From Mesorhizobium sp. M7A.F.Ca.US.008.03.1.1 (GTDB lineage Bacteria > Pseudomonadota > Alphaproteobacteria > Rhizobiales > Rhizobiaceae), in contig NZ_RZRU01000001.1 in the NCBI RefSeq assembly GCF_003997495.1, positions 248,001 through 312,000 on the forward strand: a stretch of DNA of 64,000 bases. Direction: 5' to 3'. Of this stretch, positions 1 through 64,000 are shown piece by piece. The notes beneath the pieces are model-generated. The model was not told where the DNA came from. It made no database searches and saw nothing but the letters and a program-made list of their open reading frames with translations. Every line of letters starts with the position of its first letter. Position 1 is the stretch's first letter. The position numbers and the translations under genes were made by a program.

Positions 1-436
1 CCGAAGTGATCGCTATCGGCCATAAGGTCATGTCCTGTGCGGTCGAGAACGTGCAGCGCGTTGACAGGCCGGGTTGCAGGCTGGAGACCAGCCGCGTGTT
101 GCGCTTGACGACGTGGCCGGCCGGCATGATCTGCACCTGCTGTCCGGGTTTCAGCACCGCCATTGCCGTTGCCGGCGCCGGCGTGACGAGATCGGGATAG
201 AGGACATCGAGCATGCTGCGCGAAAATCGCGAGCGCTCGGCGTCGACCTTTAGTCGGGTACGCGCGGCGAGGAAGGCGACACCGTCCAGCAGCCGTTCGA
301 CATAAGGATCCGGGCAGGGCACCGTATCGAGGGAGAGGTTGCGCGCCACTGCCGGATGCATGTCGGCGAATTCCGCCGCAAGGCCGCGGATATGGGTCAG
401 TTCCTCCTCGTAATATTCGATGAAGACCCGGTCCAT
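1..436 (-). CDS. tssF: T6SS baseplate protein TssF (N-terminal part, cut by window edge)
   Basis: The minus strand from the ATG at 436 reads MDRVFIEYYEEELTHIRGLA, followed by a region rich in EFADMHPAVARNL and DPYVERLLDGVAFLAARTRLKVD. This is the characteristic N-terminus of TssF (VasA/ImpG), a baseplate wedge subunit of the type VI secretion system that works with TssE, TssG and TssK. Only about 145 residues are visible; the rest lies before base 1. The start follows the tssE stop by a single base, so the two are translationally coupled in one operon. The family call is confident. Whether the full gene is intact cannot be seen. Confidence 0.92.
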   Translation of the reverse strand, partial: MDRVFIEYYEEELTHIRGLAAEFADMHPAVARNLSLDTVPCPDPYVERLLDGVAFLAARTRLKVDAERSRFSRSMLDVLYPDLVTPAPATAMAVLKPGQQVQIMPAGHVVKRNTRLVSSLQPGLSTRCTFSTAQDMTLWPIAITS

Positions 437-437
437 C

Positions 438-1193
438 TCAGGCGTCCCTAATTTCGGTCCGCGCCAAGCCGTTGTCGAGATTGATCGTGGTGCGCAGGCG
501 CATGCGTTCCGGTGTGGGCGTCATGATCAGCACGGCGTCTATCTCGATCTTCAGGCCCACGGTCTTGTCGCCGACGGTGACGCTAACCTTCGTCGCGCTT
601 TCCTTGAGCCGGGGCTCAAAGGTGGCGAGCACCGAGCGGATTTCGCGTGCCAGCACGTCGCGGTCGAAGTCGCGGGACGACCTGCCCGAGAAGGAAGGCA
701 CGCCGTAATTGACCACGCTTCGACGCACCTCCGGAAAATCTGCGAGCGACGGCGGATTGTCCGCCATCTGCTCGTTTTCCAGGTCGGAAAGCAGCAGCGT
801 GGCCTCGAAGCGCTCGGTATTGAACAGCGCCTCGATGTCCCGCCGCACTGCTTCCCGCAGCACGCGGGCCGACACCACCACGCCACGGCTTTCGATCTCG
901 ACGCGGTGCTGGGTCTGAAAGGCCAGGCGATGCAGACGTCGTTTCTGATCGGGCGTCAGCTCCGCATCCGCATCGATGGTCCGCGCACTGCCGGCAACGA
1001 GGGTATCGAGACGGTCCGCGCCAAGCTCGTCCAGCAGGACATGGCGCAGCCCGTCTATCTCCGAGGTCAAGCCCGGCAGGTCGTTGACGAGGCGATCCCA
1101 CAGCGACGGCTGGACCGCCTCGCTTTTCGCCCGCAGGCTGCCCGCGATCTGCTGCTTGCCCGCGCCGGGCCGCCGAACCTCACTTGCCGACAT
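438..1193 (-). CDS. tssE: T6SS baseplate subunit TssE (gp25-like), with long N-terminal half
   Basis: The C-terminal half carries the gp25/TssE signature: LREAVRRDIEALFNTER, then a VNYGVPSFSG segment and a C-terminal ERMRLRTTINLDNG stretch. TssE nucleates the contractile sheath on the baseplate. The frame is open to 1226, which would overlap hcp by 47 bases; internal ATGs at 1199 and 1193 reduce this to 20 or 14 bases, and 1193 is taken here. Even so the protein is about 250 residues, clearly longer than the usual 140-170. The extra ~75 residues lie between the PSLWDRL start motif and the gp25 core. Flanked by hcp upstream and tssF downstream. Confidence 0.87.
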   Translation of the reverse strand: MSASEVRRPGAGKQQIAGSLRAKSEAVQPSLWDRLVNDLPGLTSEIDGLRHVLLDELGADRLDTLVAGSARTIDADAELTPDQKRRLHRLAFQTQHRVEIESRGVVVSARVLREAVRRDIEALFNTERFEATLLLSDLENEQMADNPPSLADFPEVRRSVVNYGVPSFSGRSSRDFDRDVLAREIRSVLATFEPRLKESATKVSVTVGDKTVGLKIEIDAVLIMTPTPERMRLRTTINLDNGLARTEIRDA

Positions 1194-1635
1194 AGACATC
1201 CATTTCGGCTTCGTCATTGCCGTCATAGACGAACTTGATCTTCTTGTAGGCGAAGCTGACCTCTTCCTGGATCAGGTCTTCCTCATCCTCTGCCTGCGAC
1301 ATGTCGTATTCCATGATCGAGGCGTCGGTGAGTGTCACGACCAGATAATCCTTGGTCTCGCCATCGATGGTCCGGCGTGCGGAGAACACCACTTCATCAA
1401 GCGCTTTGTTCTCGAACAGGGCCTTTTTCAGATAGGGCGAGGATTTGTCGTAGTGCTTGATGAACTTGATCATGCCCATGGATACGCGCCCACGGCGTGA
1501 CAGCGAATTTGGATCATAAGGTGCGACCATCTTGTAGTCGACGCCATGGATTTCGATCTCGTCATCGTGGCCGTCGCGGGTGCTGGGCCCTTTGATATCG
1601 GGAACCTTCAGAAAACCATCAATCTTGACTGGCAT
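1180..1635 (-). CDS. hcp: T6SS tube protein Hcp (TssD)
   Basis: The 151-residue protein begins MPVKIDGFLKVPDIKGPS and contains GHDDEIEIHGVDYKM and SSPYLKKALFENKALDEV, typical of the Hcp family, whose hexameric rings form the inner tube of the type VI secretion apparatus. Length is normal for the family. It sits between tssC and tssE, 48 bases after tssC, and its 3' end overlaps the start of tssE by a few codons. The C-terminus has an acidic DEEDLIQEEVSFAYKKI stretch. The call rests on family pattern and on the T6SS gene order; both agree. Confidence 0.94.
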   Translation of the reverse strand: MPVKIDGFLKVPDIKGPSTRDGHDDEIEIHGVDYKMVAPYDPNSLSRRGRVSMGMIKFIKHYDKSSPYLKKALFENKALDEVVFSARRTIDGETKDYLVVTLTDASIMEYDMSQAEDEEDLIQEEVSFAYKKIKFVYDGNDEAEMDVYVGK

Positions 1636-1683
1636 TGTCTTTCTCCACCGCTTTCAAACAAAACAAGGTCTGGTTGCTGCAAA

Positions 1684-3189
1684 TCAGGTCTTCACGGACG
1701 GCAGTTCCGATACCAGCCGCAGCGAGGCGTTGATGCCTTCCAACTGGTAATGCGGGCGCAGATAGAAGCGGGCGTTGTAATAACCCGGCCGTCCTTCCAC
1801 GCTGTCCACCTGGACTTCGGCTGCGGCAAGCGGGCGCTTGGCCCGCGCCTTGTCGTCGGCAAAGGCCGGGTTGGCCAGCACGTAGCGGTTGATCCACTCG
1901 GTCAGCCATATCTGCATGTCGGAGCGTTCCTTGAACGAGCCGACCTTGTCGCGCGCAATCGCCTTGAGATAGTGCGCGAAGCGCGAGACCGGAAAGAGAT
2001 AGGGCAGGTTGGCGCTCAGCCTTTCGTTCGACTGCGCGTCGGGGTCGACCAGCCGGCCGGCGCGCGTCTCGTCGTCCTGCAGCGAATGGGCGCCGATGAA
2101 GGCGGCCAGATCGGTATTCTTTCGATGCAGGATCGGCATCAGGCCGAGCTTGGCCAGTTCGGCCTCGCGCCGATCGTCGATGGCGACTTCGGTCGGACAT
2201 TTCATCGCGATCGAGCCGTCGTCGGTCGGGAAGCTGTGCACCGGCAAATTGAGCACAGTGCCGCCATTCTCGACGCCGCGGATCTGCGTGCCCCAGCCGA
2301 AAAGCTTGTGGCTGCGGTTGATGTTGACGCCCATCGGGAAGGCGGCGTTCATCCAGACATATTTGTTGTGATCGCCTTCCACCTCTTCCTCGAAGGTGAA
2401 GCCCTTCACCGGAACGGTATCGGTGCCGTAGGGCAGCCTGGCTAGAACGCGGGGCATGGTCAGGCCGATATAGCGGGCGTCCTCGCTCTCGCGCAGCGAC
2501 TGCCACGAGGCATAGGCCGGGTTGGAGACGATTTGCTGCAGGTCTTGCGGGTTCGGCAATTCCTGCCAGCTGTCCATGCGGAACAGGCGCGGCGAGGCGG
2601 CTGCGATAAACGGCGTGTGCGCCGAGGCGCAGATGCCGGAGATGTTGCGCAGCAGACCGACGTCGCGCGGGTGGTTGGAGAATTCATAGGCGCCGATCAC
2701 ACAGCCGATCGGCTCGCCACCCAGCATCGAATACTCGTCCGTATAGACCTTCTTGAAAATCGGGCTCTGGTCCCACATCTGACCTTCATAGTCTTCAAGC
2801 GTGTCGGCCAGCTGCTCCTTGGAGATGTTCATCACCCGGATCTTCAGCTTCTGATCCGTCTCGGTGTTGTTGACGAGATACCACAGGCCGCGCCATGTGC
2901 CTTCCATCTCGCGCACTTCCGGCGCGTGCAGGATCTCGTTGACCTGTGTCGTCAGCATCTTGTCGATGCCCGCGATCAGCGACTTGATCGACTTAATCGC
3001 ATTGGATGAGATGGTCGTGGTGTCGGAACGCGATTGCGCCGCGAGCGCGAGATTGCGCACGAGTTGCTGCAGCTTCTCGCTGTCGTCCTTCTTGACCTTG
3101 AAGTCCTTCTCGAGGAGGCCGCTGAATTCGTCGAGGTTTATGGCTTCGGCCTCGGCGGTGACGGCGGCGGTCTTTTGCTGTTCGGCCAT
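1684..3189 (-). CDS. tssC: T6SS contractile sheath large subunit TssC
   Basis: A 501-residue protein with hallmark TssC (VipB) segments: LDKMLTTQVNEILHAPEVRE with MEGTWRGLWYLV near residues 75-110, the DEYSMLGGEPIGCVIGAYEF block near 150-170, FIAAASPRLF, and a C-terminal LPYLFPVSRFAHYLKAIARD block. With TssB it forms the contractile sheath around the Hcp tube, which ClpV disassembles after firing. Length matches the family. The start codon lies three bases after the tssB stop, and hcp follows. Confidence 0.96.
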   Translation of the reverse strand: MAEQQKTAAVTAEAEAINLDEFSGLLEKDFKVKKDDSEKLQQLVRNLALAAQSRSDTTTISSNAIKSIKSLIAGIDKMLTTQVNEILHAPEVREMEGTWRGLWYLVNNTETDQKLKIRVMNISKEQLADTLEDYEGQMWDQSPIFKKVYTDEYSMLGGEPIGCVIGAYEFSNHPRDVGLLRNISGICASAHTPFIAAASPRLFRMDSWQELPNPQDLQQIVSNPAYASWQSLRESEDARYIGLTMPRVLARLPYGTDTVPVKGFTFEEEVEGDHNKYVWMNAAFPMGVNINRSHKLFGWGTQIRGVENGGTVLNLPVHSFPTDDGSIAMKCPTEVAIDDRREAELAKLGLMPILHRKNTDLAAFIGAHSLQDDETRAGRLVDPDAQSNERLSANLPYLFPVSRFAHYLKAIARDKVGSFKERSDMQIWLTEWINRYVLANPAFADDKARAKRPLAAAEVQVDSVEGRPGYYNARFYLRPHYQLEGINASLRLVSELPSVKT

Positions 3190-3192
3190 GGT

Positions 3193-3732
3193 CTACTCCC
3201 CTGCCTTGTCGTCGTCGGCCAGTGCCTGGCTGGCGATCTTGCCAAGCAGCGGCTCGTTGTTCAGCAACTGCGCGATGCGTTTCTCGGCGTCGACGCGGCC
3301 GTCCATGAAGCCGAGCAGTTCCTCGAGTTGGCGGCGCATCTTGAGGATCTCGGCCAGTTGCGGCACCTGCTCGGCGACCTTGTCGGGAGCGAAATCACCC
3401 ATCTTGGTGAAGGTCAGATCGAGCGCCAGTTCCTCGTCGCGCTCCTGGCCTTCGGCTTGCGGCAGCGTGTTCTTCACCCGGGCTTTGACGCGGGGCCCGA
3501 GCGCTTCCATGAATTTGGGGAAGCGGTTCGCGTCGGTCTCGACGAAGGACCGGTCCAGCACCGATTTTGACGCTTCCTTGGTCTGCGAAGCGCCGGAAAG
3601 GTCGGCCATCACGGCCATGACAAACGGCAATTCGATCGTCGTCGGGCTACCGTAGGTTTCCACGTCGTAGGCGATCTGCACCCGTGGCGCGCGATTTCGT
3701 TCGATGACCTTCGCTTTGCTTTCGGCTGGCAT
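3193..3732 (-). CDS. tssB: T6SS contractile sheath small subunit TssB
   Basis: A 179-residue protein with the TssB (VipA) core: RAPRVQIAYDVETYGSPTTIELPFVMAVMADLSG near the start and FVETDANRFPKFMEALGPRVKARVKN in the middle, ending in the QVPQLAEILKMRRQLEELLG helix. It pairs with TssC in the sheath, and its N-terminal region provides the ClpV contact in studied systems. Normal family length. It lies between tssA (5 bases upstream) and tssC (3 bases downstream), so the genes are clearly co-transcribed. Confidence 0.96.
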   Translation of the reverse strand: MPAESKAKVIERNRAPRVQIAYDVETYGSPTTIELPFVMAVMADLSGASQTKEASKSVLDRSFVETDANRFPKFMEALGPRVKARVKNTLPQAEGQERDEELALDLTFTKMGDFAPDKVAEQVPQLAEILKMRRQLEELLGFMDGRVDAEKRIAQLLNNEPLLGKIASQALADDDKAGE

Positions 3733-3737
3733 GTCTG

Positions 3738-4910
3738 TTACCTTTCATCCTTCTGAGCCGCCTTCTTGACATCGGGAACGCCGGCAAGGAGCCGGAATTC
3801 CTTCAGCCCAGACGGGGCGAGATCTTCCATCAGTTCAACGAAATCCATGTGCACCATGCGGCGCACACGCCGCGCCAGATGCGGTATAGGGCTCGACGGT
3901 TCGGTGCGGTCATAGAAGGCGACGACCAGGTCGAGGCACTTCACCACGTCGTCGCGCGAGGAGATCCGGTCGGGAAGCCCCGTGCTCGAGTCCGTGTAGC
4001 TTGCCGCACTTGTCATAGTCTCGGCTCCATGACCGTTTCGAGCTGGCGTTGCTGGTTCTGCCGGAATGGGCGGCTTGGCCGCGCCATTCGCCACCGCACC
4101 CGCTGCCGAATTCCGTTCGAGGGTCGTCAGCAAACGCTGCAGAAACCGCTTTAAGTCCGGGACCGGAGCGCCGCCGCCTTCGAGGCGGGCGCTCAGCGCG
4201 GTTTCGACCGCGTCAAGGGCCGCGATCGCCGCCCGCGCGTCGGCGACCAACGCGACCATCTCTGAACCGGCCTGATCGATCTGTGCCGCACATCCGGCGC
4301 GCACCCGGTTCAATAATTGCCCGTGCGTACTCACCAGTGCGGCCTTTTCCGCCATGTTCAATCCCGAGGCGGCTTCCTGGAGCATGACACGGTCGTCGAG
4401 CGCGCTTTGTTCCAGGTCGCGTCCGCTGATTGGCCCGATCGCGCGTGGCGCAAAGAAAATCATTTGCCGCAGGTTCGCCAACAGCCCGTCCTGACCATTC
4501 TGCAGGTCGAGCAGCGCGTTGATCCGGCGCAAGGCGGCATCGCGAGGCAAAGCGTTGGGCCGCATGGCCGGATGCATGGTTTCCCAATGCTGATCGAAGG
4601 TCTGCGCAATGAGGGTCAGACCCTGCGCCAGCCCGGCCAGTCCGTCTTCATTGGCCAGCGCACGCGTTACGATGACCAGCAGGCGCAGGTCCCGGCCATG
4701 CGCGCGCAAGTCCGCCGCCTTTTCCAGCACCGCGGACCAGTCGACCGGAATGGTGCTTTGCGAAGTGGGCTTGTTGTTGCCGTCGTGGACGACCTTGACC
4801 TCGGGCTCGGTCAGGCGCTCTAGCTCATGGAAAGCCGGGTCGTTGCGCAAATCCTCCCCTGACGGATTTTCACCGTCGAGCGGAGTAAGCCAGAGTGCGA
4901 CATCAATCAC
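3738..4910 (-). CDS. tssA: T6SS protein TssA (ImpA-type N-terminal domain)
   Basis: The protein carries the ImpA N-terminal signature PLDGENPSGEDLRNDPAFHELE, the first residues expected in TssA, and ends with a PIPHLARRVRRMVHMDFVELMEDLAP segment typical of short TssA proteins. TssA coordinates baseplate priming and tail polymerisation. The frame is open to 4979, but family alignment favours the GTG at 4910, giving VIDVALWLTPLDGE as the N-terminus, with a GGGGG stretch a few bases upstream as ribosome binding site. That gives about 390 residues. It is the first gene of the minus-strand T6SS operon visible here. Confidence 0.9.
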   Translation of the reverse strand: MIDVALWLTPLDGENPSGEDLRNDPAFHELERLTEPEVKVVHDGNNKPTSQSTIPVDWSAVLEKAADLRAHGRDLRLLVIVTRALANEDGLAGLAQGLTLIAQTFDQHWETMHPAMRPNALPRDAALRRINALLDLQNGQDGLLANLRQMIFFAPRAIGPISGRDLEQSALDDRVMLQEAASGLNMAEKAALVSTHGQLLNRVRAGCAAQIDQAGSEMVALVADARAAIAALDAVETALSARLEGGGAPVPDLKRFLQRLLTTLERNSAAGAVANGAAKPPIPAEPATPARNGHGAETMTSAASYTDSSTGLPDRISSRDDVVKCLDLVVAFYDRTEPSSPIPHLARRVRRMVHMDFVELMEDLAPSGLKEFRLLAGVPDVKKAAQKDER

Positions 4911-5231
4911 ACCAACCCCCAACGTCCGACCCTCGAACCGTACGTGACCTAACGTTATCACACCGTTGCACTTTACCACAATTCGACGACTGCTTAAAAA
5001 TTAACAGAAGCTAAATGCCGCCGCCCTTGAGCGTGATTGCCGAACCCTGAATGTGAAATGCATTGCATGAAACCGCCAATTCCATGGTTATTTGCCGCCG
5101 GTGGTGCGGGACTTTGCACAAACGGAAGGTAGCGGCTGAACCGCGTATCGAGGCCCCGTCCATCACACGTTTTGTCAAGTGACGGCTTATGTGGCAGTTT
5201 ATCGGCTGGCAGATCGCAGGAGCACGGTTCG
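4911..5231. promoter_or_regulatory. Divergent promoter region between tssA and clpV
   Basis: This 321-base gap separates the minus-strand tssA operon from plus-strand clpV and must hold promoters for both. It is less GC-rich than its neighbours around 4960-5000. No convincing sigma-70 pair, EcfG-type motif or operator palindrome was found. The only clear signal is an AGGAG ribosome binding site at about 5218-5222 in front of the clpV ATG at 5232. Confidence 0.55.
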
Positions 5232-8033
5232 ATGGAACAGCGCCGGTCATCGCAGACCTTCAAACGCAAGGAGTTGGTGGGCAAGCTAAATCCTGTGGGT
5301 GTCCGCGCCTTCAAGGCTGCTGCCGACAGTGCCAAACTGCGCGGCAATCCTTACGTCGAGCTCGTACACTTCATCGAGCAACTGGTGCTTTCCGACCGTT
5401 CGGATGTGCAGATGATCATCTCCGATGCCGGCGTGGACGCGAGCAGGCTTACGGCCGATATGCCCCGCGCTGTCGACAAGCTGCCTTATGGGGCCACATC
5501 GATTGAGGAGTTCTCCGACCATATCTTTCATGCCATTCAGGAAGCCTGGAACCTCGCGACGTTGGAGTTCGGCGTCGAAGAAGTCCGCAGCGGCCATATA
5601 ATCCTTGCCTGCCTGAAGACACCGGTTCTGGAAGGCTTGCTGTCTAAGATTAGCGGCGAGTTCGACAAGATCGACGCCGACGCGGTCATCGCGCGGTTCG
5701 CCGATGTCGTAGAGGGCTCACTCGAAGCCGGTGCTTCGACCACGGTCTCCACCGCGGAGGCGCCGAAGCGGGCTCCGGGCGGCGATTCGGCGCTGGCGAA
5801 ATACGCCACCGACCTCACCCAGCGCGCCCGCGACGGCAAGATTGATCCGGTCGTCGGCCGCGATCCGGAGATCCGGCAGATCGTCGATATCCTGATGCGG
5901 CGCCGGCAGAACAACCCGATCCTGACCGGCGAGGCCGGGGTCGGCAAAACTGCGGTCGTCGAAGGCTTTGCCTTGCGTATCGCCGCGGACGACGTGCCGC
6001 CCACACTGCAAGGGGTCAGTGTGCGCATGCTCGATGTCGGATTGATGCAGGCGGGTGCCAGCGTGAAGGGCGAGTTCGAAAAGCGGCTGAAGGCCGTCAT
6101 CGATGAGGTACAGTCTTCCGAAACCCCGGTCATCCTGTTCATCGATGAAGCCCACACCTTGATCGGCGCAGGCGGCGCTGCTGGAACCGGCGATGCGGCC
6201 AATCTCTTGAAGCCGGCGCTGGCGCGCGGCGAACTGCGTACGATCGCGGCAACGACCTGGGCCGAATACAAGCAGCACATCGAGAAAGACCCAGCCCTGA
6301 CCCGCCGTTTCCAGGTGGTCAAGATCGACGAGCCTTCGGAGGCGGTGGCCGTTCTCATGTTGCGCGGCGTCGCCGGCGTTCTGGAGCAGCACCACAAGGT
6401 GCAGATACTGGATGAGGCGATCGAGGCGGCGGTCAGCTTATCGCATCGCTACATCCCGGCGCGCCAACTGCCTGACAAGGCGGTGAGCCTTCTCGACACC
6501 GCTTGCGCCCGTGTCGCCATATCGCAGCACGCCACGCCAGCCGAGGTCGAGGACATCATGCGTCGCCGCCAGGCGCTGGAGGTCGAGCGCGGCATCATCG
6601 GCCGCGAGGCCGCGATCGGCATTGAGGTGACCGATCGGCAGGCGCGCGTCGAGACCGGGCTTGCCGAGAGCGAGTTCACTCTGGCCGCGGCGCAGCAGCG
6701 TTGGGATCGTGAAAAGGCGCTGGTTGCCGAGATCCTCGAATTGCGCGCCAGGCTGCGCGGCGAGGGCGTGCCGCTCGATGTGGCGACGGACGCAGTGGCC
6801 GATACCGAAACGGCAGTGGCGGACGCAGAAAAGGCACCAAAGGCTGAGCCACCCAAGACTGAGCCCAAGGCCGAAACGACGAAGACCACTGCGGCCAAAG
6901 CCAAGGTCGAGGTGCCAGTGGTTGCGGATCCTGCGCCGTCAGATCCGGCGGCCGACCTTGCGCGTCTGCGCGAACTCATGCCTGAGCTTGCCGCCGCTCA
7001 GGGCGAGACACCGCTGATCCTGCCGTCCGTCGATCGAAATGCGGTGGCGACCGTGGTCCAGGACTGGACTGGTATCCCGACGGGACGGATGCTGTCCAGC
7101 CAGACCGAAAAGGCGCTCAAGCTCGCCACCACGCTTTCGGAGCGGGTCGTCGGCCAGGATCACGCCATGGAGATGATCGCCAAACGCGTGCAGACCAGCC
7201 GCGCCGGGCTTGGCGCGCCGGAAAAGCCGGTGGGGGTGTTCCTGCTCTGCGGCCCCTCGGGCGTCGGCAAGACTGAAACCGCCTTGGCGCTGGCCGAAAC
7301 GCTTTATGGCGGCGAGCAGAACCTCATCTCTATCAACATGTCCGAGTTTCAGGAGGCGCATACAGTTTCTACCTTGAAAGGAGCGCCGCCAGGTTATGTT
7401 GGCTACGGGAAGGGCGGCATCCTGACCGAGGCGGTCCGCCGCAAACCCTATTCGGTGATCCTGCTCGACGAGGTCGAGAAGGCGCATCCTGACGTGCACG
7501 AAATCTTCTTCCAGGTCTTCGACAAGGGGATGATGGACGACAGCGAGGGCCGGCGGATCGATTTCAAGAACACGCTGATCCTGCTCACCTCGAATGTCGG
7601 CTCCGAAGTCATCATGGACCGGACCAGGAATGGCACGCTACGGGCAGGGCTCGACGATCTGGACACTGAATTGCGCAGCCCACTGCTGAAGGTCTTCCCT
7701 GCGGCCTTTCTCGGCCGAGTGGTGACCATTCCTTATTATCCGCTCTCGGATTCGATGATCGAAGCGATCACCCGCCACCAGTTCGCCAAGATCGCTCGTC
7801 GGCTGCGTGCGACCAACGACGCGGAATTGGTGATCGGCGACGGCGTCATGGACCTAGTCAAGGCTCGCTGCACCGAGATCGAATCCGGTGGGCGGATGAT
7901 CGACGCCATTTTGACCAATACGCTCCTGCCTGAATTGAGCCGCGGCGTGCTAAACCGCTCGCTCGAGGGCGAAAAGATGACAAAGGTGACTGTTGGTGCC
8001 TCCAAGGAGGGCTTCACCTATTCCTTCGAGTAG
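5232..8033 (+). CDS. clpV: T6SS AAA+ ATPase ClpV (TssH)
   Basis: A 933-residue ClpB-family protein: N-terminal Clp-N repeats (LKAAADSAKLRGNPYVELVHF), AAA1 with Walker A GEAGVGKT and Walker B FIDEAHTLIG, and AAA2 with Walker A GPSGVGKTE and LLDEVEKAHPDVHEIFFQVF. The linker motif VVQDWTGIPTGRM is typical of ClpV. ClpV extracts and recycles the contracted TssBC sheath. The ATG at 5232 is chosen because AGGAG precedes it; the frame is open from 5172. Between the two AAA domains lies an unusual Ala/Lys/Pro/Glu/Thr-rich stretch of about 40 residues (near residues 525-570). Divergent from the rest of the T6SS genes. Confidence 0.96.
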   Translation: MEQRRSSQTFKRKELVGKLNPVGVRAFKAAADSAKLRGNPYVELVHFIEQLVLSDRSDVQMIISDAGVDASRLTADMPRAVDKLPYGATSIEEFSDHIFHAIQEAWNLATLEFGVEEVRSGHIILACLKTPVLEGLLSKISGEFDKIDADAVIARFADVVEGSLEAGASTTVSTAEAPKRAPGGDSALAKYATDLTQRARDGKIDPVVGRDPEIRQIVDILMRRRQNNPILTGEAGVGKTAVVEGFALRIAADDVPPTLQGVSVRMLDVGLMQAGASVKGEFEKRLKAVIDEVQSSETPVILFIDEAHTLIGAGGAAGTGDAANLLKPALARGELRTIAATTWAEYKQHIEKDPALTRRFQVVKIDEPSEAVAVLMLRGVAGVLEQHHKVQILDEAIEAAVSLSHRYIPARQLPDKAVSLLDTACARVAISQHATPAEVEDIMRRRQALEVERGIIGREAAIGIEVTDRQARVETGLAESEFTLAAAQQRWDREKALVAEILELRARLRGEGVPLDVATDAVADTETAVADAEKAPKAEPPKTEPKAETTKTTAAKAKVEVPVVADPAPSDPAADLARLRELMPELAAAQGETPLILPSVDRNAVATVVQDWTGIPTGRMLSSQTEKALKLATTLSERVVGQDHAMEMIAKRVQTSRAGLGAPEKPVGVFLLCGPSGVGKTETALALAETLYGGEQNLISINMSEFQEAHTVSTLKGAPPGYVGYGKGGILTEAVRRKPYSVILLDEVEKAHPDVHEIFFQVFDKGMMDDSEGRRIDFKNTLILLTSNVGSEVIMDRTRNGTLRAGLDDLDTELRSPLLKVFPAAFLGRVVTIPYYPLSDSMIEAITRHQFAKIARRLRATNDAELVIGDGVMDLVKARCTEIESGGRMIDAILTNTLLPELSRGVLNRSLEGEKMTKVTVGASKEGFTYSFE

Positions 8034-8129
8034 CTTCACGCAAATGTTGATGACGCATCAGACGATTTGCTTCGGGTTCTCCATGCAAAGGCACACTAAG
8101 CTACTAGCCGAGGCTTGCTATGATGCGCC

Positions 8130-8139
8130 CCGCGGCAAT
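8130..8139. repeat. Left target-site duplication of the ISAs1-family element
   Basis: The 10 bases ccgcggcaat directly before the left inverted repeat recur exactly at 9412-9421 directly after the right inverted repeat. ISAs1-family elements typically generate 8-10 bp duplications, so this marks a transposition event. Confidence 0.92.
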
Positions 8140-8164
8140 CAGGGCTCCGGAATCCAGGTTAACG
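8140..8164. repeat. Left terminal inverted repeat of the IS
   Basis: Starts CAGGGCTCCGG and ends GGTTAACG. It aligns to the complement of 9387-9411 with a handful of mismatches and one single-base gap. Confidence 0.88.
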
Positions 8165-9329
8165 GGTTAGGTTTCCGAGGATAGTCTGGAGGTAGGCGGT
8201 ATCCCATCCGGCGATCTTGCGCCTGCTCTTGAGGGATCGCTTGTCGGCGATTGTTCTGAGGAGGTTGAAGGCGAAGTGTCTGACGACCGCCATGTTTTTG
8301 GCGCCGTGGCCTTTGCGCAGGTGTGACTGGTCGTCGTTGAAGACGACATCGAGCACCCAATGCAAGCTGTTTTCGATGGCCCAATGGCCTCGCACCGCCT
8401 GCGCGGCCTGTTTGGCCGATAATGCGGCGGAACTGATGTAATAGCGGGTATCGAAGCGCCCACGATCCTTGAGTTCGGTGCGCCACGTGACCCGAATGAT
8501 GGTGCTGGCGTCGGGCAGGCGCAGTTCGCCGGGAAAGCGCTGGTCGCCGCTGAGCCAGTCGGCTTCTTTGGCTGACGGTGACCATGCGCTGTTCGATGCG
8601 GCCATGGCCCTTGTCGACATCGGTGTATCGCTGTCCAGGCTGGTCAGCGGCGCATCGTTGAAGAAGGTCTCGATCTCCTGGCGAAGCGTCGGCTGGTTGG
8701 CTTTGACGGCAAGCAGATAATCGGCCTTTGCGTCGCGGATGGTCCTGGCGATCGTGGCATTGGTGGCGACGGCATCGATCGAGACGAGCGCACCCTTCAA
8801 GCCGTCGTTGCCGGCAAGTCTTTCGATGAGCGCGGGAATCGCCGCGAGTTCGCTGGATTTGTCGGCCACCGCTTCCTGCCCGAGCACCAGGCGCGACGTG
8901 GTGGCGAAGGCCGAGACCAGATGCAGAGCTGGCTGGCCGGCGCTGCGGTCATGGCTGCGCCGCGAGGTCTTGCCGTCGATGGCGATGAGTTCGGGACGAT
9001 CGGGCCAGACCTGTCGGACCCAATCGGTGAAAGCCGCCGAGAACAGGTTGGGATCGATCCGGTTCATCAGGATTGTCAGCCAGCGGCCGCCGGGAACACC
9101 ATGATCATAGGGCAGATAGCGGCGCAGGAACGCAAGATGCGTCTGGCCCCAGTCGGCGATCAGATCGTAGTCGTCGAAATCGCAGATCGTGCCGCACACC
9201 ACTAGAAACAAGACTTCGGGCAAAGATGAGCCACCCGCCAAGGCTCACGCGGGTCCTTGATCGCGGCAAATGATCGAGCAGCGCCCGCAGACGCGATTTC
9301 TCAAACCCTTCAAGCACTACAACTGCCAT
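8159..9329 (-). pseudogene. ISAs1-family DDE transposase, two frameshifts near the N-terminus
   Basis: The long frame (8159-9241) encodes an ISAs1 transposase: LPEVLFLVVCGTICDFDDYD at the start, LIAIDGKTSRRSHD with the first catalytic Asp, LVSIDAVATN, and RGHWAIENSLHWVLDVVFNDD near the end. Full-length relatives begin further upstream. Here the N-terminus is split over three frames: one from about 9329 reads MAVVVLEGFEKSRLRALLDH, a second around 9267-9243 reads AAIKDPREPWRVAH, and the third continues as LPEVLF. One base appears lost at about 9268 and another at about 9227. Translation from the internal TTG at 9241 might give a truncated protein, but the gene is best called broken unless these are sequencing errors. 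Confidence 0.85.
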
Positions 9330-9386
9330 GGCGACGCTCCGAATCAATCGAGCCCATGGAATCAGCTATCCCGCAATCCCGAAAGC

Positions 9387-9411
9387 GCGTTAACCCGAGT
9401 TCGAAGCCCTG
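9387..9411. repeat. Right terminal inverted repeat of the IS
   Basis: Its complement starts CAGGGCTTCGAA and ends GGGTTAACG, matching the left end at 8140-8164. Confidence 0.88.
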
Positions 9412-9421
9412 CCGCGGCAAT
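9412..9421. repeat. Right target-site duplication of the ISAs1-family element
   Basis: Exact copy of 8130-8139 (ccgcggcaat). Confidence 0.92.
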
Positions 9422-9511
9422 AGATTGGCTTGACGCAAACGGCTAGAAGAACGACGGTAATTTTTTGCCTGCCACGGCCGTGCATCTGCGCGGGTCCGGC
9501 GTTCCCGCGGT

Positions 9512-9774
9512 CGTAGTCGCCTTCCTGGTTGGAGCGGTGACGGTACTTTTTAGAGACGGCTTGGGCATGTCGTAGGACAACGCGAGTTGTGAAATCGCCC
9601 GATTGGTCCTGATAGTTGGTGAAACCTCAAAATATTTTTTCCGACGATTTTCACTTTAAAATCAAAAGCGTAACTTTTTGACGGTTTCGATGTCGGAATT
9701 TGCGCGGCGATGAAAAGTATTTCTTTTTAATTTCAACGGGTTATATGCTGTTTAAACAATCGAGTGGAGTAGGG
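9512..9774. repeat. Noncoding repeat copy R1 (island left flank)
   Basis: Three blocks of this segment recur elsewhere. Bases 9512-9570 (tagtcgccttcctggtt ... gacggtactttt) match 25203-25256; 9592-9683 (aaatcgcccgattggt ... gcgtaactttttg) match 24807-24898 at roughly 85-90 per cent identity without gaps; and 9735-9774 (acgggttatatgctg ... cgagtggagtagg) match 25344-25386. No protein is evident. The whole stretch 9422-10326 has no supportable gene; its short open frames lack ribosome binding sites and family features. Confidence 0.8.
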
Positions 9775-10326
9775 GCCTGCCGACCGCAGCTAGCACTCGG
9801 CGGACTATCCCTCCGTCCACTTACACACCTCGATCTGCTCTCGGCTTTCGCACTCGTTCCTAAACAGGTTGATCTGAACCGCGATTGGCGGGGATGTAAA
9901 GCGCCAAACGCATTGCATAGCGCTTCGGCGTAGAACGGCGTGCAATTCGGCGGGACTGCTACTCTTAATGGCTTGGTAGCGAAGCGGAGAGTTTGATGCG
10001 GAACACGGCATGAAGGCGGCATCGGTGTTACTGATTCAAGCGTATGGCGAGTCCTCATCGATCGATGCCGCTATCGTCGGCAATGCTGGGCGAATTAGAT
10101 GGTTTGATCTGCCAGGTGTTCATGTCGCAAAAGCTGGACGTTGGAACGGCGACCTGTGGACTTTCCGGCCGGCGACTTCGAGCGTGATCCCTGCGATAGC
10201 GGACGGCGTGGTGTGATGCTTACGACTGCTGAGGAGCGGCGATGGTCAGCGCATCCGGCGATGCGTCGGCACCATAGCAACTCGATAGCAGGTTCCGTCG
10301 GTGCTGGACTTTCATGGTCAACCTTC

Positions 10327-11064
10327 TCATGCATTGGCGCCACCGTCGATGGTGAGCCCGGCACCATTGATCGATTGAGCTTCGGGGCTGGCGACGAAGG
10401 CGACCAGCGCCGCTACATGGTCGGGTCGTCCATATTGTTTTATTGCCATACGCTGGCGTTGGTGCTCGGCGTAGGGACCATCTGCGGGGTTCATATCCGT
10501 ATCGGTTGAGCCGGGATGGATAATATTCACAGTGATGCCGCGTGGCCCTAGATCGCGTGCCAGCCCCTTAGTAAAACCTACCAATGCGGCTTTGCTTGCC
10601 GAATAAAGCGTGGTCCCAATGTCAGGTACGCGCTCGGCGAGGTTGCTTCCGATAGAGATGATCCGGCCTCCATCAGAGAGATAAGGCAGCACCGCAAGCG
10701 AGGCTAGCATGACGGCCCGAACGTTGATGGCGAGAGTATCGTCGATGTCCTTGAGGGAAACTAGCTCAAATGGGCCGGCACGCCAGATGCCGGCGTTGTT
10801 GACAAGGATGCTGATACCGCCCAACTCTCTGGCCGCCCGATCCACTGCGGTCTTGATTGAGGTTGGATCAGATGCTTGCATCTGAATGGCAATGGCGCGT
10901 TGTCCAGATGTTCGAAGCTCGTCTGCGAGGCTGTTGGCAGCATCGGCCGACCGTTCATAAGTTATGGCTACGTCGGCGCCCTCTGCCGCGAGCCGGCGCG
11001 CGATTGCAGCGCCGATACCCCGGCTCGCACCAGTTACAAAGGCATGCTTTCCTTTAAGGGACAT
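10327..11064 (-). CDS. SDR family NAD(P)-dependent oxidoreductase
   Basis: A classical short-chain dehydrogenase of about 245 residues: the Rossmann motif TGASRGIG at the N-terminus, LVNNAGIW in the middle, catalytic Ser (ISIGSN) and the YSASK active site. It ends in SINGAGLTIDGGANA, the usual SDR C-terminus. The frame is open to 11103, but the ATG at 11064 gives the natural MSLKGKHAFVTGA start with GGAG upstream. It is the last gene of the minus-strand catabolic operon, separated from the next gene by about 100 bases. Substrate unknown; it presumably oxidises or reduces a hydroxyl/keto intermediate of the local pathway. Confidence 0.86.
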   Translation of the reverse strand: MSLKGKHAFVTGASRGIGAAIARRLAAEGADVAITYERSADAANSLADELRTSGQRAIAIQMQASDPTSIKTAVDRAARELGGISILVNNAGIWRAGPFELVSLKDIDDTLAINVRAVMLASLAVLPYLSDGGRIISIGSNLAERVPDIGTTLYSASKAALVGFTKGLARDLGPRGITVNIIHPGSTDTDMNPADGPYAEHQRQRMAIKQYGRPDHVAALVAFVASPEAQSINGAGLTIDGGANA

Positions 11065-11166
11065 TTGGATCTCCATGCGATCTGACTGAATTAGTTTTGG
11101 CAAATGTCACTTGAAACCGGCGCAAAGAATGGCTGGTCAAGTTCTGAATATGATCTTGTTGTTCGA

Positions 11167-11739
11167 TCATGCGGGCACTACAGCCAAGTGCGAAGGACCA
11201 CTTCCCGGCTTCTCAAAGGCGATCATGCTGTCCCGGTATGTCCCTATCTTCTGGACATAGCGAACCCCAGCCGCTTTCATGTTCGTCAGATCGTCGGATC
11301 CAAGCTCCCTTACGACGCGCCCGGGGTTTCCCACCACCAGACTACAGTCTGCGATCACGGTGCCTGCCTTCACGAGTGTGTTGGCCCCAATCAGGCAATT
11401 CTCGCCAATGCGGGCGCCGTTCAGAATGGTCGCTCCCATGCCGATCAAGCTTCCGGCCCCGATCGTGCAGCCATGGATGATCGCACGATGGCCGACCGTA
11501 ACGTTATTGCCGATGTACAGGGGAAATCCGGGGTCAGTGTGAAGGACGGCGCCGTCCTGAATATTGGTCCCATCGCCGATGATTATCGGATCATTGTCGC
11601 CACGGATCACGGCGCCAAACCAGATGCTGACATCCTCGCCCAAGGTGACATTGCCGACGAGCACCGCGTCGGGGGCAATCCAGAACCGTTTGTCATTAGC
11701 TATTCTTGGCCGGATACCCTCGAGGGAATAGATTGGCAT
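11167..11739 (-). CDS. Gamma-carbonic-anhydrase-like hexapeptide-repeat protein
   Basis: A 190-residue left-handed beta-helix protein of the gamma-carbonic anhydrase / PaaY / YrdA group. Hexapeptide repeats run through the middle (IGNNVTVGHRAIIHGCTIGAG, IGMGATILNGARIGENCLIGA). The three zinc-ligand histidines of the family are visible in AVLHTD, VGHRA and IIHGC. Members with demonstrated carbonic anhydrase activity exist, but in catabolic operons (for example PaaY with phenylacetate genes) they often act on CoA thioesters or as trimeric metal proteins of uncertain role. Located 21 bases after the cupin gene in the minus-strand operon. Confidence 0.84.
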   Translation of the reverse strand: MPIYSLEGIRPRIANDKRFWIAPDAVLVGNVTLGEDVSIWFGAVIRGDNDPIIIGDGTNIQDGAVLHTDPGFPLYIGNNVTVGHRAIIHGCTIGAGSLIGMGATILNGARIGENCLIGANTLVKAGTVIADCSLVVGNPGRVVRELGSDDLTNMKAAGVRYVQKIGTYRDSMIAFEKPGSGPSHLAVVPA

Positions 11740-11760
11740 GAGCGTCTCGCTTTGAGAAAT

Positions 11761-12120
11761 TTAAGGAGCTTCGATTGGCTTGTGGCCGGCTAAAGGCATT
11801 GCCAACAGTATGGACGCGTCGGTGCCGGAGATGTTGCGCAGTCTCCTAGCCTCGCCAGGTGCAAAGCGGCATGAATCCCATGGCGAAAGGACCACTTCCT
11901 CTGCGCCGTTGGAAACCAGCACTTGTCCGGCCAGAACGACATAAAACTTTTCGGCAGGCGACGTATCCAACGTAGTGCCGCCGCCGGGCTGTATCGTCGA
12001 CACACCCAGCCACAACTGATCTGCGGGGCCCGCTTCGCGACCCTGCAGCCTGACCATCGTCATATGGTCGTGGCCGGCTGTTTGGTAAGCGGGGGCCGCC
12101 TCGAACCGCGTTATGTGCAC
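11761..12120 (-). CDS. Small cupin-domain protein
   Basis: A 119-residue single-domain cupin: STIQPGGGTTLDTSPAEKFYVVLAGQVLV forms the first cupin motif region, with Glu/Lys rather than the usual HxH pair, followed by LSPWDSCRFAPGEARRLRN as the second. The canonical metal-binding histidines are largely missing from motif 1, so a non-catalytic or substrate-binding role is possible. Its start overlaps the end of the upstream MDR reductase gene by 10 bases, indicating translational coupling. Function unknown; it may assist ring-cleavage product handling. Confidence 0.75.
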   Translation of the reverse strand: MHITRFEAAPAYQTAGHDHMTMVRLQGREAGPADQLWLGVSTIQPGGGTTLDTSPAEKFYVVLAGQVLVSNGAEEVVLSPWDSCRFAPGEARRLRNISGTDASILLAMPLAGHKPIEAP

Positions 12121-13148
12121 GGATCGAAGTCCTGTGGCATGAGAATGACGCGGTCCCGAGACGAGCCCATGACCAGCTGATACGCATCATAAGCGCGTTC
12201 AAGTGGGTACATCGCGTGGGGCAGGATCGGAAACGGTCTGAGAGCCTTTGTCGCAAAGCCCTGCACGAGCTGCCTAAGGATCGCCCCGCTCGCCAACGAT
12301 CCAAGGGCAATCGTATCGATCCCTACATAGGTGTGACGGCCTTTGTAGAAAGCCAAGATATCGAATGTCACAAGCCGTTCAACGGCCGCGATGAAGATCG
12401 CCCTTGCGCCGGCGGCCATGGAAGCTTGGCCCATGTCATAGGCGGGATCGCCCACTGTGTTGAAAACGACGCTGGCTCCGCTTCCTGCTGTCAGTTCACG
12501 AACGCGCGCCGGCACGTTGTCGTGGGTGGCGTTAATGATCTCGACCGTGCCCGTGGAATGGCCAACATAGCTCTCTTCGCGCCGCACCACGCCGATGACA
12601 CGAGCGCCGCGCCACGAGGCGATCTGTGCCGCAGCCTGTCCAACCTTGCCGTTGATGCCGAGGATCAAAACTGTATCTTCCGATGTCGGAAGACCCGCAC
12701 GGGACAGACCCTCCCAAGCGGTGACGAACGGTACGCCGATGCCGGCGGCTTCCTGCATGGTCAATTCTTCTGGAACAGGGACGATGGCATCGGCCTCGAC
12801 AATAAGATGGCTCGAGTGGCTGCCGTCAGTGCGGATACCAAGATCGCCGGATGAGCCAAAAACCTTGAGGCCAACAAGCGTTTCTGGTCCGGCTATGACT
12901 TTACCGGCGTAGTCACGACCTGGCGTGCGCGGGAAGACGGCGTATGGCATGAGGCCGGTCGCCGCCTTGGCGTCCGAAGGATTGACAGCAGCCGCTAGTA
13001 CCTCGACGATAACTTCGTGATCCTTGGGCACGCGCAGTCGGTGGCTGGCAACCGGAAGCGCGATTTCGGCATAGCTTGACACTTTTGCCTCGAGGCGCAG
13101 CGCATGTGCCTCAATGCCTTGCGTTCGCCAGTTTCCAGCGGGTTTCAT
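12111..13148 (-). CDS. MDR-family alcohol dehydrogenase / quinone oxidoreductase-like protein
   Basis: About 345 residues of the medium-chain dehydrogenase/reductase superfamily. The N-terminal GroES-like domain contains AAVNPSDAKAATG and TPGRDYAGKVI. The nucleotide-binding domain has ILGINGKVGQAAAQIA as glycine-rich loop. The catalytic and structural zinc cysteines are not present, pointing to the zinc-independent quinone-oxidoreductase-like branch using NAD(P)H. The frame opens at 13160, but the ATG at 13148 has GGAG six bases upstream. Coupled to the cupin gene and downstream of the keto-acid cleavage enzyme gene. Confidence 0.82.
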   Translation of the reverse strand: MKPAGNWRTQGIEAHALRLEAKVSSYAEIALPVASHRLRVPKDHEVIVEVLAAAVNPSDAKAATGLMPYAVFPRTPGRDYAGKVIAGPETLVGLKVFGSSGDLGIRTDGSHSSHLIVEADAIVPVPEELTMQEAAGIGVPFVTAWEGLSRAGLPTSEDTVLILGINGKVGQAAAQIASWRGARVIGVVRREESYVGHSTGTVEIINATHDNVPARVRELTAGSGASVVFNTVGDPAYDMGQASMAAGARAIFIAAVERLVTFDILAFYKGRHTYVGIDTIALGSLASGAILRQLVQGFATKALRPFPILPHAMYPLERAYDAYQLVMGSSRDRVILMPQDFDPCT

Positions 13149-13199
13149 ATTCATCTCCATGGCATCAAAGGATGAGACGGCAGCGAAGGATTTGGCGGT

Positions 13200-14096
13200 T
13201 CAGGCAGCCAAGGGCGACAGGCCAATCAGCGCGCGTGCCTCGGTGGGCGAGGCGATCTGACCGCCCAAGTCTTCGACGATCCGCCGCGCCTTCGCGACCA
13301 TCGCTGCGTTGGACTGAGCCAGGACGCCGCGTTCCAGATAGACAGAATCCTCGAGGCCGACGCGGATATTGCCGCCGGTCAGGTAGGAAAGTGCGACCGC
13401 CTGAAAGGCGCTCCTGCCAATGCCGATCGCGGTAAAGCAGGCGGTTTCAGGCACGAGGTTGCGTGCGTAGACAACAGTTTCTGCGCTCGGTTGGAAGCCG
13501 TACTGCACACCAAGGATAAAACAAGTCAGCAAGGGCCCGCGCAGCGTTCCGTCCTTGACCAAATCATGCAGCAGGGCAATGTCGCCGGAATCGAACAGTT
13601 CCAGTTCAGGCTTTACGCCGGCCGCGTTGATCACTGCTGCCATGCGCCGGACATTGGCTGGCGTGTTTATGACGACCTGGCCAGCGGAGTTCATCGTGTT
13701 AAGATCGAGCGTGCAGATATCCGGCTTTAATGCTGCGATATGCTGCACCCTCTTTTCCGGGATAAGCAGTGTGGTGCCAGGACCTGCAACCCTGGGGTCT
13801 TGTTCCGAAGGTACGAATCGTCCGCCTGGACCGGTGGTCAGGTTGATGATCAGCTGAGAATTCCTGGATCGTATGCGGTCGATGACTTCCCGGTACATCG
13901 CGATATCCATGGAAGGCGCCCCGGAAATCGGATCGCGCACGTGAATATGAATAATGGCCGCGCCGGCATCCGCCGCGGCCAAACTCGAGTTGGCGATCTC
14001 CTCAGGCGTTACAGGCAGATAGGGCGTCTGCGACGGGGATGTGAGGTTGCCCGTGACGGCACATGTGATGAACACCTTCGGGAGGGGAGAGCGCAT
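13200..14096 (-). CDS. Beta-keto acid cleavage enzyme (BKACE, DUF849 family)
   Basis: A roughly 298-residue protein matching the 3-keto-5-aminohexanoate cleavage enzyme family: KVFITCAVTGN at the start, ADAGAAIIHIHVRDP with the two zinc-binding histidines, LIINLTTGPGGRF, and GIGRSAFQAVALSYLTGGNIRVGLEDSVYL near the end. Family members condense a beta-keto acid with acetyl-CoA, yielding acetoacetate and a new acyl-CoA. The ATG at 14096 follows the upstream SDR stop by 11 bases; the open frame to 14174 would overlap that gene. Its presence implies the pathway passes through a beta-keto acid, consistent with ring cleavage upstream. Confidence 0.88.
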   Translation of the reverse strand: MRSPLPKVFITCAVTGNLTSPSQTPYLPVTPEEIANSSLAAADAGAAIIHIHVRDPISGAPSMDIAMYREVIDRIRSRNSQLIINLTTGPGGRFVPSEQDPRVAGPGTTLLIPEKRVQHIAALKPDICTLDLNTMNSAGQVVINTPANVRRMAAVINAAGVKPELELFDSGDIALLHDLVKDGTLRGPLLTCFILGVQYGFQPSAETVVYARNLVPETACFTAIGIGRSAFQAVALSYLTGGNIRVGLEDSVYLERGVLAQSNAAMVAKARRIVEDLGGQIASPTEARALIGLSPLAA

Positions 14097-14107
14097 CCGA
14101 CACACCC

Positions 14108-14923
14108 CTACAATGCACGGCCGCCATCGACCTGGATCGTGTGTCCGGTCGAATAGGTCAGCATTGTTGCGCAAGCGAGGATCGCGGCGGCGATATCATC
14201 TGCCTCGGCAATTCTGCCGAGCGGTGTCGAGGCGGCAACCTTCGCGTTAAAATCCTCGCCACGTCCCGGCACGAACTGTGTGTCCACCACGCCCGGCGAA
14301 ACAGCGAGCACCCGGACCTGGGGGGCCAGCGCCCGGCCCAGCGCCTTTGTCATCACGTCGATTCCAGCTTTGGCCGCGCAATAGGCTATTGATGATCCCA
14401 CGCCCGTGAACGCGGCAATGGACGACAATGAAACCACGAGTCCATCGCCCGATGCCTTGAGCAAGGGAGCAAACGTCCGGATCGCCGCGAACTGACCTCG
14501 CCAGTTAACCGTGAACATGCGGTCGATAAGATCATCGGTCAGCGCGTCGAGATCACCGTGCGGAACTGGCACGGTATAACCGGCCGCATTGATAAGCACA
14601 TCGAGCCTTCCGTAGCGCTGCTCAATCACCTGCTTCAAGGCAAGCAGCGATTGCGTGTCGGCAATGTCCGCGGGCAATGCCTCGCAATGGGCGCCGCTCA
14701 GTTCCGCCACGATCTCCCGCGCGGCCCTTGTGTCCTTCTCGGTTTCCAGATGCGTCACGATCGCTTTGGCACCGGCCTGGACAAAAAGCCGACTTGTCGC
14801 GGCCCCAATGGCGCCCGCGCCTCCCATGACGAGGGCGATCTTGCCTGTCAGCAATTTGGGAAACGGCGCTCGAAGAACCTCGCTTTGGGTCTGTGTGGAG
14901 TGTTCGCTCGTCAATGGATGCAT
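14108..14923 (-). CDS. SDR family NAD(P)-dependent oxidoreductase
   Basis: A 271-residue short-chain dehydrogenase with about 25 extra N-terminal residues before KIALVMGGAGAIGAATSR. Active-site features are LDVLINAAGY, VVSLSSIAAF and YCAAK. It ends with YSTGHTIQVDGGRAL. It lies between the intradiol dioxygenase (23 bases upstream) and the BKACE gene. The context suggests oxidation of a diol or hydroxy intermediate, as cis-dihydrodiol or cyclitol dehydrogenases of this family do, but nothing in the sequence fixes the substrate. Confidence 0.85.
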   Translation of the reverse strand: MHPLTSEHSTQTQSEVLRAPFPKLLTGKIALVMGGAGAIGAATSRLFVQAGAKAIVTHLETEKDTRAAREIVAELSGAHCEALPADIADTQSLLALKQVIEQRYGRLDVLINAAGYTVPVPHGDLDALTDDLIDRMFTVNWRGQFAAIRTFAPLLKASGDGLVVSLSSIAAFTGVGSSIAYCAAKAGIDVMTKALGRALAPQVRVLAVSPGVVDTQFVPGRGEDFNAKVAASTPLGRIAEADDIAAAILACATMLTYSTGHTIQVDGGRAL

Positions 14924-14946
14924 CGCGGTCGGATCCTTCTTGGAGA

Positions 14947-15837
14947 CTATTTGATGGGCGGGACAGGGAGCTTCGCTTCGCCGGGTTCCATGACGAACGC
15001 ATAGTCGAGGCTGTACCAGTCGCCTTTGACGTCGGCGTCGGGCGCAGCGCCCGCACCTTTCCGATAATCGCCGATCAGGTGGCGCGTTACCCCGAAGACG
15101 ACGTCGCTCTCCAGATGGGTGTCGTCATCGACGAAAACTTGGGTGATGAGTGTCTTGTATCCCGCCTTGAAACCAAGGAAATGCAGGTGCGCCGGCCTGT
15201 AAGGGTGACGGTTCTGCGCTCGCAAAAGATCGCCCACCGGACCCGACGTTGGCACAGGGTATCCCGCAGGTTTGACGGAACGGAACCAGAAGCGTCCGCC
15301 GGCATCGGTCCGGAACTTGCCGCGAAGGTTCATATCGGCCTGCGTGGAATCCTGGTTCTCATAGAGGCCGACCGGTGAGGCCTGCCAGACATCGACCTCG
15401 ACTCCGGCGAGCGGATTGCCTTCGGGGTCGCTAATGGAGCAGGTTGCGAACAGCGCTGAGCCAGGCGTATCCGAACGAAGGATACTGCCGCCGTTGTGCG
15501 TTTGCGGCGAATACATTCGCCAGAACGGACCAAGCAGTGCTGCCGCGGTTTCGGTGGCCCCGCTCCGCCCGTTGTTCAAGAGACAGACGAGGGAGGACAG
15601 GCCGAGGGCGTCGGAAAAGAGAATTCCTTCGTTATGGTGATCGTTCGTTGCCTGACCAATGCGATTGAGGAAGTCGATACCGATCTCAAACTCATCTTCA
15701 GAAAGCGCGGCCTCACGCGCGAAGGCGTGAAGATGCCGGACCAAGGCCGACATCACGTGCACCAATCGCGGGCTGCTTGCTGACGTCATGGCATCGAGCA
15801 CAGCAGCCGTGACGCTCTCCTCGCTCTCAATGATCAT
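14947..15837 (-). CDS. Intradiol ring-cleavage dioxygenase (catechol / hydroxyquinol 1,2-dioxygenase type)
   Basis: A 296-residue protein with the N-terminal helical dimerisation domain of catechol-type enzymes (ISEIG-like stretch FLNRIGQATNDHHNEGILFSD) and the catalytic jelly-roll. The Fe(III) ligands are recognisable: Tyr in GLYENQD, Tyr in NRHPYRPAH and two His in RPAHLHF. These enzymes open ortho-diphenols to muconates (catechol) or maleylacetate (hydroxyquinol). Length fits both. AGGAG precedes the ATG at 15837. It is the first gene of the minus-strand operon, under a promoter carrying a 19-bp palindrome. No maleylacetate reductase or muconate cycloisomerase is nearby, so the true substrate may be non-standard. 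Confidence 0.87.
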   Translation of the reverse strand: MIIESEESVTAAVLDAMTSASSPRLVHVMSALVRHLHAFAREAALSEDEFEIGIDFLNRIGQATNDHHNEGILFSDALGLSSLVCLLNNGRSGATETAAALLGPFWRMYSPQTHNGGSILRSDTPGSALFATCSISDPEGNPLAGVEVDVWQASPVGLYENQDSTQADMNLRGKFRTDAGGRFWFRSVKPAGYPVPTSGPVGDLLRAQNRHPYRPAHLHFLGFKAGYKTLITQVFVDDDTHLESDVVFGVTRHLIGDYRKGAGAAPDADVKGDWYSLDYAFVMEPGEAKLPVPPIK

Positions 15838-15864
15838 TGGCCCGTTCTCCTAACGCTCTATTTG

Positions 15865-15883
15865 GCACCAGTATAAGGGGTGC
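15865..15883. promoter_or_regulatory. Predicted operator O1 (GCACC-N9-GGTGC) over dioxygenase promoter
   Basis: The 19-base palindrome GCACCAGTATAAGGGGTGC lies 28 bases upstream of the dioxygenase start. On the minus strand it contains TATACT, a plausible -10 box with a TTGCAA-like -35 about 16 bases before it. It shares layout and most bases with the sites at 15964, 23964 and 24013. Confidence 0.68.
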
Positions 15884-15963
15884 AGTCATTTTGCAAGAGG
15901 GTTTTGCGCGCGTCCTCAAAGGAGAGATTTGTGCTGAAGGCGTTTTTGAGGCAAACAAGAGTG

Positions 15964-15982
15964 GCACCACTAATACCGGTTG
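15964..15982. promoter_or_regulatory. Predicted operator O2 over the plus-strand (RidA/ABC) promoter
   Basis: GCACCACTAATACCGGTTG matches the O3 palindrome at 13 or more of 19 positions. It overlaps the first bases of a TTGACA -35 box at 15980-15985; the -10 would lie near 16003-16009 (weak, TTACCT-like). This position is what a repressor site would occupy. Confidence 0.62.
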
Positions 15983-16070
15983 ACAACCTATACGCAAATG
16001 CGCTTACCTATCGCCAGGTTCGATGGCTTGCTCGCTATGCATTGCGGGCGAATTTTTCTGGAGGTGCAGT

Positions 16071-16553
16071 GTGGCAAGGCAGCCGGGTTTCAGATCCTCA
16101 CCGTCCAATGCGGACGTGGTTGAGGTTCAGACCATTCCTGAACGGCATGTCGACATGCCTTACGCTCCGGCGATACGCGTTGAGAGCCCTGGTGACCTTC
16201 TTTTCATCTCGGGCGCAACGCCGTCGCCACTCTATCACAAGCACCCTCATGAGTTGCATGAGCACAACCATCCCGTCGACATCCGCGATCAGACGCGCCT
16301 CGCCATGGAGACCATCGGATCTATCTTGCGCCACGAAGGGCTTCAGTGGAGCGATGTGGTCAAAGTAACGAAGTACCTGACGGATATCCGTGATCAGGAC
16401 GGGATGGTGGCGGTCCTGAAGGAGTATTTCGGGGACTGGAAGCCCGCCAGCACGACAATCTGCATCAACCAGCTCTCGACCCAGGGCGCACGGATTGAGC
16501 TCGACATGATCGCCGTCTTTCCGAGATCCTCAACTTTGGTGGGCAACACATGA
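16071..16553 (+). CDS. RidA-family protein (YjgF/YER057c/UK114)
   Basis: About 160 residues with the RidA fold: LLFISGATPSPLYH near residue 50, MVAVLKEYFGDWKPASTTI, and the C-terminal STQGARIELDMIAVF containing the conserved Arg-x-Glu motif. RidA proteins hydrolyse reactive enamine/imine intermediates; catabolic paralogues often act on ring-cleavage or amino intermediates. The GTG at 16071 is chosen because GGAGG sits seven bases upstream at 16060-16064; an in-frame ATG at 16023 gives an implausible Cys-rich extension. First gene of the plus-strand catabolic operon; its end overlaps the next gene by four bases. Confidence 0.82.
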   Translation: MARQPGFRSSPSNADVVEVQTIPERHVDMPYAPAIRVESPGDLLFISGATPSPLYHKHPHELHEHNHPVDIRDQTRLAMETIGSILRHEGLQWSDVVKVTKYLTDIRDQDGMVAVLKEYFGDWKPASTTICINQLSTQGARIELDMIAVFPRSSTLVGNT

Positions 16554-16870
16554 CAGTTGTCGGGGGGCTCGCCGCGCTGCTGGCTATCGTCTTCCTGTGG
16601 GCCGGCGCGCTTAATTTGATCGGGCCTGCGTTTGTGCGCGCGGAATTCGATAAGTGGGGCTATCCGGCCTTCATGCGGATAGCGGTCGGATTGGTCGAAA
16701 TCTCGGCGGCGGCGATGTTGTTTTGGCCGCACGGCCAACGATCTGGGGCGGCGATAGGGGGGGTCGTCTTGGTCGGTGTCATCGCTTCGCTGCTACGTAC
16801 GCGCGAGTGGCTGAGGCTCGAGTATCCGGCTGTTTTGCTCGTCGCGTGCGTTTTGCTTGTCGCATTGTGA
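16550..16870 (+). CDS. DoxX-like small integral membrane protein
   Basis: A 106-residue hydrophobic protein with about four membrane segments (residues 3-22, 44-60, 65-82 and 90-105). The layout GAxNLIGPAFVRAEFDKWGYP followed by VGLVEISAAAMLFWP is typical of DoxX-like proteins. The start overlaps the RidA stop in an ATGA, so the two are translationally coupled. Function is not known for this group beyond membrane localisation and occasional links to redox chemistry. Confidence 0.72.
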   Translation: MTVVGGLAALLAIVFLWAGALNLIGPAFVRAEFDKWGYPAFMRIAVGLVEISAAAMLFWPHGQRSGAAIGGVVLVGVIASLLRTREWLRLEYPAVLLVACVLLVAL

Positions 16871-16973
16871 TGTCGAAGGGCCCGGATGAAAAATAATAGC
16901 GGGCAGGCCGGCCAGGGGAGGCCGATTGGCAGAACAATGCAAGTCGGTGCTGCGTCAAGGGAGGAGTTCACTC

Positions 16974-18569
16974 ATGTTGGAAGAATCCGGCACTGAAGGG
17001 CCTGTTGGAATAGACCGCGGCGTCGCTGACCCTGACGTCGGGGTTTTGTCGGCCGCGCGCGCCGATACGCCAAGGCCGATGATGGTGCTCAACGGGGTTA
17101 GCAAGTCATTCGGCCAGATGCAGGCGCTCTCGCAGGTGGATCTCGAGATCCATGCTGGCGAAGTCCATGTCCTGCTTGGTGAGAATGGCGCCGGCAAGTC
17201 GACGCTGATCAAGACGCTCGCGGGAATCTACGCGCCCGATGCCGGCGAAATTCTGCTCGATGGTAATCGGTTGGTGCTTGGCGGACCATCTGATGCCCGC
17301 CGCGCCGGCATCAGCGTCATCCATCAGGAATTGGCGCTTGTTCCCCACCTTACGGTCGAAGAGAATATAGTTTTGGGGCGTGAGCCGAGGTTTTCAATCC
17401 CCGGATCGATCGACCGTCGGGTTCAGCGCGAAACCGCGCAACGTGCCCTCGAACTGGTTGGCTTCGACGGCGATCCACGCGGTAAAGTCGCAAACCTCAC
17501 CACGGCCAGGCAGCAGTTGGTTGAAATTGCCAAGGCCCTCGCGCATCGATCGCGCATATTGGTCATGGATGAGCCAACAGCCTCAATATCGGAGCGGGAC
17601 GCTACGAACCTCCATGCGATCATCGGCGATCTGAAGCGTCGCGGCGTGGCGATCGTGTTCATCTCGCATCGAATGCGCGAGGTTTTCGAACTAGCAGATC
17701 GGGTGACGGTTCTGCGGGACGGTCGGAAAATCCTGACCGCGCTTCCGCATGCAACGACGCCCGAACTGCTGATCAAGGCGATGGTCGGACGGACTGTAGG
17801 ATCCTTCTATCAGCGGCTGGAGCGGTTCGTGGCTGGCGAAGTCATTCTTGAAACGCGGGCACTTTGTTCAGCGGCCGGACTGGTTGACATGAATATTGTC
17901 GTGCGCAGCGGCGAGGTTGTCGGTCTTGCCGGTCTTGTTGGATCGGGGCGAACCGAGTTCGCACGGGCGGTTTTCGGGCTGGACAGGCGCACCGGCGGTG
18001 AAGTGCTTCTTCACCAGCTACCGCTCCCTGCGGACCCGGTTCGTGCTGTGCGGTCCGGAATAGCCTTTGTGCCGGAAAGCCGGAAGGAGCATGGACTGGC
18101 GCTGACCAAATCAGTCTGTGACAATCTCACGCTTCCCGCCCTTTGGAAGATCTTTCCGCATGGCTTGCGCTCGCGCCGCAGGGCCGACCAGGTGGCACGT
18201 GGTCTCATCGAGCGCCTGCGCATAGCGACACGTTCGACGCGGCAGCCGGTGCGGACCCTCAGCGGCGGGAACCAGCAGAAAGTGGTCATCGGGAAGTGGC
18301 TGCCGATCGAGGGAAACCGCCGGCTCATCATTATTGACGAACCGACGCGCGGCATCGACGTAGGCGCCAAGGCTGAGATTTTGAAACTCGTCGAAGGTCT
18401 TGCCGCAGAAGGGTGCGGTATTCTGATGATCAGTTCCGAACTGCCAGAAGTCGTCGGCTTTTGCGATCGTGTCTATGTGCTGCAAAGTGGCACGGTGCGT
18501 GGCGAACTGTCCGGTGCTCATTTGACCGAAGAAGCCATCATGAAGCTCGCGGTGCATCATGATAGCTGA
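16974..18569 (+). CDS. Sugar-type ABC importer ATP-binding protein (RbsA/MglA-like, two ATPase domains)
   Basis: A 531-residue tandem ATPase. Domain 1 has Walker A GENGAGKST and Walker B LVMDEPTAS, with the weak signature LTTARQQLVEIAKAL usual for this family. Domain 2 has the degenerate Walker A GLVGSGRTE, signature LSGGNQQK and Walker B LIIIDEPTRGID. This matches CUT2 (ribose/galactose/inositol) importers. The ATG at 16974 follows GGGAGGAG. About 35 residues precede the first strand of domain 1. It overlaps the first permease gene by 11 bases and powers the importer encoded by the next three genes. Confidence 0.93.
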   Translation: MLEESGTEGPVGIDRGVADPDVGVLSAARADTPRPMMVLNGVSKSFGQMQALSQVDLEIHAGEVHVLLGENGAGKSTLIKTLAGIYAPDAGEILLDGNRLVLGGPSDARRAGISVIHQELALVPHLTVEENIVLGREPRFSIPGSIDRRVQRETAQRALELVGFDGDPRGKVANLTTARQQLVEIAKALAHRSRILVMDEPTASISERDATNLHAIIGDLKRRGVAIVFISHRMREVFELADRVTVLRDGRKILTALPHATTPELLIKAMVGRTVGSFYQRLERFVAGEVILETRALCSAAGLVDMNIVVRSGEVVGLAGLVGSGRTEFARAVFGLDRRTGGEVLLHQLPLPADPVRAVRSGIAFVPESRKEHGLALTKSVCDNLTLPALWKIFPHGLRSRRRADQVARGLIERLRIATRSTRQPVRTLSGGNQQKVVIGKWLPIEGNRRLIIIDEPTRGIDVGAKAEILKLVEGLAAEGCGILMISSELPEVVGFCDRVYVLQSGTVRGELSGAHLTEEAIMKLAVHHDS

Positions 18570-19545
18570 AGTTGCGCGCACAACGAGGCTGCGGGGCAAT
18601 CGCGCCCGCAACCTTTTGCCGTCCAAGACGCTGGGCGCGAGCGTGGTCCTGATTATCCTGGTCCCGCTTTTCGGCGTGTTTGCGGGCGGCTTCTTGTCGC
18701 CACACAACCTCGTCAATATCGCGCTGCAGAGCTCAATCCTGCTCCTGATCGCGTTACCCATGACGTTGGTTATCCTGACCGAGGGTCTGGACCTTTCCTC
18801 CGGTGCGTTGCTGAGCCTATGCGGCGTTGTGCTGGCGCTGTTGCTGGTGGCCGGCTATTCGATTCCCCTCGCTACCTTGGCGGCGATGGCAGTGGGATTG
18901 CTCTTCGGCATTCTTAACGGCTTTTGCGTCGCAAACCTCGGTATGCCGCCTTTTGTCGTGACACTGGGTACGTTGGGGATGGCACAAGGTTTGGCGTTGG
19001 CTCTTGCCGACGGCAACGCCGTGTCGGGACTTGGACCCGAGATCGAAGCATTTTCCGCGTTCCGTTTTTTCGGCCTGCCGGTGCTGGTCCTGATAGCCAT
19101 CGCTGCGTACGGCATCTTCCACGTGGTGCTCTACCGCACGACCTTTGGGCGCTATGTGATTGCGGTCGGGGGCAATGCCGAGGCCTTGCGTCTATCAGGT
19201 GTCAGTGTGCGGCTTGTTCACGGCGCCGTCTATGCGATTTCCGGAGCAACAGCCGGTTTCGCGGCTCTGTGCATGATCGCGCGCACCAATGCAGGTCATC
19301 CCACGATTGCGCTGGGCATGGAGTTCGATGCGATCGCCGCAGTCGTGCTCGGAGGTACATCATTTGAACGCGGCAATGGTTGGTTGTTTGGCACCGTCCT
19401 TGGTGTTCTGGCCATTGGCGTCTTGCGCAATGGTCTCAACCTGATCGGTGTCGATACGTCTCTGCAACTGGTCGCGATCGGCGCCTTGGTGATTGCCGTC
19501 CTGCTGGTTGAGAGACTGGCCAGCGACAGGAGTGCTTCAGCATGA
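18559..19545 (+). CDS. CUT2-type ABC importer permease (RbsC-like) 1
   Basis: A 328-residue protein with 8-10 hydrophobic segments and the RbsC-family pattern: ITLVILTEGLDLSSGALLSL in the second segment and the conserved VVLGGTSFERGNGWLFGTVLGVL near the C-terminus. It forms, with the second permease, the membrane channel of the importer. It starts 11 bases before the ATPase stop and its stop overlaps the next ATG. Two different permeases in one CUT2 system imply a heterodimeric channel rather than the RbsC homodimer. Confidence 0.91.
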   Translation: MIAEVARTTRLRGNRARNLLPSKTLGASVVLIILVPLFGVFAGGFLSPHNLVNIALQSSILLLIALPMTLVILTEGLDLSSGALLSLCGVVLALLLVAGYSIPLATLAAMAVGLLFGILNGFCVANLGMPPFVVTLGTLGMAQGLALALADGNAVSGLGPEIEAFSAFRFFGLPVLVLIAIAAYGIFHVVLYRTTFGRYVIAVGGNAEALRLSGVSVRLVHGAVYAISGATAGFAALCMIARTNAGHPTIALGMEFDAIAAVVLGGTSFERGNGWLFGTVLGVLAIGVLRNGLNLIGVDTSLQLVAIGALVIAVLLVERLASDRSASA

Positions 19546-20534
19546 CTGAGACCACGCAGACCTCGGCCTTTCGCACTTTTCGGGGCGACACAGGCGCACC
19601 GCTCGATCCGGAGCTGCGCTCCATCATTGCGCGTTTTGTTGTTTTGGCGGTGCTGTGTGCGGGCGTAGCGCTGTTGAACGAAAACTTCCTGTCCGTCGCC
19701 AATTTCACCAACGTTCTTCGGCAGGCAAGCCTGCTGTTCCTGATCGCGGCCGGCGCGACACTCGTCATTATCGCCGGTGCCATCGACCTTTCCGTTGGTG
19801 CCATCCTGACTTTGTCGGCTTGCGTTGCGGCCGGGGTCATCCACGCAACTGGATCCTCTGGTCTTGGCATAGCAACAGCTCTTGCCATCGGCGTCTCGGC
19901 AGGTTTGGCAAATGGCATTCTGGTGGCGGGGCTGAGATTGCCCCCATTCCTCGTCACCTACGGCATGCTGTGGATTCTGTCTGGTGGGGCGCTCTATTAC
20001 ATGGGCGGCATTCCCATCACCGGCTTTCCCCGTGAGTTCCGCTTCCTGGGCAGCGGATTTCTGCTCGGCATTCCCGTGCCGATCCTGATTATGATCGCTA
20101 TCGCGCTCGCCGGCAGTGTCGTGCTGCACATGACAATGGTTGGTCAGCAGATTGTCATGATGGGAGCCAACCGCGCGGCCGCTACACTTGCCGGCATACC
20201 TGTGCGGCGCAACCTGATCTGCGTTTACGTGGCCAGCGGCGCATGCGCTGGACTGGCAGCCGTAGTCGCCCTTGGCCGTGTGAACTCGGCAGACCCAGGC
20301 ATGGGCGACCCGCTGTTGCTGCCATCGATCGCGGCAATCCTGGTGGGCGGCACGTCGCTCTTCGGCGGCACTGGAACGCTTTTGGGCACGGCGCTTGGCG
20401 CGCTTCTACTTACGATCGTCCTCAATGCGATGAACCTGCTTACGATCGGCTCTGCTTGGCAGCCTTTCGCAACAGGTATCGTCCTTGTTGGAGCCATGCT
20501 TGCCGACGCCTTTCTAAATCGACGTCGCAGTTAG
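19542..20534 (+). CDS. CUT2-type ABC importer permease (RbsC-like) 2
   Basis: A 330-residue RbsC-like permease: LLFLIAAGATLVIIAGAIDLSVGAILTLSA early on, LPPFLVTYGMLWILSGGALYYMGG in the middle, and ILVGGTSLFGGTGTLLGTALGALLL near the end. Starts within an ATGA overlap with permease 1 and is followed after 54 bases by the binding-protein gene. About nine membrane segments are apparent. Confidence 0.91.
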   Translation: MTETTQTSAFRTFRGDTGAPLDPELRSIIARFVVLAVLCAGVALLNENFLSVANFTNVLRQASLLFLIAAGATLVIIAGAIDLSVGAILTLSACVAAGVIHATGSSGLGIATALAIGVSAGLANGILVAGLRLPPFLVTYGMLWILSGGALYYMGGIPITGFPREFRFLGSGFLLGIPVPILIMIAIALAGSVVLHMTMVGQQIVMMGANRAAATLAGIPVRRNLICVYVASGACAGLAAVVALGRVNSADPGMGDPLLLPSIAAILVGGTSLFGGTGTLLGTALGALLLTIVLNAMNLLTIGSAWQPFATGIVLVGAMLADAFLNRRRS

Positions 20535-20588
20535 CGTCGTTGGTCAATAACCATAATAAATATCCAGAGTGGGAGATGGAGAGAGAAA

Positions 20589-21548
20589 ATGAAAACTGCA
20601 TTAGTCTCGGTAATTCTTCTAGTCATCTCAGCCTCCTGCGCCATGGCCCAGGACAACGGTGAGATCGCCGTCTTCACCAAGAACAAGGTCGATCCGTTTT
20701 TCGAGGAAGCCCGCGTCGGCGCCGATGTGGCCGCCAAAGGCCTTGGCTATTCGACGGTCCAATACGCCCCAACACGACCGAACAACTTTCAGGAGCAGAT
20801 CGCTCAGGTCGAGGACGCCATCACACGCAAACCCAAGGGCATGGTGTTTGTCCCTGTTGATACGAAGGGCCTCAAGCCGTCGGTCGACAAGGTTCGGGAG
20901 GCCGGCATTCCAATCGTCAACTTCATCGATACAGGTGACGGCAATTTCAATTCCTACGTGATTTATGACGACCATAGGATGGGCGCCGATGTCACCCGCA
21001 TCCTTGCCCAGAAACTTGGTGGCAAGGGCAAGATTGTCATCATTGAAGGCATCAAGGGATCAGCAACCAGCGACAATCGCACCGCTGGCGCGCAGGAAAC
21101 CTTGAAATCCTATCCCCAGATCCAGGTGGTGGCCGTTCAGGCCGCAAACTATCAACGGCTCCAGGCTCTCCAGGTGATGGAGAATCTGATGCAGCAATTT
21201 CCGGAAATAGACGGTGTCATCGCGGCATCCGACAACATGGCTTTGGGGGCGATCGAGGCGATGGAATCGGCCGGGCATAGCGGCACCCAGGTGGTCAGCA
21301 TGGACGGAACGATCGACGGCGTCCAAGCCGTAGCGGCTGGCCGGTTGCTGGCTTCGGCGGAATTCTCCGGATTTCAGATGGGCTGCACCGCGGTTGAAAT
21401 AATCGACCGGGTGACCAGGGGCGAGGCGGTTCCGGAACGGCTGGAACTGAAGGCGGAAATGATCACCAAGGAGACAGCCGACAAATTCGGTCAACCGCTC
21501 GAAAAGCGGACCTGCAAGTCGCTCAAGGATCTTGGGGTTGCATCCTGA
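20589..21548 (+). CDS. Periplasmic substrate-binding protein of the CUT2-type importer
   Basis: A 319-residue secreted protein. The N-terminus MKTALVSVILLVISASCAMA is a signal peptide with likely cleavage after AMA. The mature part shows the type I periplasmic binding fold of the RbsB family: IAVFTKNKVDPFFEEARVGAD, IVNFIDTGDGN, VIIEGIKGSATSDNRTAG and DGVIAASDNMALGAIEAME. A GGAGAGAGAAA tract precedes the ATG. Ligands of such proteins are sugars, cyclitols and similar polyols; here it presumably captures the island's substrate. Confidence 0.92.
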   Translation: MKTALVSVILLVISASCAMAQDNGEIAVFTKNKVDPFFEEARVGADVAAKGLGYSTVQYAPTRPNNFQEQIAQVEDAITRKPKGMVFVPVDTKGLKPSVDKVREAGIPIVNFIDTGDGNFNSYVIYDDHRMGADVTRILAQKLGGKGKIVIIEGIKGSATSDNRTAGAQETLKSYPQIQVVAVQAANYQRLQALQVMENLMQQFPEIDGVIAASDNMALGAIEAMESAGHSGTQVVSMDGTIDGVQAVAAGRLLASAEFSGFQMGCTAVEIIDRVTRGEAVPERLELKAEMITKETADKFGQPLEKRTCKSLKDLGVAS

Positions 21549-21561
21549 CGTAAGGCAAACC

Positions 21562-21596
21562 GGCTCGCCCTGGGGGCGTTGTCGCCCGGGCGAGTC
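21562..21596 (+). other. Intercistronic stem-loop after the binding-protein gene
   Basis: GGCTCGCCC and GGGCGAGTC form the arms of a GC-rich hairpin, with GGGGCG/CGCCC extending the pairing. There is no U-tract, so it is unlikely to end transcription fully. Such stem-loops after binding-protein genes commonly stabilise the upstream message. Confidence 0.5.
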
Positions 21597-21619
21597 TCGA
21601 CGAGAAATGGGGTGGTTCC

Positions 21620-22330
21620 ATGCGGTTCGAGGGTCGCGTCGCCATTGTGACCGGCGCCGCACGTGGGTTTGGTGCGGCAATCGCTCACTTGTTGGCCTCG
21701 GAAGGCGCACAAGTCTACGCGGCGGATCTGAATGCGCCTCAGCAGACAGGTCTGCGGGCGCTGCAGCTCGACGTCTCTGATGAAAAAGCCTGGGTTGCCG
21801 CGGTTGCTACCGTTTTCTCCGAAGCCGGCAAGATCGACATCCTTGTCAACAATGCCGGTATCAACATCTATCCGGCGGCACACGAAATCGAACTCGCCGA
21901 ATGGAACCGGGCGATTGCCGTCAACCAGACGGGTGTGATGCTGGGGTTGCGTCATGTTCTCCCGCTTATGCTGCTTCGAGGCAATGGGGCGATTGTCAAC
22001 GTCTCGTCCACGCTTGGCGTGGTCGCGGTTGCCGGGGCGATCGCCTACCATGCCACCAAGGGAGCGGTGTCCCAGATGACCCGAAACGCCGCCATCACGT
22101 ATGCGGCCCGCGGCATCCGCGTGAATGAGGTGCTTCCTGGAATTTCGGACACCGATCTCGTGCGCTCGCAGGCGGACGAATTTACACAAGCCAGCCTGAC
22201 GCGAACGCCGATGGGAAGGCTAGGCCGCGCTACCGAAATTGCTGCCGCGGTAGCCTTTCTTGCGTCCGATGACGCAAGCTTCATCACCGGTGCAAGTCTT
22301 GCCGTCGATGGTGGCTATCTCGCTCAATAG
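21620..22330 (+). CDS. SDR family NAD(P)-dependent oxidoreductase
   Basis: A compact 236-residue short-chain dehydrogenase: VTGAARGFGAAIAHLLA at the N-terminus, DILVNNAGINIYPAA, active-site Ser in NVSSTLGVVA and YHATKGAV, ending FITGASLAVDGGYLAQ. It is closely related in pattern to the SDR at 22752-23468 (shared YHA-K and DGGY-AQ end), suggesting a duplication with divided roles. Its ATG lies 71 bases after the binding-protein gene, past a stem-loop. Confidence 0.86.
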   Translation: MRFEGRVAIVTGAARGFGAAIAHLLASEGAQVYAADLNAPQQTGLRALQLDVSDEKAWVAAVATVFSEAGKIDILVNNAGINIYPAAHEIELAEWNRAIAVNQTGVMLGLRHVLPLMLLRGNGAIVNVSSTLGVVAVAGAIAYHATKGAVSQMTRNAAITYAARGIRVNEVLPGISDTDLVRSQADEFTQASLTRTPMGRLGRATEIAAAVAFLASDDASFITGASLAVDGGYLAQ

Positions 22331-22383
22331 ACCAGATTGTCCCATCCATACAGGTTTAACAGCAATCCAGCGGAGGACGATTC

Positions 22384-22755
22384 ATGCCCAGCAAAGGCGA
22401 CAATATCTTTGTCTGCATCAGTCAATATCGAAAGCCGACTGCAGAGGTTGATATCCACCTTCCTGCCCATATTGAGTGGCTGAAAGAACAGGACAGAAAC
22501 GGGCGCACGATCGCCACTGGGCGGCAAGTGCCCGGTACCGGCGGCGTCAACATCATGGCGGCGCACGATCGACAGGCAATGCTGGACATTCTGGCCACCG
22601 ACCCCTTCACTGTTCACGGCTGCTCTTCCTACTGGATATTTGAGTTCGAGCTCAATCTCGACCCGCACAAGGGCCGCCTGATGGATCATTTCTTCAGCGA
22701 GGACTTTTCCATTTCCGCAGAAGCCGTTCAGAAATCGGGAGCGCGCTCGAAATGA
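22384..22755 (+). CDS. YciI-like small dimeric alpha+beta barrel protein
   Basis: A 123-residue protein with IFVCISQYRKP, a His in LPAHIEWLKEQ, GRTIATGRQVPGTGGVNIM, and AMLDILATDPFTVHG. This order of motifs is that of the YCII domain, whose members include 5-chloromuconolactone dehalogenase-like enzymes, so a lactone or muconate intermediate is a plausible substrate. GGAGG precedes the ATG. The stop overlaps the next SDR start by four bases. A C-terminal extension of about 25 residues goes beyond the core domain. Confidence 0.74.
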   Translation: MPSKGDNIFVCISQYRKPTAEVDIHLPAHIEWLKEQDRNGRTIATGRQVPGTGGVNIMAAHDRQAMLDILATDPFTVHGCSSYWIFEFELNLDPHKGRLMDHFFSEDFSISAEAVQKSGARSK

Positions 22756-23468
22756 GGCTGGCGCGGAAGGTCGCCATCGTTACGGGTGCCGCGCGCGGCA
22801 TTGGGCTCGCCATCGCGCGCCGGTTTGCCGAAGAGGGCGCCTGCGTGATCGCGGCAGACCTCCATGTCGAGGATTGGCCGGCCGGGCAGCTTACGCCATT
22901 CCTGCATGACGTCACCGATGAGAAATCCTGGGCAAGCTTGGTTGACGAGAGGACCACAATGTTTGGCGGGTTGGATATTCTCGTCAACAATGCCGGTATC
23001 ATCAGCCACAATACCATCGAGGCCGAGACGATGGAGTCGTGGCAGCGGGAAATCGATGTCAACCAGACTGCCGTCTGGCTCGGGATGCGCGCGGTGGTAC
23101 CCGCGATGCGACGCGGCGGAAGCGGCTCTATTGTCAACGTATCGTCCACTTGGGGCCTGGTCGCGGTACCGAGCGCAATTGCCTACCATGCGTCGAAGGC
23201 TGCGGTTGTGAATATGTCGCGCTGTGGCGCGGTGACCTTCGCCAAGGACAGGATAAGGGTCAATGCGCTTCACCCAGGCCTGACACTCACGGAGATGATA
23301 CGAGCACAGTCTGAAGAGATCACGGGCCGCGTTGTTGCCATGACGCCGCTTGGCCGTGGCTGCGAGCCGCGAGAAGTCGCCAACGGGGCGTTGTTCCTCG
23401 CCAGCGACGAGGCGAGTTTTGTCACCGGCACATCGTTGATCGTCGACGGCGGTTACACGGCACAGTAG
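22752..23468 (+). CDS. SDR family NAD(P)-dependent oxidoreductase
   Basis: A 238-residue short-chain dehydrogenase: VTGAARGIGLAIARRFAEEG, DILVNNAGIISHN, NVSSTWGLVAVPSAIAYHASK with the catalytic Ser and Tyr-Lys, and FVTGTSLIVDGGYTAQ at the end. Resembles the SDR two genes upstream. Last gene of the plus-strand operon; a terminator-like hairpin follows, but its T-run faces the converging minus-strand gene. Confidence 0.87.
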   Translation: MRLARKVAIVTGAARGIGLAIARRFAEEGACVIAADLHVEDWPAGQLTPFLHDVTDEKSWASLVDERTTMFGGLDILVNNAGIISHNTIEAETMESWQREIDVNQTAVWLGMRAVVPAMRRGGSGSIVNVSSTWGLVAVPSAIAYHASKAAVVNMSRCGAVTFAKDRIRVNALHPGLTLTEMIRAQSEEITGRVVAMTPLGRGCEPREVANGALFLASDEASFVTGTSLIVDGGYTAQ

Positions 23469-23504
23469 CGCGGTTGCCCAACCAACGTCATCAACCAAGA
23501 AAAA

Positions 23505-23527
23505 GCCCGGTAACCAGGTTACCGGGC
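23505..23527 (-). terminator. Rho-independent terminator for the minus-strand ABM gene
   Basis: gcccggtaac and gttaccgggc form a perfect 10-bp stem with a three-base loop. On the minus strand it is followed by TTTTTCTT. It lies 47 bases beyond the stop of the gene at 23574-23915, and may also slow plus-strand transcription of the convergent operon. Confidence 0.83.
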
Positions 23528-23573
23528 AGGTGTCAGCGGTAGGGGGAGAAATCCACCGATGAAGCCTGGGACG

Positions 23574-23915
23574 TCAGCTATCCGGGGCGTCGCCGCGCGG
23601 CGCGAAGAAAGCGAAGTCCTCCCTTATCGGTTGCCAATACTGCATTACTCTTGGCGCCCTCAGGATTTCGGGTAGGCGCGCTTCATAGGTTTTCCGGTAC
23701 TCCCTGGTCATCTGCACCTCCAGGAAGTCCGCCTTGTCGGCCCAGGTTTCATAAAGCATGAAACGGGTGGGATCCTCGGGATCTCGATTGAGGACTGTGT
23801 TGATGAAGGTTTTCTCATGCCGCATGGCGTCGAGAACGGGTGTGACGAGCTCGACATATTCTGCCTCATGCCCCGGTTTCACGTGGTTTGAAACCACCAC
23901 CACGAACTCGCACAT
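23574..23915 (-). CDS. Antibiotic-biosynthesis-monooxygenase (ABM/YgiN) domain protein
   Basis: A 113-residue single ABM domain: CEFVVVVSNHVKPGHEAEYVEL, TFINTVLNRDPEDPTRFMLYETWADKADFLEVQM, and a C-terminal RAPRVMQYWQPI. Members include quinol monooxygenases and cofactor-free oxygenases as well as proteins of unknown function. A role in hydroxylating or oxidising an aromatic or quinol intermediate would fit the neighbouring ring-cleavage dioxygenase. Start ATG at 23915 has GAGG upstream; the frame opens at a GTG two codons earlier. Divergent from the CGNR regulator gene. Confidence 0.8.
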   Translation of the reverse strand: MCEFVVVVSNHVKPGHEAEYVELVTPVLDAMRHEKTFINTVLNRDPEDPTRFMLYETWADKADFLEVQMTREYRKTYEARLPEILRAPRVMQYWQPIREDFAFFAPRGDAPDS

Positions 23916-23963
23916 CGTCACCTCGCATCATTAAAGGATTATCTGCCCTTGAACCTGTCGATA

Positions 23964-23982
23964 GCACCGCTTTAACCGGTGC
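23964..23982. promoter_or_regulatory. Predicted operator O3 in the ABM-CGNR divergent region
   Basis: GCACCGCTTTAACCGGTGC is a near-perfect palindrome. On the minus strand it fills the 17-base spacer between TTGCGC and TATCGA, a plausible promoter for the ABM gene, so bound protein would block it. Confidence 0.68.
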
Positions 23983-23997
23983 GCAAGCGATTCTCTC

Positions 23998-24026
23998 TTG
24001 GCAAATCAACGAACACCACTTAAACT
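23998..24026 (+). promoter_or_regulatory. Predicted promoter of the CGNR regulator gene
   Basis: TTGGCA at 23998-24003 and TAAACT at 24021-24026 are separated by 17 bases. The expected transcription start falls at or next to the ATG at 24033, and no ribosome binding site is present, so the message may be leaderless. Confidence 0.55.
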
Positions 24027-24031
24027 GGTGC
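24013..24031. promoter_or_regulatory. Predicted operator O4 next to the CGNR start codon
   Basis: ACACCACTTAAACTGGTGC repeats the CACC-N9-GGTGC layout of O3, covers the predicted -10 box and ends one base before the start codon. It suggests autoregulation. Confidence 0.65.
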
Positions 24032-24032
24032 T

Positions 24033-24611
24033 ATGATGGAAAATGACGCCACACATCGTAGCAAGGAAGACTTTCGTTTTCGCGACACCCGCCTTTGTTT
24101 CACCCTTCCGGCAACGCTCGGTGACAGGGGGTCTAAGCAACCCTTTGAGCGCATGCGGTCTCCGGAGGATCTGGGTAGATGGTGCGTGGAAAGCGGATTG
24201 CTTGACAGGGCTCCGGCGGTAGATGAGCAGAAGCTTGCCAAAGCTATTTCCCTGAGGGAATCGCTTCAGCGAATTGGTGAGTCTATAGCCACGAGGCGAT
24301 CTCCCGATCAGTCTGACATCGCTCAAGTCAATGTTGCAGCGTCGGTCGAGGTAACACCTCAACTGTCGGAAGACGCGGCTTCAGTGCGATGGGTCGCGGG
24401 CGGCGTCGAGGCTGCCTTGTCGCGCGTCGCGCGCGATGCGGTAGATCTGTTCTCAGGGAGCTTTCGCGACCGCATCAGAATTTGTGCCAATCCAAAATGC
24501 CAAGGACTTTTCGTCGACGAGTCGCGACCTGGACTTCGCCGTTGGTGTTCGATGACAACATGCGGCGACCAAGCCAAGAAGGCGCGGTTTCGCAAGAAGG
24601 CGCATTCGTGA
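24033..24611 (+). CDS. CGNR zinc-finger transcriptional regulator (ABATE domain), likely island regulator
   Basis: A 192-residue protein. Residues 15-140 have the layout of the ABATE stress-type domain (RFRDTRLCFTLPATL, LGRWCVESGLL, LAKAISLRESLQRIGES). The C-terminus is a CGNR zinc finger: CANPKCQGLFVDESRPG, then RRWCSMTTCGDQAKKARFRKK, with four cysteines. The name-giving Asn is replaced by Asp (CGDQ). CGNR proteins are regarded as DNA-binding regulators of neighbouring catabolic genes. Its own start is overlapped by a palindrome repeated in the island's other divergent promoter, making this protein the best candidate to bind all four sites. Confidence 0.84.
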   Translation: MMENDATHRSKEDFRFRDTRLCFTLPATLGDRGSKQPFERMRSPEDLGRWCVESGLLDRAPAVDEQKLAKAISLRESLQRIGESIATRRSPDQSDIAQVNVAASVEVTPQLSEDAASVRWVAGGVEAALSRVARDAVDLFSGSFRDRIRICANPKCQGLFVDESRPGLRRWCSMTTCGDQAKKARFRKKAHS

Positions 24612-24749
24612 AGTCAGCTATGATCTGAAGTGCGGTTTTATGCCGTGCTGCTCTCATGGTTCCTCCCACCGATAACAACTGTGGGTGGAGCAGAAAGAGC
24701 ACATAGATGACACGTGCTCCGTGCCTGCTGTATCATTTGATTTTTGGGG

Positions 24750-24990
24750 TTGTGACGGTACTTTCCAGGACTGTTTAGATGCTCTGTCGGACGCCGCAAG
24801 GTGCAAAAATCGCCCGATTGGTGCCGATAGTTGGTGAAACCTCAAAATATTTTTAGCGGCGATTTCCCCTTTGAAATCAAAAGCGTAACTTTTTGGCGGC
24901 CCATGTGTCGGGTTTTCGAGCGGCAAACAAGAAAAAACCCAGCTAGATCAATAACCTAGCTGGGTAAAAACAATCGAGTGGGAGTAGGGG
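24750..24990. repeat. Noncoding repeat copy R2 (island right flank)
   Basis: Bases 24807-24898 match R1 (9592-9683) over 92 positions without gaps at roughly 85-90 per cent identity, and caatcgagtgg-agtagg at 24970-24988 matches the R1 end. The R1 region between these blocks is replaced by a short segment containing a perfect hairpin (24937-24965). The leading gtgacggtactttcc matches the R1 gacggtactttt block. Confidence 0.78.
24937..24965 (-). terminator. Terminator-like hairpin inside repeat R2
   Basis: acccagctag and ctagctgggt form a perfect 10-bp stem around a nine-base loop. Read on the minus strand it is followed by TTTTTTC; on the plus strand it is followed by A-rich sequence. No minus-strand gene ends here, so it may belong to the repeat element. 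Confidence 0.62.
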
Positions 24991-25003
24991 AAATAGCGGC
25001 AAT

Positions 25004-25047
25004 GGCGTAGTTTCGGCACGTAGCGCCTCCGCTACTGTGCCTACGCC
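25004..25047. repeat. Long imperfect inverted repeat
   Basis: GGCGTAG (25004-25010) pairs with CTACGCC (25041-25047), and inside it GTAGCG pairs with CGCTAC around a four-base loop, with GGCAC facing GTGCC. This gives a hairpin of about 20 bases per arm with small bulges, directly after repeat R2. No gene function is evident. Confidence 0.6.
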
Positions 25048-25202
25048 AATGACCCCAAACCGGCCTCGATCGCCTTTCCAAAACAATCTGACGGCCCTTG
25101 GCCGTGCCTCAGCCGACCTGATTGTTTGGGGGCGCCTGCCTGCCGACTTGCTCGCGAACGGACTATCCGAGAGGGATCTTTCGCCGGCGCGTTTGGTCCA
25201 GG

Positions 25203-25386
25203 CGTAGTCGCCTTCCTGGTTAGAGCGGCGGCGGTACTTTTCCAGACGGTTTGGGCGCGCCCTCGAAAACCGCAAAGTGCAAAAAACGTCCGGTCTGATA
25301 TCGGAGTCTACGCGACGATCAAGAAAGAATACATAGTAATTCGACGGGTTATATGCTGTCAGATAAATCGAGTGGAGTGAGTAGGT
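25203..25386. repeat. Noncoding repeat copy R3, shortened
   Basis: Its first part (cgtagtcgccttcctggtt ... cggtactttt) matches R1 9512-9570, and its last part (acgggttatatgctg ... cgagtggagt) matches R1 9735-9774. The central block present in R1 and R2 is missing or unrecognisable. From here to 26227 no gene is supported: short open frames have no ribosome binding site or family features. Confidence 0.75.
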
Positions 25387-26227
25387 AGACGTGGCGGAAC
25401 CGCCGTAGGTTCGGTGACAGATTTTTTCTGTCAAAGTCATTTTATCACCGTTTCTAACACGCGCAGAACTGGCATTCTTTATCGTTGGTCTACAAATCCG
25501 ATCTGCGCCCACGCCTTTCATAAAGCAGACCTTAAAAAGGAAGAGGCTACAGTGTAGGGCGGCGTGCACAAAGGCGGGTCTGCTCCGCGCCGCGTCATCT
25601 TAGAGCGATCTCCGTGAGTAAGGGCATGAAGCTTCCCGGCTGTCCGGCGCGTGAAGTGATCTCAGTTGAATCCCCTACCATTCAAGCGAACTGGCCTGCT
25701 GTCGGGTTGGCGTGCTGCACGAGAAGTACTCAGCGATCAAGGTGCGGCGTTAATATGGAGCTGCGCTGGGGCTCTCGTCACGCTGAGCCGCACGTCTGCC
25801 GCCTGGCTCTTATCGGGCGTGCGCCGGTTCGATCTCACAACTCGGTTCTGGTGACTGTGGCTCCCCCTTATGTTCGACTATTAACTGTTCGGCCAAGTTG
25901 GGCGTTGACGCTTCCTCTCTATAAGAGTTAATAATCTCCTAATATAAGAGGCATCTAAAGTTTGTGGTCGGTAACCACGGGTTTGACGATGTAATATGGG
26001 GTAGGGAAGGTAGCGCGACCACCAGTCGTCGCGTCCAGCAGCATCGGGTCAATATCCGTCTGTGAATGGCCAGCTTGAGGCGGCTGTTCCAAGCGCGGTG
26101 GTGTGCCTGGCGACAATTCGTGCCTCCCGGATTCGCGATTTTCTTCGGCTGGAATCAGCCGGTCGTTCAGTACTACCGATAATGATAATACAGATGAGGC
26201 ATCTGTTCTTAAAAAGGGGGGTTGAAA

Positions 26228-29200
26228 ATGGCTACTCAGGTCATCGGTGCCGGCGGCACCACGACGTCTTTCTCCAACACACCGCAGGCGAAAGATGATC
26301 TCCTGACGACCGCCGCTTCAGGCGCTCTTCTCACGGAGGATCTGTCAGGCGTGATCAAGCTCGACGTGCTCGCCAACGACAGTGGCGGTGCCGCCAAGAC
26401 ACTTTGGTCGGTCGACGATGCATCCGGTCCGGTAGGGACCAGCACAAACGGAAACACCTACCCCTCCGATCTCCTCGTGAAGGACGTCGCTTACGCAAAC
26501 GATACGACCGGACTCGCTGGCAGCTTGGACTTCAGCGCCAAGGGCGCGAAGATCTGGATCGGCAGCGACGGGTACGTCCACTACGATACAAGCTTGGTCG
26601 CTTCTCAATTGCAGGCGCTCGGGGCGGGCGACTCTTTCACCGACACGTTCACATACGCGATCAAGCTCGGAAACGGGACGCTGAGCTGGGCGACCGCGAC
26701 TGTTCGCATCGCCGGCACAAACGATGCGCCCGATATCCATCTGGTGACGACCGACAGCGCGGGTGCCTCGCTGATCGAGACCAACTCGGCTCTGACCAAG
26801 AGCGGCACGCTGACTGTGAACGACGCTGATGTCTCCGACACGGTAACCGCAAGTGTTACCTCAGTGTCACTCGGCGGCACCGCAGGCGGACTGAACAGCG
26901 CCGCCGTCCTCGGCATGCTCTCGGTTTCGCCAGCCTCGCTGACGGCCAATCCGGGCGAAGCCCACAATCTAGGCTGGACCTTCAACTCGGCACCACAGGC
27001 CTTCGACTTCCTGGCCGCAGGCGAGACGCTGACCCTCACCTACACGATCAAGGCAGACGACGGCCACACCGGCACCGACACGCAGACCGTGACCATCACC
27101 ATCACCGGCACCAATGATGCAGCGATCCTGTCGGCCGACGTCGCCAACCTGACCGAAGGCAACACCGCAGCGGCAATCAGCACCAATGGCACGCTGACCA
27201 TCTCCGACGTCGACAGCCCAGCGACCTTCGTCGCCCAGGCCGCAACCGTCGGAACCTATGGCACCTTCGCCATCAATGCGGCTGGTGCCTGGACCTACAC
27301 GGCAAGCTCCGCCCACAACGAGTTCGTCGACGGCCAGCACTACACCGAGAACTTCGACGTGGTCAGCGCCGATGGCACCCACACCTCGGTCCACATCGAC
27401 ATCCTGGGTACCAACGATGCCGCCGTGCTCTCCTCCGCCTCGGTCGACCTGACGGAAGCCGACACCGCAGCGGCAATCAGCACCAATGGCACGCTGACCA
27501 TCTCCGACGTCGACAGCCCAGCGACCTTCGTCGCCCAGGCCGCAACCGTCGGAACCTATGGCACCTTCGCCATCAATGCGGCTGGTGCCTGGACCTACAC
27601 GGCAAGCTCCGCCCACAACGAGTTCGTCGACGGCCAGCACTACACCGAGAACTTCGACGTGGTCAGCGCCGATGGCACCCACACCTCGGTCCACATCGAC
27701 ATCCTGGGTACCAACGATGCCGCCATCCTGTCGGCCGATGTGCGCAACCTGACCGAGACCAACTCGGCCACCGACATCTCGACCTCCGGCACGCTGACCA
27801 TCTCCGACATCGACAGCCCGCAAACCTTCGTGGCCCAGCTGGCCAATGTTGGAACCTATGGCACCTTCGCCATCAATGCGGCTGGTGCCTGGACCTACAC
27901 GGCAAGCTCCGCCCACAACGAGTTCGTTGGCGGCACCACCTACACCGACACCTTCGATGTCGTCAGCGCCGACGGCACCCACACCTCGGTGACCGTCAAC
28001 ATCCTCGGCACCAACGACAACGGCGCACCAGTCGCTGTCGCTGATACCAATTGGGCGAAGGAAGACACCAACACAAATGCAACTGGCAACGTGCTTCAGA
28101 CACTCGTGCATGTCGGTGCGCCGTCGGGAACGTTCTCGGACCATGCGGACACCGATCCTGACGCCGATACACTAGCTGTCTCCGCGCTCTCCGGCGGCAT
28201 CGACAACGGCGCCACATTCACCAGGACCGGAACTTACGGCTCGCTTGTAATCACCAAGGCGACCGGGGCCTACACCTATACTCTGGCGAACGCGCAAGCC
28301 AATGTTCAGGCTCTGGCGGCGGGCCAGACGGTCACGGATAGCTTCACCTACACCGTCTCGGACGGGCATGGCGGAACATCATCGGCCAACCTGGCTGTGA
28401 CGGTCTTCGGCACGGACGAAGTTACTCCTGGGCTGATTACCTTGGTAGCCGATGGCAAACAGGGGAGTAACTCCGACCCAAGTACCGTCACCATAACGTT
28501 TACTACGGCCGTCCATACGAATTTTGTCAATCTATCCGATGTGATGCATCTATCCGGCTTGGCAAACGCAACGGTAATAAATGGCTCCGGCTTTTTCGTT
28601 GATGCGACTCACTATCGGTTCCTCGTCGACAAGGGTACTGGAAGCAACAACGGATCATCCTACACTCTTAACATCGATAGCGGGGCATTCTCAGATACAA
28701 CCGGCCATACGAACGGTCCCGTCAGCCAGGGCAACCTCAAGCCCGCCGGCACCTCCGGCGAGCCGATCAATCTCGCCCTGACCGATCCATCGCATGAAGG
28801 CGCCCTCATCACAGTCACGGTGAAGGACGTGCCTTCGGGCTGGACCATCGATGGCGCCACCCACAACGCCGACGGAAGCTGGACGACACAGACCAGCGAC
28901 CTGCACGGGCTGACCGTCACCACCCCGGTGAGCTTCACCGGCGCCGCCGTGCTCGACGTGCAAATGACCTGGACCAATGCCGACGGCACGACGGGCAGCG
29001 CGTCGATCGCCGACAATGTCGAAGCCTATGCTCCGGGCTCGCCGATCTTCGCCTGGTCGGGCGACGACGTGCTGACCGGGTCCAGCGGCAACGACCTCTT
29101 CGTCTTCTCGCAGCCGATCGGCGCCGACACGGTGCACAATTTCGACGCCACGGCCGACCAGATCGACCTTATCGGCTACAATGGATTGGCAGGCTTTGCC

Positions 29201-30217
29201 GACCTCCAGACCCATATCGCCGACGATGCCCACGGCAACGCGGTGATCACGCTCGGCGACGGGCAGTCGATCACGCTGGACGGCGTCCATTCGGGTGCGC
29301 TGACCGCAGGCAATTTCGTCTTCGACCAGACGCCGGTGGTCAACAATGCCGGGACCATGACGATCGGCGACGGCGCCTTGCTGCCGCTGAGCGGCACGAT
29401 CAACAATAGCGGCCTTATCTCGCTGGATTCGACCGGCGGTGAAACGCTGCTGCAGATCATCCAGCATGGCGTGACGCTGCAAGGGGGCGGACAGATCCTG
29501 CTGTCCGACAGCGCCGCCAACGTCATCTCCGGCACCGGGCCGGACGTCACTCTGGTCAATGTCGACAACACGATATCGGGTGCCGGCCAGTTGGGCGGCG
29601 GGATGCTGAGCCTCGACAACCAGGGCACCATCATCGCCACCGGTGCGAATGCGCTCGTCATCGACACAGGGGGCAGCGTCGTCACCAACTCCGGCACACT
29701 GGAGGCGACCGGTTCAGGCGGCCTGACGGTCACTGGCGGGCTGGCGAATTCCGGCATGCTGTTGGCCAATGGCGGCGACATCGTCATCCACGGCCAGGTC
29801 ACCGGCGACGGCGATGCCACGATCGGCAATCTGTCGAAGCTCGAATTCGGCGGCGCCTCGTCGACGGACGTCACCTTCGCGCACGATGCGGCCGGCACGC
29901 TGCAGCTCGACGATTCCTTCGACTTCAGCGGACGGATCGGCGGCATCACCAATGATGACAGGCTGGAGCTCGAGGACATCCTGTTCGGCGCGGGAACGAC
30001 GGCCGTCTATCAGGCTAACCAGGATGGCAGCGGCGGAACGCTGACCGTTTCGGATGGCACCCACGGTACCGCGCTGCATCTGGTCGGCTCCTATGATGCG
30101 AACGGCTTCAAGCTCGCCGATGACGGCCAAGGCCATACCGCCGTTTCGTACAATCCGGCGGAGTTCACGCTGACGGGCGTCGACAATGGAGGGATTTCAA
30201 GCGACTTCGTGGTGTGA
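26228..30217 (+). CDS. Large VCBS/RTX-type secreted protein (type I secretion substrate, likely adhesin)
   Basis: About 1329 residues. Residues ~35-600 hold successive VCBS/cadherin-like repeats of about 100 residues, each ending in a TNDAA-type linker; two are identical at DNA level. A long domain with ITLVADGKQGSNSDPSTVTITF (residues ~735-835) follows. An RTX-like GDDVLTGSSGNDLFVF segment (near residue 945) marks the calcium-binding hemolysin-type region. The remainder is Gly/Asn/Ser-rich beta-helix-like sequence. No N-terminal signal peptide is seen, as expected for type I export. ATG at 26228 follows GGGGGG. The next two genes encode the exporter. Likely a surface adhesin or aggregation factor. 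Confidence 0.87.
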   Translation: MATQVIGAGGTTTSFSNTPQAKDDLLTTAASGALLTEDLSGVIKLDVLANDSGGAAKTLWSVDDASGPVGTSTNGNTYPSDLLVKDVAYANDTTGLAGSLDFSAKGAKIWIGSDGYVHYDTSLVASQLQALGAGDSFTDTFTYAIKLGNGTLSWATATVRIAGTNDAPDIHLVTTDSAGASLIETNSALTKSGTLTVNDADVSDTVTASVTSVSLGGTAGGLNSAAVLGMLSVSPASLTANPGEAHNLGWTFNSAPQAFDFLAAGETLTLTYTIKADDGHTGTDTQTVTITITGTNDAAILSADVANLTEGNTAAAISTNGTLTISDVDSPATFVAQAATVGTYGTFAINAAGAWTYTASSAHNEFVDGQHYTENFDVVSADGTHTSVHIDILGTNDAAVLSSASVDLTEADTAAAISTNGTLTISDVDSPATFVAQAATVGTYGTFAINAAGAWTYTASSAHNEFVDGQHYTENFDVVSADGTHTSVHIDILGTNDAAILSADVRNLTETNSATDISTSGTLTISDIDSPQTFVAQLANVGTYGTFAINAAGAWTYTASSAHNEFVGGTTYTDTFDVVSADGTHTSVTVNILGTNDNGAPVAVADTNWAKEDTNTNATGNVLQTLVHVGAPSGTFSDHADTDPDADTLAVSALSGGIDNGATFTRTGTYGSLVITKATGAYTYTLANAQANVQALAAGQTVTDSFTYTVSDGHGGTSSANLAVTVFGTDEVTPGLITLVADGKQGSNSDPSTVTITFTTAVHTNFVNLSDVMHLSGLANATVINGSGFFVDATHYRFLVDKGTGSNNGSSYTLNIDSGAFSDTTGHTNGPVSQGNLKPAGTSGEPINLALTDPSHEGALITVTVKDVPSGWTIDGATHNADGSWTTQTSDLHGLTVTTPVSFTGAAVLDVQMTWTNADGTTGSASIADNVEAYAPGSPIFAWSGDDVLTGSSGNDLFVFSQPIGADTVHNFDATADQIDLIGYNGLAGFADLQTHIADDAHGNAVITLGDGQSITLDGVHSGALTAGNFVFDQTPVVNNAGTMTIGDGALLPLSGTINNSGLISLDSTGGETLLQIIQHGVTLQGGGQILLSDSAANVISGTGPDVTLVNVDNTISGAGQLGGGMLSLDNQGTIIATGANALVIDTGGSVVTNSGTLEATGSGGLTVTGGLANSGMLLANGGDIVIHGQVTGDGDATIGNLSKLEFGGASSTDVTFAHDAAGTLQLDDSFDFSGRIGGITNDDRLELEDILFGAGTTAVYQANQDGSGGTLTVSDGTHGTALHLVGSYDANGFKLADDGQGHTAVSYNPAEFTLTGVDNGGISSDFVV
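27162..27424 (+). repeat. Tandem VCBS repeat unit A (identical to unit B)
   Basis: 263 bases, from acaccgcagcggcaatcagc to ccaacgatgccgcc, are identical to 27462-27724. The unit period is 300 bases (100 residues). Confidence 0.95.
27462..27724 (+). repeat. Tandem VCBS repeat unit B (identical to unit A)
   Basis: Exact copy of unit A one 300-base period later. A third, partly diverged unit follows to about 28020, identical to A and B over the ggcaccttcgccatcaatgc ... acgagttcgt part. Confidence 0.95.
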
Positions 30218-30278
30218 ACCAAAAGGGCGGCCGTCAGCGGCGGCGGCTCACCTGGCCTGACGAGTATCGAGTGGGGTT

Positions 30279-31979
30279 TTGGACGTGGATAGCAAGTCTC
30301 GAATTGTGAAGGATGCGCTTCGGGTATGCCGCCGCTATTTCGTGGTTGCGGCGGCATTCAGCCTGGCGATCAATCTGCTCTACCTTGCGTCCCCACTCTA
30401 CATGCTGCAGATCTACGACAGGGTCGTCACCAGCGGCAGCGAAACCACGCTGGTGATGCTGACCCTGGTGTTGCTGGCGGCCTTCCTTTCGTTGGCCGGC
30501 CTCGATTTGGTGCGCGCCTCCATCCTGACACGCGCCAGTGCGCGGCTCGACCGGTTGCTCTCGGCAAAAGTTCTCGCCGCGTCGGTCGAGACCCCATCGC
30601 CGGGCTCCTCGCAAAGCCAGCCGATCCGTGATTTCGATACGTTCAGGCAGGTGATCACCGGCAGCGGCATCCATGCCCTGTTCGACCTGCCGTGGTCGCC
30701 CATCTACATCGGCATCATCTTCCTGCTGCATCCGTGGCTCGGCTTCTTCGCACTGGGCTGCTCGCTGCTCCTGATCGCCATGGCCGTGCTCAACGAACAT
30801 CTCGTGCGTTCGCCGCTGAAGCAGGCCAACGATCTGGCGACGACCAACTATAACTTTACCGAGATGAGCCTCCGAAACGCGGAAGTCGTTCGCGCCATGG
30901 GGATGATCGACGGTCTCATCCGCCGCTGGGGGCGCGACCGCAACCTGGCGCTGCGGCGCCAGGCGGAGGCAAGCGATCGCGCCGCCCTGATGTCGGGCCT
31001 GATCCGTTTCCTGCGGCTCACCATGCAGTCGCTGATCCTCGGCCTCGGCGCCTATCTGGTGATCGAGCGGCAGATCACCGGCGGCACCATGTTCGCGGCC
31101 AGCCTCTTGCTGGGCCGGGGGCTGCAGCCGGTCGAGCAGATCGTCGGCCTTTGGCGCAGCCTGATTCTGGGGCGGGCGGCGTTGGCAAGGGTCGAGAAGC
31201 TGGTCGACGGGGGCGCGCGGAGCGAAAGATCTTTCAACCTGCCGAAGCCCACCGGCAAGATTTCGGTCGAGCAGGTCAGCTTTGCAATTGCCAGCCAGCA
31301 GAAAGTGCTTTTGCGGGACGTATCGTTCCGGCTGGAAGCAGGCGAGACGCTGGGAATCGTCGGCCCTTCCGGCGCCGGCAAGTCGACGCTGGCGCGTCAT
31401 CTCGCGGGCGTCATGCAACCCAGCCGCGGCACCGTCAGGCTGGACGGGGCCGACCTGTCGCAATGGGGGCACGACGCGCTCGGCGACCACATCGGCTACC
31501 TGCCGCAGGATATCGAGCTTTTCTCCGATACGGTTGCCGCCAACATTGGCCGCTTCAAGACCAATGTCGACCAGGAGGTGATCGAGGCCGCGCGGCTCGC
31601 CGGCGTGCATGAGATGATCATCCGCCTGCCGCAGGGCTACGAGACCCAGATCGGCGAAGGCGGCGCAGTGTTGTCAGGAGGATATCGGCAACGGATTGCT
31701 CTTGCCCGGGCGGTGTTCGGAACGCCGAACCTGATCATTCTCGACGAGCCGAGCTCCAATCTCGACGCCGATGGCGACCGCGCGCTGAGCGACTGCGCGA
31801 TCGAACTCAAGCGCCGCGGCAGCACGGTGATCATCGTGTCGCACCGGCCCTCTACCTTGGCCAATGTCGACAAGATCCTTCTGCTGCGCGATGGCGCCGT
31901 CGAGGCCTTCGGCATGAGAAACGAGATCGTGGCGCTGCTCAACCAGCGCGCGGCTCCAATGGCGGTGGCAACCCAATGA
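30279..31979 (+). CDS. Type I secretion ABC transporter/permease (PrsD/PrtD family)
   Basis: A 566-residue half-transporter: N-terminal membrane domain with LASPLYMLQIYDRVVTSGSETTLVMLT, the family signature, then an ATPase domain with Walker A GPSGAGKST, signature LSGGYRQRIALARAV and Walker B LIILDEPSSNLD. It energises export of the VCBS protein directly upstream. Start is uncertain: TTG at 30279 is only two bases from the GTGGGG stretch, so the in-frame GTG at 30285 may be used. The gap to the membrane fusion protein gene is 19 bases. Confidence 0.92.
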   Translation: MDVDSKSRIVKDALRVCRRYFVVAAAFSLAINLLYLASPLYMLQIYDRVVTSGSETTLVMLTLVLLAAFLSLAGLDLVRASILTRASARLDRLLSAKVLAASVETPSPGSSQSQPIRDFDTFRQVITGSGIHALFDLPWSPIYIGIIFLLHPWLGFFALGCSLLLIAMAVLNEHLVRSPLKQANDLATTNYNFTEMSLRNAEVVRAMGMIDGLIRRWGRDRNLALRRQAEASDRAALMSGLIRFLRLTMQSLILGLGAYLVIERQITGGTMFAASLLLGRGLQPVEQIVGLWRSLILGRAALARVEKLVDGGARSERSFNLPKPTGKISVEQVSFAIASQQKVLLRDVSFRLEAGETLGIVGPSGAGKSTLARHLAGVMQPSRGTVRLDGADLSQWGHDALGDHIGYLPQDIELFSDTVAANIGRFKTNVDQEVIEAARLAGVHEMIIRLPQGYETQIGEGGAVLSGGYRQRIALARAVFGTPNLIILDEPSSNLDADGDRALSDCAIELKRRGSTVIIVSHRPSTLANVDKILLLRDGAVEAFGMRNEIVALLNQRAAPMAVATQ

Positions 31980-31998
31980 GCCGTGGCCGGAGAGATCG

Positions 31999-33336
31999 AT
32001 GAGCGACGGCGCCCTTACCTACCGGAGCCTGCCCGGCGAAACCGGTATCCTCGCTCCGGATTCGATCCGGGTGCCGGCCTATATCGGCCTACTGATCATC
32101 GTTGCCTTCTTCGGCATCTTCGGGGGCTGGGCAGCCTTTGCCCCGCTGAATGGCGCCGTGCTCGCCGACGCCATCGTCAAGGTGGAAGGCAATCGCAAGA
32201 GCGTACAGCACTTCGACGGCGGAACCGTGAAGGAGATCCGCGTCAAGGATGGCGACGTCGTCAGGAAGGGCGACATAATGCTGAAGCTGGACGACACCAG
32301 GATACGGTCCGAGTTCAATCTCTATGCCCAGCAATATGCGCTGCTGCGTGCAACCGATGCCAGGATTCGGGCCGAACTGGATGGCAGCGAGGCTGTTGCC
32401 TTCCCGAAGGACATCCTCAAGGAGCACGAGGCCTACCTCAAGGATGCGATGGCAAACCAGATCGCCGACCTGGAAAGCCAGCGCGCCTCGATGGCCGGTG
32501 CCAGGCAGATCCTCGAGCGGCGGATTGCCGAGCTCGAAGAGCAGATCCAGGGCAAGCAGGCGCGGGTCCAATCCTACCAGGCCCAGATGCAATCGACGAT
32601 CGACGAGAAGGCCAGCCTGTCAAAGCTGCTCAAGGCTGGGTTGACGACCCGCCCACGCATTCTGGAACTGGAAAGATCGGCCTCGGATCTGCAGGGCCTG
32701 ATCGACGAGAACCTCGGCGCCTTAGCCGGCAGCCAACAGAGCAAAGCCGAACTCAAGGGCCAGATCGCGCAATTGACCTATGAGCGCCGCGCCAAGCTGT
32801 CGGCCATGCTGATCGATACGCAATCGAGCCTTGCCGACCTCGTGCCCAAGATGTTTGCCGCCCAGGCTGCGATGGATCGGGCCGAAGTCCGCGCGCCCTA
32901 TGATGGCCAGGTGATGGATCTCAGCGTCTTCTCGATCGGCGCGATCGTTTCGCCGGGCCAGACCATCCTCGACATCGTGCCGACCGAGAATTCGCTGATC
33001 GTCCAGGCGCAGGTTCGCGTCGAGGACATATCGAACCTGCGACCCGATATGGCTGCCGAAGTTCGTTTCACATCATACAAACAGCGCTCGATACCCATAA
33101 TCCATGGCCGCGTCACCCGCATTTCGGCGGATCGCATTACCGACAGCAAGACCGGGTTCCCCTACTATCTTGCCGACGTAGCGGTCGATCCGATGGAATT
33201 GGCAGCAGCCCCGCAGATTGCCCTTTATCCAGGCATGCCAGCGTCAGTCATGATCGTCACCGAGGAACGCACCGCGCTCGACTACATTCTGGGCCCGCTG
33301 GTTGCGTCGTTCCATTCCGCCTTTCGCCAGAAATGA
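31999..33336 (+). CDS. Type I secretion membrane fusion protein (HlyD/PrsE family)
   Basis: A 445-residue protein with one N-terminal membrane segment (residues ~27-48), the lipoyl-like motif QHFDGGTVKEIRVKDGDVVRKGD, a long periplasmic coiled coil (residues ~95-275), and C-terminal VRAPYDGQVMDL and SNLRPDMAAEVRFTSYKQRSIP. It bridges the ABC transporter and an outer-membrane TolC-like channel, which is not encoded here. Part of the same operon as the VCBS protein and ABC gene. Confidence 0.92.
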   Translation: MSDGALTYRSLPGETGILAPDSIRVPAYIGLLIIVAFFGIFGGWAAFAPLNGAVLADAIVKVEGNRKSVQHFDGGTVKEIRVKDGDVVRKGDIMLKLDDTRIRSEFNLYAQQYALLRATDARIRAELDGSEAVAFPKDILKEHEAYLKDAMANQIADLESQRASMAGARQILERRIAELEEQIQGKQARVQSYQAQMQSTIDEKASLSKLLKAGLTTRPRILELERSASDLQGLIDENLGALAGSQQSKAELKGQIAQLTYERRAKLSAMLIDTQSSLADLVPKMFAAQAAMDRAEVRAPYDGQVMDLSVFSIGAIVSPGQTILDIVPTENSLIVQAQVRVEDISNLRPDMAAEVRFTSYKQRSIPIIHGRVTRISADRITDSKTGFPYYLADVAVDPMELAAAPQIALYPGMPASVMIVTEERTALDYILGPLVASFHSAFRQK

Positions 33337-33593
33337 CGGATTAGCTAAAATGACTTCGCTTTTGAGGTGATTCTAACGCAGAGCGGTCGGAGATTATCGG
33401 CAGAGGACCTGACAATTCTCGCTGCTCCAATAGAGGCAGGACCAGTCCTCTCGGTCCGGCCATCGCGACGTTCTGAAGACCCCGAGCCAACAAGCCGACA
33501 ACCAGTCGCTCATGGTCTGCATGTTCCGTGCCGACCGCTCCGTTTCTTTGGTGCTGGATATCTGATGATCCTAGCGATCGCAATTTTGGGCGG

Positions 33594-33660
33594 TGGTGAC
33601 GGTACTATTGGTGCTGGCGGAGACAGTCTGCGGAAGCCGCAAAGCATCGTCGGAACCGTT
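33594..33660. repeat. Fragment resembling repeat family R1-R3
   Basis: tggtgacggtacta ... gcggaagccgcaaagc resembles the gtgacggtactt ... cggacgccgcaagg start of R2. It is short and weak. The rest of the gap 33337-33783 holds no supportable gene. Confidence 0.4.
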
Positions 33661-33783
33661 TAGGCGGGTTTGAGCGAGCGACGATGGCTCGGCTGAAAGT
33701 GTGGCTCGAACAGTACGTTCCGCATCGCAACGAGCGATATGACTTTCTGTCACCCGATTCGGGCAGCGCGCTGGCTGTTTCCA

Positions 33784-33808
33784 GGAACATACTTGACTGG
33801 ATTGCGTT
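33784..33808 (+). promoter_or_regulatory. EcfG-type promoter of the csbD-like gene
   Basis: GGAAC, 16 bases, CGTT: an exact match to the alphaproteobacterial general stress sigma consensus, 40 bases upstream of the csbD-like ATG. Confidence 0.85.
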
Positions 33809-33847
33809 TCCTATTCCGGACCTTTCCAAAACAGGGAGAACGGTGTC

Positions 33848-34051
33848 ATGGACTGGAACCGCGTGGAAGGAAACTGGAAACAGGTGAAAGGCAAGGTCAA
33901 GGAGCAGTGGGGTAAACTCACCGACGACGACCTTGACCGCATCGCAGGCAAGCGCGATCAACTCGAAGGTAAGATCCAGGAGCGTTACGGCATCGAAAAG
34001 GACCGTGTGCGGCGCGATGTCGATGATTGGTACGGGCGGCAGGGTTGGTAG
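33848..34051 (+). CDS. CsbD-like stress protein
   Basis: A 67-residue hydrophilic protein, MDWNRVEGNWKQVKGKVKEQ, then WGKLTDDDLDRIAGKRDQLEGKIQERYG, the standard CsbD pattern of two Lys/Glu-rich helices. CsbD proteins are abundant general-stress proteins of unknown biochemical role. GGGAG precedes the ATG. An exact EcfG-type promoter lies just upstream, fitting stress induction and the ecfG gene further along this window. Confidence 0.93.
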   Translation: MDWNRVEGNWKQVKGKVKEQWGKLTDDDLDRIAGKRDQLEGKIQERYGIEKDRVRRDVDDWYGRQGW

Positions 34052-34216
34052 GCATGTGAGCCCGCCTGTGGCCAATTCCGGGACGCCGCCCAACGGTCCG
34101 GCAGGACCATGCAGGCGCTGAGCCTTGTCGTCAGCTGAATTTTGCAGCAAGGATTTCGTACTGTGGCAGAAAATATCTCTCGCAAGCAAGAGCAACGCGG
34201 GACAAGAAGGATTCTC

Positions 34217-34291
34217 ATGTGGGCGATCGCAGTTATCGCTGTGATCTTTCTTGTTCTACTGACTATATTCGTGCTCGGCCCGTTGGCATGA
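34217..34291 (+). CDS. Very small membrane protein (24 aa; possible 42-aa form from GTG 34163)
   Basis: The ATG at 34217 is preceded by AGAAGGA at ideal spacing and encodes MWAIAVIAVIFLVLLTIFVL plus GPLA: one membrane helix and nothing else. An in-frame GTG at 34163 would add 18 charged residues (VAENISRKQEQRGTRRIL), giving a positively charged cytoplasmic tail. The good ribosome binding site and the clean amphipathic layout support translation, but no family can be named. It sits between two EcfG-driven genes. Confidence 0.45.
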   Translation: MWAIAVIAVIFLVLLTIFVLGPLA

Positions 34292-34536
34292 TTTCGATGA
34301 TTGAGCTGTCTCCGATCTGATCCGGGGACGATCGGGCGTTGGTCGAGGACGCTGGCAGCGGCCATCAGATATATTGTTTCAGGCGAGGGCATGCGGCTAA
34401 CGCTGCTTCCGCGGCCGGACGATCCCAAAGCGGCGCACCCACATCGACCGCCGGCGCGCGGCCAACCACTTTGCCGGCCTGCAATATCGGTACGAAAACC
34501 CGTTTCACAAAAATTTTGCTGAACACGATTTCGCCG

Positions 34537-34561
34537 GGAACATATCAGGAAAAGATTGGTT
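34537..34561 (+). promoter_or_regulatory. EcfG-type promoter of the small secreted protein gene
   Basis: GGAAC, 16 bases, GGTT, ending 32 bases before the ATG at 34594. Confidence 0.75.
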
Positions 34562-34593
34562 CGGTGGCGATACACCCAACCAGGAGATCCACC

Positions 34594-34899
34594 ATGATTG
34601 TCAAACTTCTCTCCGCCGCTGTGTTCGCGCTCACATTGGCCACATCGGTAATGGCGCAGTCGAACGGTTCCGGCTCCAACAGCGGTTCGGGTTCGACGCC
34701 CGGGACCACGAATGATGCCAATGGTACCGCCGGCTCCGGTTCTGGTACTTCGACAACCCCCGTTGACCCGAACGCAACAAATTCGACAACCACTCCGAAC
34801 GGCATGAGCGACCGCTGCAAGGACGCCGCGGGCAATGATACCGACACAAACACCGCCTCCGGCACGACAACGTCGAATGTGCAGAACTGCAACAAATAG
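34594..34899 (+). CDS. Small secreted Ser/Thr/Gly/Asn-rich protein
   Basis: 101 residues: signal peptide MIVKLLSAAVFALTLATSVMA with likely cleavage after VMA, then a low-complexity mature part of Gly, Ser, Asn, Thr and Pro, containing two Cys (SDRCKDA and VQNCNK) that could form a disulfide. AGGAG at 34582-34586 fixes the start; the frame is open further upstream but without support. No family recognised. An EcfG-type promoter suggests a stress-induced exported protein. Followed by the c-type cytochrome gene. Confidence 0.82.
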   Translation: MIVKLLSAAVFALTLATSVMAQSNGSGSNSGSGSTPGTTNDANGTAGSGSGTSTTPVDPNATNSTTTPNGMSDRCKDAAGNDTDTNTASGTTTSNVQNCNK

Positions 34900-34989
34900 A
34901 TTGGGGCCTCGGAGCGCTGCCGGACGTTGCTCCTTTCCCTGGGGCTGCGATCGAGCCGCGTTTCGCGACTGCGATGGCAGCAGGCGCGG

Positions 34990-35415
34990 ATGAGCCGACA
35001 AGCCGTCAGGCGGATGCCATCCGCGCTGCCTTGGGTGGCAGGCGTATCTGCGGCAGTTGCCATTATTTCGGTTGTTTGCACCGTTGTTCTGATCCGCGGC
35101 GACAATCTCCGGGAAACCACTATTGTGCAGGCCATCGGCGGCGACCCTGGACGGGCCGTCCCGGCGATGATCCGCAACGGCTGCGGCGGATGTCACGAAA
35201 TCCCGGGAGTGCCCGGCGCCCACGGCACCGTCGGTCCGTCCCTGCAAGGCGTCGTCGACAGAGGATATATCGGGGTGTCGCGAGCCACCCCGGATGCGAT
35301 GATGCGCTGGATCAGCAGGGCGCGGGACGTAGACCCGAAGACGGCTATGCCCAATACAAATCTGTCGCCTCAAGAGGCGCGCGACATTACCGCCTATCTC
35401 TATGCGCGAACATGA
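34990..35415 (+). CDS. Membrane-anchored monohaem c-type cytochrome
   Basis: About 141 residues from the ATG at 34990 (the frame is open from 34927). An N-terminal membrane anchor (WVAGVSAAVAIISVVCTVVLI) is followed by a haem site CGGCH and a distal Met in KTAMPNTNLSPQEARDITAYL, the class I cytochrome c layout. It may donate electrons to the aa3-type oxidase encoded on the opposite strand. Its end overlaps the end of the convergent cytochrome gene by 29 bases. The exact start is unsure. Confidence 0.82.
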   Translation: MSRQAVRRMPSALPWVAGVSAAVAIISVVCTVVLIRGDNLRETTIVQAIGGDPGRAVPAMIRNGCGGCHEIPGVPGAHGTVGPSLQGVVDRGYIGVSRATPDAMMRWISRARDVDPKTAMPNTNLSPQEARDITAYLYART

Positions 35416-36856
35416 GGCGCGCTGAACTCATCCCACGGCGCAGGCGTCTTGCCAGCAAAAGCAGCAGCCCAAGCATCAACACGGCGGCGCCCGCCACAAG
35501 TGATTGAGCCGCCAGAACCATGATTGTCTGGCCTGTTGTCGAGCCTGCCCGCATCTGGCGTACATCGGCCGCGGTGACGCTGACGTTAGGATTTCCGAAC
35601 CGAGCAGTGACGTAATTTGCAAGGGCTGCCACCTGGCCATCGTCCAGCCAGCCGCCGAAGGCCGCCATCGACTTACGTCCCGCCACGTCGCCAGCTTTGA
35701 CGCCTTCAAGGATGGTCATGACGACATCCTCGGGCGTGGCCGCGCCGGGGGTGCTGTTGCGGGTCAAGGACGGATAGGATCCGTCGGGCGATCCGCCTCC
35801 GTTCTCCCCATGGCAGGTCGAACAGAGCGATTGATAGAGATCACCGCCGGTTGCGGTCCCGCTGCCTTTCGTTATCCCTTTGGTTCCAGCATTGCCGTCG
35901 ACCGCGGTTGCGTTACCCCACGAGAAACGCGGCTGCTTCTCGTCTCCCGGTTGGGCGGGCACGTCTCTGAGATAGGCGACAATAGCCTGGATGTCGTCAT
36001 CGGAAAGATGCTGCAGGCTGTTCATGACCGTTTCAGCCATCGGCCCGCCCGCATAGGCCTTTCCGGGCACGGCGCCGGTTTTGAGAAATCGAGACAGCTC
36101 TTCGTTGCTCCAGCCGCCGACGCCTGCGATCTTGTCGCTGGTGATGTTGAAGGCGTGCCAGATGCCGGCGGTGCCGCCGGCAAGCTTGTGGTCTTCATCC
36201 ATGCCGAACGTCGCATTCCTTGGCGTGTGGCAGGCACCGCAGTGGCCGAGCACCTCGACCAGGTAGGCCCCCCTGTTCCATGCGGCCGTCCGGCTCCGAT
36301 CAGGCGTGAAACTGCCGGTGTGCAGGTTCGCGAGCTTCCACAGCGCAACCGTCCAGCGCTGGTTGAATGGAAAAGGCAGGATGTTTCGCGGCCACGGCTG
36401 GGAAATCGGCGGCTGCGCAAAGAGGTAGGCCCGGATCGCAAGCACGTCCTCGCGGCTCATCGCGGCGAAGCTGTCATAGGGCATGGCGGGGTAGAGATCG
36501 GCTCCGTCGCGCCTGATACCTTTCTGCACGGCTCGCACGAACTCGTCCGCTGAATAGCGTCCGATGCCCGTGTCGGCATCAGGTGTGATGTTGGTCGAGT
36601 ATACATCGCCGAAGGGTGTCGGCACGCGATAGCCTCCAGCGAACGGGCGGCTCGGATTGGACGTGTGGCAGCCGATGCAGTCGGCCGCTCGGGTAAGGTA
36701 TTCACCCTTCTGGATTTCGCTCGCCCGCAGCTCAGTGCAAAGGGCCAGTGATGCCAAGACGAGCGCTACCGCCCGAGAGATGATAGCTGGGAATGGAATG
36801 CCCGTGGCAGGCCGAAGCGCGCACCGGCAGCGGATGGCCAATCTTCGGGTCTTTGG
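35387..36856 (-). CDS. Triheme cytochrome c (alcohol/aldehyde dehydrogenase cytochrome subunit type)
   Basis: About 489 residues from the ATG at 36856, five bases after the preceding stop; the open frame to 37000 would cover that gene. Three haem-binding sites are visible: CIGCH, CGACH and CSTCH, each with the usual downstream Met-containing segment. An N-terminal hydrophobic signal (AIISRAVALVLASLALCTELRA) and a C-terminal membrane helix (LVAGAAVLMLGLLLLLARRL) anchor it. This resembles the cytochrome subunit of membrane alcohol/gluconate dehydrogenases. No partner dehydrogenase is present; it is last in the oxidase operon, so transfer to the oxidase is likely. Confidence 0.88.
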   Translation of the reverse strand, partial: PKTRRLAIRCRCALRPATGIPFPAIISRAVALVLASLALCTELRASEIQKGEYLTRAADCIGCHTSNPSRPFAGGYRVPTPFGDVYSTNITPDADTGIGRYSADEFVRAVQKGIRRDGADLYPAMPYDSFAAMSREDVLAIRAYLFAQPPISQPWPRNILPFPFNQRWTVALWKLANLHTGSFTPDRSRTAAWNRGAYLVEVLGHCGACHTPRNATFGMDEDHKLAGGTAGIWHAFNITSDKIAGVGGWSNEELSRFLKTGAVPGKAYAGGPMAETVMNSLQHLSDDDIQAIVAYLRDVPAQPGDEKQPRFSWGNATAVDGNAGTKGITKGSGTATGGDLYQSLCSTCHGENGGGSPDGSYPSLTRNSTPGAATPEDVVMTILEGVKAGDVAGRKSMAAFGGWLDDGQVAALANYVTARFGNPNVSVTAADVRQMRAGSTTGQTIMVLAAQSLVAGAAVLMLGLLLLLARRLRRGMSSARLMFAHRDRR

Positions 36857-36861
36857 CATCG

Positions 36862-37203
36862 TCACAGTTCGCACCCGCTGAAGATCAGCGCTGCCACCAC
36901 TTGCGTCAGCAAGACGAGCGTGAACAGCGCCCCGATGCCCACGGAAGTCCTGGCAAGAAACCCGCGCGTGCGCGCCTTCAGGGGCGGGATCGTGCCACAT
37001 CCGCGGTCATGAACGGCGTGCCACGACAGCAGCGCGCCTGCCAGGGCGACAGCGGCGCCTATCAATGAGAACAAGGCGGTGGGACGAAAGCCGGCATGGC
37101 ATTGCCAGGATGCAATGGAATAATCGAGCTGCAGCGTTATTGCCCACGCAACCGGTCCACTGACCAGGCCTGCCCAGGAAACGCCGGTACGGATCGCCTG
37201 CAT
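36862..37203 (-). CDS. Small membrane protein of the cytochrome oxidase operon
   Basis: 113 residues with about three membrane helices (residues 10-30, 42-60, 88-108) and conserved-looking GLVSGPVAWAITLQLDYS at the N-terminus. It follows the subunit III gene by one base and precedes the triheme cytochrome gene by five. No named family recognised; position suggests a role tied to the oxidase. Confidence 0.72.
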   Translation of the reverse strand: MQAIRTGVSWAGLVSGPVAWAITLQLDYSIASWQCHAGFRPTALFSLIGAAVALAGALLSWHAVHDRGCGTIPPLKARTRGFLARTSVGIGALFTLVLLTQVVAALIFSGCEL

Positions 37204-37204
37204 C

Positions 37205-37807
37205 TCACATCCTCGGAACCCAATAAATCACAAGATAGAGCACGACCCATGAGACGACGACGAAGTCCCAGTAGAAGGCGTTGTCCGAGACGTCGCTGAA
37301 GCGGCGGCCCGCTTTTCCTTTTTGTGTGAACATGAGAACCGTCAGGACGATCGTGTCGCCGACATCGGTAAGGAGATGCGTCGTATGCAGCCCGAGCAGG
37401 AACCAGACGATCGATCCGTAAGCGTTCTGATCCCAGGAAATCCGCAGAGCCGGAAATTCCCAGATGCGAACGATCAGCGGAAGAATCCCGACGATCGACA
37501 TGACGACCATGCCAAGGCGAACTTTCGCGAGATCCTGGCGACGTGCCCAAAACTCGATCATGTGGTTGGGCACGACGCTCGCAACCAGAATAGCCAGTAC
37601 TGCCGTGCCCGGCAGCAGATCTGGCGCCGGGGCTCCAATGGGCCAATGCCGCGCCAGCACAGCCAGATAGAAGTAAGTTCCGATGGCCAAGGCAAAACCT
37701 GTTGCCTCGAGGGCAATGAAGGCAAGGGTTCCCCACCACATCGGGCTCGCCGACCCGAAATCGTATGTGGGCAGGTGGCTGATGTCGGCGACGGGGCGGT
37801 GCCTCAC
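37205..37807 (-). CDS. Cytochrome c oxidase subunit III
   Basis: A 200-residue protein with five to seven membrane helices: MWWGTLAFIALEATGFALAIGTYFYLA, LGLHTTHLLTDVGDTIVLTVLM and FYWDFVVVSWVVLYLVIYWVP at the end, the standard subunit III pattern. The GTG at 37807 overlaps the coxA stop in a GTGA, which fixes the start although the frame runs open to 38938 through coxA. Subunit III stabilises oxidase turnover and binds lipids. Confidence 0.88.
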   Translation of the reverse strand: MRHRPVADISHLPTYDFGSASPMWWGTLAFIALEATGFALAIGTYFYLAVLARHWPIGAPAPDLLPGTAVLAILVASVVPNHMIEFWARRQDLAKVRLGMVVMSIVGILPLIVRIWEFPALRISWDQNAYGSIVWFLLGLHTTHLLTDVGDTIVLTVLMFTQKGKAGRRFSDVSDNAFYWDFVVVSWVVLYLVIYWVPRM

Positions 37808-39744
37808 TCCTCGTCCTCCGGTTCGCCTTTCGGCCAGAACCAACAGATGAAGCCGATCGAAACCGGTATCGCTCCCCAGACCACCGCCCACGGCGTGTAT
37901 ATCGAACCGAAAAATGCGCCGCCGACCGCGATGGCCGACAGCAATGGCCAGATCGAGTTGTCTGCCGATGGCACCCTTACTTGCGGCACCGCATCGGCGA
38001 CCGTGCCCGCGAGCACCTCGCGGGCGTCGACACGCAGACCTTCGACCACTGGGAGCACATCGGGCTCGGCCCAAAGGGGCTCGCGGTGAGTTACGACGGG
38101 CAGCCGCGAAAAATCGTAGGAGGGCGGCGGCGACGTCGTCGCCCATTCGAGCGTGCTCGCGCCCCAGGGATTGTCTCCTGCAATGCGGCCGTTGCGGAGG
38201 CTGAGCAGGAGATTCAGGAAGAACAGCGCAAAGCCGGCGAACACCACCAGCGAAGAGAGGCTGATGAAGAGGTTCATCTCGCCCCAGCCGCTCGCCGGCG
38301 GATACGTATAAACGCGGCGCGGCATGCCTTGCAGACCGAGAATATGCATGGGGAAGAAGGTGAGATTGAACCCGAGGAAGACGAGCCAGAAATTCCAGCG
38401 GCCGAGCCTCTCGGACAGCATGCGTCCGGTGATCTTGGGAAACCAGTAATAAACGGCGCCGAGCAGGGGGAAGACGGCGCCCCCGACCAGTACATAATGG
38501 AAATGGGCAACCACGAAATAGGTGTCGTGCACCTGCAGGTCGATCGGCACCGAAGCGACCATGACCCCGGTCAGGCCGCCGATCACAAAGGTGAAGATGA
38601 AGCCGAGCACGAAAAGCATGGGCGTGGCGAAGATCGGCCGCCCGCCCCAGATCGTCGCAATCCAGCAGAAGATCTGAATGCCGCTCGGAATGGCGATCAT
38701 CATCGAGGAAGCGGTAAAGAAGCTCTCGCCGAGCTGCGGCAGGCCGGTAGCGAACATGTGGTGCACCCATAGGCCGAAGGAAAGAAAACCGATCGCGATC
38801 AACGACAGCACGATCCCGAGATACCCAAAGACCGGGCGGCGAACGAAGGTCGGCAGGATCGCGGAGACGAAGCCGGTCGCCGGAATGAAGATGATGTAAA
38901 CCTCGGGATGACCGAAGAACCAGAACAGATGCTGCCACAGCAGTGCATCGCCGCCTGCAGCGGGATCGAAAAATTTTGTGCCGACCAGACGGTCCAAGAT
39001 CAGCATTGTGCTCGAGACCATCACGGCGGGCATGGCGAACAGGATGACGAAAGCCGTGACCAGGACGGACCAGACATAGAGCGGGATGCGGTCGAGCGAC
39101 ATGCCGGGAGCACGTTGCTTGAACACTGTGGCGATGATCTCGACAGCTACCGCGAGTGCGGACACTTCAGTGTAGGTCACCATCTGCGCCCAGAAATCGG
39201 GGCGTTTGCCGATGCCATATTCGGGTCCGGCGAGCGGTACGTAGGAAAACCAGCCGGCATCCGCACCGGTTTCGAAGGCGAAGGCGATCCAGATCATCAG
39301 ACCGCCGGAAAGATAGACCCAGTAGCTGAATGCATTGAGCCGGGGAAAGGCGACATTGCGAGTGCCGATCATCAGCGGCACCAGGTAAATGGCGAAAGCT
39401 TCCATCACGGGCACGGCGAACAGAAACATCATCGTCGTGCCATGCATGGTGAACAGCTGGTTGTAGAGATCGGGGCCGATGTGGCCGGCCTCAGGCTGGG
39501 CAAGCTGGAAACGCATGGCGAGCGCTGATAGACCCGCAAGGATGAGAAACAGGAAAGCCGTCACGATATAGCGCCGCCCGATCAGCTTGTGATCGACCGT
39601 GACCAGCCAGCCGTAAAGGCCTTTCGGCGTTCGCCAGGCAGGCGCCAGAAAGGTGCGCAGCCTCACCTCCTCGAGACCAGTGTCACGGATGCCTTTCAGG
39701 GCTTCCTGGGTATGCTCGGCCGGTTTTCCCGCAATGCCACTCAT
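37804..39744 (-). CDS. Cytochrome c oxidase subunit I, with C-terminal extension
   Basis: A 646-residue haem-copper oxidase subunit I. Visible ligands: His in FTMHGTTMMF (low-spin haem), FFGHPEVYIIF with the Cu-B His and cross-linked Tyr, the HHMFATGLP pair, and HDTYFVVAHFHYVLVGG with the haem a3 and a ligands. About 100 residues follow the usual end: a hydrophilic stretch and two membrane helices (WPLLSAIAVGGAFFGSIY; VVWGAIPVSIGFICWFWP), resembling a subunit IV-like fusion. Its start overlaps the subunit II stop and its stop overlaps subunit III. Confidence 0.94.
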   Translation of the reverse strand: MSGIAGKPAEHTQEALKGIRDTGLEEVRLRTFLAPAWRTPKGLYGWLVTVDHKLIGRRYIVTAFLFLILAGLSALAMRFQLAQPEAGHIGPDLYNQLFTMHGTTMMFLFAVPVMEAFAIYLVPLMIGTRNVAFPRLNAFSYWVYLSGGLMIWIAFAFETGADAGWFSYVPLAGPEYGIGKRPDFWAQMVTYTEVSALAVAVEIIATVFKQRAPGMSLDRIPLYVWSVLVTAFVILFAMPAVMVSSTMLILDRLVGTKFFDPAAGGDALLWQHLFWFFGHPEVYIIFIPATGFVSAILPTFVRRPVFGYLGIVLSLIAIGFLSFGLWVHHMFATGLPQLGESFFTASSMMIAIPSGIQIFCWIATIWGGRPIFATPMLFVLGFIFTFVIGGLTGVMVASVPIDLQVHDTYFVVAHFHYVLVGGAVFPLLGAVYYWFPKITGRMLSERLGRWNFWLVFLGFNLTFFPMHILGLQGMPRRVYTYPPASGWGEMNLFISLSSLVVFAGFALFFLNLLLSLRNGRIAGDNPWGASTLEWATTSPPPSYDFSRLPVVTHREPLWAEPDVLPVVEGLRVDAREVLAGTVADAVPQVRVPSADNSIWPLLSAIAVGGAFFGSIYTPWAVVWGAIPVSIGFICWFWPKGEPEDEE

Positions 39745-40817
39745 TCGAGGCTTCCGAGATAGGTGACCACTGCGTTGAGATCGTCGGCGCTAAGGGCAAT
39801 GCGCGGCATCTTGGCGCCGGGCTTTATCGACTGTGGATCGGCAATCCAGGCGGCGAGCGCGCCAGGGGTCATGGCCAGCGTATCCGCGGCCAGTGCACGT
39901 CGGCTGGCGAGATGGGTAAGATCAGGTCCGACCGTTCCGCTGGCAGGCGTGCCTCTTATCGTATGGCAGAGCGCACAGCCGGTGGAAAGAAATGCCTGTT
40001 GGCCGCGGCGTTCTTCTTCGCCGCCAGGTGCGGATGCGACGGCGTTTTGCCTGGATTGCCATGCTTCGAACGCTTCGCGGCTTTCCGCGATGACGGTGAT
40101 GGCCATATGGGCGTGCTGATAGCCGCAGAATTCAGCACATTGGCCACGATAGGTGCCGGGCTTGTCGGCGATGAGGGTAAGCTGGCTTGGCCGGCCCGGA
40201 ATGAGATCGCGCTTACCGGCAAGGTTAGGCACCCAGAAGCTATGAATGACATCGAGCGAATCGAGTTCGACCTCGACCGGTTCGCCAACCGGGACATGAA
40301 TTTCATTTGCCGTGACGATCGATTGCGACCGATCATCTCCGGGATACCGGACCTCCCACCACCATTGGTGCCCTGTGATCCGCACGGCAAGCGTTTCCGT
40401 TCCGCTCAGCGATGCAATGGATTTGCCGGCGAAAAAACTCGCTGTCGTCATCATGACGAGCGCCAGAACGGTCAACGCCATGGCGCTGCCGACAGCTTGG
40501 GCAAATCGGCGTTCCTGATGAGAATCGATCTCAAGCGGCGAGCGCGTTGTTTCGGACAGGCGGCGACGCAAAAGCGCTGCCGCCAGGACCAGCATGACAA
40601 GCAGCCACGTGGCCCCGGCGACTGCGCTGAAGGACCAGATCAGATCGAGGATTCTCCGGGCGTTCGCACCGTGTGCATGGAGGGCCGACTGCCGATCGCC
40701 GCATCCTGCCAAGACCAACATCGGCGCTGCGCTGACCCACCTTAAACACTGTTGCGCGGCCTTTCCCGGAACAATGCCGGTCAGGATTTGCGTTGGACAG
40801 GTAAAGGCAAGCGACAT
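39741..40817 (-). CDS. Cytochrome c oxidase subunit II fused to cytochrome c
   Basis: About 358 residues. LVLAGC near residue 38 is a lipoprotein-type cleavage site, followed by two membrane helices (LLVMLVLAAALLRRR; MALTVLALVMMTTASFF). The Cu-A domain shows HQWWWEVRYP, DVIHSFWVPNLAGK and GQCAEFCGYQHAHM with the Cys, His and Met ligands. A C-terminal cytochrome c domain has CALCH and KMPRIALSADDL. This is the caa3-type arrangement, able to accept electrons directly. The start is uncertain (ATGs at 40871 and 40817); the open frame to 41057 is not supported. Confidence 0.9.
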   Translation of the reverse strand: MSLAFTCPTQILTGIVPGKAAQQCLRWVSAAPMLVLAGCGDRQSALHAHGANARRILDLIWSFSAVAGATWLLVMLVLAAALLRRRLSETTRSPLEIDSHQERRFAQAVGSAMALTVLALVMMTTASFFAGKSIASLSGTETLAVRITGHQWWWEVRYPGDDRSQSIVTANEIHVPVGEPVEVELDSLDVIHSFWVPNLAGKRDLIPGRPSQLTLIADKPGTYRGQCAEFCGYQHAHMAITVIAESREAFEAWQSRQNAVASAPGGEEERRGQQAFLSTGCALCHTIRGTPASGTVGPDLTHLASRRALAADTLAMTPGALAAWIADPQSIKPGAKMPRIALSADDLNAVVTYLGSLE

Positions 40818-40968
40818 TCGGGGTCGTGTCAGCATGCGAGAGCTGGCCAACAGACTCATGCACCTCGCCATGAAGGACCCACCATCGTTGCCAAGGCCAT
40901 AACGCGGCTGGGTGAAAAAGGATGCTTGGCCACACCGCCCGGCTGAAAACCGACGCGAAGCGGTGCGG

Positions 40969-41865
40969 TTAGACGATGCGCAACTCCGGGGAATCCTGTT
41001 GCCGCCGACTGCTCGTTTGAATCCAGAGAGCGACCAAGAGCAGTGCGGCTCCGCCATAGATCAGGCCGGCGGAATCCACGTGATCAAGCCTGCAAGTTGC
41101 TGGTCCTCGAGCGGGCCGAGCCCTCACAAATCCGAGCCGATGGCATTATCCGGATACCACAGTTTTGGCGAGACGACGAGCAACACCCCGAGCAGCCCGG
41201 TGTGGAGCGAGGTGAAGAAAAGATGCATCACGGCATTGCCGCAAGCGTGCTCGCGGCCAGGGCGATGCAACAGCACCACCAGAACAAAAGCCCGGTGCCG
41301 AGGAAACTCGCGTGCTTGGCATAGTGCAGGAAACCCTGCTGGAGGGCAGCCTCGAACAGCCGGGACATGCCAGATCGATATCGCGCTCCGTGCAGGACGG
41401 TCGCGACCACAGGACGGCTGATGAACGCCCAGATCACCCGGAGCACGTTTGCATGTCCCGCCGCTGCGAACGTCTGACGCAGCTGTACCGGCAGGGCCAC
41501 ATCATCGCGGCCGTCGGGCGGGAGGCAACCAGCATAGGCGCTGCGACCGCCATCAGCAATTCGTGCTCGATCATGTGCGCCGCAAACACATGTTCGCCCA
41601 ACGCATGGATCGGGCCTACAAGCGGCGTCCGCGTCCGCTCCGTCGCCACAGCCGCCCAGCGCCGGCAACATACAGCAAAAGGATTGCCGCCAATGGTAAT
41701 GTGATGGGGAGCGCCAGAGTCCAACCAGCCTGCAGAGCGCCGTTGCCGTAGCAAATCGAGGTCGAAAAGAGCGCGTCGAAGCTCACGACCCGCATCCGTC
41801 ACCCGGAAGAGCACCGGTTCATTTGGAAAGATCCAGAATGAAGCCACTGAGGCGCGCTGTTCCAC
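40969..41865 (-). pseudogene. Decayed ctaG-type cytochrome oxidase assembly gene
   Basis: Pieces of a caa3-type CtaG protein are spread over all three minus-strand frames. In order: NEPVLFRVTDAGRELRRALF; GNGALQAGWTLALPITLPLA; VGPIHALGEHVFAAHMIEHE with LLMAVAAPMLVASRPTAAMM; LPVQLRQTFAAAGHANVLRV; HYAKHASFLGTGLLFWW; NAVMHLFFTSLHTGLLGVLL, then a TGA after AIGSDL; and lastly GLIYGGAALLLVALWIQTSS to the stop at 40969. At least five frame changes and one internal stop separate them. Its place between the pyruvate oxidase and subunit II genes fits an oxidase operon. Neighbouring genes are intact, so poor sequence quality is an unlikely explanation. Confidence 0.88.
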
Positions 41866-41880
41866 CTCCTAGCGCTGCCC

Positions 41881-43635
41881 CTAGGCGTCCATCATCGATT
41901 TCGCCGGCTCCCGGGCGATATTTTCCTCTATGCGTTCGTGTCCCGGTGTCCCCGGCAGGGCCTGGCGGAAGTTCTTGGCGTAATCCGCCGGCATTTTGGG
42001 CGGCATCAGCGGTTCATAGGCATCTACCAGCGCTTCGATCACGACAGGGCCCTCCGTGGCGAAAGCCTGGTCGAGAACCGTCTCGATCTGGTCGGCCCGC
42101 TCGATGCGAAAACCCGTTGCGCCCATCGCTTCCGCCGCCTTGGCAAAATCGATCGGCTGCAATTCGCAACCGAATTGCGGATTCCCCAGAAACATCATCT
42201 GCTCCCAGGCGATCTGATTGAGCATGTTGTTCTTGATCACCAGAACCTTCAGTGGAATCTTGTAGCGCACCGCCGTCGAGAATTCGCCGAGCTGCATGGC
42301 AAAGCCGCCGTCGCCGACGATGGCGGCAATCGGTCGACCGGGGAATGCTATGCCGGCGGCGATGGCGTAGGCGAGTCCGCAAGCCATCGACGCCAGCGAT
42401 CCGGACACCCCAAATGCCTGGCCGCTGCGAAGATCGACATGGCGGGCGGCCAGCTCCGTGTTCTGACCGGAATCCGTGGCCAGCACCGTGTCGTCGGCCA
42501 ATCTTCGTCCGAACGCCCGGGCAATCGCCTGTGGCTTCAAGGGTTGCGCCTGCATGTCTTCCGACTGCCGCATCATCTCGCGCCATCTTCTCATGGTCTC
42601 CTGGGAACGGTGCAGGAATTCATCGGAGGGCTTCTGCGTCAGACGTTGGTTGAGCGCGCGCAATGTCTCGGCCGCGTCGCCGACAAGGCCGGCCTCGACC
42701 GGAAAGCGCAAGCCGATCCGCTGCGCATCGCAGTCGATCTGGACGCCACGAGCTTGCCCGGGCTGCGGGTAGTATTCGATATAGGGAAAGGTCGAACCGA
42801 CAATCAGCACCGCGTCACAGCTCTCCATCGCCTCTTGCGAGGCCAGGGTTCCAAGAATACCGATCCCGCCGGTGGTGTAGGGATGGTCGTCCGGCAGTAC
42901 CGCCTTGCCCAGCAAGGCCTTCGCGACAGGCGCCTGCAGCAGGCGCGCCGTATGTTCGAGTTCGGCGGCGGCGCCGATGGCGCCGCGTCCGGCCAGGATC
43001 GCAACCCGCGAAGCGTCATTGAGAATGGCGGCGGCTTTGTCGAGCTCAACGTCCAGCGGTACGCTGTGACCGGCGAACATATCCTGCGGTGTGTGCGCCG
43101 GGCGATTGCGCTTGGAGCGCTGCGATGGATCGCGCTCCTGCTCCTGGATATCGCTGGCAATCGAAAGATGGGCGACGCCCTTGCGCGCCAGCGCGGTTCG
43201 GCAGGCAAGGCTGGCGACGTTTTCCATATGCGCGGCATCGGCGACATGGGCGTTATAAACGGAGACATCATTGAACACGCGCGTCAGATCGACATCCTGT
43301 TGCGTGAACGTCTCGATCAGGTCGTGGAACTGCATGCCCGTAATCGCCAGCACTGGAGCCTGGTCGAGCTTGGCGTCATAGAGGCCGGTCAGAAGATGTG
43401 TTCCGCCGGGACCGGACGTCGCAAGGCACACGCCCAGCTTTCCTGTCCACTTGGCATACGCACATGCCATGAAGGCAGCCGACTCTTCATGCCGAACCTG
43501 AACGAAGGCAATCTTGTCGCGCCGAGTCCGCAACGCTTCCATGACGCCGTTTATGCCGTCTCCCGGCAAGCCGAACACCACCTCCACGTCCCAGGCGACG
43601 AGTGTATCGATGAGAATTTCTGCTGCATTTGGCAT
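41881..43635 (-). CDS. Thiamine-diphosphate enzyme, pyruvate oxidase / acetolactate synthase-like (PoxB type)
   Basis: A 584-residue ThDP enzyme: N-terminal VVFGLPGDGINGVMEAL with the catalytic Glu in VRHEESAAFMACAYAK, SGPGGTHLLTGLYDAK, a central FAD/nucleotide-binding-type domain, and the ThDP motif GDGGFAMQ with downstream KNNML. The pattern is closest to pyruvate oxidase / pyruvate:quinone dehydrogenase, which converts pyruvate to acetate and CO2 and feeds electrons to the membrane. It lacks clear sign of the C-terminal amphipathic membrane helix. An EcfG-type promoter lies upstream, and the oxidase genes follow. Confidence 0.83.
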   Translation of the reverse strand: MPNAAEILIDTLVAWDVEVVFGLPGDGINGVMEALRTRRDKIAFVQVRHEESAAFMACAYAKWTGKLGVCLATSGPGGTHLLTGLYDAKLDQAPVLAITGMQFHDLIETFTQQDVDLTRVFNDVSVYNAHVADAAHMENVASLACRTALARKGVAHLSIASDIQEQERDPSQRSKRNRPAHTPQDMFAGHSVPLDVELDKAAAILNDASRVAILAGRGAIGAAAELEHTARLLQAPVAKALLGKAVLPDDHPYTTGGIGILGTLASQEAMESCDAVLIVGSTFPYIEYYPQPGQARGVQIDCDAQRIGLRFPVEAGLVGDAAETLRALNQRLTQKPSDEFLHRSQETMRRWREMMRQSEDMQAQPLKPQAIARAFGRRLADDTVLATDSGQNTELAARHVDLRSGQAFGVSGSLASMACGLAYAIAAGIAFPGRPIAAIVGDGGFAMQLGEFSTAVRYKIPLKVLVIKNNMLNQIAWEQMMFLGNPQFGCELQPIDFAKAAEAMGATGFRIERADQIETVLDQAFATEGPVVIEALVDAYEPLMPPKMPADYAKNFRQALPGTPGHERIEENIAREPAKSMMDA

Positions 43636-43664
43636 GTCAGGGTAGCTCCGGTGGATGGTGTCCG

Positions 43665-43689
43665 AACCGGTGAATCCCGAGTTGGTTCC
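43665..43689 (-). promoter_or_regulatory. EcfG-type promoter of the pyruvate-oxidase-like gene
   Basis: On the minus strand: GGAAC (43689-43685), 16 bases, GGTT (43668-43665), 30 bases before the ATG at 43635. Confidence 0.76.
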
Positions 43690-43741
43690 TTCGACACGAA
43701 AAATCGTGACAGGTTTCTGGAAGCGCTTTTCCAGGAGCGGT

Positions 43742-44755
43742 CTATTCGATCTGCTCGAACGTGCATTGCCGTGGCGCCTTGTCGGGGCGCCAGCGCAGCA
43801 GTTTGGTACCGTGGCGAAACCGATTGCCGGTGACGTGGTCGAAGCGGACCTCCACCACCAGTTCAGGTTTCAAAGGTTCCCATTGTCCGCTGCGCTCCGT
43901 GCTCCAGCGGCTCGGGCCGCCGGGCGCCTTGCCGGTGAATCCGGGCTCTGACCGCAGCCCTTCCAGCCGGCGCGTGAGCGCTCCTCTGTCGGCTCTGGCG
44001 ATGGTCGACGTGAAGCCGACGTGATCGAGCTTGCCGTCGTCGTTGTTGTAGAGGCCGAGGAGCAGCGAGCCGACCTCACGACTATCCGCGAGATAGCGGA
44101 AACCGCCGACAACGCAATCGGCGGTGCGCCTCGGCTTAACCTTCACCATCGCACGTTCGCCGCACAGATAATGCTCATCCAGCACTTTGGCCACGATGCC
44201 GTCGGTCGAGGCATGGCCGGCGCCGTTTAGCCAGCGAGCCGCCGTGGCTGCATCATAAGTGCACTTCGACAGGCGAAGATCTGGATTATTTGAGGAGATC
44301 ACGAAGTCCTCGATCGCTCGCCGCCTTTCGACAAGTGGTTTGCCCGTGATGACCTCGCCGCCCGGGCTGGCAAGCATGTCGAAGAGGATCAGGCTGGCAG
44401 GCGTCTGCGAACTCAGTTTGCGGATTCTGCTTTGTGCGGGGTGAAGGCGCATCTGCAGCGCCTCGAAGGAAAGCTCACCGTCAACCTCGATAACAATCTC
44501 GCCGTCGATGACGAAATGCCCGCGCTTGAGGTCACCCAAAATCCCCATGATTTCTGGAAAATAGCGGCCGAGCGGCTTGCCGGATTTGGCGCGCAGGTCA
44601 ACGGTGTCGTCGCTCTTGAAAGCAAGGCAGCGAAATCCGTCCCATTTGGGCTCGTACTGCCAGCGGTTCCCGTCCCTGGGGATTTCATCGGCAAGCCTGG
44701 CCTCCATCGGAGAAGTGTCCAGCGGGAGCGGGAAGGCGTTTATTGGATCATGCAC
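43742..44755 (-). CDS. ATP-dependent DNA ligase (LigC/LigD ligase-domain type)
   Basis: About 337 residues. The adenylation motif KWDGFR (after YEP) carries the nucleotidyl lysine; IDGEIVI, LILFDMLA and DGIVAKVLDEHY are motifs III, IIIa and IV; MVKVKPRRTADCVVGGF is motif V; then an OB-fold domain ending KPELVVEVRFDHVTGNRFRHGTKLLRWR. These stand-alone ligases act in backup end joining or base excision repair. The GTG at 44755 has GGAGG eight bases upstream; a TTG at 44770 is the outer limit. An EcfG-type promoter indicates stress or stationary-phase expression. Confidence 0.9.
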   Translation of the reverse strand: MHDPINAFPLPLDTSPMEARLADEIPRDGNRWQYEPKWDGFRCLAFKSDDTVDLRAKSGKPLGRYFPEIMGILGDLKRGHFVIDGEIVIEVDGELSFEALQMRLHPAQSRIRKLSSQTPASLILFDMLASPGGEVITGKPLVERRRAIEDFVISSNNPDLRLSKCTYDAATAARWLNGAGHASTDGIVAKVLDEHYLCGERAMVKVKPRRTADCVVGGFRYLADSREVGSLLLGLYNNDDGKLDHVGFTSTIARADRGALTRRLEGLRSEPGFTGKAPGGPSRWSTERSGQWEPLKPELVVEVRFDHVTGNRFRHGTKLLRWRPDKAPRQCTFEQIE

Positions 44756-44799
44756 GGGTCCGGCCTCCAAAACCGGTTAAGGAACGGCTCCGGCTTTTC

Positions 44800-44824
44800 A
44801 ACTTCCAGGACTGGCCCGCGTTCC
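44800..44824 (-). promoter_or_regulatory. EcfG-type promoter of the DNA ligase gene
   Basis: On the minus strand: GGAAC (44824-44820), 16 bases, AGTT (44803-44800), 45 bases before the GTG at 44755. Confidence 0.72.
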
Positions 44825-44947
44825 ATCTGACGGTTCATGCCTGGTTCTTCGCGATGGGACAATTTTATTTGCCACCGGAACCCGGATGACGGCTGGCCGC
44901 TTTGATGTCATCGGCAACGCGAGCGGAGATGTCCCATCGATCCCTCA

Positions 44948-45571
44948 TTGTGGACAGCTTTTGTCGGAACCGTCATTCTCATGCAGGTGCCGCCAGGTCC
45001 CGACAGCATGCTGGTGATGGCCCGCGGCATCGGACAGGGCCGCGGCGTGGCGCTGTTCACGGTACTCGGCATGACGCTGGGCGCCGGACTGGTGCAGCTT
45101 CCGCTGATTGCATTTGGCCTGTCCTCGCTTGTCCACGCCTCGCCGCTGGCGTTCAATCTGCTTCGATGGGCCGGGGCGGCCTATATTGTGTGGCTGGGCG
45201 TCCGGCTGCTGCTTTCATCTTCGGCAACCATTCCCATGGGTCACCTCGATGCCCTGCGGCCGCTCGCCGCCGCCCGGGAAGGAATGATTGCCAATCTGAG
45301 CAATCCCTGGCCTTTGATGTTCATGGTTGCGTTCTTGCCGCAATTTGTGGATCCGCATAGGGGTTCCGTCACGTTGCAGCTGGTGCTGCTTGGAGCAACA
45401 CAGAAGATAACCGGTGTGCTGGTGCTGGGGGCCTACGCCTTGGCATCGGGCGCGGTCGGCGCATGGGTCATGCGGCACCCTCGCGCAAGGCTTTGGCAGC
45501 AGCGGCTCGCGGGCTGCCTCATCATCAGCCTCGGCGTGCGGATGGTGATCGGCGGCGGTACGAGCCGCTGA
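44948..45571 (+). CDS. LysE/RhtB-family amino-acid exporter
   Basis: About 207 residues with six hydrophobic segments and the LysE family N-terminus TAFVGTVILMQVPPGPDSML. It would export amino acids or related small molecules at the inner membrane. The only canonical start near the expected N-terminus is a TTG at 44948 with poor ribosome binding site. Relatives of this family would be expected to begin a few codons earlier, where the codon is ATC (44936), not a normal start. Translation may therefore be weak or the start altered. Confidence 0.82.
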   Translation: MWTAFVGTVILMQVPPGPDSMLVMARGIGQGRGVALFTVLGMTLGAGLVQLPLIAFGLSSLVHASPLAFNLLRWAGAAYIVWLGVRLLLSSSATIPMGHLDALRPLAAAREGMIANLSNPWPLMFMVAFLPQFVDPHRGSVTLQLVLLGATQKITGVLVLGAYALASGAVGAWVMRHPRARLWQQRLAGCLIISLGVRMVIGGGTSR

Positions 45572-45906
45572 CGAAGTGGATGAACGGCCCGGGCCGAACA
45601 CTCGACTTTGGCGCCGCTGGATATTCTTTCAAAGAATAATTTTGTGCCGCGTCGCCTGAATGACAGGCATCGACACAAGCATGCTCTTCTTCAGGGGAAC
45701 GGAGCATTCGCTTCGATGTTCGGCTCCGCCGAAAGAACCCGCATCGGATGAGCCGCCGTCGCGGGCCGGGACTATGTCCAGGAACAAAAATCCTGACCAG
45801 AGGTTCGAGCCTCGATCTCAATGCGGCTTGAAACGCTGCTTCATCGGCATCCGATTGGAATGTTCGTCATGATTTCTTGCGTGGCCCCGGTAAAGACGCA
45901 CCTTCA
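45572..45906. promoter_or_regulatory. Intergenic region before the Nramp-related gene, with weak EcfG-like motif
   Basis: GGAAC at 45696-45700 is followed after 16 bases by TGTT (45717-45720), a partial match to the EcfG consensus, about 187 bases before the start at 45907. No gene is supported in the gap. Confidence 0.4.
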
Positions 45907-47202
45907 ATGAACAAGCCGCCTGACAATGCCGGCCAAAGGGAAAGCAAGCGAAAAGACGGCAACGTCGTTCGGGCTCTCGGGCTTGGTCTGATCACCGGTG
46001 CGGCCGATGACGACTGCTCGGCCATCGGTACCTACGCGAGCGCCGGAGCCCGGTTCGGGCCCGACCTGCTGTGGACGGCACCTGTTACGCTGCCGATGAT
46101 GTATCTCGTCGTCTATCTTTCATCCAAACTTGGCCAGGTTTCGGGTCGCGGGCTTTTCAAGGTCATATCGGACTTCTATCCGCGTTGGCTGCTATGGTCT
46201 GTGCTGGTGGGCGTGCTGATTGGCAACACGATCGAGGCAGCCGCCGACCTTGGCGCCATGTCGGCGGCCATCGTGCTGTTCGTTCCTCTGCCTGCTCCCT
46301 TGGTCGTCATTGTCGTCGCGATCGTCATTTTTGCCCTGCAGGTGTTCGGATCGTATAAATTGATCCGAAATGTGTTCCGGTGGCTGGCTCTGGCTCTGCT
46401 TGCCTATGTGGTCTCCGCGGTGCTTGCCAAACCGGATGCCGCCTCGGTCCTGCGCGGCACGCTGTTGCCAAACATCGAGTTCAGCCGCGAATACCTGTCC
46501 ATCCTCGTCGCCATCGTTGGGACCACGCTCTCCGCATACCTTTACACATGGCAGTCCAATCAGGAGGTGGAGGAGGAGATCGCCAAGGGTCGTACGAGTC
46601 TCGAAGAGCGCAAAGGCGCCACCGAGGGCGAGCTGCGCCGATCCCGCCGCGATATCGTGATCGGCATGACGTTTTCCAATCTGATCATGTATTTCATCAT
46701 CCTTTCGACAGGGTCGACGCTCTACAAGGCCGGGCAGACGCAGATCGAAACAGCGGCACAGGCGGCCGAAGCGCTGCGGCCGCTCGCCGGCGACGCTGCC
46801 GGCATTCTCTTTGCGGCCGGTGTAATTGGCGTCGGCTTTCTGGCCGTGCCGATCATGACCGCTGGCGCTGCTTTCGATTTCGCTCAGGCGATGGGATGGA
46901 AGAATGGCTTGCATGCCAAACCCCGGCAGGCTCCCAAATTCTACACCGTGATCGGGGTCATAACGTTGGTGGCGGTGGGCCTCAATTTCTTCGGTTTCAA
47001 CCCGATGAAGGCCCTCGTCTGGTCTGGCATCGTGCAAGGATTTTCAACGCCGCCGCTGCTGCTTCTCATCCTCATCATGACCAACAACCGCAAGATCATG
47101 GGCGACAAGGTCAACAGCACCAGCACGAACATCCTGGGCGGCGTGACGACCCTGGCGATTTTTGCAGCGTCGGCGGGACTGGTGGCAAGCTGGTTGCTGT
47201 AG
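45907..47202 (+). CDS. Nramp-related metal ion transporter (NRMT-like)
   Basis: About 431 residues with ten or eleven membrane helices. Helix 1 has LITGAADDDCSAIGTYASAGARFG, aligning with the DDDPSGI-type motif of Nramp-related magnesium transporters rather than DPGN of classical manganese transporters; Cys replaces the Pro. A soluble loop of Glu/Arg-rich sequence (EVEEEIAKGRTSLEERKGAT) lies between helices 6 and 7. Helix 6 contains VIGVGFLAVPIMTAGAAFD. The ATG at 45907 is preferred over 45877 by family pattern; neither has a strong ribosome binding site. Confidence 0.83.
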   Translation: MNKPPDNAGQRESKRKDGNVVRALGLGLITGAADDDCSAIGTYASAGARFGPDLLWTAPVTLPMMYLVVYLSSKLGQVSGRGLFKVISDFYPRWLLWSVLVGVLIGNTIEAAADLGAMSAAIVLFVPLPAPLVVIVVAIVIFALQVFGSYKLIRNVFRWLALALLAYVVSAVLAKPDAASVLRGTLLPNIEFSREYLSILVAIVGTTLSAYLYTWQSNQEVEEEIAKGRTSLEERKGATEGELRRSRRDIVIGMTFSNLIMYFIILSTGSTLYKAGQTQIETAAQAAEALRPLAGDAAGILFAAGVIGVGFLAVPIMTAGAAFDFAQAMGWKNGLHAKPRQAPKFYTVIGVITLVAVGLNFFGFNPMKALVWSGIVQGFSTPPLLLLILIMTNNRKIMGDKVNSTSTNILGGVTTLAIFAASAGLVASWLL

Positions 47203-47231
47203 CTCGCATGTGAAGGATGTTCAGGCACGGT

Positions 47232-47256
47232 GGAACATCGGCGGTCAAATGTCGTT
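47232..47256 (+). promoter_or_regulatory. EcfG-type promoter of the 164-aa hypothetical gene
   Basis: GGAAC, 16 bases, CGTT: exact consensus, 30 bases before the ATG at 47287. Confidence 0.86.
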
Positions 47257-47286
47257 GAGACGCTTGCGGGAGAAAGGAGTTTGTCC

Positions 47287-47781
47287 ATGTCAAAGTTGCA
47301 GGCCGCTACTCCGGATCGTTTAAGGCAACTCAGGCTTGAAGCTTCAGCACATTTCGCTCCGTTGATGCTGAACGAGGCCCTGTTGCGCCTTTCGCATGCC
47401 TGCGGAGGCGACAGCCTCGACCGCTTCGAGAAGGCCATGGTTGATCAAATCGAGGCGGCAAAGGACGATCGGGCCGATTTCGAATTGATCAAGGAATTCG
47501 CGATCGAGCAGCTTTACGCCCTGGTCCGGAACGCAAACGATTCGCCAAAAAAGAAACAGTCGCTTGAGAAGATAGACACGCGCAGAACGCCCGGCCGTTC
47601 CGAAGAACCACGCACGCTCGAGGACCAACTGCAGGCGGGGTTGGAGGATTCCTTTCCGGCGAGCGACCCGCCGTCGGTGGTGTCCACGACCATTTCAGGC
47701 GGAGCAAAAAAGCTGGTCGGGACCGACGAGGTCCTGGAAAAGCAGCGGCAACAAGCGTCTGGCAACGAAAGTAGCTCGTAG
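47287..47781 (+). CDS. Hypothetical stress-associated protein with SFPASDPPS motif
   Basis: 164 residues, no membrane segment or signal. The N-terminal two thirds is helical and charged (DRFEKAMVDQIEAAKDDRADF). The C-terminal part holds LEDQLQAGLEDSFPASDPPS, a short motif seen in many small proteobacterial proteins of unknown function. AAAGGAG fixes the start at 47287. The exact EcfG-type promoter places it in the general stress response. Confidence 0.83.
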   Translation: MSKLQAATPDRLRQLRLEASAHFAPLMLNEALLRLSHACGGDSLDRFEKAMVDQIEAAKDDRADFELIKEFAIEQLYALVRNANDSPKKKQSLEKIDTRRTPGRSEEPRTLEDQLQAGLEDSFPASDPPSVVSTTISGGAKKLVGTDEVLEKQRQQASGNESSS

Positions 47782-47855
47782 ATCGCGGTGCCGGCTGGTT
47801 TGGCGGCAACCAAGGCCTGCGGGGACACGCCAACGGAAACAGCTGACGCATCGCA

Positions 47856-49967
47856 TCAAAGCTTGACAGCCGCCTCCCGCGCCCAGAGCCGCAGTTTGCG
47901 ACATGACTGCACAAACGCAGGTACCGAAGCTGCCGAATCCAGCCGCGTCAGCCCCTCATCGGCATCGGGAGCGACGCCTGCTTTGATCAGGAGCGGCTCG
48001 GCCCCCGGGGTGAAGCCAATGAACTTGCAATGCGCAAACGCATCAGACACGAAATCCTTCGCAGCGGCCTCCTTGACCAGCAGCTCGGCGCCCGCCTCGG
48101 AGAGGAGCAGCACCACCGCGTCGAACAAAACGGATGGACCGCCGTCGATCATGTACCTTGCCTCGATGTGGGTGCCGTCAGCGGCTTCGACGCCGCCCAC
48201 CTTGGGCGCAACCACCTCCATCACCGCGCCCTCCGCTTCGATAGCGGAACGAAGTTCCTCGAACAGCGCGACATCGGCTCCATCGCTGAGCATGACACCG
48301 ACTTTGCGGCCTTCGAAACTGTCGGGCCCGTTTTGGATGATGCTGAGCGCCGGCGACGGCGGCAAGTCATCGCGCGGCGGGACGGCGGCTTCGGCAGGTT
48401 CGGGCATGTCACGGATGCCGAGCTTGTCGGCCACCGTGGTCGCCAGCGTTTCATCGATGTTCAACAAATGCGAAACCATCCGCTCGCGGATCGCCGGTGC
48501 CTGGACCTTGCTCAATTCAAACGTCAGCGCCGTCGCGATGTGACGCTGCTCCGGTGGTGTCTGGCTGTTGAAGAATTGCCGGGCCTGGCTGTAGTGATCG
48601 GCGAAGCTCTCCGCGCGCAGACGTACTTTCTGCCCTTCTTCGGCATCGCCGAAAGAACGGAAGCCACGCTGCGGATCCTCGCGCGGTCCCAGTCCCCATG
48701 AGTTCGGCTCATAATTGGCGCGACCGGCCGGATTGCGCATGGCCATGTGCCCGTCCTGTTGAAAATGGGCGAACGGGCACTTCGGCGCATTGATCGGCAG
48801 ATGGGTAAAATTCGGACTGCCCAGTCGCTTCAACTGGGTATCGAGATAGGAGAAGTTGCGGCCCTGCAGAAGCGGATCGTTGGAGAAATCGATTCCGGGC
48901 GGCACATTCTGCGTCATGAACGCAACCTGCTCGGTCTCTGCGAAGAAATTGTCCGGCATCCGGTCGAGCACCAGCCGACCGACCGGAATTGGTTCGAGGA
49001 CCTCTTCGGGAATGATTTTCGTTGCGTCCAGGATATCGAAGTCAAAACTGTCGGCAAACGCCTGATCGAACAGTTGCACCGTCAACTCCCATTCCGGGAA
49101 ATTGCCGGCCTGTATGGCGTCCCACAGATCGCGGCGATGGAAGTCGGGATCGGCGCCGTTGATCTTGACCGCCTCGTTCCAGACCACCGATTGCATGCCG
49201 AGCTTGGGTTTCCAGATGAACTTGACGAAGGTGGATTCGTCCTTCGCGTTGACGAGGCGGAACGTGTGCACACCAAAGCCTTGCATGAAGCGGAAGGAAC
49301 GCGGGATGGCGCGATCCGACATGATCCACATCACCATGTGCATCGATTCCGGCATCAGGCTGATGAAGTCCCAGAAATTGTCGTGCGCCGTCTGTGCCTG
49401 CGGAAAGGCACGGTCGGGCTCCTGTTTGGCGGCGTGGATCAGATCGGGAAACTTGATAGCGTCCTGGATGAAGAAGACCGGGATGTTGTTGCCGACCAGG
49501 TCCCAATTGCCTTCCTTGGTGTAGAGCTTCACCGCAAAGCCGCGCACGTCGCGGGCGAGATCGAACGAGCCCTTGTTGCCTGCAACCGTCGAGAAACGAA
49601 CGAACGCCGGCGTCTTTTCACCAGCTCGCTGGAAAATGTCGGCACGTGTGTGTTTGGCAAGTGATTCGTAAGTCTCGAAATAACCGTGCGCGCCATAGCC
49701 GCGGGCATGAACTACCCTTTCCGGGATGCGTTCGTGGTCGAAGTGGAAAATCTTCTCGCGAAAGTGAAAGTCTTCGATCAGCGCTGGTCCGCGCTCACCG
49801 ATCCGCAATGTGTTTTGGTCGTCGGAGACAGGCGTTCCGAGCGCCGTCGTAAGGGCAGGCGTTTCGTCCCCCGCGACCTGGTGCAACTCGCCGCCATTTC
49901 CGCGCGCGCTATTCTGATCCAGTCCACTTGCCGATTGGCGAGCGGAGGGGCGAGCGGATTTGGCCAT
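47856..49967 (-). CDS. katE: Large-subunit monofunctional catalase HPII
   Basis: 703 residues, the size of HPII-type clade 2 catalases. The catalytic His lies in [12 protein letters not shown], with the distal Asn in the [18 protein letters not shown] region; the proximal haem Tyr lies in [14 protein letters not shown]. The C-terminal ~150 residues ([20 protein letters not shown]) form the flavodoxin/class-I-amidotransferase-like domain unique to large catalases. It breaks down hydrogen peroxide in the cytoplasm. An EcfG-type promoter lies 48 bases upstream of the ATG, fitting stress control. Confidence 0.95.
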
Positions 49968-50014
49968 GACAGATCCTCGATCGATACCGGAAGGTTGAAG
50001 CGGTCAAGCCATCA

Positions 50015-50039
50015 AACTGCCGGTGAGCGGCTTTGTTCC
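50015..50039 (-). promoter_or_regulatory. EcfG-type promoter of katE
   Basis: On the minus strand: GGAAC (50039-50035), 16 bases, AGTT (50018-50015). Confidence 0.76.
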
Positions 50040-50167
50040 CGGAAAAAATTGGACGCTGGAGACACCGCTGTCGGAGGAGCCGTGAGTGCTGCGGCGATGG
50101 TGTGCGTCAATCGGATGACAGATATCTCCGCCTGCGCAGAATTTATGAAGAGTTGTCTCCAGCACGA

Positions 50168-50192
50168 GGAACGAACCAAACTTCCATGCATT
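50168..50192 (+). promoter_or_regulatory. Possible EcfG-type promoter of the sigma factor gene
   Basis: GGAAC, 16 bases, CATT: one mismatch from consensus in the -10. It is placed 68 bases before the preferred TTG start, allowing autoregulation. Confidence 0.5.
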
Positions 50193-50259
50193 TAGCTGGG
50201 GCTGCGTTCACACACTCTTTCTTCTGGGAGCTGGACCATTGTCATCCGGAGGCTGCCTT

Positions 50260-50823
50260 TTGGCCGACCAGGAAACCAATGAAGTTTCCATCGTTGACCT
50301 GATACCTGCCCTGCGGGCATTCGCGCGCACCTTCTGCCGTGTCCCCGACGACGCTGACGATCTCGTGCAGGAGACACTGACCAAGGGTCTCGCCAACATT
50401 GACAAGTTCGAACCCGGTACGAGGATGAAGTCGTGGCTCTTCACCATCATGCGCAACACCTATTATACCCGGGTCAAGATCGCTGCCCGGGAGGCGCCAG
50501 GACTGCTCGATTGCGCGTCCTCAAGACCGATTTCGGAAGCCACCCAGGAATGGACCGTTCAGAGCAAGGAAGTTCACGGCGCCATTCAAAGGCTGCCTGA
50601 ACACCAACGCGAAGTCCTGATGCTGATCGGCGTTTTGGGAGTGAGCTACGAGGAAACCGCCGACATATGCGGTTGCGCGGTCGGGACGGTCAAAAGCCGC
50701 CTGAACCGTGCGCGCGCCAACATCCTTGAGTTCCTTGGCGAGAGTTCGCTGGAGACATTGATGGAGAGAAGAAACCAGCTTTCGGACGGTCAGCTCGATG
50801 TCGAGGTTGGCAGCCGCAGATAG
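50260..50823 (+). CDS. ecfG: EcfG-family general stress response sigma factor
   Basis: About 187 residues with sigma region 2 (ALRAFARTFCRVPDDADDLVQETLTKGLANIDKF, then WLFTIMRNTYYTRVK) and region 4 (LPEHQREVLMLIGVLGVSYEETADICGCAVGTVKSRLNRAR). This is the EcfG pattern, the alphaproteobacterial sigma factor released by PhyR from NepR under stress. The frame opens at TTG 50239, but the TTG at 50260 gives LADQE, the usual family start, with GGAGG seven bases upstream. No phyR is in the window. Its probable promoter motif is found before many genes nearby. Confidence 0.92.
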   Translation: MADQETNEVSIVDLIPALRAFARTFCRVPDDADDLVQETLTKGLANIDKFEPGTRMKSWLFTIMRNTYYTRVKIAAREAPGLLDCASSRPISEATQEWTVQSKEVHGAIQRLPEHQREVLMLIGVLGVSYEETADICGCAVGTVKSRLNRARANILEFLGESSLETLMERRNQLSDGQLDVEVGSRR

Positions 50824-51003
50824 TCAGTTCCTCACGTCGCGCCGACGTTTCTCGACGAGTGCGTTCTGCAGGTCCATCGCCAGCTTGGTCAGGCGGTCTG
50901 GAACCTTTTCCTGCTCTATGGCGGCCAGCAGGGAAGCAATCTCCTGATCCACTGTCATCTCCACATGCGGATCCGTGGTATCGTCGCTCGAACGAGACAT
51001 CAT
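50824..51003 (-). CDS. NepR-like small protein, candidate anti-sigma factor
   Basis: 59 residues. The central part, EIASLLAAIEQEKVPDRLTK, followed by LAMDLQNALVEKRRR, resembles the NepR core, in which a short helix, a VPDR turn and a second helix clamp EcfG. AAGAGAAT precedes two adjacent ATGs at 51003 and 51000. Its stop abuts the ecfG stop with no gap, convergent rather than the usual co-directional nepR-ecfG order. The family assignment rests on a short motif only; a simple hypothetical protein is the alternative. Confidence 0.6.
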   Translation of the reverse strand: MMSRSSDDTTDPHVEMTVDQEIASLLAAIEQEKVPDRLTKLAMDLQNALVEKRRRDVRN

Positions 51004-51157
51004 ATTCTCTTGATAGCGGTCCCTTGATCCTAGTGTGGTGATAAGCGCTGGCATTACAAGGCGGTGTCCACCGCCGAGAAGCTCATCAGCGGACCCTTGC
51101 ACAGGTTTATTCCTTGCTCCTTCGTCGCCGCCGGCTATGGATGCGGCGCGGTGGCGT

Positions 51158-51376
51158 TCAGTCCTTCGGCAATCGATTAGCGGCGTGATCCTGATATTGA
51201 TCGGATTTGATCCGATTGCCGTCCAGCCCGCGCTCCTGGCCATGCTGCTTCTTGTCGCGATTCGACAAAACCGCGTTTTCTTCGATCTTGTCCTTGTCCA
51301 GGGAGGTCATTGCGCCGACGCCGACACTCTTGCCTTGGCTGCCGCGACCGAAATGTTTTTTACCGCCAGATGCCAT
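51158..51376 (-). CDS. Small basic hydrophilic protein, EcfG-driven
   Basis: 72 residues, highly charged and Gly/Lys/Asp/Asn-rich (MASGGKKHFGRGSQGKSVG at the N-terminus), with no hydrophobic segment, probably disordered. AGGAGG sits six bases before the ATG, a near-ideal ribosome binding site, and an EcfG-type promoter lies 53 bases upstream. No family recognised. The composition recalls small stress proteins of rhizobia. Confidence 0.78.
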   Translation of the reverse strand: MASGGKKHFGRGSQGKSVGVGAMTSLDKDKIEENAVLSNRDKKQHGQERGLDGNRIKSDQYQDHAANRLPKD

Positions 51377-51429
51377 GATATCCTCCTTCGAAGCGAGGAC
51401 ACCCGTCGGTGCCCCTTGTTCGACGTCCG

Positions 51430-51454
51430 AACTGGCAGCGCGCTGTAATGTTCC
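51430..51454 (-). promoter_or_regulatory. EcfG-type promoter of the 72-aa protein gene
   Basis: On the minus strand: GGAAC (51454-51450), 16 bases, AGTT (51433-51430). Confidence 0.76.
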
Positions 51455-51457
51455 GTC

Positions 51458-52372
51458 TCACCGAGCGAGCAAAAAGGCGCTGCCATCCCATGACCGAAAC
51501 GGCTTCTCACCGTCGATGAGGACCTGCAATTGATGAGCTTGCGCCAGACGGCCGATGTCGTCGCGGTCTGAGAAAAGTGATCCGCGATAGGAATAGTTCA
51601 GCAAGGCGAGCCAGCCCGGCCGTTTCAGAACGCGCGCAATTTCTTCGAAATGCCGCTCTGCCATGCCGGCCAGAACCAGATAGGGAAAGCTGTCGACCGC
51701 CAGCACGCAATCGAAACTGGCATTGTCGAAATCGGCGAGATCGAGACCGGAGGTTTGTCGCAACTCAACATTGCCGAGTGCGGCGCATTGCTCGGAGGCG
51801 ATGGAGATCATCCGCGGCGATATGTCGATGCCGACCATCCGTTTGAAGGATTTGCACAGCGCACGCTCGAAACGGCCGATGCCGCAACCGATGTCGAGAA
51901 TGCTCCGTTCCCTTCCGGCGAATTCTCGCGCTTCCAGCCATGCAACGATTTCGTTGGTCGTGGCTGTGAGCCTTTCCTCATCGCCGAGGGATGTCAGTTG
52001 GACACTCGCGGCTCCCGAAATCGCTGCCGCGGCATCGAAGCTGGAGGCCAGCCGCATGACGACAGCGGCATCGGTCTCGTCCTCATCGCGCTCATGCCGA
52101 ACGGCGCCGCCCGTCGCTCGCAACATGGCAAAGACGTCTGGTCTGCAGCGCAGCAGTCCGGCGACCTTTCGCAGTCTTGCCGCGTTGCCGGTATCTGCCG
52201 GACGGACTTTCAGCACGACCTCCGCCAACTCCGCTGCTCCAATTGTGGACGGCAGGTGGAGCGCCAGCCTGACGAGAACACCTTCGGCGCAAATACCATC
52301 GGCCATGCAGTCTTCAACCGCCAGCCTGACCGATGTCCGGCGCTGGGCAGCTTTCGGTGCGGTTCCACTCAT
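51458..52372 (-). CDS. SAM-dependent class I methyltransferase
   Basis: 304 residues. The C-terminal two thirds is a Rossmann methyltransferase: SILDIGCGIGRFERAL (SAM-binding motif I), MVGIDISPRMI, and FDCVLAVDSFPYLV. The N-terminal ~120 residues are helical (LRKVAGLLRCRPDVFAMLRAT), with the look of a dimerisation or accessory domain. Last gene of the nine-gene glycan operon, three bases after the acyltransferase-like gene. Acceptor unknown; probably a sugar, inositol or acyl group of the operon's product. Confidence 0.82.
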   Translation of the reverse strand: MSGTAPKAAQRRTSVRLAVEDCMADGICAEGVLVRLALHLPSTIGAAELAEVVLKVRPADTGNAARLRKVAGLLRCRPDVFAMLRATGGAVRHERDEDETDAAVVMRLASSFDAAAAISGAASVQLTSLGDEERLTATTNEIVAWLEAREFAGRERSILDIGCGIGRFERALCKSFKRMVGIDISPRMISIASEQCAALGNVELRQTSGLDLADFDNASFDCVLAVDSFPYLVLAGMAERHFEEIARVLKRPGWLALLNYSYRGSLFSDRDDIGRLAQAHQLQVLIDGEKPFRSWDGSAFLLAR

Positions 52373-52375
52373 GGA

Positions 52376-53362
52376 TCAACTCCGCGTCCAGACCCTGCGC
52401 ATCGTCCACCTGTCGACGGCGCCCCAGCTATATTTGTAGGCCTCCTGGCCGCGCAGGAAATCGAACTCGCGCGCATCTTCGCGGATCGACTCGGCGATTG
52501 CGTGGCCAATCAGGATCGCGCCTGGACTCTCCTCGGCATAGGCAGGATCGAAGCCACCCAGATAAGCATAGGCACGGCCGCGGTGGTGAAATCCGTAGTA
52601 GGCGCCGACGGTCCTGCCTCCGATCGCGAATAGCCAGCATCGCACCAGACCGTGAGCATCGAGCAAGGGAAGTGAGAGCCGATGGAATTGCTCGACGGCG
52701 GCGTTGGCCAACACACCGCCTCCGTGTTCGGCCCAGCGCGCATTGTGCAGGCGGATCAATTGATCGAGGAAGGTTTGCGGACTGCCGCTTGCCGATGACA
52801 GCGCGATCCGGCCGCATCTTGATGCGGCCTGGCGCGCCCGACGCAACTGGCGTCTGCGTCTTGGGGGGACGCAGCCTGCAAGCGTTTCGTCGCCGGCGAT
52901 GGCGAGCACGGGGCAGGCGGCATGGGCGGTCGGCCGATCCATCTCGGGATGGGTCATCGCAAGGGCGACGCTGTCCTGCGGCAAGTCCGACAAGATCCAT
53001 TGCGCCCACCCGATCGAGAGGATCGACTCGAGGACAATAGTGACAACCTCGGCTTCGATCCCAGGGACAGCCAGAATGTCCAGATAGTCGCTGAGCGAAA
53101 TGCCGACGGGAAGGAGCTTCGAACCGGCCGTCCCATGCTCGAGGTAAAGCGGCGCCAGACCGACCAGATCGCCGCCGCACCAGACCGCGACCGTCGCCAG
53201 TTCACCGGGTGCGAATGCGTGCCACCATGGCACCAGCCAGGCGGGAGATTGAAACGGCGTCGCCGAGGGACTCTGCTGCCACAGTTTCCACCAGTGCGGC
53301 GTCAAGGCGTCCAATTGTGCGAGGTCACCGATTATTTCGCTGCGCAGCACAGCTTGGCTCAC
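52376..53362 (-). CDS. GNAT-superfamily acyltransferase of the CelD/BioF2 type
   Basis: About 328 residues with the double GNAT-like layout of CelD/BioF2 proteins: PFQSPAWLVPWWHAF and GDLVGLAPLYLE near the N-terminus, RRRRQLRRARQ in the middle, LIRLHNARWAEHGGG, and the end motif GGRTVGAYYGFHHRGRAYAYLGGFDPAYAEESPG with FDFLRGQEAYKYSWG. Such proteins are found in polysaccharide clusters and are thought to transfer acyl or aminoacyl groups. The GTG at 53362 overlaps the previous stop in a GTGA; the longer open frame to 53881 is a shadow over the glycosyltransferase gene. Confidence 0.85.
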   Translation of the reverse strand: MSQAVLRSEIIGDLAQLDALTPHWWKLWQQSPSATPFQSPAWLVPWWHAFAPGELATVAVWCGGDLVGLAPLYLEHGTAGSKLLPVGISLSDYLDILAVPGIEAEVVTIVLESILSIGWAQWILSDLPQDSVALAMTHPEMDRPTAHAACPVLAIAGDETLAGCVPPRRRRQLRRARQAASRCGRIALSSASGSPQTFLDQLIRLHNARWAEHGGGVLANAAVEQFHRLSLPLLDAHGLVRCWLFAIGGRTVGAYYGFHHRGRAYAYLGGFDPAYAEESPGAILIGHAIAESIREDAREFDFLRGQEAYKYSWGAVDRWTMRRVWTRS

Positions 53363-54507
53363 GGCGTCGCTGCGAAGCGCCGGCGATCGGTGCCAAGCTG
53401 TGCCAGCGCCTGATAGGCATCCATGTAAGACGAGATCATCCGTTCCAGCGAAAACCGCCGGCGCGCTTCGGCCCTGCATGTCTCGGCATCCAAGCTGGGC
53501 GCCGCAAGAATGGCTCGGGCCATCTCGTCGACCGTGTCGACGAGAAAGCCCGTTCTGCCGTGCTCTATGACATCGGGAAGCGCACCCTTTGGGAAGGCGA
53601 CCACCGGGGTACCGCAGGCGAGGGCCTCCATGGCCACAAGCGAGCTGGTCTCGGCTGCCAGGCTCGGAATGACCAGACAGCGCGCTGCGTTGAGAAAGCG
53701 TCGCTTGGCGGTGAAGCCGAGCGGACCAAGGAAGCGGCGGCGACCGGCGAGACGAGGTTGGATCTCGTCGTGAAAGTACCGCGTATGCGTTTCGTAGGGA
53801 TAGACCTTGCCGCCGATGACCAGCGGCACGCCTGCCTGTTTGGCTGCATCGAGCGCCAGGTGGATTGCCTTTTCCGGGCAAACCCGGCTTAGAACCAGGG
53901 CAAAGTCGCGCTTCGGCTGCGGTAGGTTCAGCGCTTCGGTGTCAACGCCGTTCGGAATCGGTGCCGCCAGTCTGGCGCCAGGTGGCGCGGTTTTCTGCTG
54001 GCTGGGCGAGACCGCATGAAGCCAGAGGTCGCCGCGCGTCGGGCGCAATGCCGCGGCCGGATACCAATCCAATGGCAGGTGGAGGGTCACCAAGGTCGGA
54101 CCATCGTCGGGAAGATAAGCGTCGAAATCGATGCCGTGCAGATGAACCACATCGATGGGCCATCGGGCGCGGGCAGCGGCGATCGCTTTGCGATGGGCCT
54201 GTTGCGCGCGGCTCTTCGCCGCCTCGTCGAGCACGCCGCTTTCGGCCGGTATTTCCACAAGCGTGCCGCTCGTGCTGGAGCCACGGCAACCAATGACGAT
54301 AGATCGATGACCGGCGTGAACCAGTGCCCGATCGAGCATCGACAGAACCTGTTCTGCACCGCCGACAGCGTCGGGTCCGACGGGCGCGAGAGGGTAGGCG
54401 ACATTGAGAACAGTGAGTGTCGCGCCTGGTCGCGTCCCGGTGCCCTGCGTCGCATCTCCACCTGTCAACGGTGTCGCGAAGTCAGGCATCTGATGCATGG
54501 GCAGCAT
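53359..54507 (-). CDS. Family 4 glycosyltransferase
   Basis: A 382-residue GT-B fold enzyme: VLNVAYPLAPVGPDAVGGAEQVL near the N-terminus, DVVHLHGIDFDAYLP in the acceptor half, and in the donor half LVLSRVCPEKAIHLALDAAK, PLGFTAKRRFLNAARCLVIPSLAAETSSLVAMEALACGTPVVAF. The E-x7-E pair typical of GT4 retaining enzymes is present in the last segment. It would add a sugar to the operon's product. Six bases after the glycosidase-like gene and coupled to the acyltransferase gene. Confidence 0.9.
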   Translation of the reverse strand: MLPMHQMPDFATPLTGGDATQGTGTRPGATLTVLNVAYPLAPVGPDAVGGAEQVLSMLDRALVHAGHRSIVIGCRGSSTSGTLVEIPAESGVLDEAAKSRAQQAHRKAIAAARARWPIDVVHLHGIDFDAYLPDDGPTLVTLHLPLDWYPAAALRPTRGDLWLHAVSPSQQKTAPPGARLAAPIPNGVDTEALNLPQPKRDFALVLSRVCPEKAIHLALDAAKQAGVPLVIGGKVYPYETHTRYFHDEIQPRLAGRRRFLGPLGFTAKRRFLNAARCLVIPSLAAETSSLVAMEALACGTPVVAFPKGALPDVIEHGRTGFLVDTVDEMARAILAAPSLDAETCRAEARRRFSLERMISSYMDAYQALAQLGTDRRRFAATP

Positions 54508-54513
54508 GGCAAT

Positions 54514-55446
54514 TCACGCCGCCGAGGCCCGCTGCGTGGGGAGCGAGGCGGATGTCATGCCAGGCGCATAGCGGCGGATCATGGTTGAGCAGAATTCCGC
54601 GAACTCCTCCGGCACCAGCGGCGGGCTGGTATGGTGAGGCATCATTCCGCGGTGCTGAGGTGTGAAGCAGAAGGTGACCGTCACGTCGAAATCGGCGAGT
54701 GCTTCCATCTGCCGGTCGAACCAGTCGAGCGCATTCGGCCGAAAGCTGTCCGCCCAGGAAAGTCCGGTACGCATATAGGTGACACCCAGCCGCTTCATCC
54801 AGGCGACGGCGTCGTCCAGCCGCGGATCTTCGAAATGAAACCACTGCACCAGTCCCATTGCGGGTGTATGGCGCAGGAATTCCTCCAGCGCGGGCTTTGG
54901 CGTGCCGTCCTGGCGCAGCAGCCCCATATGGAAATGGCGGTAATAAGAGGAGCCCTCGGCTTCGCGGTGACGCGTCGTTGCTTCCCATTCACGCGGAAGA
55001 TCGTAGAGGCTGTACCACTGGATGCGTGGTGCGTTGCCGAGCAGCAATTCAGCTGTGCGCTTGAGCCCCCAGACTTGGATTTCCTCGGCGCCGAAGGTCG
55101 ATACGCCGACCTCGCTGACCCAGATGGGAAGGTCGGTGACGGCCGCTATCTCGCCGATCTTCTGCGGCCATTCCTGGATCTGCCACAGGTTCCAGTCAAG
55201 GGGAAAGCCGTGCACGGCGACGGCATCGACATGATCCAGCACGCCGAATTCCTTCATGCGGGTGATGAACCCCGGGTCTATCGGCGAGATGCCACCGAGC
55301 ACTTTCGTCAATAGCGGATTCTCGGACGCGATTGCGTCCGCCGCCAGGGTCGCCATCCTGGCAAAGCGGCTCCAATCGGGGTCGAGTTCGGGGTCCCAAT
55401 GCGATTTGTTGTTGGGCTCGTTCCAGATCATCGCGGCTTCAATCAT
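54514..55446 (-). CDS. Glycoside-hydrolase-like (TIM-barrel, beta-glycosidase type) protein
   Basis: 310 residues with a clan GH-A type barrel: MIWNEPNNKSHWDPELDPDW contains the acid/base NEP motif, and LPIWVSEVGVSTFG the likely nucleophile Glu. YMRTGLSWADSFRPNALDWF follows in the second half. No signal peptide, so it acts in the cytoplasm, unusual for a polysaccharide hydrolase; it may trim a precursor or act as transglycosylase. The ATG at 55446 overlaps the end of the methyltransferase gene by eight bases; AAAGGA is upstream. Family number cannot be fixed by eye; GH39-like is possible. Confidence 0.75.
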   Translation of the reverse strand: MIEAAMIWNEPNNKSHWDPELDPDWSRFARMATLAADAIASENPLLTKVLGGISPIDPGFITRMKEFGVLDHVDAVAVHGFPLDWNLWQIQEWPQKIGEIAAVTDLPIWVSEVGVSTFGAEEIQVWGLKRTAELLLGNAPRIQWYSLYDLPREWEATTRHREAEGSSYYRHFHMGLLRQDGTPKPALEEFLRHTPAMGLVQWFHFEDPRLDDAVAWMKRLGVTYMRTGLSWADSFRPNALDWFDRQMEALADFDVTVTFCFTPQHRGMMPHHTSPPLVPEEFAEFCSTMIRRYAPGMTSASLPTQRASAA

Positions 55447-56200
55447 GGCGCTGTCCTTTCGAGGGGTAGACGGGACCCCCGCTGGCCGGGTCGCCGGCGG
55501 CGCGGCAGAAATAGACCTCCTGCTCCGGATGCAGGACGATTTCAAACCCGGCACTGCGCAGCATCGCTTCGGTGCAGGCGCGGTTTGGTATCCACCAGTT
55601 GGTCGGGTCATCGGCATAGCGGTGCTCGATGAAATGGAGCTTGGGAAATTCCGGCCGATCGAACAGGTCATGCGTCCAGAAATGATAGTTCTCTTCCATC
55701 TCGGGCAGATTTGTGCTGCCGCGCTGCATGGACTGGAAGATCATCAGGTCACCGGCGACATGCTCACGGATAAGGTCGAGCGCGAGCAAGGGGTGGCGCA
55801 AGTGATAAAGCACCCCCATGAACAGCACGACATCGAATGTTTCACGCAGTGCGCCGACGTCGTAGACCGAAAGTTTCTGGAATTCGATCTCGCAATCGGC
55901 GATCTCGGCGGCAAAGCGGGCCTGCGCCAGATAAGCTTCATCGAAATCGATGCCGAGGACACGGGCAGCACCTCGCCGTTTCATCTCGATGGAATAGAAA
56001 CCGGCATTGCAGCCGATATCCAGCACTGTTTTGCCTGTCAGATCCGCGGGAATGGCCTCGGCGAATTTGCGCCATTTGATCAGCGGATAATTGCCGAGAA
56101 AATGGTTGGGAGCGGTTTCGACACCCGCCAGTTCCATGTTGTGGAACCATGGGCCGAGAGCATCGATACGGCGACGGATTTCGGCATGGGAATGCAGCAT
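55439..56200 (-). CDS. SAM-dependent methyltransferase, CmoB-like (TIGR04290-like)
   Basis: 253 residues: WFHNMELAGVETAPNHFLGNYPLIKW at the N-terminus, VLDIGCNAGFYSIEMKRRGA as SAM-binding motif, LGIDFDEAYLAQA, VVLFMGVLYHLRHPLLALD, and WWIPNRACTEAMLRSAGF. This is the pattern of CmoB-related methyltransferases. In a glycan operon it more likely methylates or carboxymethylates a sugar than tRNA. Two bases after the nucleotidyltransferase gene. Confidence 0.83.
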   Translation of the reverse strand: MLHSHAEIRRRIDALGPWFHNMELAGVETAPNHFLGNYPLIKWRKFAEAIPADLTGKTVLDIGCNAGFYSIEMKRRGAARVLGIDFDEAYLAQARFAAEIADCEIEFQKLSVYDVGALRETFDVVLFMGVLYHLRHPLLALDLIREHVAGDLMIFQSMQRGSTNLPEMEENYHFWTHDLFDRPEFPKLHFIEHRYADDPTNWWIPNRACTEAMLRSAGFEIVLHPEQEVYFCRAAGDPASGGPVYPSKGQRHD

Positions 56201-56202
56201 GA

Positions 56203-57006
56203 TCAGGCTCCTTCGCCGGGAACGACAGGCACATGCGAACGGGCACTTGGCGTAATCGTGGCGGGTTGGTGATGGACGGGTGCGGCGCCTTCTTCGAGCA
56301 GCCGCAGAGCCGTGCGATAGCCGTTGAACGTGCCGACATCGACATAGGCGGACCCAGCCTTGACGCCATGGGCCTCACCACCGGCTGCCAGATAGGCATT
56401 GATCAGCGTACCGATATATTCGTCGCAGCAGTCCCGTTCGCGCCAGAGTGCCGCCAGCTGGTGCAAGGTCCGGCCCGGCATCTTGAATGCCCCCCAGATC
56501 CAGTTCGTGGCAGCGTCTTGCCGCTTGACCTGGATTTCCTTCACCCGATCTCTTTCGTCGAGAACCACGGCATCGAAAAATTCCGGGCGGTCCACCGGAA
56601 AGAGCAGGAACGATAGGGAACTGTCGGGCAAGCACGAGAAGCCATCCTCGGGGAACCAGATCGTATCGGGCAAACCAATCAAAGCCGTCTCGTCGGGCGC
56701 GACGAGAGGCGCTGCCCGAAAAATCGCATCGCAAAGTCCAACGGGATTGGGCTGCACCACGAAGAGAGCTGCGGCGTCACCATAGCCGGCGGCGTAATAT
56801 TCGAGAATGTCGGATTTGCCCGATCCAATGATGAAACAGATCTTGTCGACGCCGGCACGCACCATCCGCCGCACCAGATACTCGCTCACAGCGCAGGGAC
56901 GCTCGGTCTGGCCATCGATCCGACTGCCGACCGGCAGCAGCTCTTTCGAGAAGCCGAGCGGTTGAATGCGGCTGCCGCGCCCGGCAGCGGGCACGATGCC
57001 CAACAT
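56203..57006 (-). CDS. Sugar-phosphate nucleotidyltransferase
   Basis: 267 residues with the nucleotidyltransferase N-terminus GIVPAAGRGSRIQPLGFSKELLPV (GxGxR plus catalytic Lys), then CFIIGSGKSDILEYY and LIGLPDTIWFPEDG with the metal-binding Asp. RmlA/GalU-type enzymes make NDP-sugars from sugar-1-phosphates. Because an inositol-phosphate synthase is in the same operon, an NDP-inositol or related product is possible but unproven. Its start overlaps the CgeB-like gene stop by one base. Confidence 0.86.
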   Translation of the reverse strand: MLGIVPAAGRGSRIQPLGFSKELLPVGSRIDGQTERPCAVSEYLVRRMVRAGVDKICFIIGSGKSDILEYYAAGYGDAAALFVVQPNPVGLCDAIFRAAPLVAPDETALIGLPDTIWFPEDGFSCLPDSSLSFLLFPVDRPEFFDAVVLDERDRVKEIQVKRQDAATNWIWGAFKMPGRTLHQLAALWRERDCCDEYIGTLINAYLAAGGEAHGVKAGSAYVDVGTFNGYRTALRLLEEGAAPVHHQPATITPSARSHVPVVPGEGA

Positions 57007-58106
57007 CAGACTGCTTCCATCATCGGTTCGCCGGGAGATCTTTGAAAGGCGTCGTTTAGAATGTGGTCCAGCTCCGCCGCGCGCCGGGCAGAGGTGTGTT
57101 CGTCGAGAACCCGTTCGCGTGCACGGGTTCTGATGGCATTGAGTTCTCCTGCGGGTAAGGCGAGCGCCGCGACCACGTCATCGGTGTCGTGGGCCAGCAG
57201 GATCTCGCTGTCAGGTTCGAAGAAGCTGCTTAGGCCCGGCCAGGTGTCGGTTATGATAGGCACTCCACATGCCGCTGCTTCGAACAACCGACCTGAAGGG
57301 CACCAGCCCTTTTGCGCCATCGCCTCGCGGGTGACATTCAGCGTCAGACGAGAGGATGAGAAAAACGCCGGGTGATCGGCCGGCGGAAGGTGCCTGACGA
57401 AGAAGATGTTGTCGCTCCACGGGAACTCCTGCGGGTATTGTGCGCCGCCGATGATGAAGCGCTGGTCCGGCAAGCGCGCAGCTGGGCGAACCAGCAGATT
57501 TTCGACCGCCGCCTGGCGATCTGGCGCGTAGGTTCCGAGATAGGACAAATCGGCCCTGAAATCGGCACGCGGCGCTGCCGGCCGGTGTTGGTCGGGATCG
57601 ACATGCCCATAGAGCGGCACCACGTGACGCGCACCCAGCACCGTCTTCAGCGCGTCGATCGCCGCGCCGCCTGTGTAACTCAGGACGAGATCGAAATCTG
57701 CAAGACCCTCAGGGCCGAAGTAGGGTGGACGCTCACCCTGTTCGATGCGGGCAAGCGTGACCGGAGTGTCCAGATCGTAGAAGACACGCGTTCCGCGGCC
57801 TGCCTGCTGCGCCAGCCGCGAGGCGTCCACGGCGTCGGGACAATAAGAGGTGACGATCACGACATCCGATTGTTTGATCGTTTGCTCCGCGACCCGGCGG
57901 ATGTCCTCCCAGTCCGGGTAGAGCACGACGTTGCCGCCGTCCAGATGATCGAGATCACGCGTTCCGGCATAGTAGGGTGTGTCGCGTTCGAAGAAGGTAA
58001 TGGACCAGCCGCGCCGGGCGAGGGCTCGGATCAGTCCCCTCCATAGGGTGGCATGGCCGTTACCCCATGAAGACGTGACAGTAAGACCGAAAATGACCAT
58101 CTGCAT
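57006..58106 (-). CDS. CgeB-like glycosyltransferase 1
   Basis: 366 residues: VIFGLTVTSSWGNGHATLWRG at the start, FYDLDTPVTLARIE, LVLSYTGGAAIDAL, LSYLGTYAPDRQAAVENLLV, LTLNVTREAMAQKGWCPSGR and LFEAAACGVPIITDTWPGLSSFF. This is the spore-maturation-protein CgeB family of GT-B-like glycosyltransferases. It is clearly paralogous to the partial gene at 63091-64000. 14 bases after the phosphatase gene, within the INO1 operon. Confidence 0.86.
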   Translation of the reverse strand: MQMVIFGLTVTSSWGNGHATLWRGLIRALARRGWSITFFERDTPYYAGTRDLDHLDGGNVVLYPDWEDIRRVAEQTIKQSDVVIVTSYCPDAVDASRLAQQAGRGTRVFYDLDTPVTLARIEQGERPPYFGPEGLADFDLVLSYTGGAAIDALKTVLGARHVVPLYGHVDPDQHRPAAPRADFRADLSYLGTYAPDRQAAVENLLVRPAARLPDQRFIIGGAQYPQEFPWSDNIFFVRHLPPADHPAFFSSSRLTLNVTREAMAQKGWCPSGRLFEAAACGVPIITDTWPGLSSFFEPDSEILLAHDTDDVVAALALPAGELNAIRTRARERVLDEHTSARRAAELDHILNDAFQRSPGEPMMEAV

Positions 58107-58120
58107 CCGGCAAATCCTCG

Positions 58121-58717
58121 TCAGGCGACTTCGTTCAATCGGATCAGCTTCGCTCCCCAGTCCCCCGACACGATCGTCGTGATCGAAGCGGGATCGATGT
58201 CGAAGCGAAAGCAGTCACCGGCCGGCAAGCCAAGGACGTTGCAAACGGCGGCCTTGATCACATCGGCGTGGCTGACCAGGGCGACGCATTGGTTCTGATG
58301 CCGCTCGCGGGCCGCGGTCATCAGCGACACAATGCGTTGCTGGACATCCTGCATGGTCTCGCCGCTTGGCGTCCTTGCCTCCTGCCGCTGGTCATTCCAG
58401 GCTCGCCAGCTGGCGTCGCCATTCAACTCATCGAAAGTCTTTCCCGACCAGTCGCCGAAGTCGACCTCGTCGAGTTCGGCGCAGATCGCGATTTCCCCGA
58501 CACCGCAGGCTAGCGCGATTGGCAGCGCCGTCTCCCGCGTACGCTCACGCGGGCTGCACAGGATCGCGGCGATAGGTTCCCGGGCCATGCGGCCGCCAAG
58601 CTGCGCTGCCTGTGCCTTGCCGGCATCGCCGAGGCAAACGCCGTCCATCCGGCCTGCAAGATAGGAGCCAACATTGTCGTGTGCCGCATGGCGGATCAGA
58701 AAGAAGGTCGTCGTCAT
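58121..58717 (-). CDS. Histidine-phosphatase-superfamily protein
   Basis: 198 residues with the RHG-type catalytic motif near the N-terminus in the form [10 protein letters not shown], then [14 protein letters not shown], the conserved Glu in [17 protein letters not shown], and [13 protein letters not shown] holding the second catalytic His. Related to CobC/phosphoglycerate-mutase-like phosphatases. Immediately downstream of and overlapping (ATGA) the inositol phosphate synthase gene, so inositol-1-phosphate or a derived phosphoester is a reasonable substrate. The open frame to 59014 is a shadow. Confidence 0.86.
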
Positions 58718-59817
58718 TCTGCAGCATCGAGCAAAGGCTCGTCCTTGCCGGCGATGAATGCAAGCGTGCGCTGCCGCGCTTCGGCGTCGGTGAACTGTTC
58801 GGGAGGCGACTTCATGAAGTAACTGCAGGGACCGGTCAGGGCACCGGCTATGCCGCGATCGAGCGCCAGCTTGGCGCAGCGTACCGCATCGATCACCACG
58901 CCGGCTGAATTTGGAGAATCCCAGACTTCCAGCTTGAGCTCGGCATTGAGCGGCACGCCGCCGAAAGTCGTGCCTTCCACCCTTATATAGGCCCACTTGC
59001 GATCGGTGAGCCAAGGCACATGGTCGCTCGGGCCGACATGGATGTTGCCCGGTTCCAGCGGAACATCGAACTGGCTGGCCACGGACTGTGTCTTCGAGAT
59101 TTTCTTCGATTCCAGCCGCTCGCGTTCCAGCATGTTGAGAAAATCGGTGTTGCCGCCGAAATTCAGCTGATAGGTGCGGTCGATGCGTACGCCGCGTTCG
59201 CGGAAGAGATTGGCCAGCAACCGGTGTACGATGGTTGCGCCGACCTGGCTCTTGATATCGTCGCCGACCAGCGGCAGTCCTCGCTGCTCAAAGCGCCGGC
59301 GCCATTCCGGGCGTGAGGCGATGAAAACGGGTATGCAATTGACGAAGGCGCAGCCGGCCTCGAGTGCGCATTCGGCATAGAAGCAAGTCGCCTCCTCGGA
59401 ACCCACCGGCAGGTAGGAAACCAGCACGTCAGCGTTGCTGTCGCGCAGGATCTCGCTGACATTGGCAACCGGCTCCGGAGCTTCTTCAATCTCGTCGCGC
59501 AAGTATTTGCCGATCCCGTCCAGCGTCGGTCCGCGCTCGACGCGAACGCCGGTTGTCAGCGCGTCGGCAAAGCGGAAGGTGTTGTTCGGGGCGGCGTAGA
59601 TCGCTTCCGCGACGTCGAGGCCAACCTTGCTCTTGGCGACATCGAATGCGCAGACAATCTCGATGTCGTCGACATGGTAGCCGCCGAGGTCGGCATGCAT
59701 CAGCCCAGGGATTGGTTCGTTGCTTTTCGCGTGACGGTAAAAGGAGAGGCCCTGCACGAGGGAGGATGCGCAGTTGCCGACCCCAACGATACCAACACGA
59801 ACCTTTTTCGATCCCAC
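58714..59817 (-). CDS. myo-Inositol-1-phosphate synthase (INO1-type)
   Basis: 367 residues, the same length as the actinobacterial-type short Ino1. NAD-binding start [93 protein letters not shown]; and [34 protein letters not shown]. The enzyme converts glucose-6-phosphate to inositol-1-phosphate. It is uncommon in proteobacteria. First gene of the nine-gene operon, preceded by an EcfG-type promoter, and divergent from the two-domain gene at 59975. Confidence 0.91.
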
Positions 59818-59861
59818 GAAACCGCCACCCTATGTTGTTCAAAGGTAAGTTCCTGGCGCCG

Positions 59862-59886
59862 AACCATCAGCGTGCCGGAATGTTCC
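59862..59886 (-). promoter_or_regulatory. EcfG-type promoter of the inositol-phosphate synthase operon
   Basis: On the minus strand: GGAAC (59886-59882), 16 bases, GGTT (59865-59862), leaving a leader of about 38 bases before the ATG at 59817. Confidence 0.78.
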
Positions 59887-59919
59887 TCCGCCCCATCGAA
59901 AAATTGCGCGACACAGCAT

Positions 59920-59944
59920 GGATCGAAGCTGCATTCGATGCGTT
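59920..59944 (+). promoter_or_regulatory. EcfG-like promoter of the two-domain PRTase/kinase-like gene
   Basis: GGATC, 16 bases, CGTT: one mismatch in the -35, exact -10, 31 bases before the ATG at 59975. Confidence 0.6.
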
Positions 59945-59974
59945 GCCGCACGGCAAGCATTGGAAAACCGATCG

Positions 59975-61717
59975 ATGATCGTCTACGGCGACCACAAGCA
60001 GACGCGGAACGCACAACAGCTTCGCGAAGCAGCAAGCGAAATGGCCGAAAGCCTGGATCAGATGTCTCGTGGCGTCCAACGCCATGCTGCATTGGTCGGA
60101 CTGTTCATCAGCGTGTCGGAACTGGTTCAGGCGCTTGCCGATGTCGATTTTGAAACCAGCGGCATCGACATCTTTTCGACGCGACAACAGCAAGGCGCCA
60201 GGTTGCTGGTCGGACTTGCGGCAGAGGTGGCGAAGTCGTGGCGAAGTGGTTTTGGGGTCGGCGGTGGCATCGATCCGAGACTTCTCAAACTGCTTGCCGG
60301 GCTCGACTGCCAGGCTGAGGTTCTGACCGGCTCTGCCGAGGGTTATGCGCACTATGCGCTTTATCCCGAAAGCTATTTGGACGCGGCGCGGAAGTCAGGT
60401 CTCGATGCGAACACATGTGTAATCGGCGTCCGCAGCATTGGCCTTGGGCTGGCAGCTATGGTGGCGGCCTCGATTGGCGCGCCGGCGCCATTCAGCGTTC
60501 GCCCGATCGGCCATCCCTTCCGCCGGCATGTCAACGCCGATCCGCGGTCGATCGCCACCTGGAAGAACAATCCATCGGCGCGTTTCGCCGTTGTCGACGA
60601 GGGTCCCGGCCTGTCCGGCAGTTCGATGCATGCCGTTGTCGTGTGGCTGCGTGAACTGGATATCGATACGGACCGCATTCACCTGTTTCCCAGCCATTCA
60701 GGCGGCCCGGGCACCGAAGCGTCGGGGGAGACTCGGGAGACGTGGTCGCGCTGTCCGAAACATGTGGCGACGGCGTTTGAATGCACCTTCTCCGAAAGCT
60801 CGAAAATTCCCACGCTGCGCGATTGGGTGGCCGAGGCGGTCGGCAGGCCGGAATTAAGCCTGACCGAACTATCTGGTGGCGAGTGGCGGGCCGCCCACTA
60901 CGCCGACGAAGGACGCTGGCCGCCGAGCCCACGCGGTACCGAGCGGCGTAAATTCCTTGCGTCTGCCGGACGTGACCGCTGGCTCGTCAAATTTGCCGGC
61001 CTCGGCGAAACCGGACTGCGCAAGAAACGAGCCGCGGCGATGTTGCATGAAGCCGGGTTCGGATCACAAGTTGTAACGCTTTGCCATGGCTTTCTGGTTG
61101 AACGGTGGATTGACGGCACCACGATGGATCAGGCGCCGCTGCCCAGGGAAAGACTGATCGCGGAGTTCACAAATTACCTGGCCTGGCGTGCGCTTAATCT
61201 TCGAACTTGCGAACCGGGTGCATCATTGCTCGCGCTTGCGGAAATGGCTGTTTCCAACGCGTCGGAAGCCTTGGGCGAGAAACGCGCGGCGACGTTGCGC
61301 GGTTGGCTCTCGAAAGAGACCCCCGCGCACGTGCTGCAGCGCGTTGAAGTCGACGGAAAGCTCCAACCGTGGGAATTTCTCGTTGGTGCCGACGGCAGGG
61401 TGCTCAAGACAGATGCTGTTGACCATTGCCGGGCTCACGATTTGATCGGCTGCCAGCCAATAGAGTGGGACATTGCCGGCGCCCGTGTCGAACATGGACT
61501 ATCCGACAGCGATGTGAGGACCTTGGTCGAGGGAATGCAGCTTGCGGTCGGCAATGGCCACATCGCCTTTTTCGAACCGTGCTATTTGGCATTCCAGCTC
61601 GGACTCTGGAGCACGGCTGCGCAGTCCGAAAATGGCCGGGAAAAAACAAGGCTGGCCGCGACGGCAGACCGATATAGGATGCGACTGATACGGTTCCTGG
61701 AAGAATGCCGGGTATGA
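59975..61717 (+). CDS. Two-domain protein: phosphoribosyltransferase-like plus kinase-like
   Basis: About 580 residues. The N-terminal half (to ~290) has a PRTase-like PRPP loop in FAVVDEGPGLSGSSMHAVV (around residue 205), with CVIGVRSIGLGLAAMVAASI (around 150) as a possible preceding loop. The C-terminal half contains RKFLASAGRDRWLVKFAGLG, KKRAAAMLHEAGF and CHGFLVERWIDG, reminiscent of the N-lobe of aminoglycoside-phosphotransferase-like kinases, and a later VGADGRVLKTDAVDHCRAHD that may hold the metal-binding Asp. No known family covers both halves to my knowledge. ATG 59975 is preferred; 59918 is an alternative. Divergent from the INO1 operon and likely stress-controlled. Confidence 0.72.
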   Translation: MIVYGDHKQTRNAQQLREAASEMAESLDQMSRGVQRHAALVGLFISVSELVQALADVDFETSGIDIFSTRQQQGARLLVGLAAEVAKSWRSGFGVGGGIDPRLLKLLAGLDCQAEVLTGSAEGYAHYALYPESYLDAARKSGLDANTCVIGVRSIGLGLAAMVAASIGAPAPFSVRPIGHPFRRHVNADPRSIATWKNNPSARFAVVDEGPGLSGSSMHAVVVWLRELDIDTDRIHLFPSHSGGPGTEASGETRETWSRCPKHVATAFECTFSESSKIPTLRDWVAEAVGRPELSLTELSGGEWRAAHYADEGRWPPSPRGTERRKFLASAGRDRWLVKFAGLGETGLRKKRAAAMLHEAGFGSQVVTLCHGFLVERWIDGTTMDQAPLPRERLIAEFTNYLAWRALNLRTCEPGASLLALAEMAVSNASEALGEKRAATLRGWLSKETPAHVLQRVEVDGKLQPWEFLVGADGRVLKTDAVDHCRAHDLIGCQPIEWDIAGARVEHGLSDSDVRTLVEGMQLAVGNGHIAFFEPCYLAFQLGLWSTAAQSENGREKTRLAATADRYRMRLIRFLEECRV

Positions 61718-61740
61718 TCGTTCCGATCAGTCCAGCCTTC

Positions 61741-61926
61741 TCAGTCCAGCCTTCGCAGCATGTCTGCTTCCTGCTCAAGAATAGTGGCCACTTCCTCCCG
61801 CTGCAGATGCGTCATCATCAGGCTGACGCAGCATTCGAGATAGGTGATCGAGGCGCGCCGCAGATAGGCAGCCGTCTCGCGTTCGGCCATCTGGTCGATA
61901 TTCCGCGCGGATCGCTTGGGTTGCAT
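61741..61926 (-). CDS. Small 61-aa helical protein, EcfG-driven
   Basis: MQPKRSARNIDQMAERETAA followed by a helical YLRRASITYLECCVSLMMTHLQREEV and EQEADMLRRLD. GGAGG lies nine bases before the ATG at 61926, and an EcfG-type promoter 34 bases upstream; the longer frame to 62073 is unsupported. No family recognised; it could be a small regulator or complex partner. Convergent with the PRTase/kinase-like gene. Confidence 0.65.
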   Translation of the reverse strand: MQPKRSARNIDQMAERETAAYLRRASITYLECCVSLMMTHLQREEVATILEQEADMLRRLD

Positions 61927-61959
61927 GAGGATGATCCTCCGTATCGGGTCCTCCTGCCC

Positions 61960-61984
61960 AACCACAAGCTTGGGCGGATGTTCC
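61960..61984 (-). promoter_or_regulatory. EcfG-type promoter of the 61-aa protein gene
   Basis: On the minus strand: GGAAC (61984-61980), 16 bases, GGTT (61963-61960). Confidence 0.74.
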
Positions 61985-62020
61985 GCACGATCTCGGGAAA
62001 GGTTCGGCCGCCGTCTCGCA

Positions 62021-63067
62021 TCACGCCGGAAGGTTCTGCAGCCCGCCGGATGCTGGTCTCGCTCTTTTGGCAAAGCCTGTCATCTGATCGCCGATGCGAC
62101 TGCCTTCAAGTGCCGCGAAATAATCGATCGTCAGCTTGAGCCCTTCGTTGAGGGGCACCTTCGGTGTCCAGCCGAGCAGCGCCTTTGCACGCGAAATATC
62201 GGGCTGCCTGCGCCGAGGATCGTCTTGCGGCAGCGGCAGAAATCTCAAATCCGATTTGGTCCCGGTCATCGCCTTCACCAACGCCGCCAGTCGCACGATG
62301 GTGAATTCTCCGGGATTGCCCAGATTGACCGGCTTGCCCGGATTGGGATCGATATCCATCAGGCGCCTCAATCCATCAATCTGATCGGAGACATAGCAGA
62401 AGGATCGCGTCTGCAAGCCGTCGCCGAAGATCGTCAGAGGACGTTTCTCGAGCGCCTGCATGATCAGGTTCGAGACGATGCGGCCGTCCGCCGGATCCAT
62501 TCTCGGACCGTAGGTGTTGAAGATGCGTGCCACGCGGACGTCGGCTTTGCCGGCTCTCAGATAGTCGAAGCAAAGTGTTTCGGCGGTGCGCTTGCCCTCG
62601 TCGTAGCAGGCGCGTGGGCCGGTGCAGTTCACATGGCCAACATAGTCCTCCCTCTGGGGATGTTGCTCCGGATCGCCATACACCTCGCTCGTCGAGGCCT
62701 GTAGCAGTCGCGCGTCATTGCGGACAGCGAGTTCTAGCAGGTTGAGCGTGCCGATCACACAGGTTCGCGTGGTGTGAATCGGGTCGGCCTGGTAACGCGG
62801 CGGCGAGGCAGCGCATGCCAGGTTGTAGATACGATCCACGGGCTCGCCGAGATCCAACGGCCGGCAGATATCCTGCTCGATCAAACGGAAACCCGGCTGG
62901 TCCATGATCGAGATGATGTTCTCCATGCGTCCAGTCAGGAAATTGTCGGCGCAGATCACGCGCCAGCCGTCGCGGAGCAATGCTTCGCAAAGATGCGAAC
63001 CGAGGAATCCCGCACCGCCGGCAACAAGCACTGCCTTTGCCCTTTGCGCGTTTCTTTTTTGTCGCAT
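62021..63067 (-). CDS. Extended SDR, UDP-glucuronate decarboxylase-like NAD-dependent epimerase/dehydratase
   Basis: About 348 residues: AVLVAGGAGFLGSHLCEALL, ICADNFLTGRMENI, RIYNLACAASPPRYQADPI, ASTSEVYGDPEQHPQREDY, the YDEGKR active site, and RIFNTYGPRMDPADGRIVSNL. This matches UDP-xylose synthase (UXS), which turns UDP-glucuronate into UDP-xylose. AGGAG supports ATG 63067; ATG 63094 overlapping the upstream stop is an alternative. The C-terminal ~35 residues extend past the usual end. It would supply a pentose donor for the glycosyltransferases here. Confidence 0.88.
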   Translation of the reverse strand: MRQKRNAQRAKAVLVAGGAGFLGSHLCEALLRDGWRVICADNFLTGRMENIISIMDQPGFRLIEQDICRPLDLGEPVDRIYNLACAASPPRYQADPIHTTRTCVIGTLNLLELAVRNDARLLQASTSEVYGDPEQHPQREDYVGHVNCTGPRACYDEGKRTAETLCFDYLRAGKADVRVARIFNTYGPRMDPADGRIVSNLIMQALEKRPLTIFGDGLQTRSFCYVSDQIDGLRRLMDIDPNPGKPVNLGNPGEFTIVRLAALVKAMTGTKSDLRFLPLPQDDPRRRQPDISRAKALLGWTPKVPLNEGLKLTIDYFAALEGSRIGDQMTGFAKRARPASGGLQNLPA

Positions 63068-63090
63068 CGTCGTTTTCTCCTGTCTGCCGG

Positions 63091-64000
63091 TCATGCTGCG
63101 CTTCCGATGTCGAAATCGAGGGCCGCCGCCCTTGGCTGTGTCAACGCCGTCACGAATTCGCGGGCCCTGGCCGCACCGGTGTGGGATGCGAGGACGCGTT
63201 CGCGGGCTCGGTGGGCGATGGCGAGGCGTGTGCGCTCGGACTCGCCGAAGAGGATCTCGACGACATCGTTGGTTTCCCCGGCGGTGTGGATCGCCGATGC
63301 GGGAAAGAAGCTGTCGAGCCCCGGCCAGCCATCGCTGATGATGGGCGTGCCGCAGGCAGCCGCTTCGAACAGGCGCACACTGGGCGACCACCCGGCAGCG
63401 ATCATGGAACTGCGTGTGACGTTCAGCGTGTAGCGCTGACGGCTGTAGAATGCGGCATGATCGGCCGGCGGCAAATGTTCGATGCGTTCGACATTGTCCG
63501 GCCAGATGATATCGGATGGATATTGGGAGCCGGCTACGACGAAACGGCGGTCCGGCATATGCCGTGCGGGCTCGAGCAACAGCGCGTTCAGCGTTGCCTG
63601 CCGGTCCGCGCTGTAGGTGCCGAGATAGCCGAGATCCCAGCGGATCGGATCGCCGGTCCGGTGGTGCCGTTCCGGGTCGACCGAGCAGTAGAGCGGTTCG
63701 GCGCGGCGCGCGCCGAAGTCCTCCACCAGACGGCCAAGCATCGGCCCGCCGGTGAACGAGAAGTAGACATCGAAATACGGAATCTGCCGCCAGCTCAGAT
63801 AGTCGCAATCATCGGCCGAAAGCTGCGCCACGGTCACCGGCGTGTCGATGTCGTAGAAGCAGAAGCGCCCTTTGCAAAGTGAAGCGACGATGTCGATGAC
63901 CACGCGCCCTTCCGGCACGAAGGAACCGATGACGACGATGTCGGCCTGCTCCAGCCGCCGGGCGTAGTCGCTTTGCAACTCCGCTGTGGTTTCGTAGTAG
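63091..64000 (-). CDS. CgeB-like glycosyltransferase 2 (partial; N-terminus beyond window)
   Basis: The visible part shares FYDIDTPVTVAQL, LGYLGTYSADRQATLNALLL, EHLPPADHAAFYSRQRYTLNVTR and LFEAAACGTPIISDGWPGLDSFF with the protein at 57006-58106, so the two are paralogues. The frame stays open to the window end, and by comparison with the paralogue about 70 residues are missing. Its stop overlaps an ATG of the epimerase gene. Confidence 0.85.
   Translation of the reverse strand, partial: YYETTAELQSDYARRLEQADIVVIGSFVPEGRVVIDIVASLCKGRFCFYDIDTPVTVAQLSADDCDYLSWRQIPYFDVYFSFTGGPMLGRLVEDFGARRAEPLYCSVDPERHHRTGDPIRWDLGYLGTYSADRQATLNALLLEPARHMPDRRFVVAGSQYPSDIIWPDNVERIEHLPPADHAAFYSRQRYTLNVTRSSMIAAGWSPSVRLFEAAACGTPIISDGWPGLDSFFPASAIHTAGETNDVVEILFGESERTRLAIAHRARERVLASHTGAARAREFVTALTQPRAAALDFDIGSAA

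Follow-up and report, generated by a model that had tools for sequence, protein, structure and literature searches.

Genes and palindromic sites at the locus

The window, a stretch of 64,000 nucleotides from Mesorhizobium sp. M7A.F.Ca.US.008.03.1.1 (contig NZ_RZRU01000001.1, positions 248,001 to 312,000), contains an island, predicted to be catabolic, in which four palindromic sites (O1 to O4) lie in two divergent intergenic regions:

10327..14923, minus strand: six genes, for an SDR, a BKACE protein, a zinc-type dehydrogenase/quinone reductase, a cupin, a hexapeptide protein and an SDR
14947..15837, minus strand: intradiol ring-cleavage dioxygenase (PF00775/PF04444), first gene on the O1 side
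15865..15883, no strand: O1, putative operator GCACCAGTATAAGGGGTGC, overlapping the putative -10 of the dioxygenase operon
15875-15870, minus strand: putative -10 inside O1, TATACT, on the dioxygenase operon side
15964..15982, no strand: O2, degenerate putative operator GCACCACTAATACCGGTTG, its right arm overlapping a conserved TTGACA (15980-15985)
16071..23468, plus strand: genes for a RidA-type protein, a DoxX-like protein, a sugar-type ABC transporter (ATPase, two permeases, binding protein), an SDR, a YciI-like protein and an SDR
23574..23921, minus strand: antibiotic-biosynthesis-monooxygenase-type protein (PF03992), divergent from the CGNR gene, on the O3 side
23964..23982, no strand: O3, putative operator GCACCGCTTTAACCGGTGC, flanked by weak -35- and -10-like boxes of the divergent gene for the monooxygenase-type protein
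23998..24026, plus strand: putative leaderless CGNR promoter, TTGGCA-N17-TAAACT, with its -10 inside O4 and similar geometry in relatives
24013..24031, no strand: O4, putative operator ACACCACTTAAACTGGTGC, centred at -11 from the CGNR start codon
24033..24611, plus strand: CGNR regulator gene, 192 aa, with ABATE and zf-CGNR domains (PF07336, PF11706); its model matches 3h0n

Judging by spacing, the six minus-strand genes at 10327..14923 probably share an operon with the dioxygenase. The plus-strand genes on the O2 side are probably one operon as well, and for the first of them the GTG start at 16071 was preferred over the ATG at 16023, by eye, for its GGAGG. The nearest solved chains of the dioxygenase include the hydroxyquinol 1,2-dioxygenases 8r2x and 1tmx; when it is compared with the curated hydroxyquinol 1,2-dioxygenase family, its best solved chains are of hydroxyquinol type, yet it falls below every NCBIfam cut-off. 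No DNA-binding domain was found with Pfam in the other 17 proteins of the island.

Annotations call CGNR proteins putative regulators, and a structure was solved in 2009. The protein of the window has an N-terminal ABATE domain (PF07336; 3.8e-22, 79.7 bits where the cut-off is 24.4) and a C-terminal treble-clef zf-CGNR domain (PF11706; 2.2e-18), whose cysteines C151, C156, C172 and C177 do not vary in alignments of 26 and of 16 sequences. The literal CGNR motif is absent from this protein, which reads CGDQ; the consensus of its relatives is CGN, and the motif of the founding structure, Jann_2411 (3h0n), is CQNR (PMC2954205). For a predicted model (pLDDT 83.3, pTM 0.79), 3h0n is the only PDB match that reaches an E of 0.001 or lower (E 1.2e-5, TM 0.60/0.62, rmsd 6.5), and Jann_2411 is the sole solved relative found, by sequence or by fold. 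Among the papers that literature searches listed, no title or opening of an abstract pointed to a DNA target of CGNR proteins; a CGNR gene does appear in an expression table of PMC9976334.

Occurrence and conservation of the sites

All four palindromes had been proposed in a sequence-only reading of this DNA, with two in each of the two divergent regions, and all are present in the window sequence in that arrangement; the CGNR gene, described there as lying beside O4, begins one base downstream of it. The sites were assigned to a GCACC-N9-GGTGC type, to which O1 and O3 conform exactly, O4 with one mismatch and O2 with two (right arm GGTTG). With two mismatches allowed, this bare pattern has 65 matches in the window against 55.6 +/- 8.1 expected, which is not above chance. 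O2 on its own is therefore unremarkable, and the bare-pattern scan was dropped as evidence.

The four sites stand out once the AT core is counted along with the arms. With no more than one mismatch allowed, RCACCRSTWWWASYGGTKS matches the organism's own genome (6.5 Mb) at these four sites and one more place. Under an independent-base model, a matrix built from the four sites is expected to find 0.48 places scoring at least 20 and 0.008 scoring at least 24 in 6.52 Mb; O1 scores 24.3, O3 25.8, O4 24.5 and O2 20.5, values that are inflated because these sites trained the matrix. Random occurrence across the genome, which had been named as evidence against a regulon, is thus not the case, the one extra place being non-conserved. 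This fifth match (C44:346394, L001:8395) was rejected as a regulon member: it starts just past a stop codon, the orthologous places in relatives G332, G073, G217 and G310 have no site, and 0.2 places are expected at its score.

Across the genus, the core pattern was found in 8 of 144 Mesorhizobium genomes. Three of these carry a close CGNR orthologue and have 4, 4 and 2 places; the five others have one place each, every one inside an open frame of at least 265 codons. By hand count, 46 of the 144 genomes contain the control pattern written backwards, so a lone match means nothing, whereas several in one genome are meaningful. Among three Mesorhizobium genomes, 2 of 19 columns vary in O1 and 3 of 19 in O2, compared with 38 of 80 in the stretch between them and 10 of 88 in the stretch after O2, so that O1 and O2 are no better conserved than the latter. 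O3 and O4 are invariant in the three genomes, and the stretch surrounding them is nearly invariant throughout. Because the stretch after O2 and the surroundings of O3 and O4 are conserved too, within-genus conservation says little.

Association of the palindrome with one CGNR clade

The comparative sample held 77 non-redundant CGNR loci, 36 scoring at least 80 bits, among them the window's own locus, and 41 scoring less; Actinomycetota were sampled through one contig scan and plasmids. In a de novo scan of 64 arms by 14 spacers ranked by z-score, ACC-N9-GGT came first upstream of the closer 36 loci, present in 22 of 36 against 1.8 expected. The same arms at the remaining 13 spacers occur in 0-5 of these loci each. 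Below 80 bits the pattern is upstream of 6 of 41 loci against 2.0 expected. Of 6174 random control windows 263 contain it, and of 298 control regions preceding other ORFs 11 do. When palindromicity was scored with no regard to the arms, the closer set showed a modest peak at -11 (14 of 36 loci had at least 6 of 9 positions paired); the 41 lower-scoring loci showed no clear one.

On the protein tree, the site is found in 27 of 34 members of one clade versus 3 of the 43 other loci (Fisher 5e-11), the clade having SH-aLRT support of only 88-90; many of the rows share kinship, which the shuffles leave uncorrected. The window's gene belongs to this clade and has two upstream sites of its own, O3 and O4. 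Absence of the palindrome from orthologous clusters, the second finding that the sequence-only reading had listed against itself, did not materialize: the site is upstream of divergent relatives and tracks the protein tree. No exact site occurs between -200 and +60 in seven of the 34 members (L003, L005, L059, L084, L085, L092, L093). In L005, L084, L085 and L092 a site with one mismatch lies at -11 or -12; L059 has a different palindrome, and L003 and L093 have nothing convincing. Two further CGNR genes of the organism's own genome, both outside the clade, have no ACC-N9-GGT upstream.

The rule joining site, clade and position was fixed before the held-out loci were examined. Among these, the site is present in 7 of 7 clade members versus 0 of 25 non-members; five of the seven share just 43-61% identity with their closest training protein, and the other two, L117 (94%) and L115 (87%), are near training proteins. 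Of the two halves of the rule, position held less well than presence: an exact site lies at -11 to -13 in 3 of the 7, and 5 qualify with one mismatch.

The outer arm base, which is C or A, also follows the protein tree, with 5 changes versus 12.2 in shuffles. Zinc-finger residues 147, 155 and 158 covary with it, but because the base changes few times on the tree, covariation cannot separate descent from specificity, and no claim of specificity is made. A second palindrome, AACC-N8-GGTT, was noticed post hoc upstream of 25 of 68 CGNR genes outside the clade versus 0 of 34 inside it, with no clear -11 register (3 of 25 loci). ACC-N9-GGT is probably the operator type of one CGNR clade, with AACC-N8-GGTT apparently used by other CGNR genes.

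Position of the sites and promoter elements

In 22 of 34 clade members the centre of an exact site lies 11-13 nt ahead of a candidate CGNR start codon, chosen by rule, and the centre of O4 falls within this range. Over all candidate starts, the site centre peaks at -11 (18) and -12 (6). In 25 aligned promoter rows, two of which (L063 and L093) were judged spurious, the second -10 position is A in 23 and the sixth is T in 16, and TTG was counted 11 times 24-25 nt before the site centre. The centre base is A in 20 of 22 proximal versus 11 of 20 distal sites (p 0.013), a directional core. Some Streptomyces cores (CAGGAT, CAGGAG) are readable as ribosome-binding sites instead of -10 boxes. The proximal site, on the apparent -10 of a leaderless promoter, reads as the anatomy of an autorepressor.

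The earlier claim that each site overlaps or lies between likely promoter boxes fared unevenly. It is right at O4, where TTGGCA-N17-TAAACT on the plus strand is the only promoter-like match. Overlap is plausible at O1, where TATACT is in the core but stands 15-16 nt from TTGCAA/CTTGCA (by eye), and at O2, where the TTGACA is conserved in three genomes but a good -10 is absent; a consensus promoter scan of the O1/O2 region gave no promoter-like pair. The case is weak at O3, which fills the 17-nt gap from TTGCGC to TATCGA on the minus strand (by eye).

Proposed regulation and alternatives

The four palindromes are probably operators of the adjoining CGNR protein, which would repress its own gene and the putative catabolic operons of the island. 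The palindrome is likely to be the CGNR binding site because its core precedes the gene in most sampled clade members; like the sequence-only reading, we infer this link between protein and site. O1 and O2 lie 8 kb from the CGNR gene, and their putative link to the protein comes from their sequence likeness. The protein would bind the palindromes as a dimer and, since the sites sit on or near promoter elements, would exclude RNA polymerase: at O4, on the apparent -10 of a promoter that is presumably leaderless, it would repress its own gene, and at O1, O2 and O3, in or beside apparent core-promoter elements, the other operons. A ligand, perhaps a ring compound imported or made by the island, might free the operators through the ABATE domain. 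DNA looping by paired sites was rejected, as their spacings of 38-52 nt keep no single helical phase.

It is unlikely that the CGNR protein is instead an activator or dual regulator, with the distal site recruiting polymerase and the proximal site tuning expression. Two or more upstream sites do occur in 9 of 36 loci, and 11 of the 14 distances measured from the proximal site fall in the range 38-52 nt, a position open to activator action on the CGNR promoter; the distal site may, however, merely serve the divergent gene. The proximal site is on the apparent -10, O1, O2 and O3 are also at apparent core-promoter positions, and proteins bound at such positions usually repress. Since the link of protein to site is comparative, the palindromes might belong to another, unlinked regulator that controls CGNR genes, but this is very improbable: the site tracks the CGNR tree across distant phyla, as does the outer base of the arm, it is missing at the genome's two non-clade CGNR genes, and more than one place is found only in the three orthologue carriers among the 144 Mesorhizobium genomes. 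That the repeat acts at the RNA level, by forming a hairpin where the CGNR message begins, is hardly credible even though O4 abuts the start codon like a translational control element, given that O1, O2 and O3 stand away from the CGNR coding start, the leaderless reading would place O4 upstream of the transcript, and the core retains a -10-like pattern.

Repression by the CGNR protein can be placed in a broader scheme, which on balance is favoured here. ABATE/CGNR regulators would read the half-site ACC, with branches differing by spacing: N9 in one clade (Alphaproteobacteria and Actinomycetota) and N8 in another group (mostly Proteobacteria in the sample). The N9 operator, merged with the -10 of a leaderless promoter in a register that hardly varies, would form a self-contained autorepressor cassette, and this cassette would have moved from one phylum to another. 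What is new for CGNR proteins is a concrete candidate operator, its position and its clade range. A clade-tied candidate operator with a held-out test allows regulon prediction for many CGNR proteins, and the N9/N8 difference and the C/A outer base bear on how a treble-clef zinc finger reads DNA.

Comparison with known systems

Autorepressors of LacI/TetR type in catabolic clusters are dimers with palindromic operators between divergent genes and with the regulator beside the enzymes, and the same is predicted here. Unlike them, the CGNR protein of the window has no helix-turn-helix match, the proposed DNA reader being the treble-clef zinc finger, and its candidate operator covers an apparent -10 box and keeps an almost constant distance to the start codon. 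The comparison of a Jann_2411-type protein with LacI and TetR has been drawn before (PMC2954205). Jann_2411 was proposed in 2009 to be a DNA-binding regulator that may sense a ligand; it is described as probably dimeric, its zinc finger is proposed to bind DNA, and there is a cavity where the two subunits of the dimer meet (PMC2954205). It shares both domains (PF07336, PF11706) and the four zinc cysteines with the window's protein, whose helix motif is CGDQ, not CGNR; the portion of that description consulted gives no DNA target for Jann_2411 (PMC2954205), whereas the window's protein has a candidate operator. Compared with hydroxyquinol/catechol 1,2-dioxygenase clusters, the island is alike in having an intradiol dioxygenase with BKACE and SDR enzymes, but differs by its sugar-type ABC importer and its CGNR regulator.

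The four palindromes and the island

Re-inspection of the window, which is part of contig C11 of a 6.52-Mb genome, confirmed four palindromes of the GCACC-N9-GGTGC type in two divergent promoter regions of a predicted catabolic island, at the coordinates in the sequence-only reading, as well as the placement of the CGNR gene beside O4, with a gap of 1 base before its ATG at 24033.

15865-15883: O1, 19-bp palindrome
15964-15982: O2, 19-bp palindrome
23964-23982: O3, 19-bp palindrome
24013-24031: O4, 19-bp palindrome
24033-24611, plus strand: CGNR gene (192 aa; ABATE and zf-CGNR domains, PF07336 and PF11706)

O1 and O2 lie between a probable intradiol dioxygenase operon (minus) and a probable RidA/DoxX/ABC-transporter/SDR operon (plus), while O3 and O4 lie between an ABM-type gene (minus) and the CGNR gene (plus). 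By Pfam, none of the island's other 17 proteins has a DNA-binding domain; its cupin matches the ligand-binding part of AraC, but below threshold. The dioxygenase is closest among solved chains to hydroxyquinol-type 1,2-dioxygenases, and BKACE, SDRs, a zinc-type dehydrogenase, and a sugar-type importer are also encoded. The island may import a cyclic compound and degrade it to a 3-oxoadipate-like acid, with both substrate and order of steps inferred. Elsewhere in the window, 26222-30217 encodes a 1331-aa protein and contains repeats of roughly 300 bases; ABC-exporter-like and membrane-fusion-like ORFs follow (30279-33336), and by eye the set resembles a secreted repeat protein and its own type I export genes. 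On contig C44 of the window's genome, an interspersed repeat of about 90 bases (L001:8528-8617) occurs in many places in related genome G310 and in a few in G217 and G332.

Occurrence in the genome and genus

Within the window, the bare pattern with up to 2 mismatches is at chance level (65 matches, 55.6 expected). The fuller pattern with at most 1 mismatch occurs at five places in the whole genome, four of them O1-O4; the genome-wide scan proposed earlier thus gave only one further place, which is not conserved in the four relatives compared. An independent-base model predicts 0.48 places genome-wide with a score of at least 20, a figure that is indicative only because the matrix was trained on O1-O4 themselves.

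Of 146 Mesorhizobium genomes, 12 encode a CGNR relative with E ≤1e-15, and three, counting the window's own, have an orthologue that is 98-100% identical; those of Mesorhizobium norvegicum and M. escarrei are 98% identical. Because the contig coordinates agree, G332/L006 and G310/L007 are taken as the genomes of these two species. A DDE transposase gene (PF01609; 8159-9241) lies immediately outside the island. The core pattern, ACC-N9-GGT, is present in 8 of 144 genomes: the three carriers of the close orthologue have 4, 4, and 2 places, and five non-carriers have one each, within open frames of at least 265 codons. These single matches are noise, since a reversed control pattern occurs in 46/144 genomes (hand count). 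When the three carriers are aligned, 38 of 80 columns vary between O1 and O2, compared with 2/19 in O1 and 3/19 in O2. Conservation within the genus is nevertheless weak evidence, because only 10 columns vary in the 88 bases that follow O2 and the O3/O4 region is nearly invariant throughout.

Association of the site with a protein clade

The 97 loci with a CGNR match were reduced to 77 non-redundant loci, in whose -200 to +15 regions all possible inverted repeats with 3-base arms and spacers of 3-16 were counted. Among the 36 loci with a score of at least 80 bits (the window's own counted), ACC-N9-GGT had the top z-score, occurring in 22 compared with 1.8 in dinucleotide shuffles and, in controls drawn from these loci, in 263/6174 random windows and 11/298 upstream regions of other ORFs. 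In the 41 loci below 80 bits it occurred in 6 (2.0 expected; 362/7420 random windows and 32/524 upstream regions of other ORFs), and other arms took the top ranks.

The tree of the 77 proteins has one clade of 34 (SH-aLRT 90), here the N9 clade. Sites upstream of relatives' CGNR genes, which the sequence-only reading had named as a check, were present within -200 to +60 in 27/34 clade members versus 3/43 others; the two other CGNR genes of the window's genome fall outside the clade and their upstream regions have no site. With the rule fixed beforehand, 35 newly fetched loci were reduced to 32 by dropping near-copies of training loci, and the site was found in 7/7 clade members versus 0/25 others (Fisher 3e-7). 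Two of these members are 94% (L117) and 87% (L115) identical to the nearest training protein, and the remaining five 43-61%. The proposal that the palindromes are operators of the CGNR regulator is supported beyond the first reading, with binding predicted from sequence. Zinc-finger residues 147, 155, and 158 covary with the outer operator-arm base (C or A), which could be explained by descent.

Site position and putative promoter

Over all candidate starts in 109 rows, the site centre peaks at -11 (18) and -12 (6) relative to the start codon. In 22/34 clade members an exact match is centred between -11 and -13, though the start giving the match in L066 may be the wrong one; allowing 1 mismatch raises this to 29/34, including L063 and L093, judged spurious; for held-out members the counts are 3/7 and 5/7. 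In 25 aligned rows (both spurious loci counted), the core reads [TC]A...T at the place of a -10 box for a transcript beginning at the start codon, with A at position 2 in 23 rows and T at position 6 in 16. TTG occurs 11 times 24-25 nt before the site centre, giving a spacer of 17-18. TTGGCA-N17-TAAACT is the sole promoter-like match in the window's O3/O4 region. Based on these features, the -10 box of a predicted leaderless promoter probably lies within the operator. L063 departs from this arrangement, with palindromes farther upstream and GGAGG before an ATG, as does L068, with a site centred at -15.

Other palindromes upstream of CGNR genes

A second palindrome, AACC-N8-GGTT, came to light post hoc on inspection of the held-out non-members, and the pattern was fitted to these same data. 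It occurs in 9/43 training and 16/25 held-out non-members versus 0/34 training clade members, and in 5/11,542 and 0/6054 random windows. Among 4-base arms it has the highest count in the 68 non-members (25, versus 0.13 expected); the largest count for any arm combination in 60 shuffles was 8. In the 109-row tree the two types never occur together in one row: of the 41 rows now in the N9 clade, 34 have N9 and 0 have N8, and all 25 N8 rows fall within the other large group of 59. The N8 palindrome is mostly TAACC/CAACC-N8-GGTTA, often paired about 38-48 nt apart, and lies upstream, within -200 to +60, of CGNR genes that do not belong to the N9 clade (L078, L072, L080, L012, L114, L126, L130, L131, and others). 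A third inverted repeat, GGTTAC...GTAACC, is upstream of the CGNR gene on contig C17 of the window's genome (L112:1278-1294) and, in a relative of that gene (L058), about 120 nt upstream of the match.

Relatives beyond the genus and known systems

Beyond the genus, the closest relatives seen come from actinobacteria: Pseudonocardia alaniniphila (61%) and a Streptomyces plasmid (52%). The window's protein groups with these two in three trees (SH-aLRT 98, 82, and 99), which suggests transfer between phyla. Each has 2 sites upstream of its CGNR gene, and three Kutzneria CGNR genes have 3. Many annotated neighbours of other clade members are enzymes of small-molecule metabolism (alcohol dehydrogenase, SDR, alpha/beta hydrolase, ectoine hydroxylase, epoxide hydrolase), and some are ABC-F proteins. 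At L095, on Rhodococcus opacus plasmid pCP54, a PLSDB resistance-gene prediction covers a CDS whose record annotation is metal ABC transporter binding protein, so that the labels conflict.

A literature search, mostly of titles and abstract openings and with most subscription papers outside its coverage, found no later published CGNR DNA target. An AlphaFold model built from 16 sequences (pLDDT 83.3, pTM 0.79) has one PDB match with E ≤0.001, 3h0n (Jann_2411). The parts of the Jann_2411 paper that were seen name no DNA site, report a likely dimer, and propose that the zinc finger binds DNA and that ABATE senses a ligand (PMC2954205).
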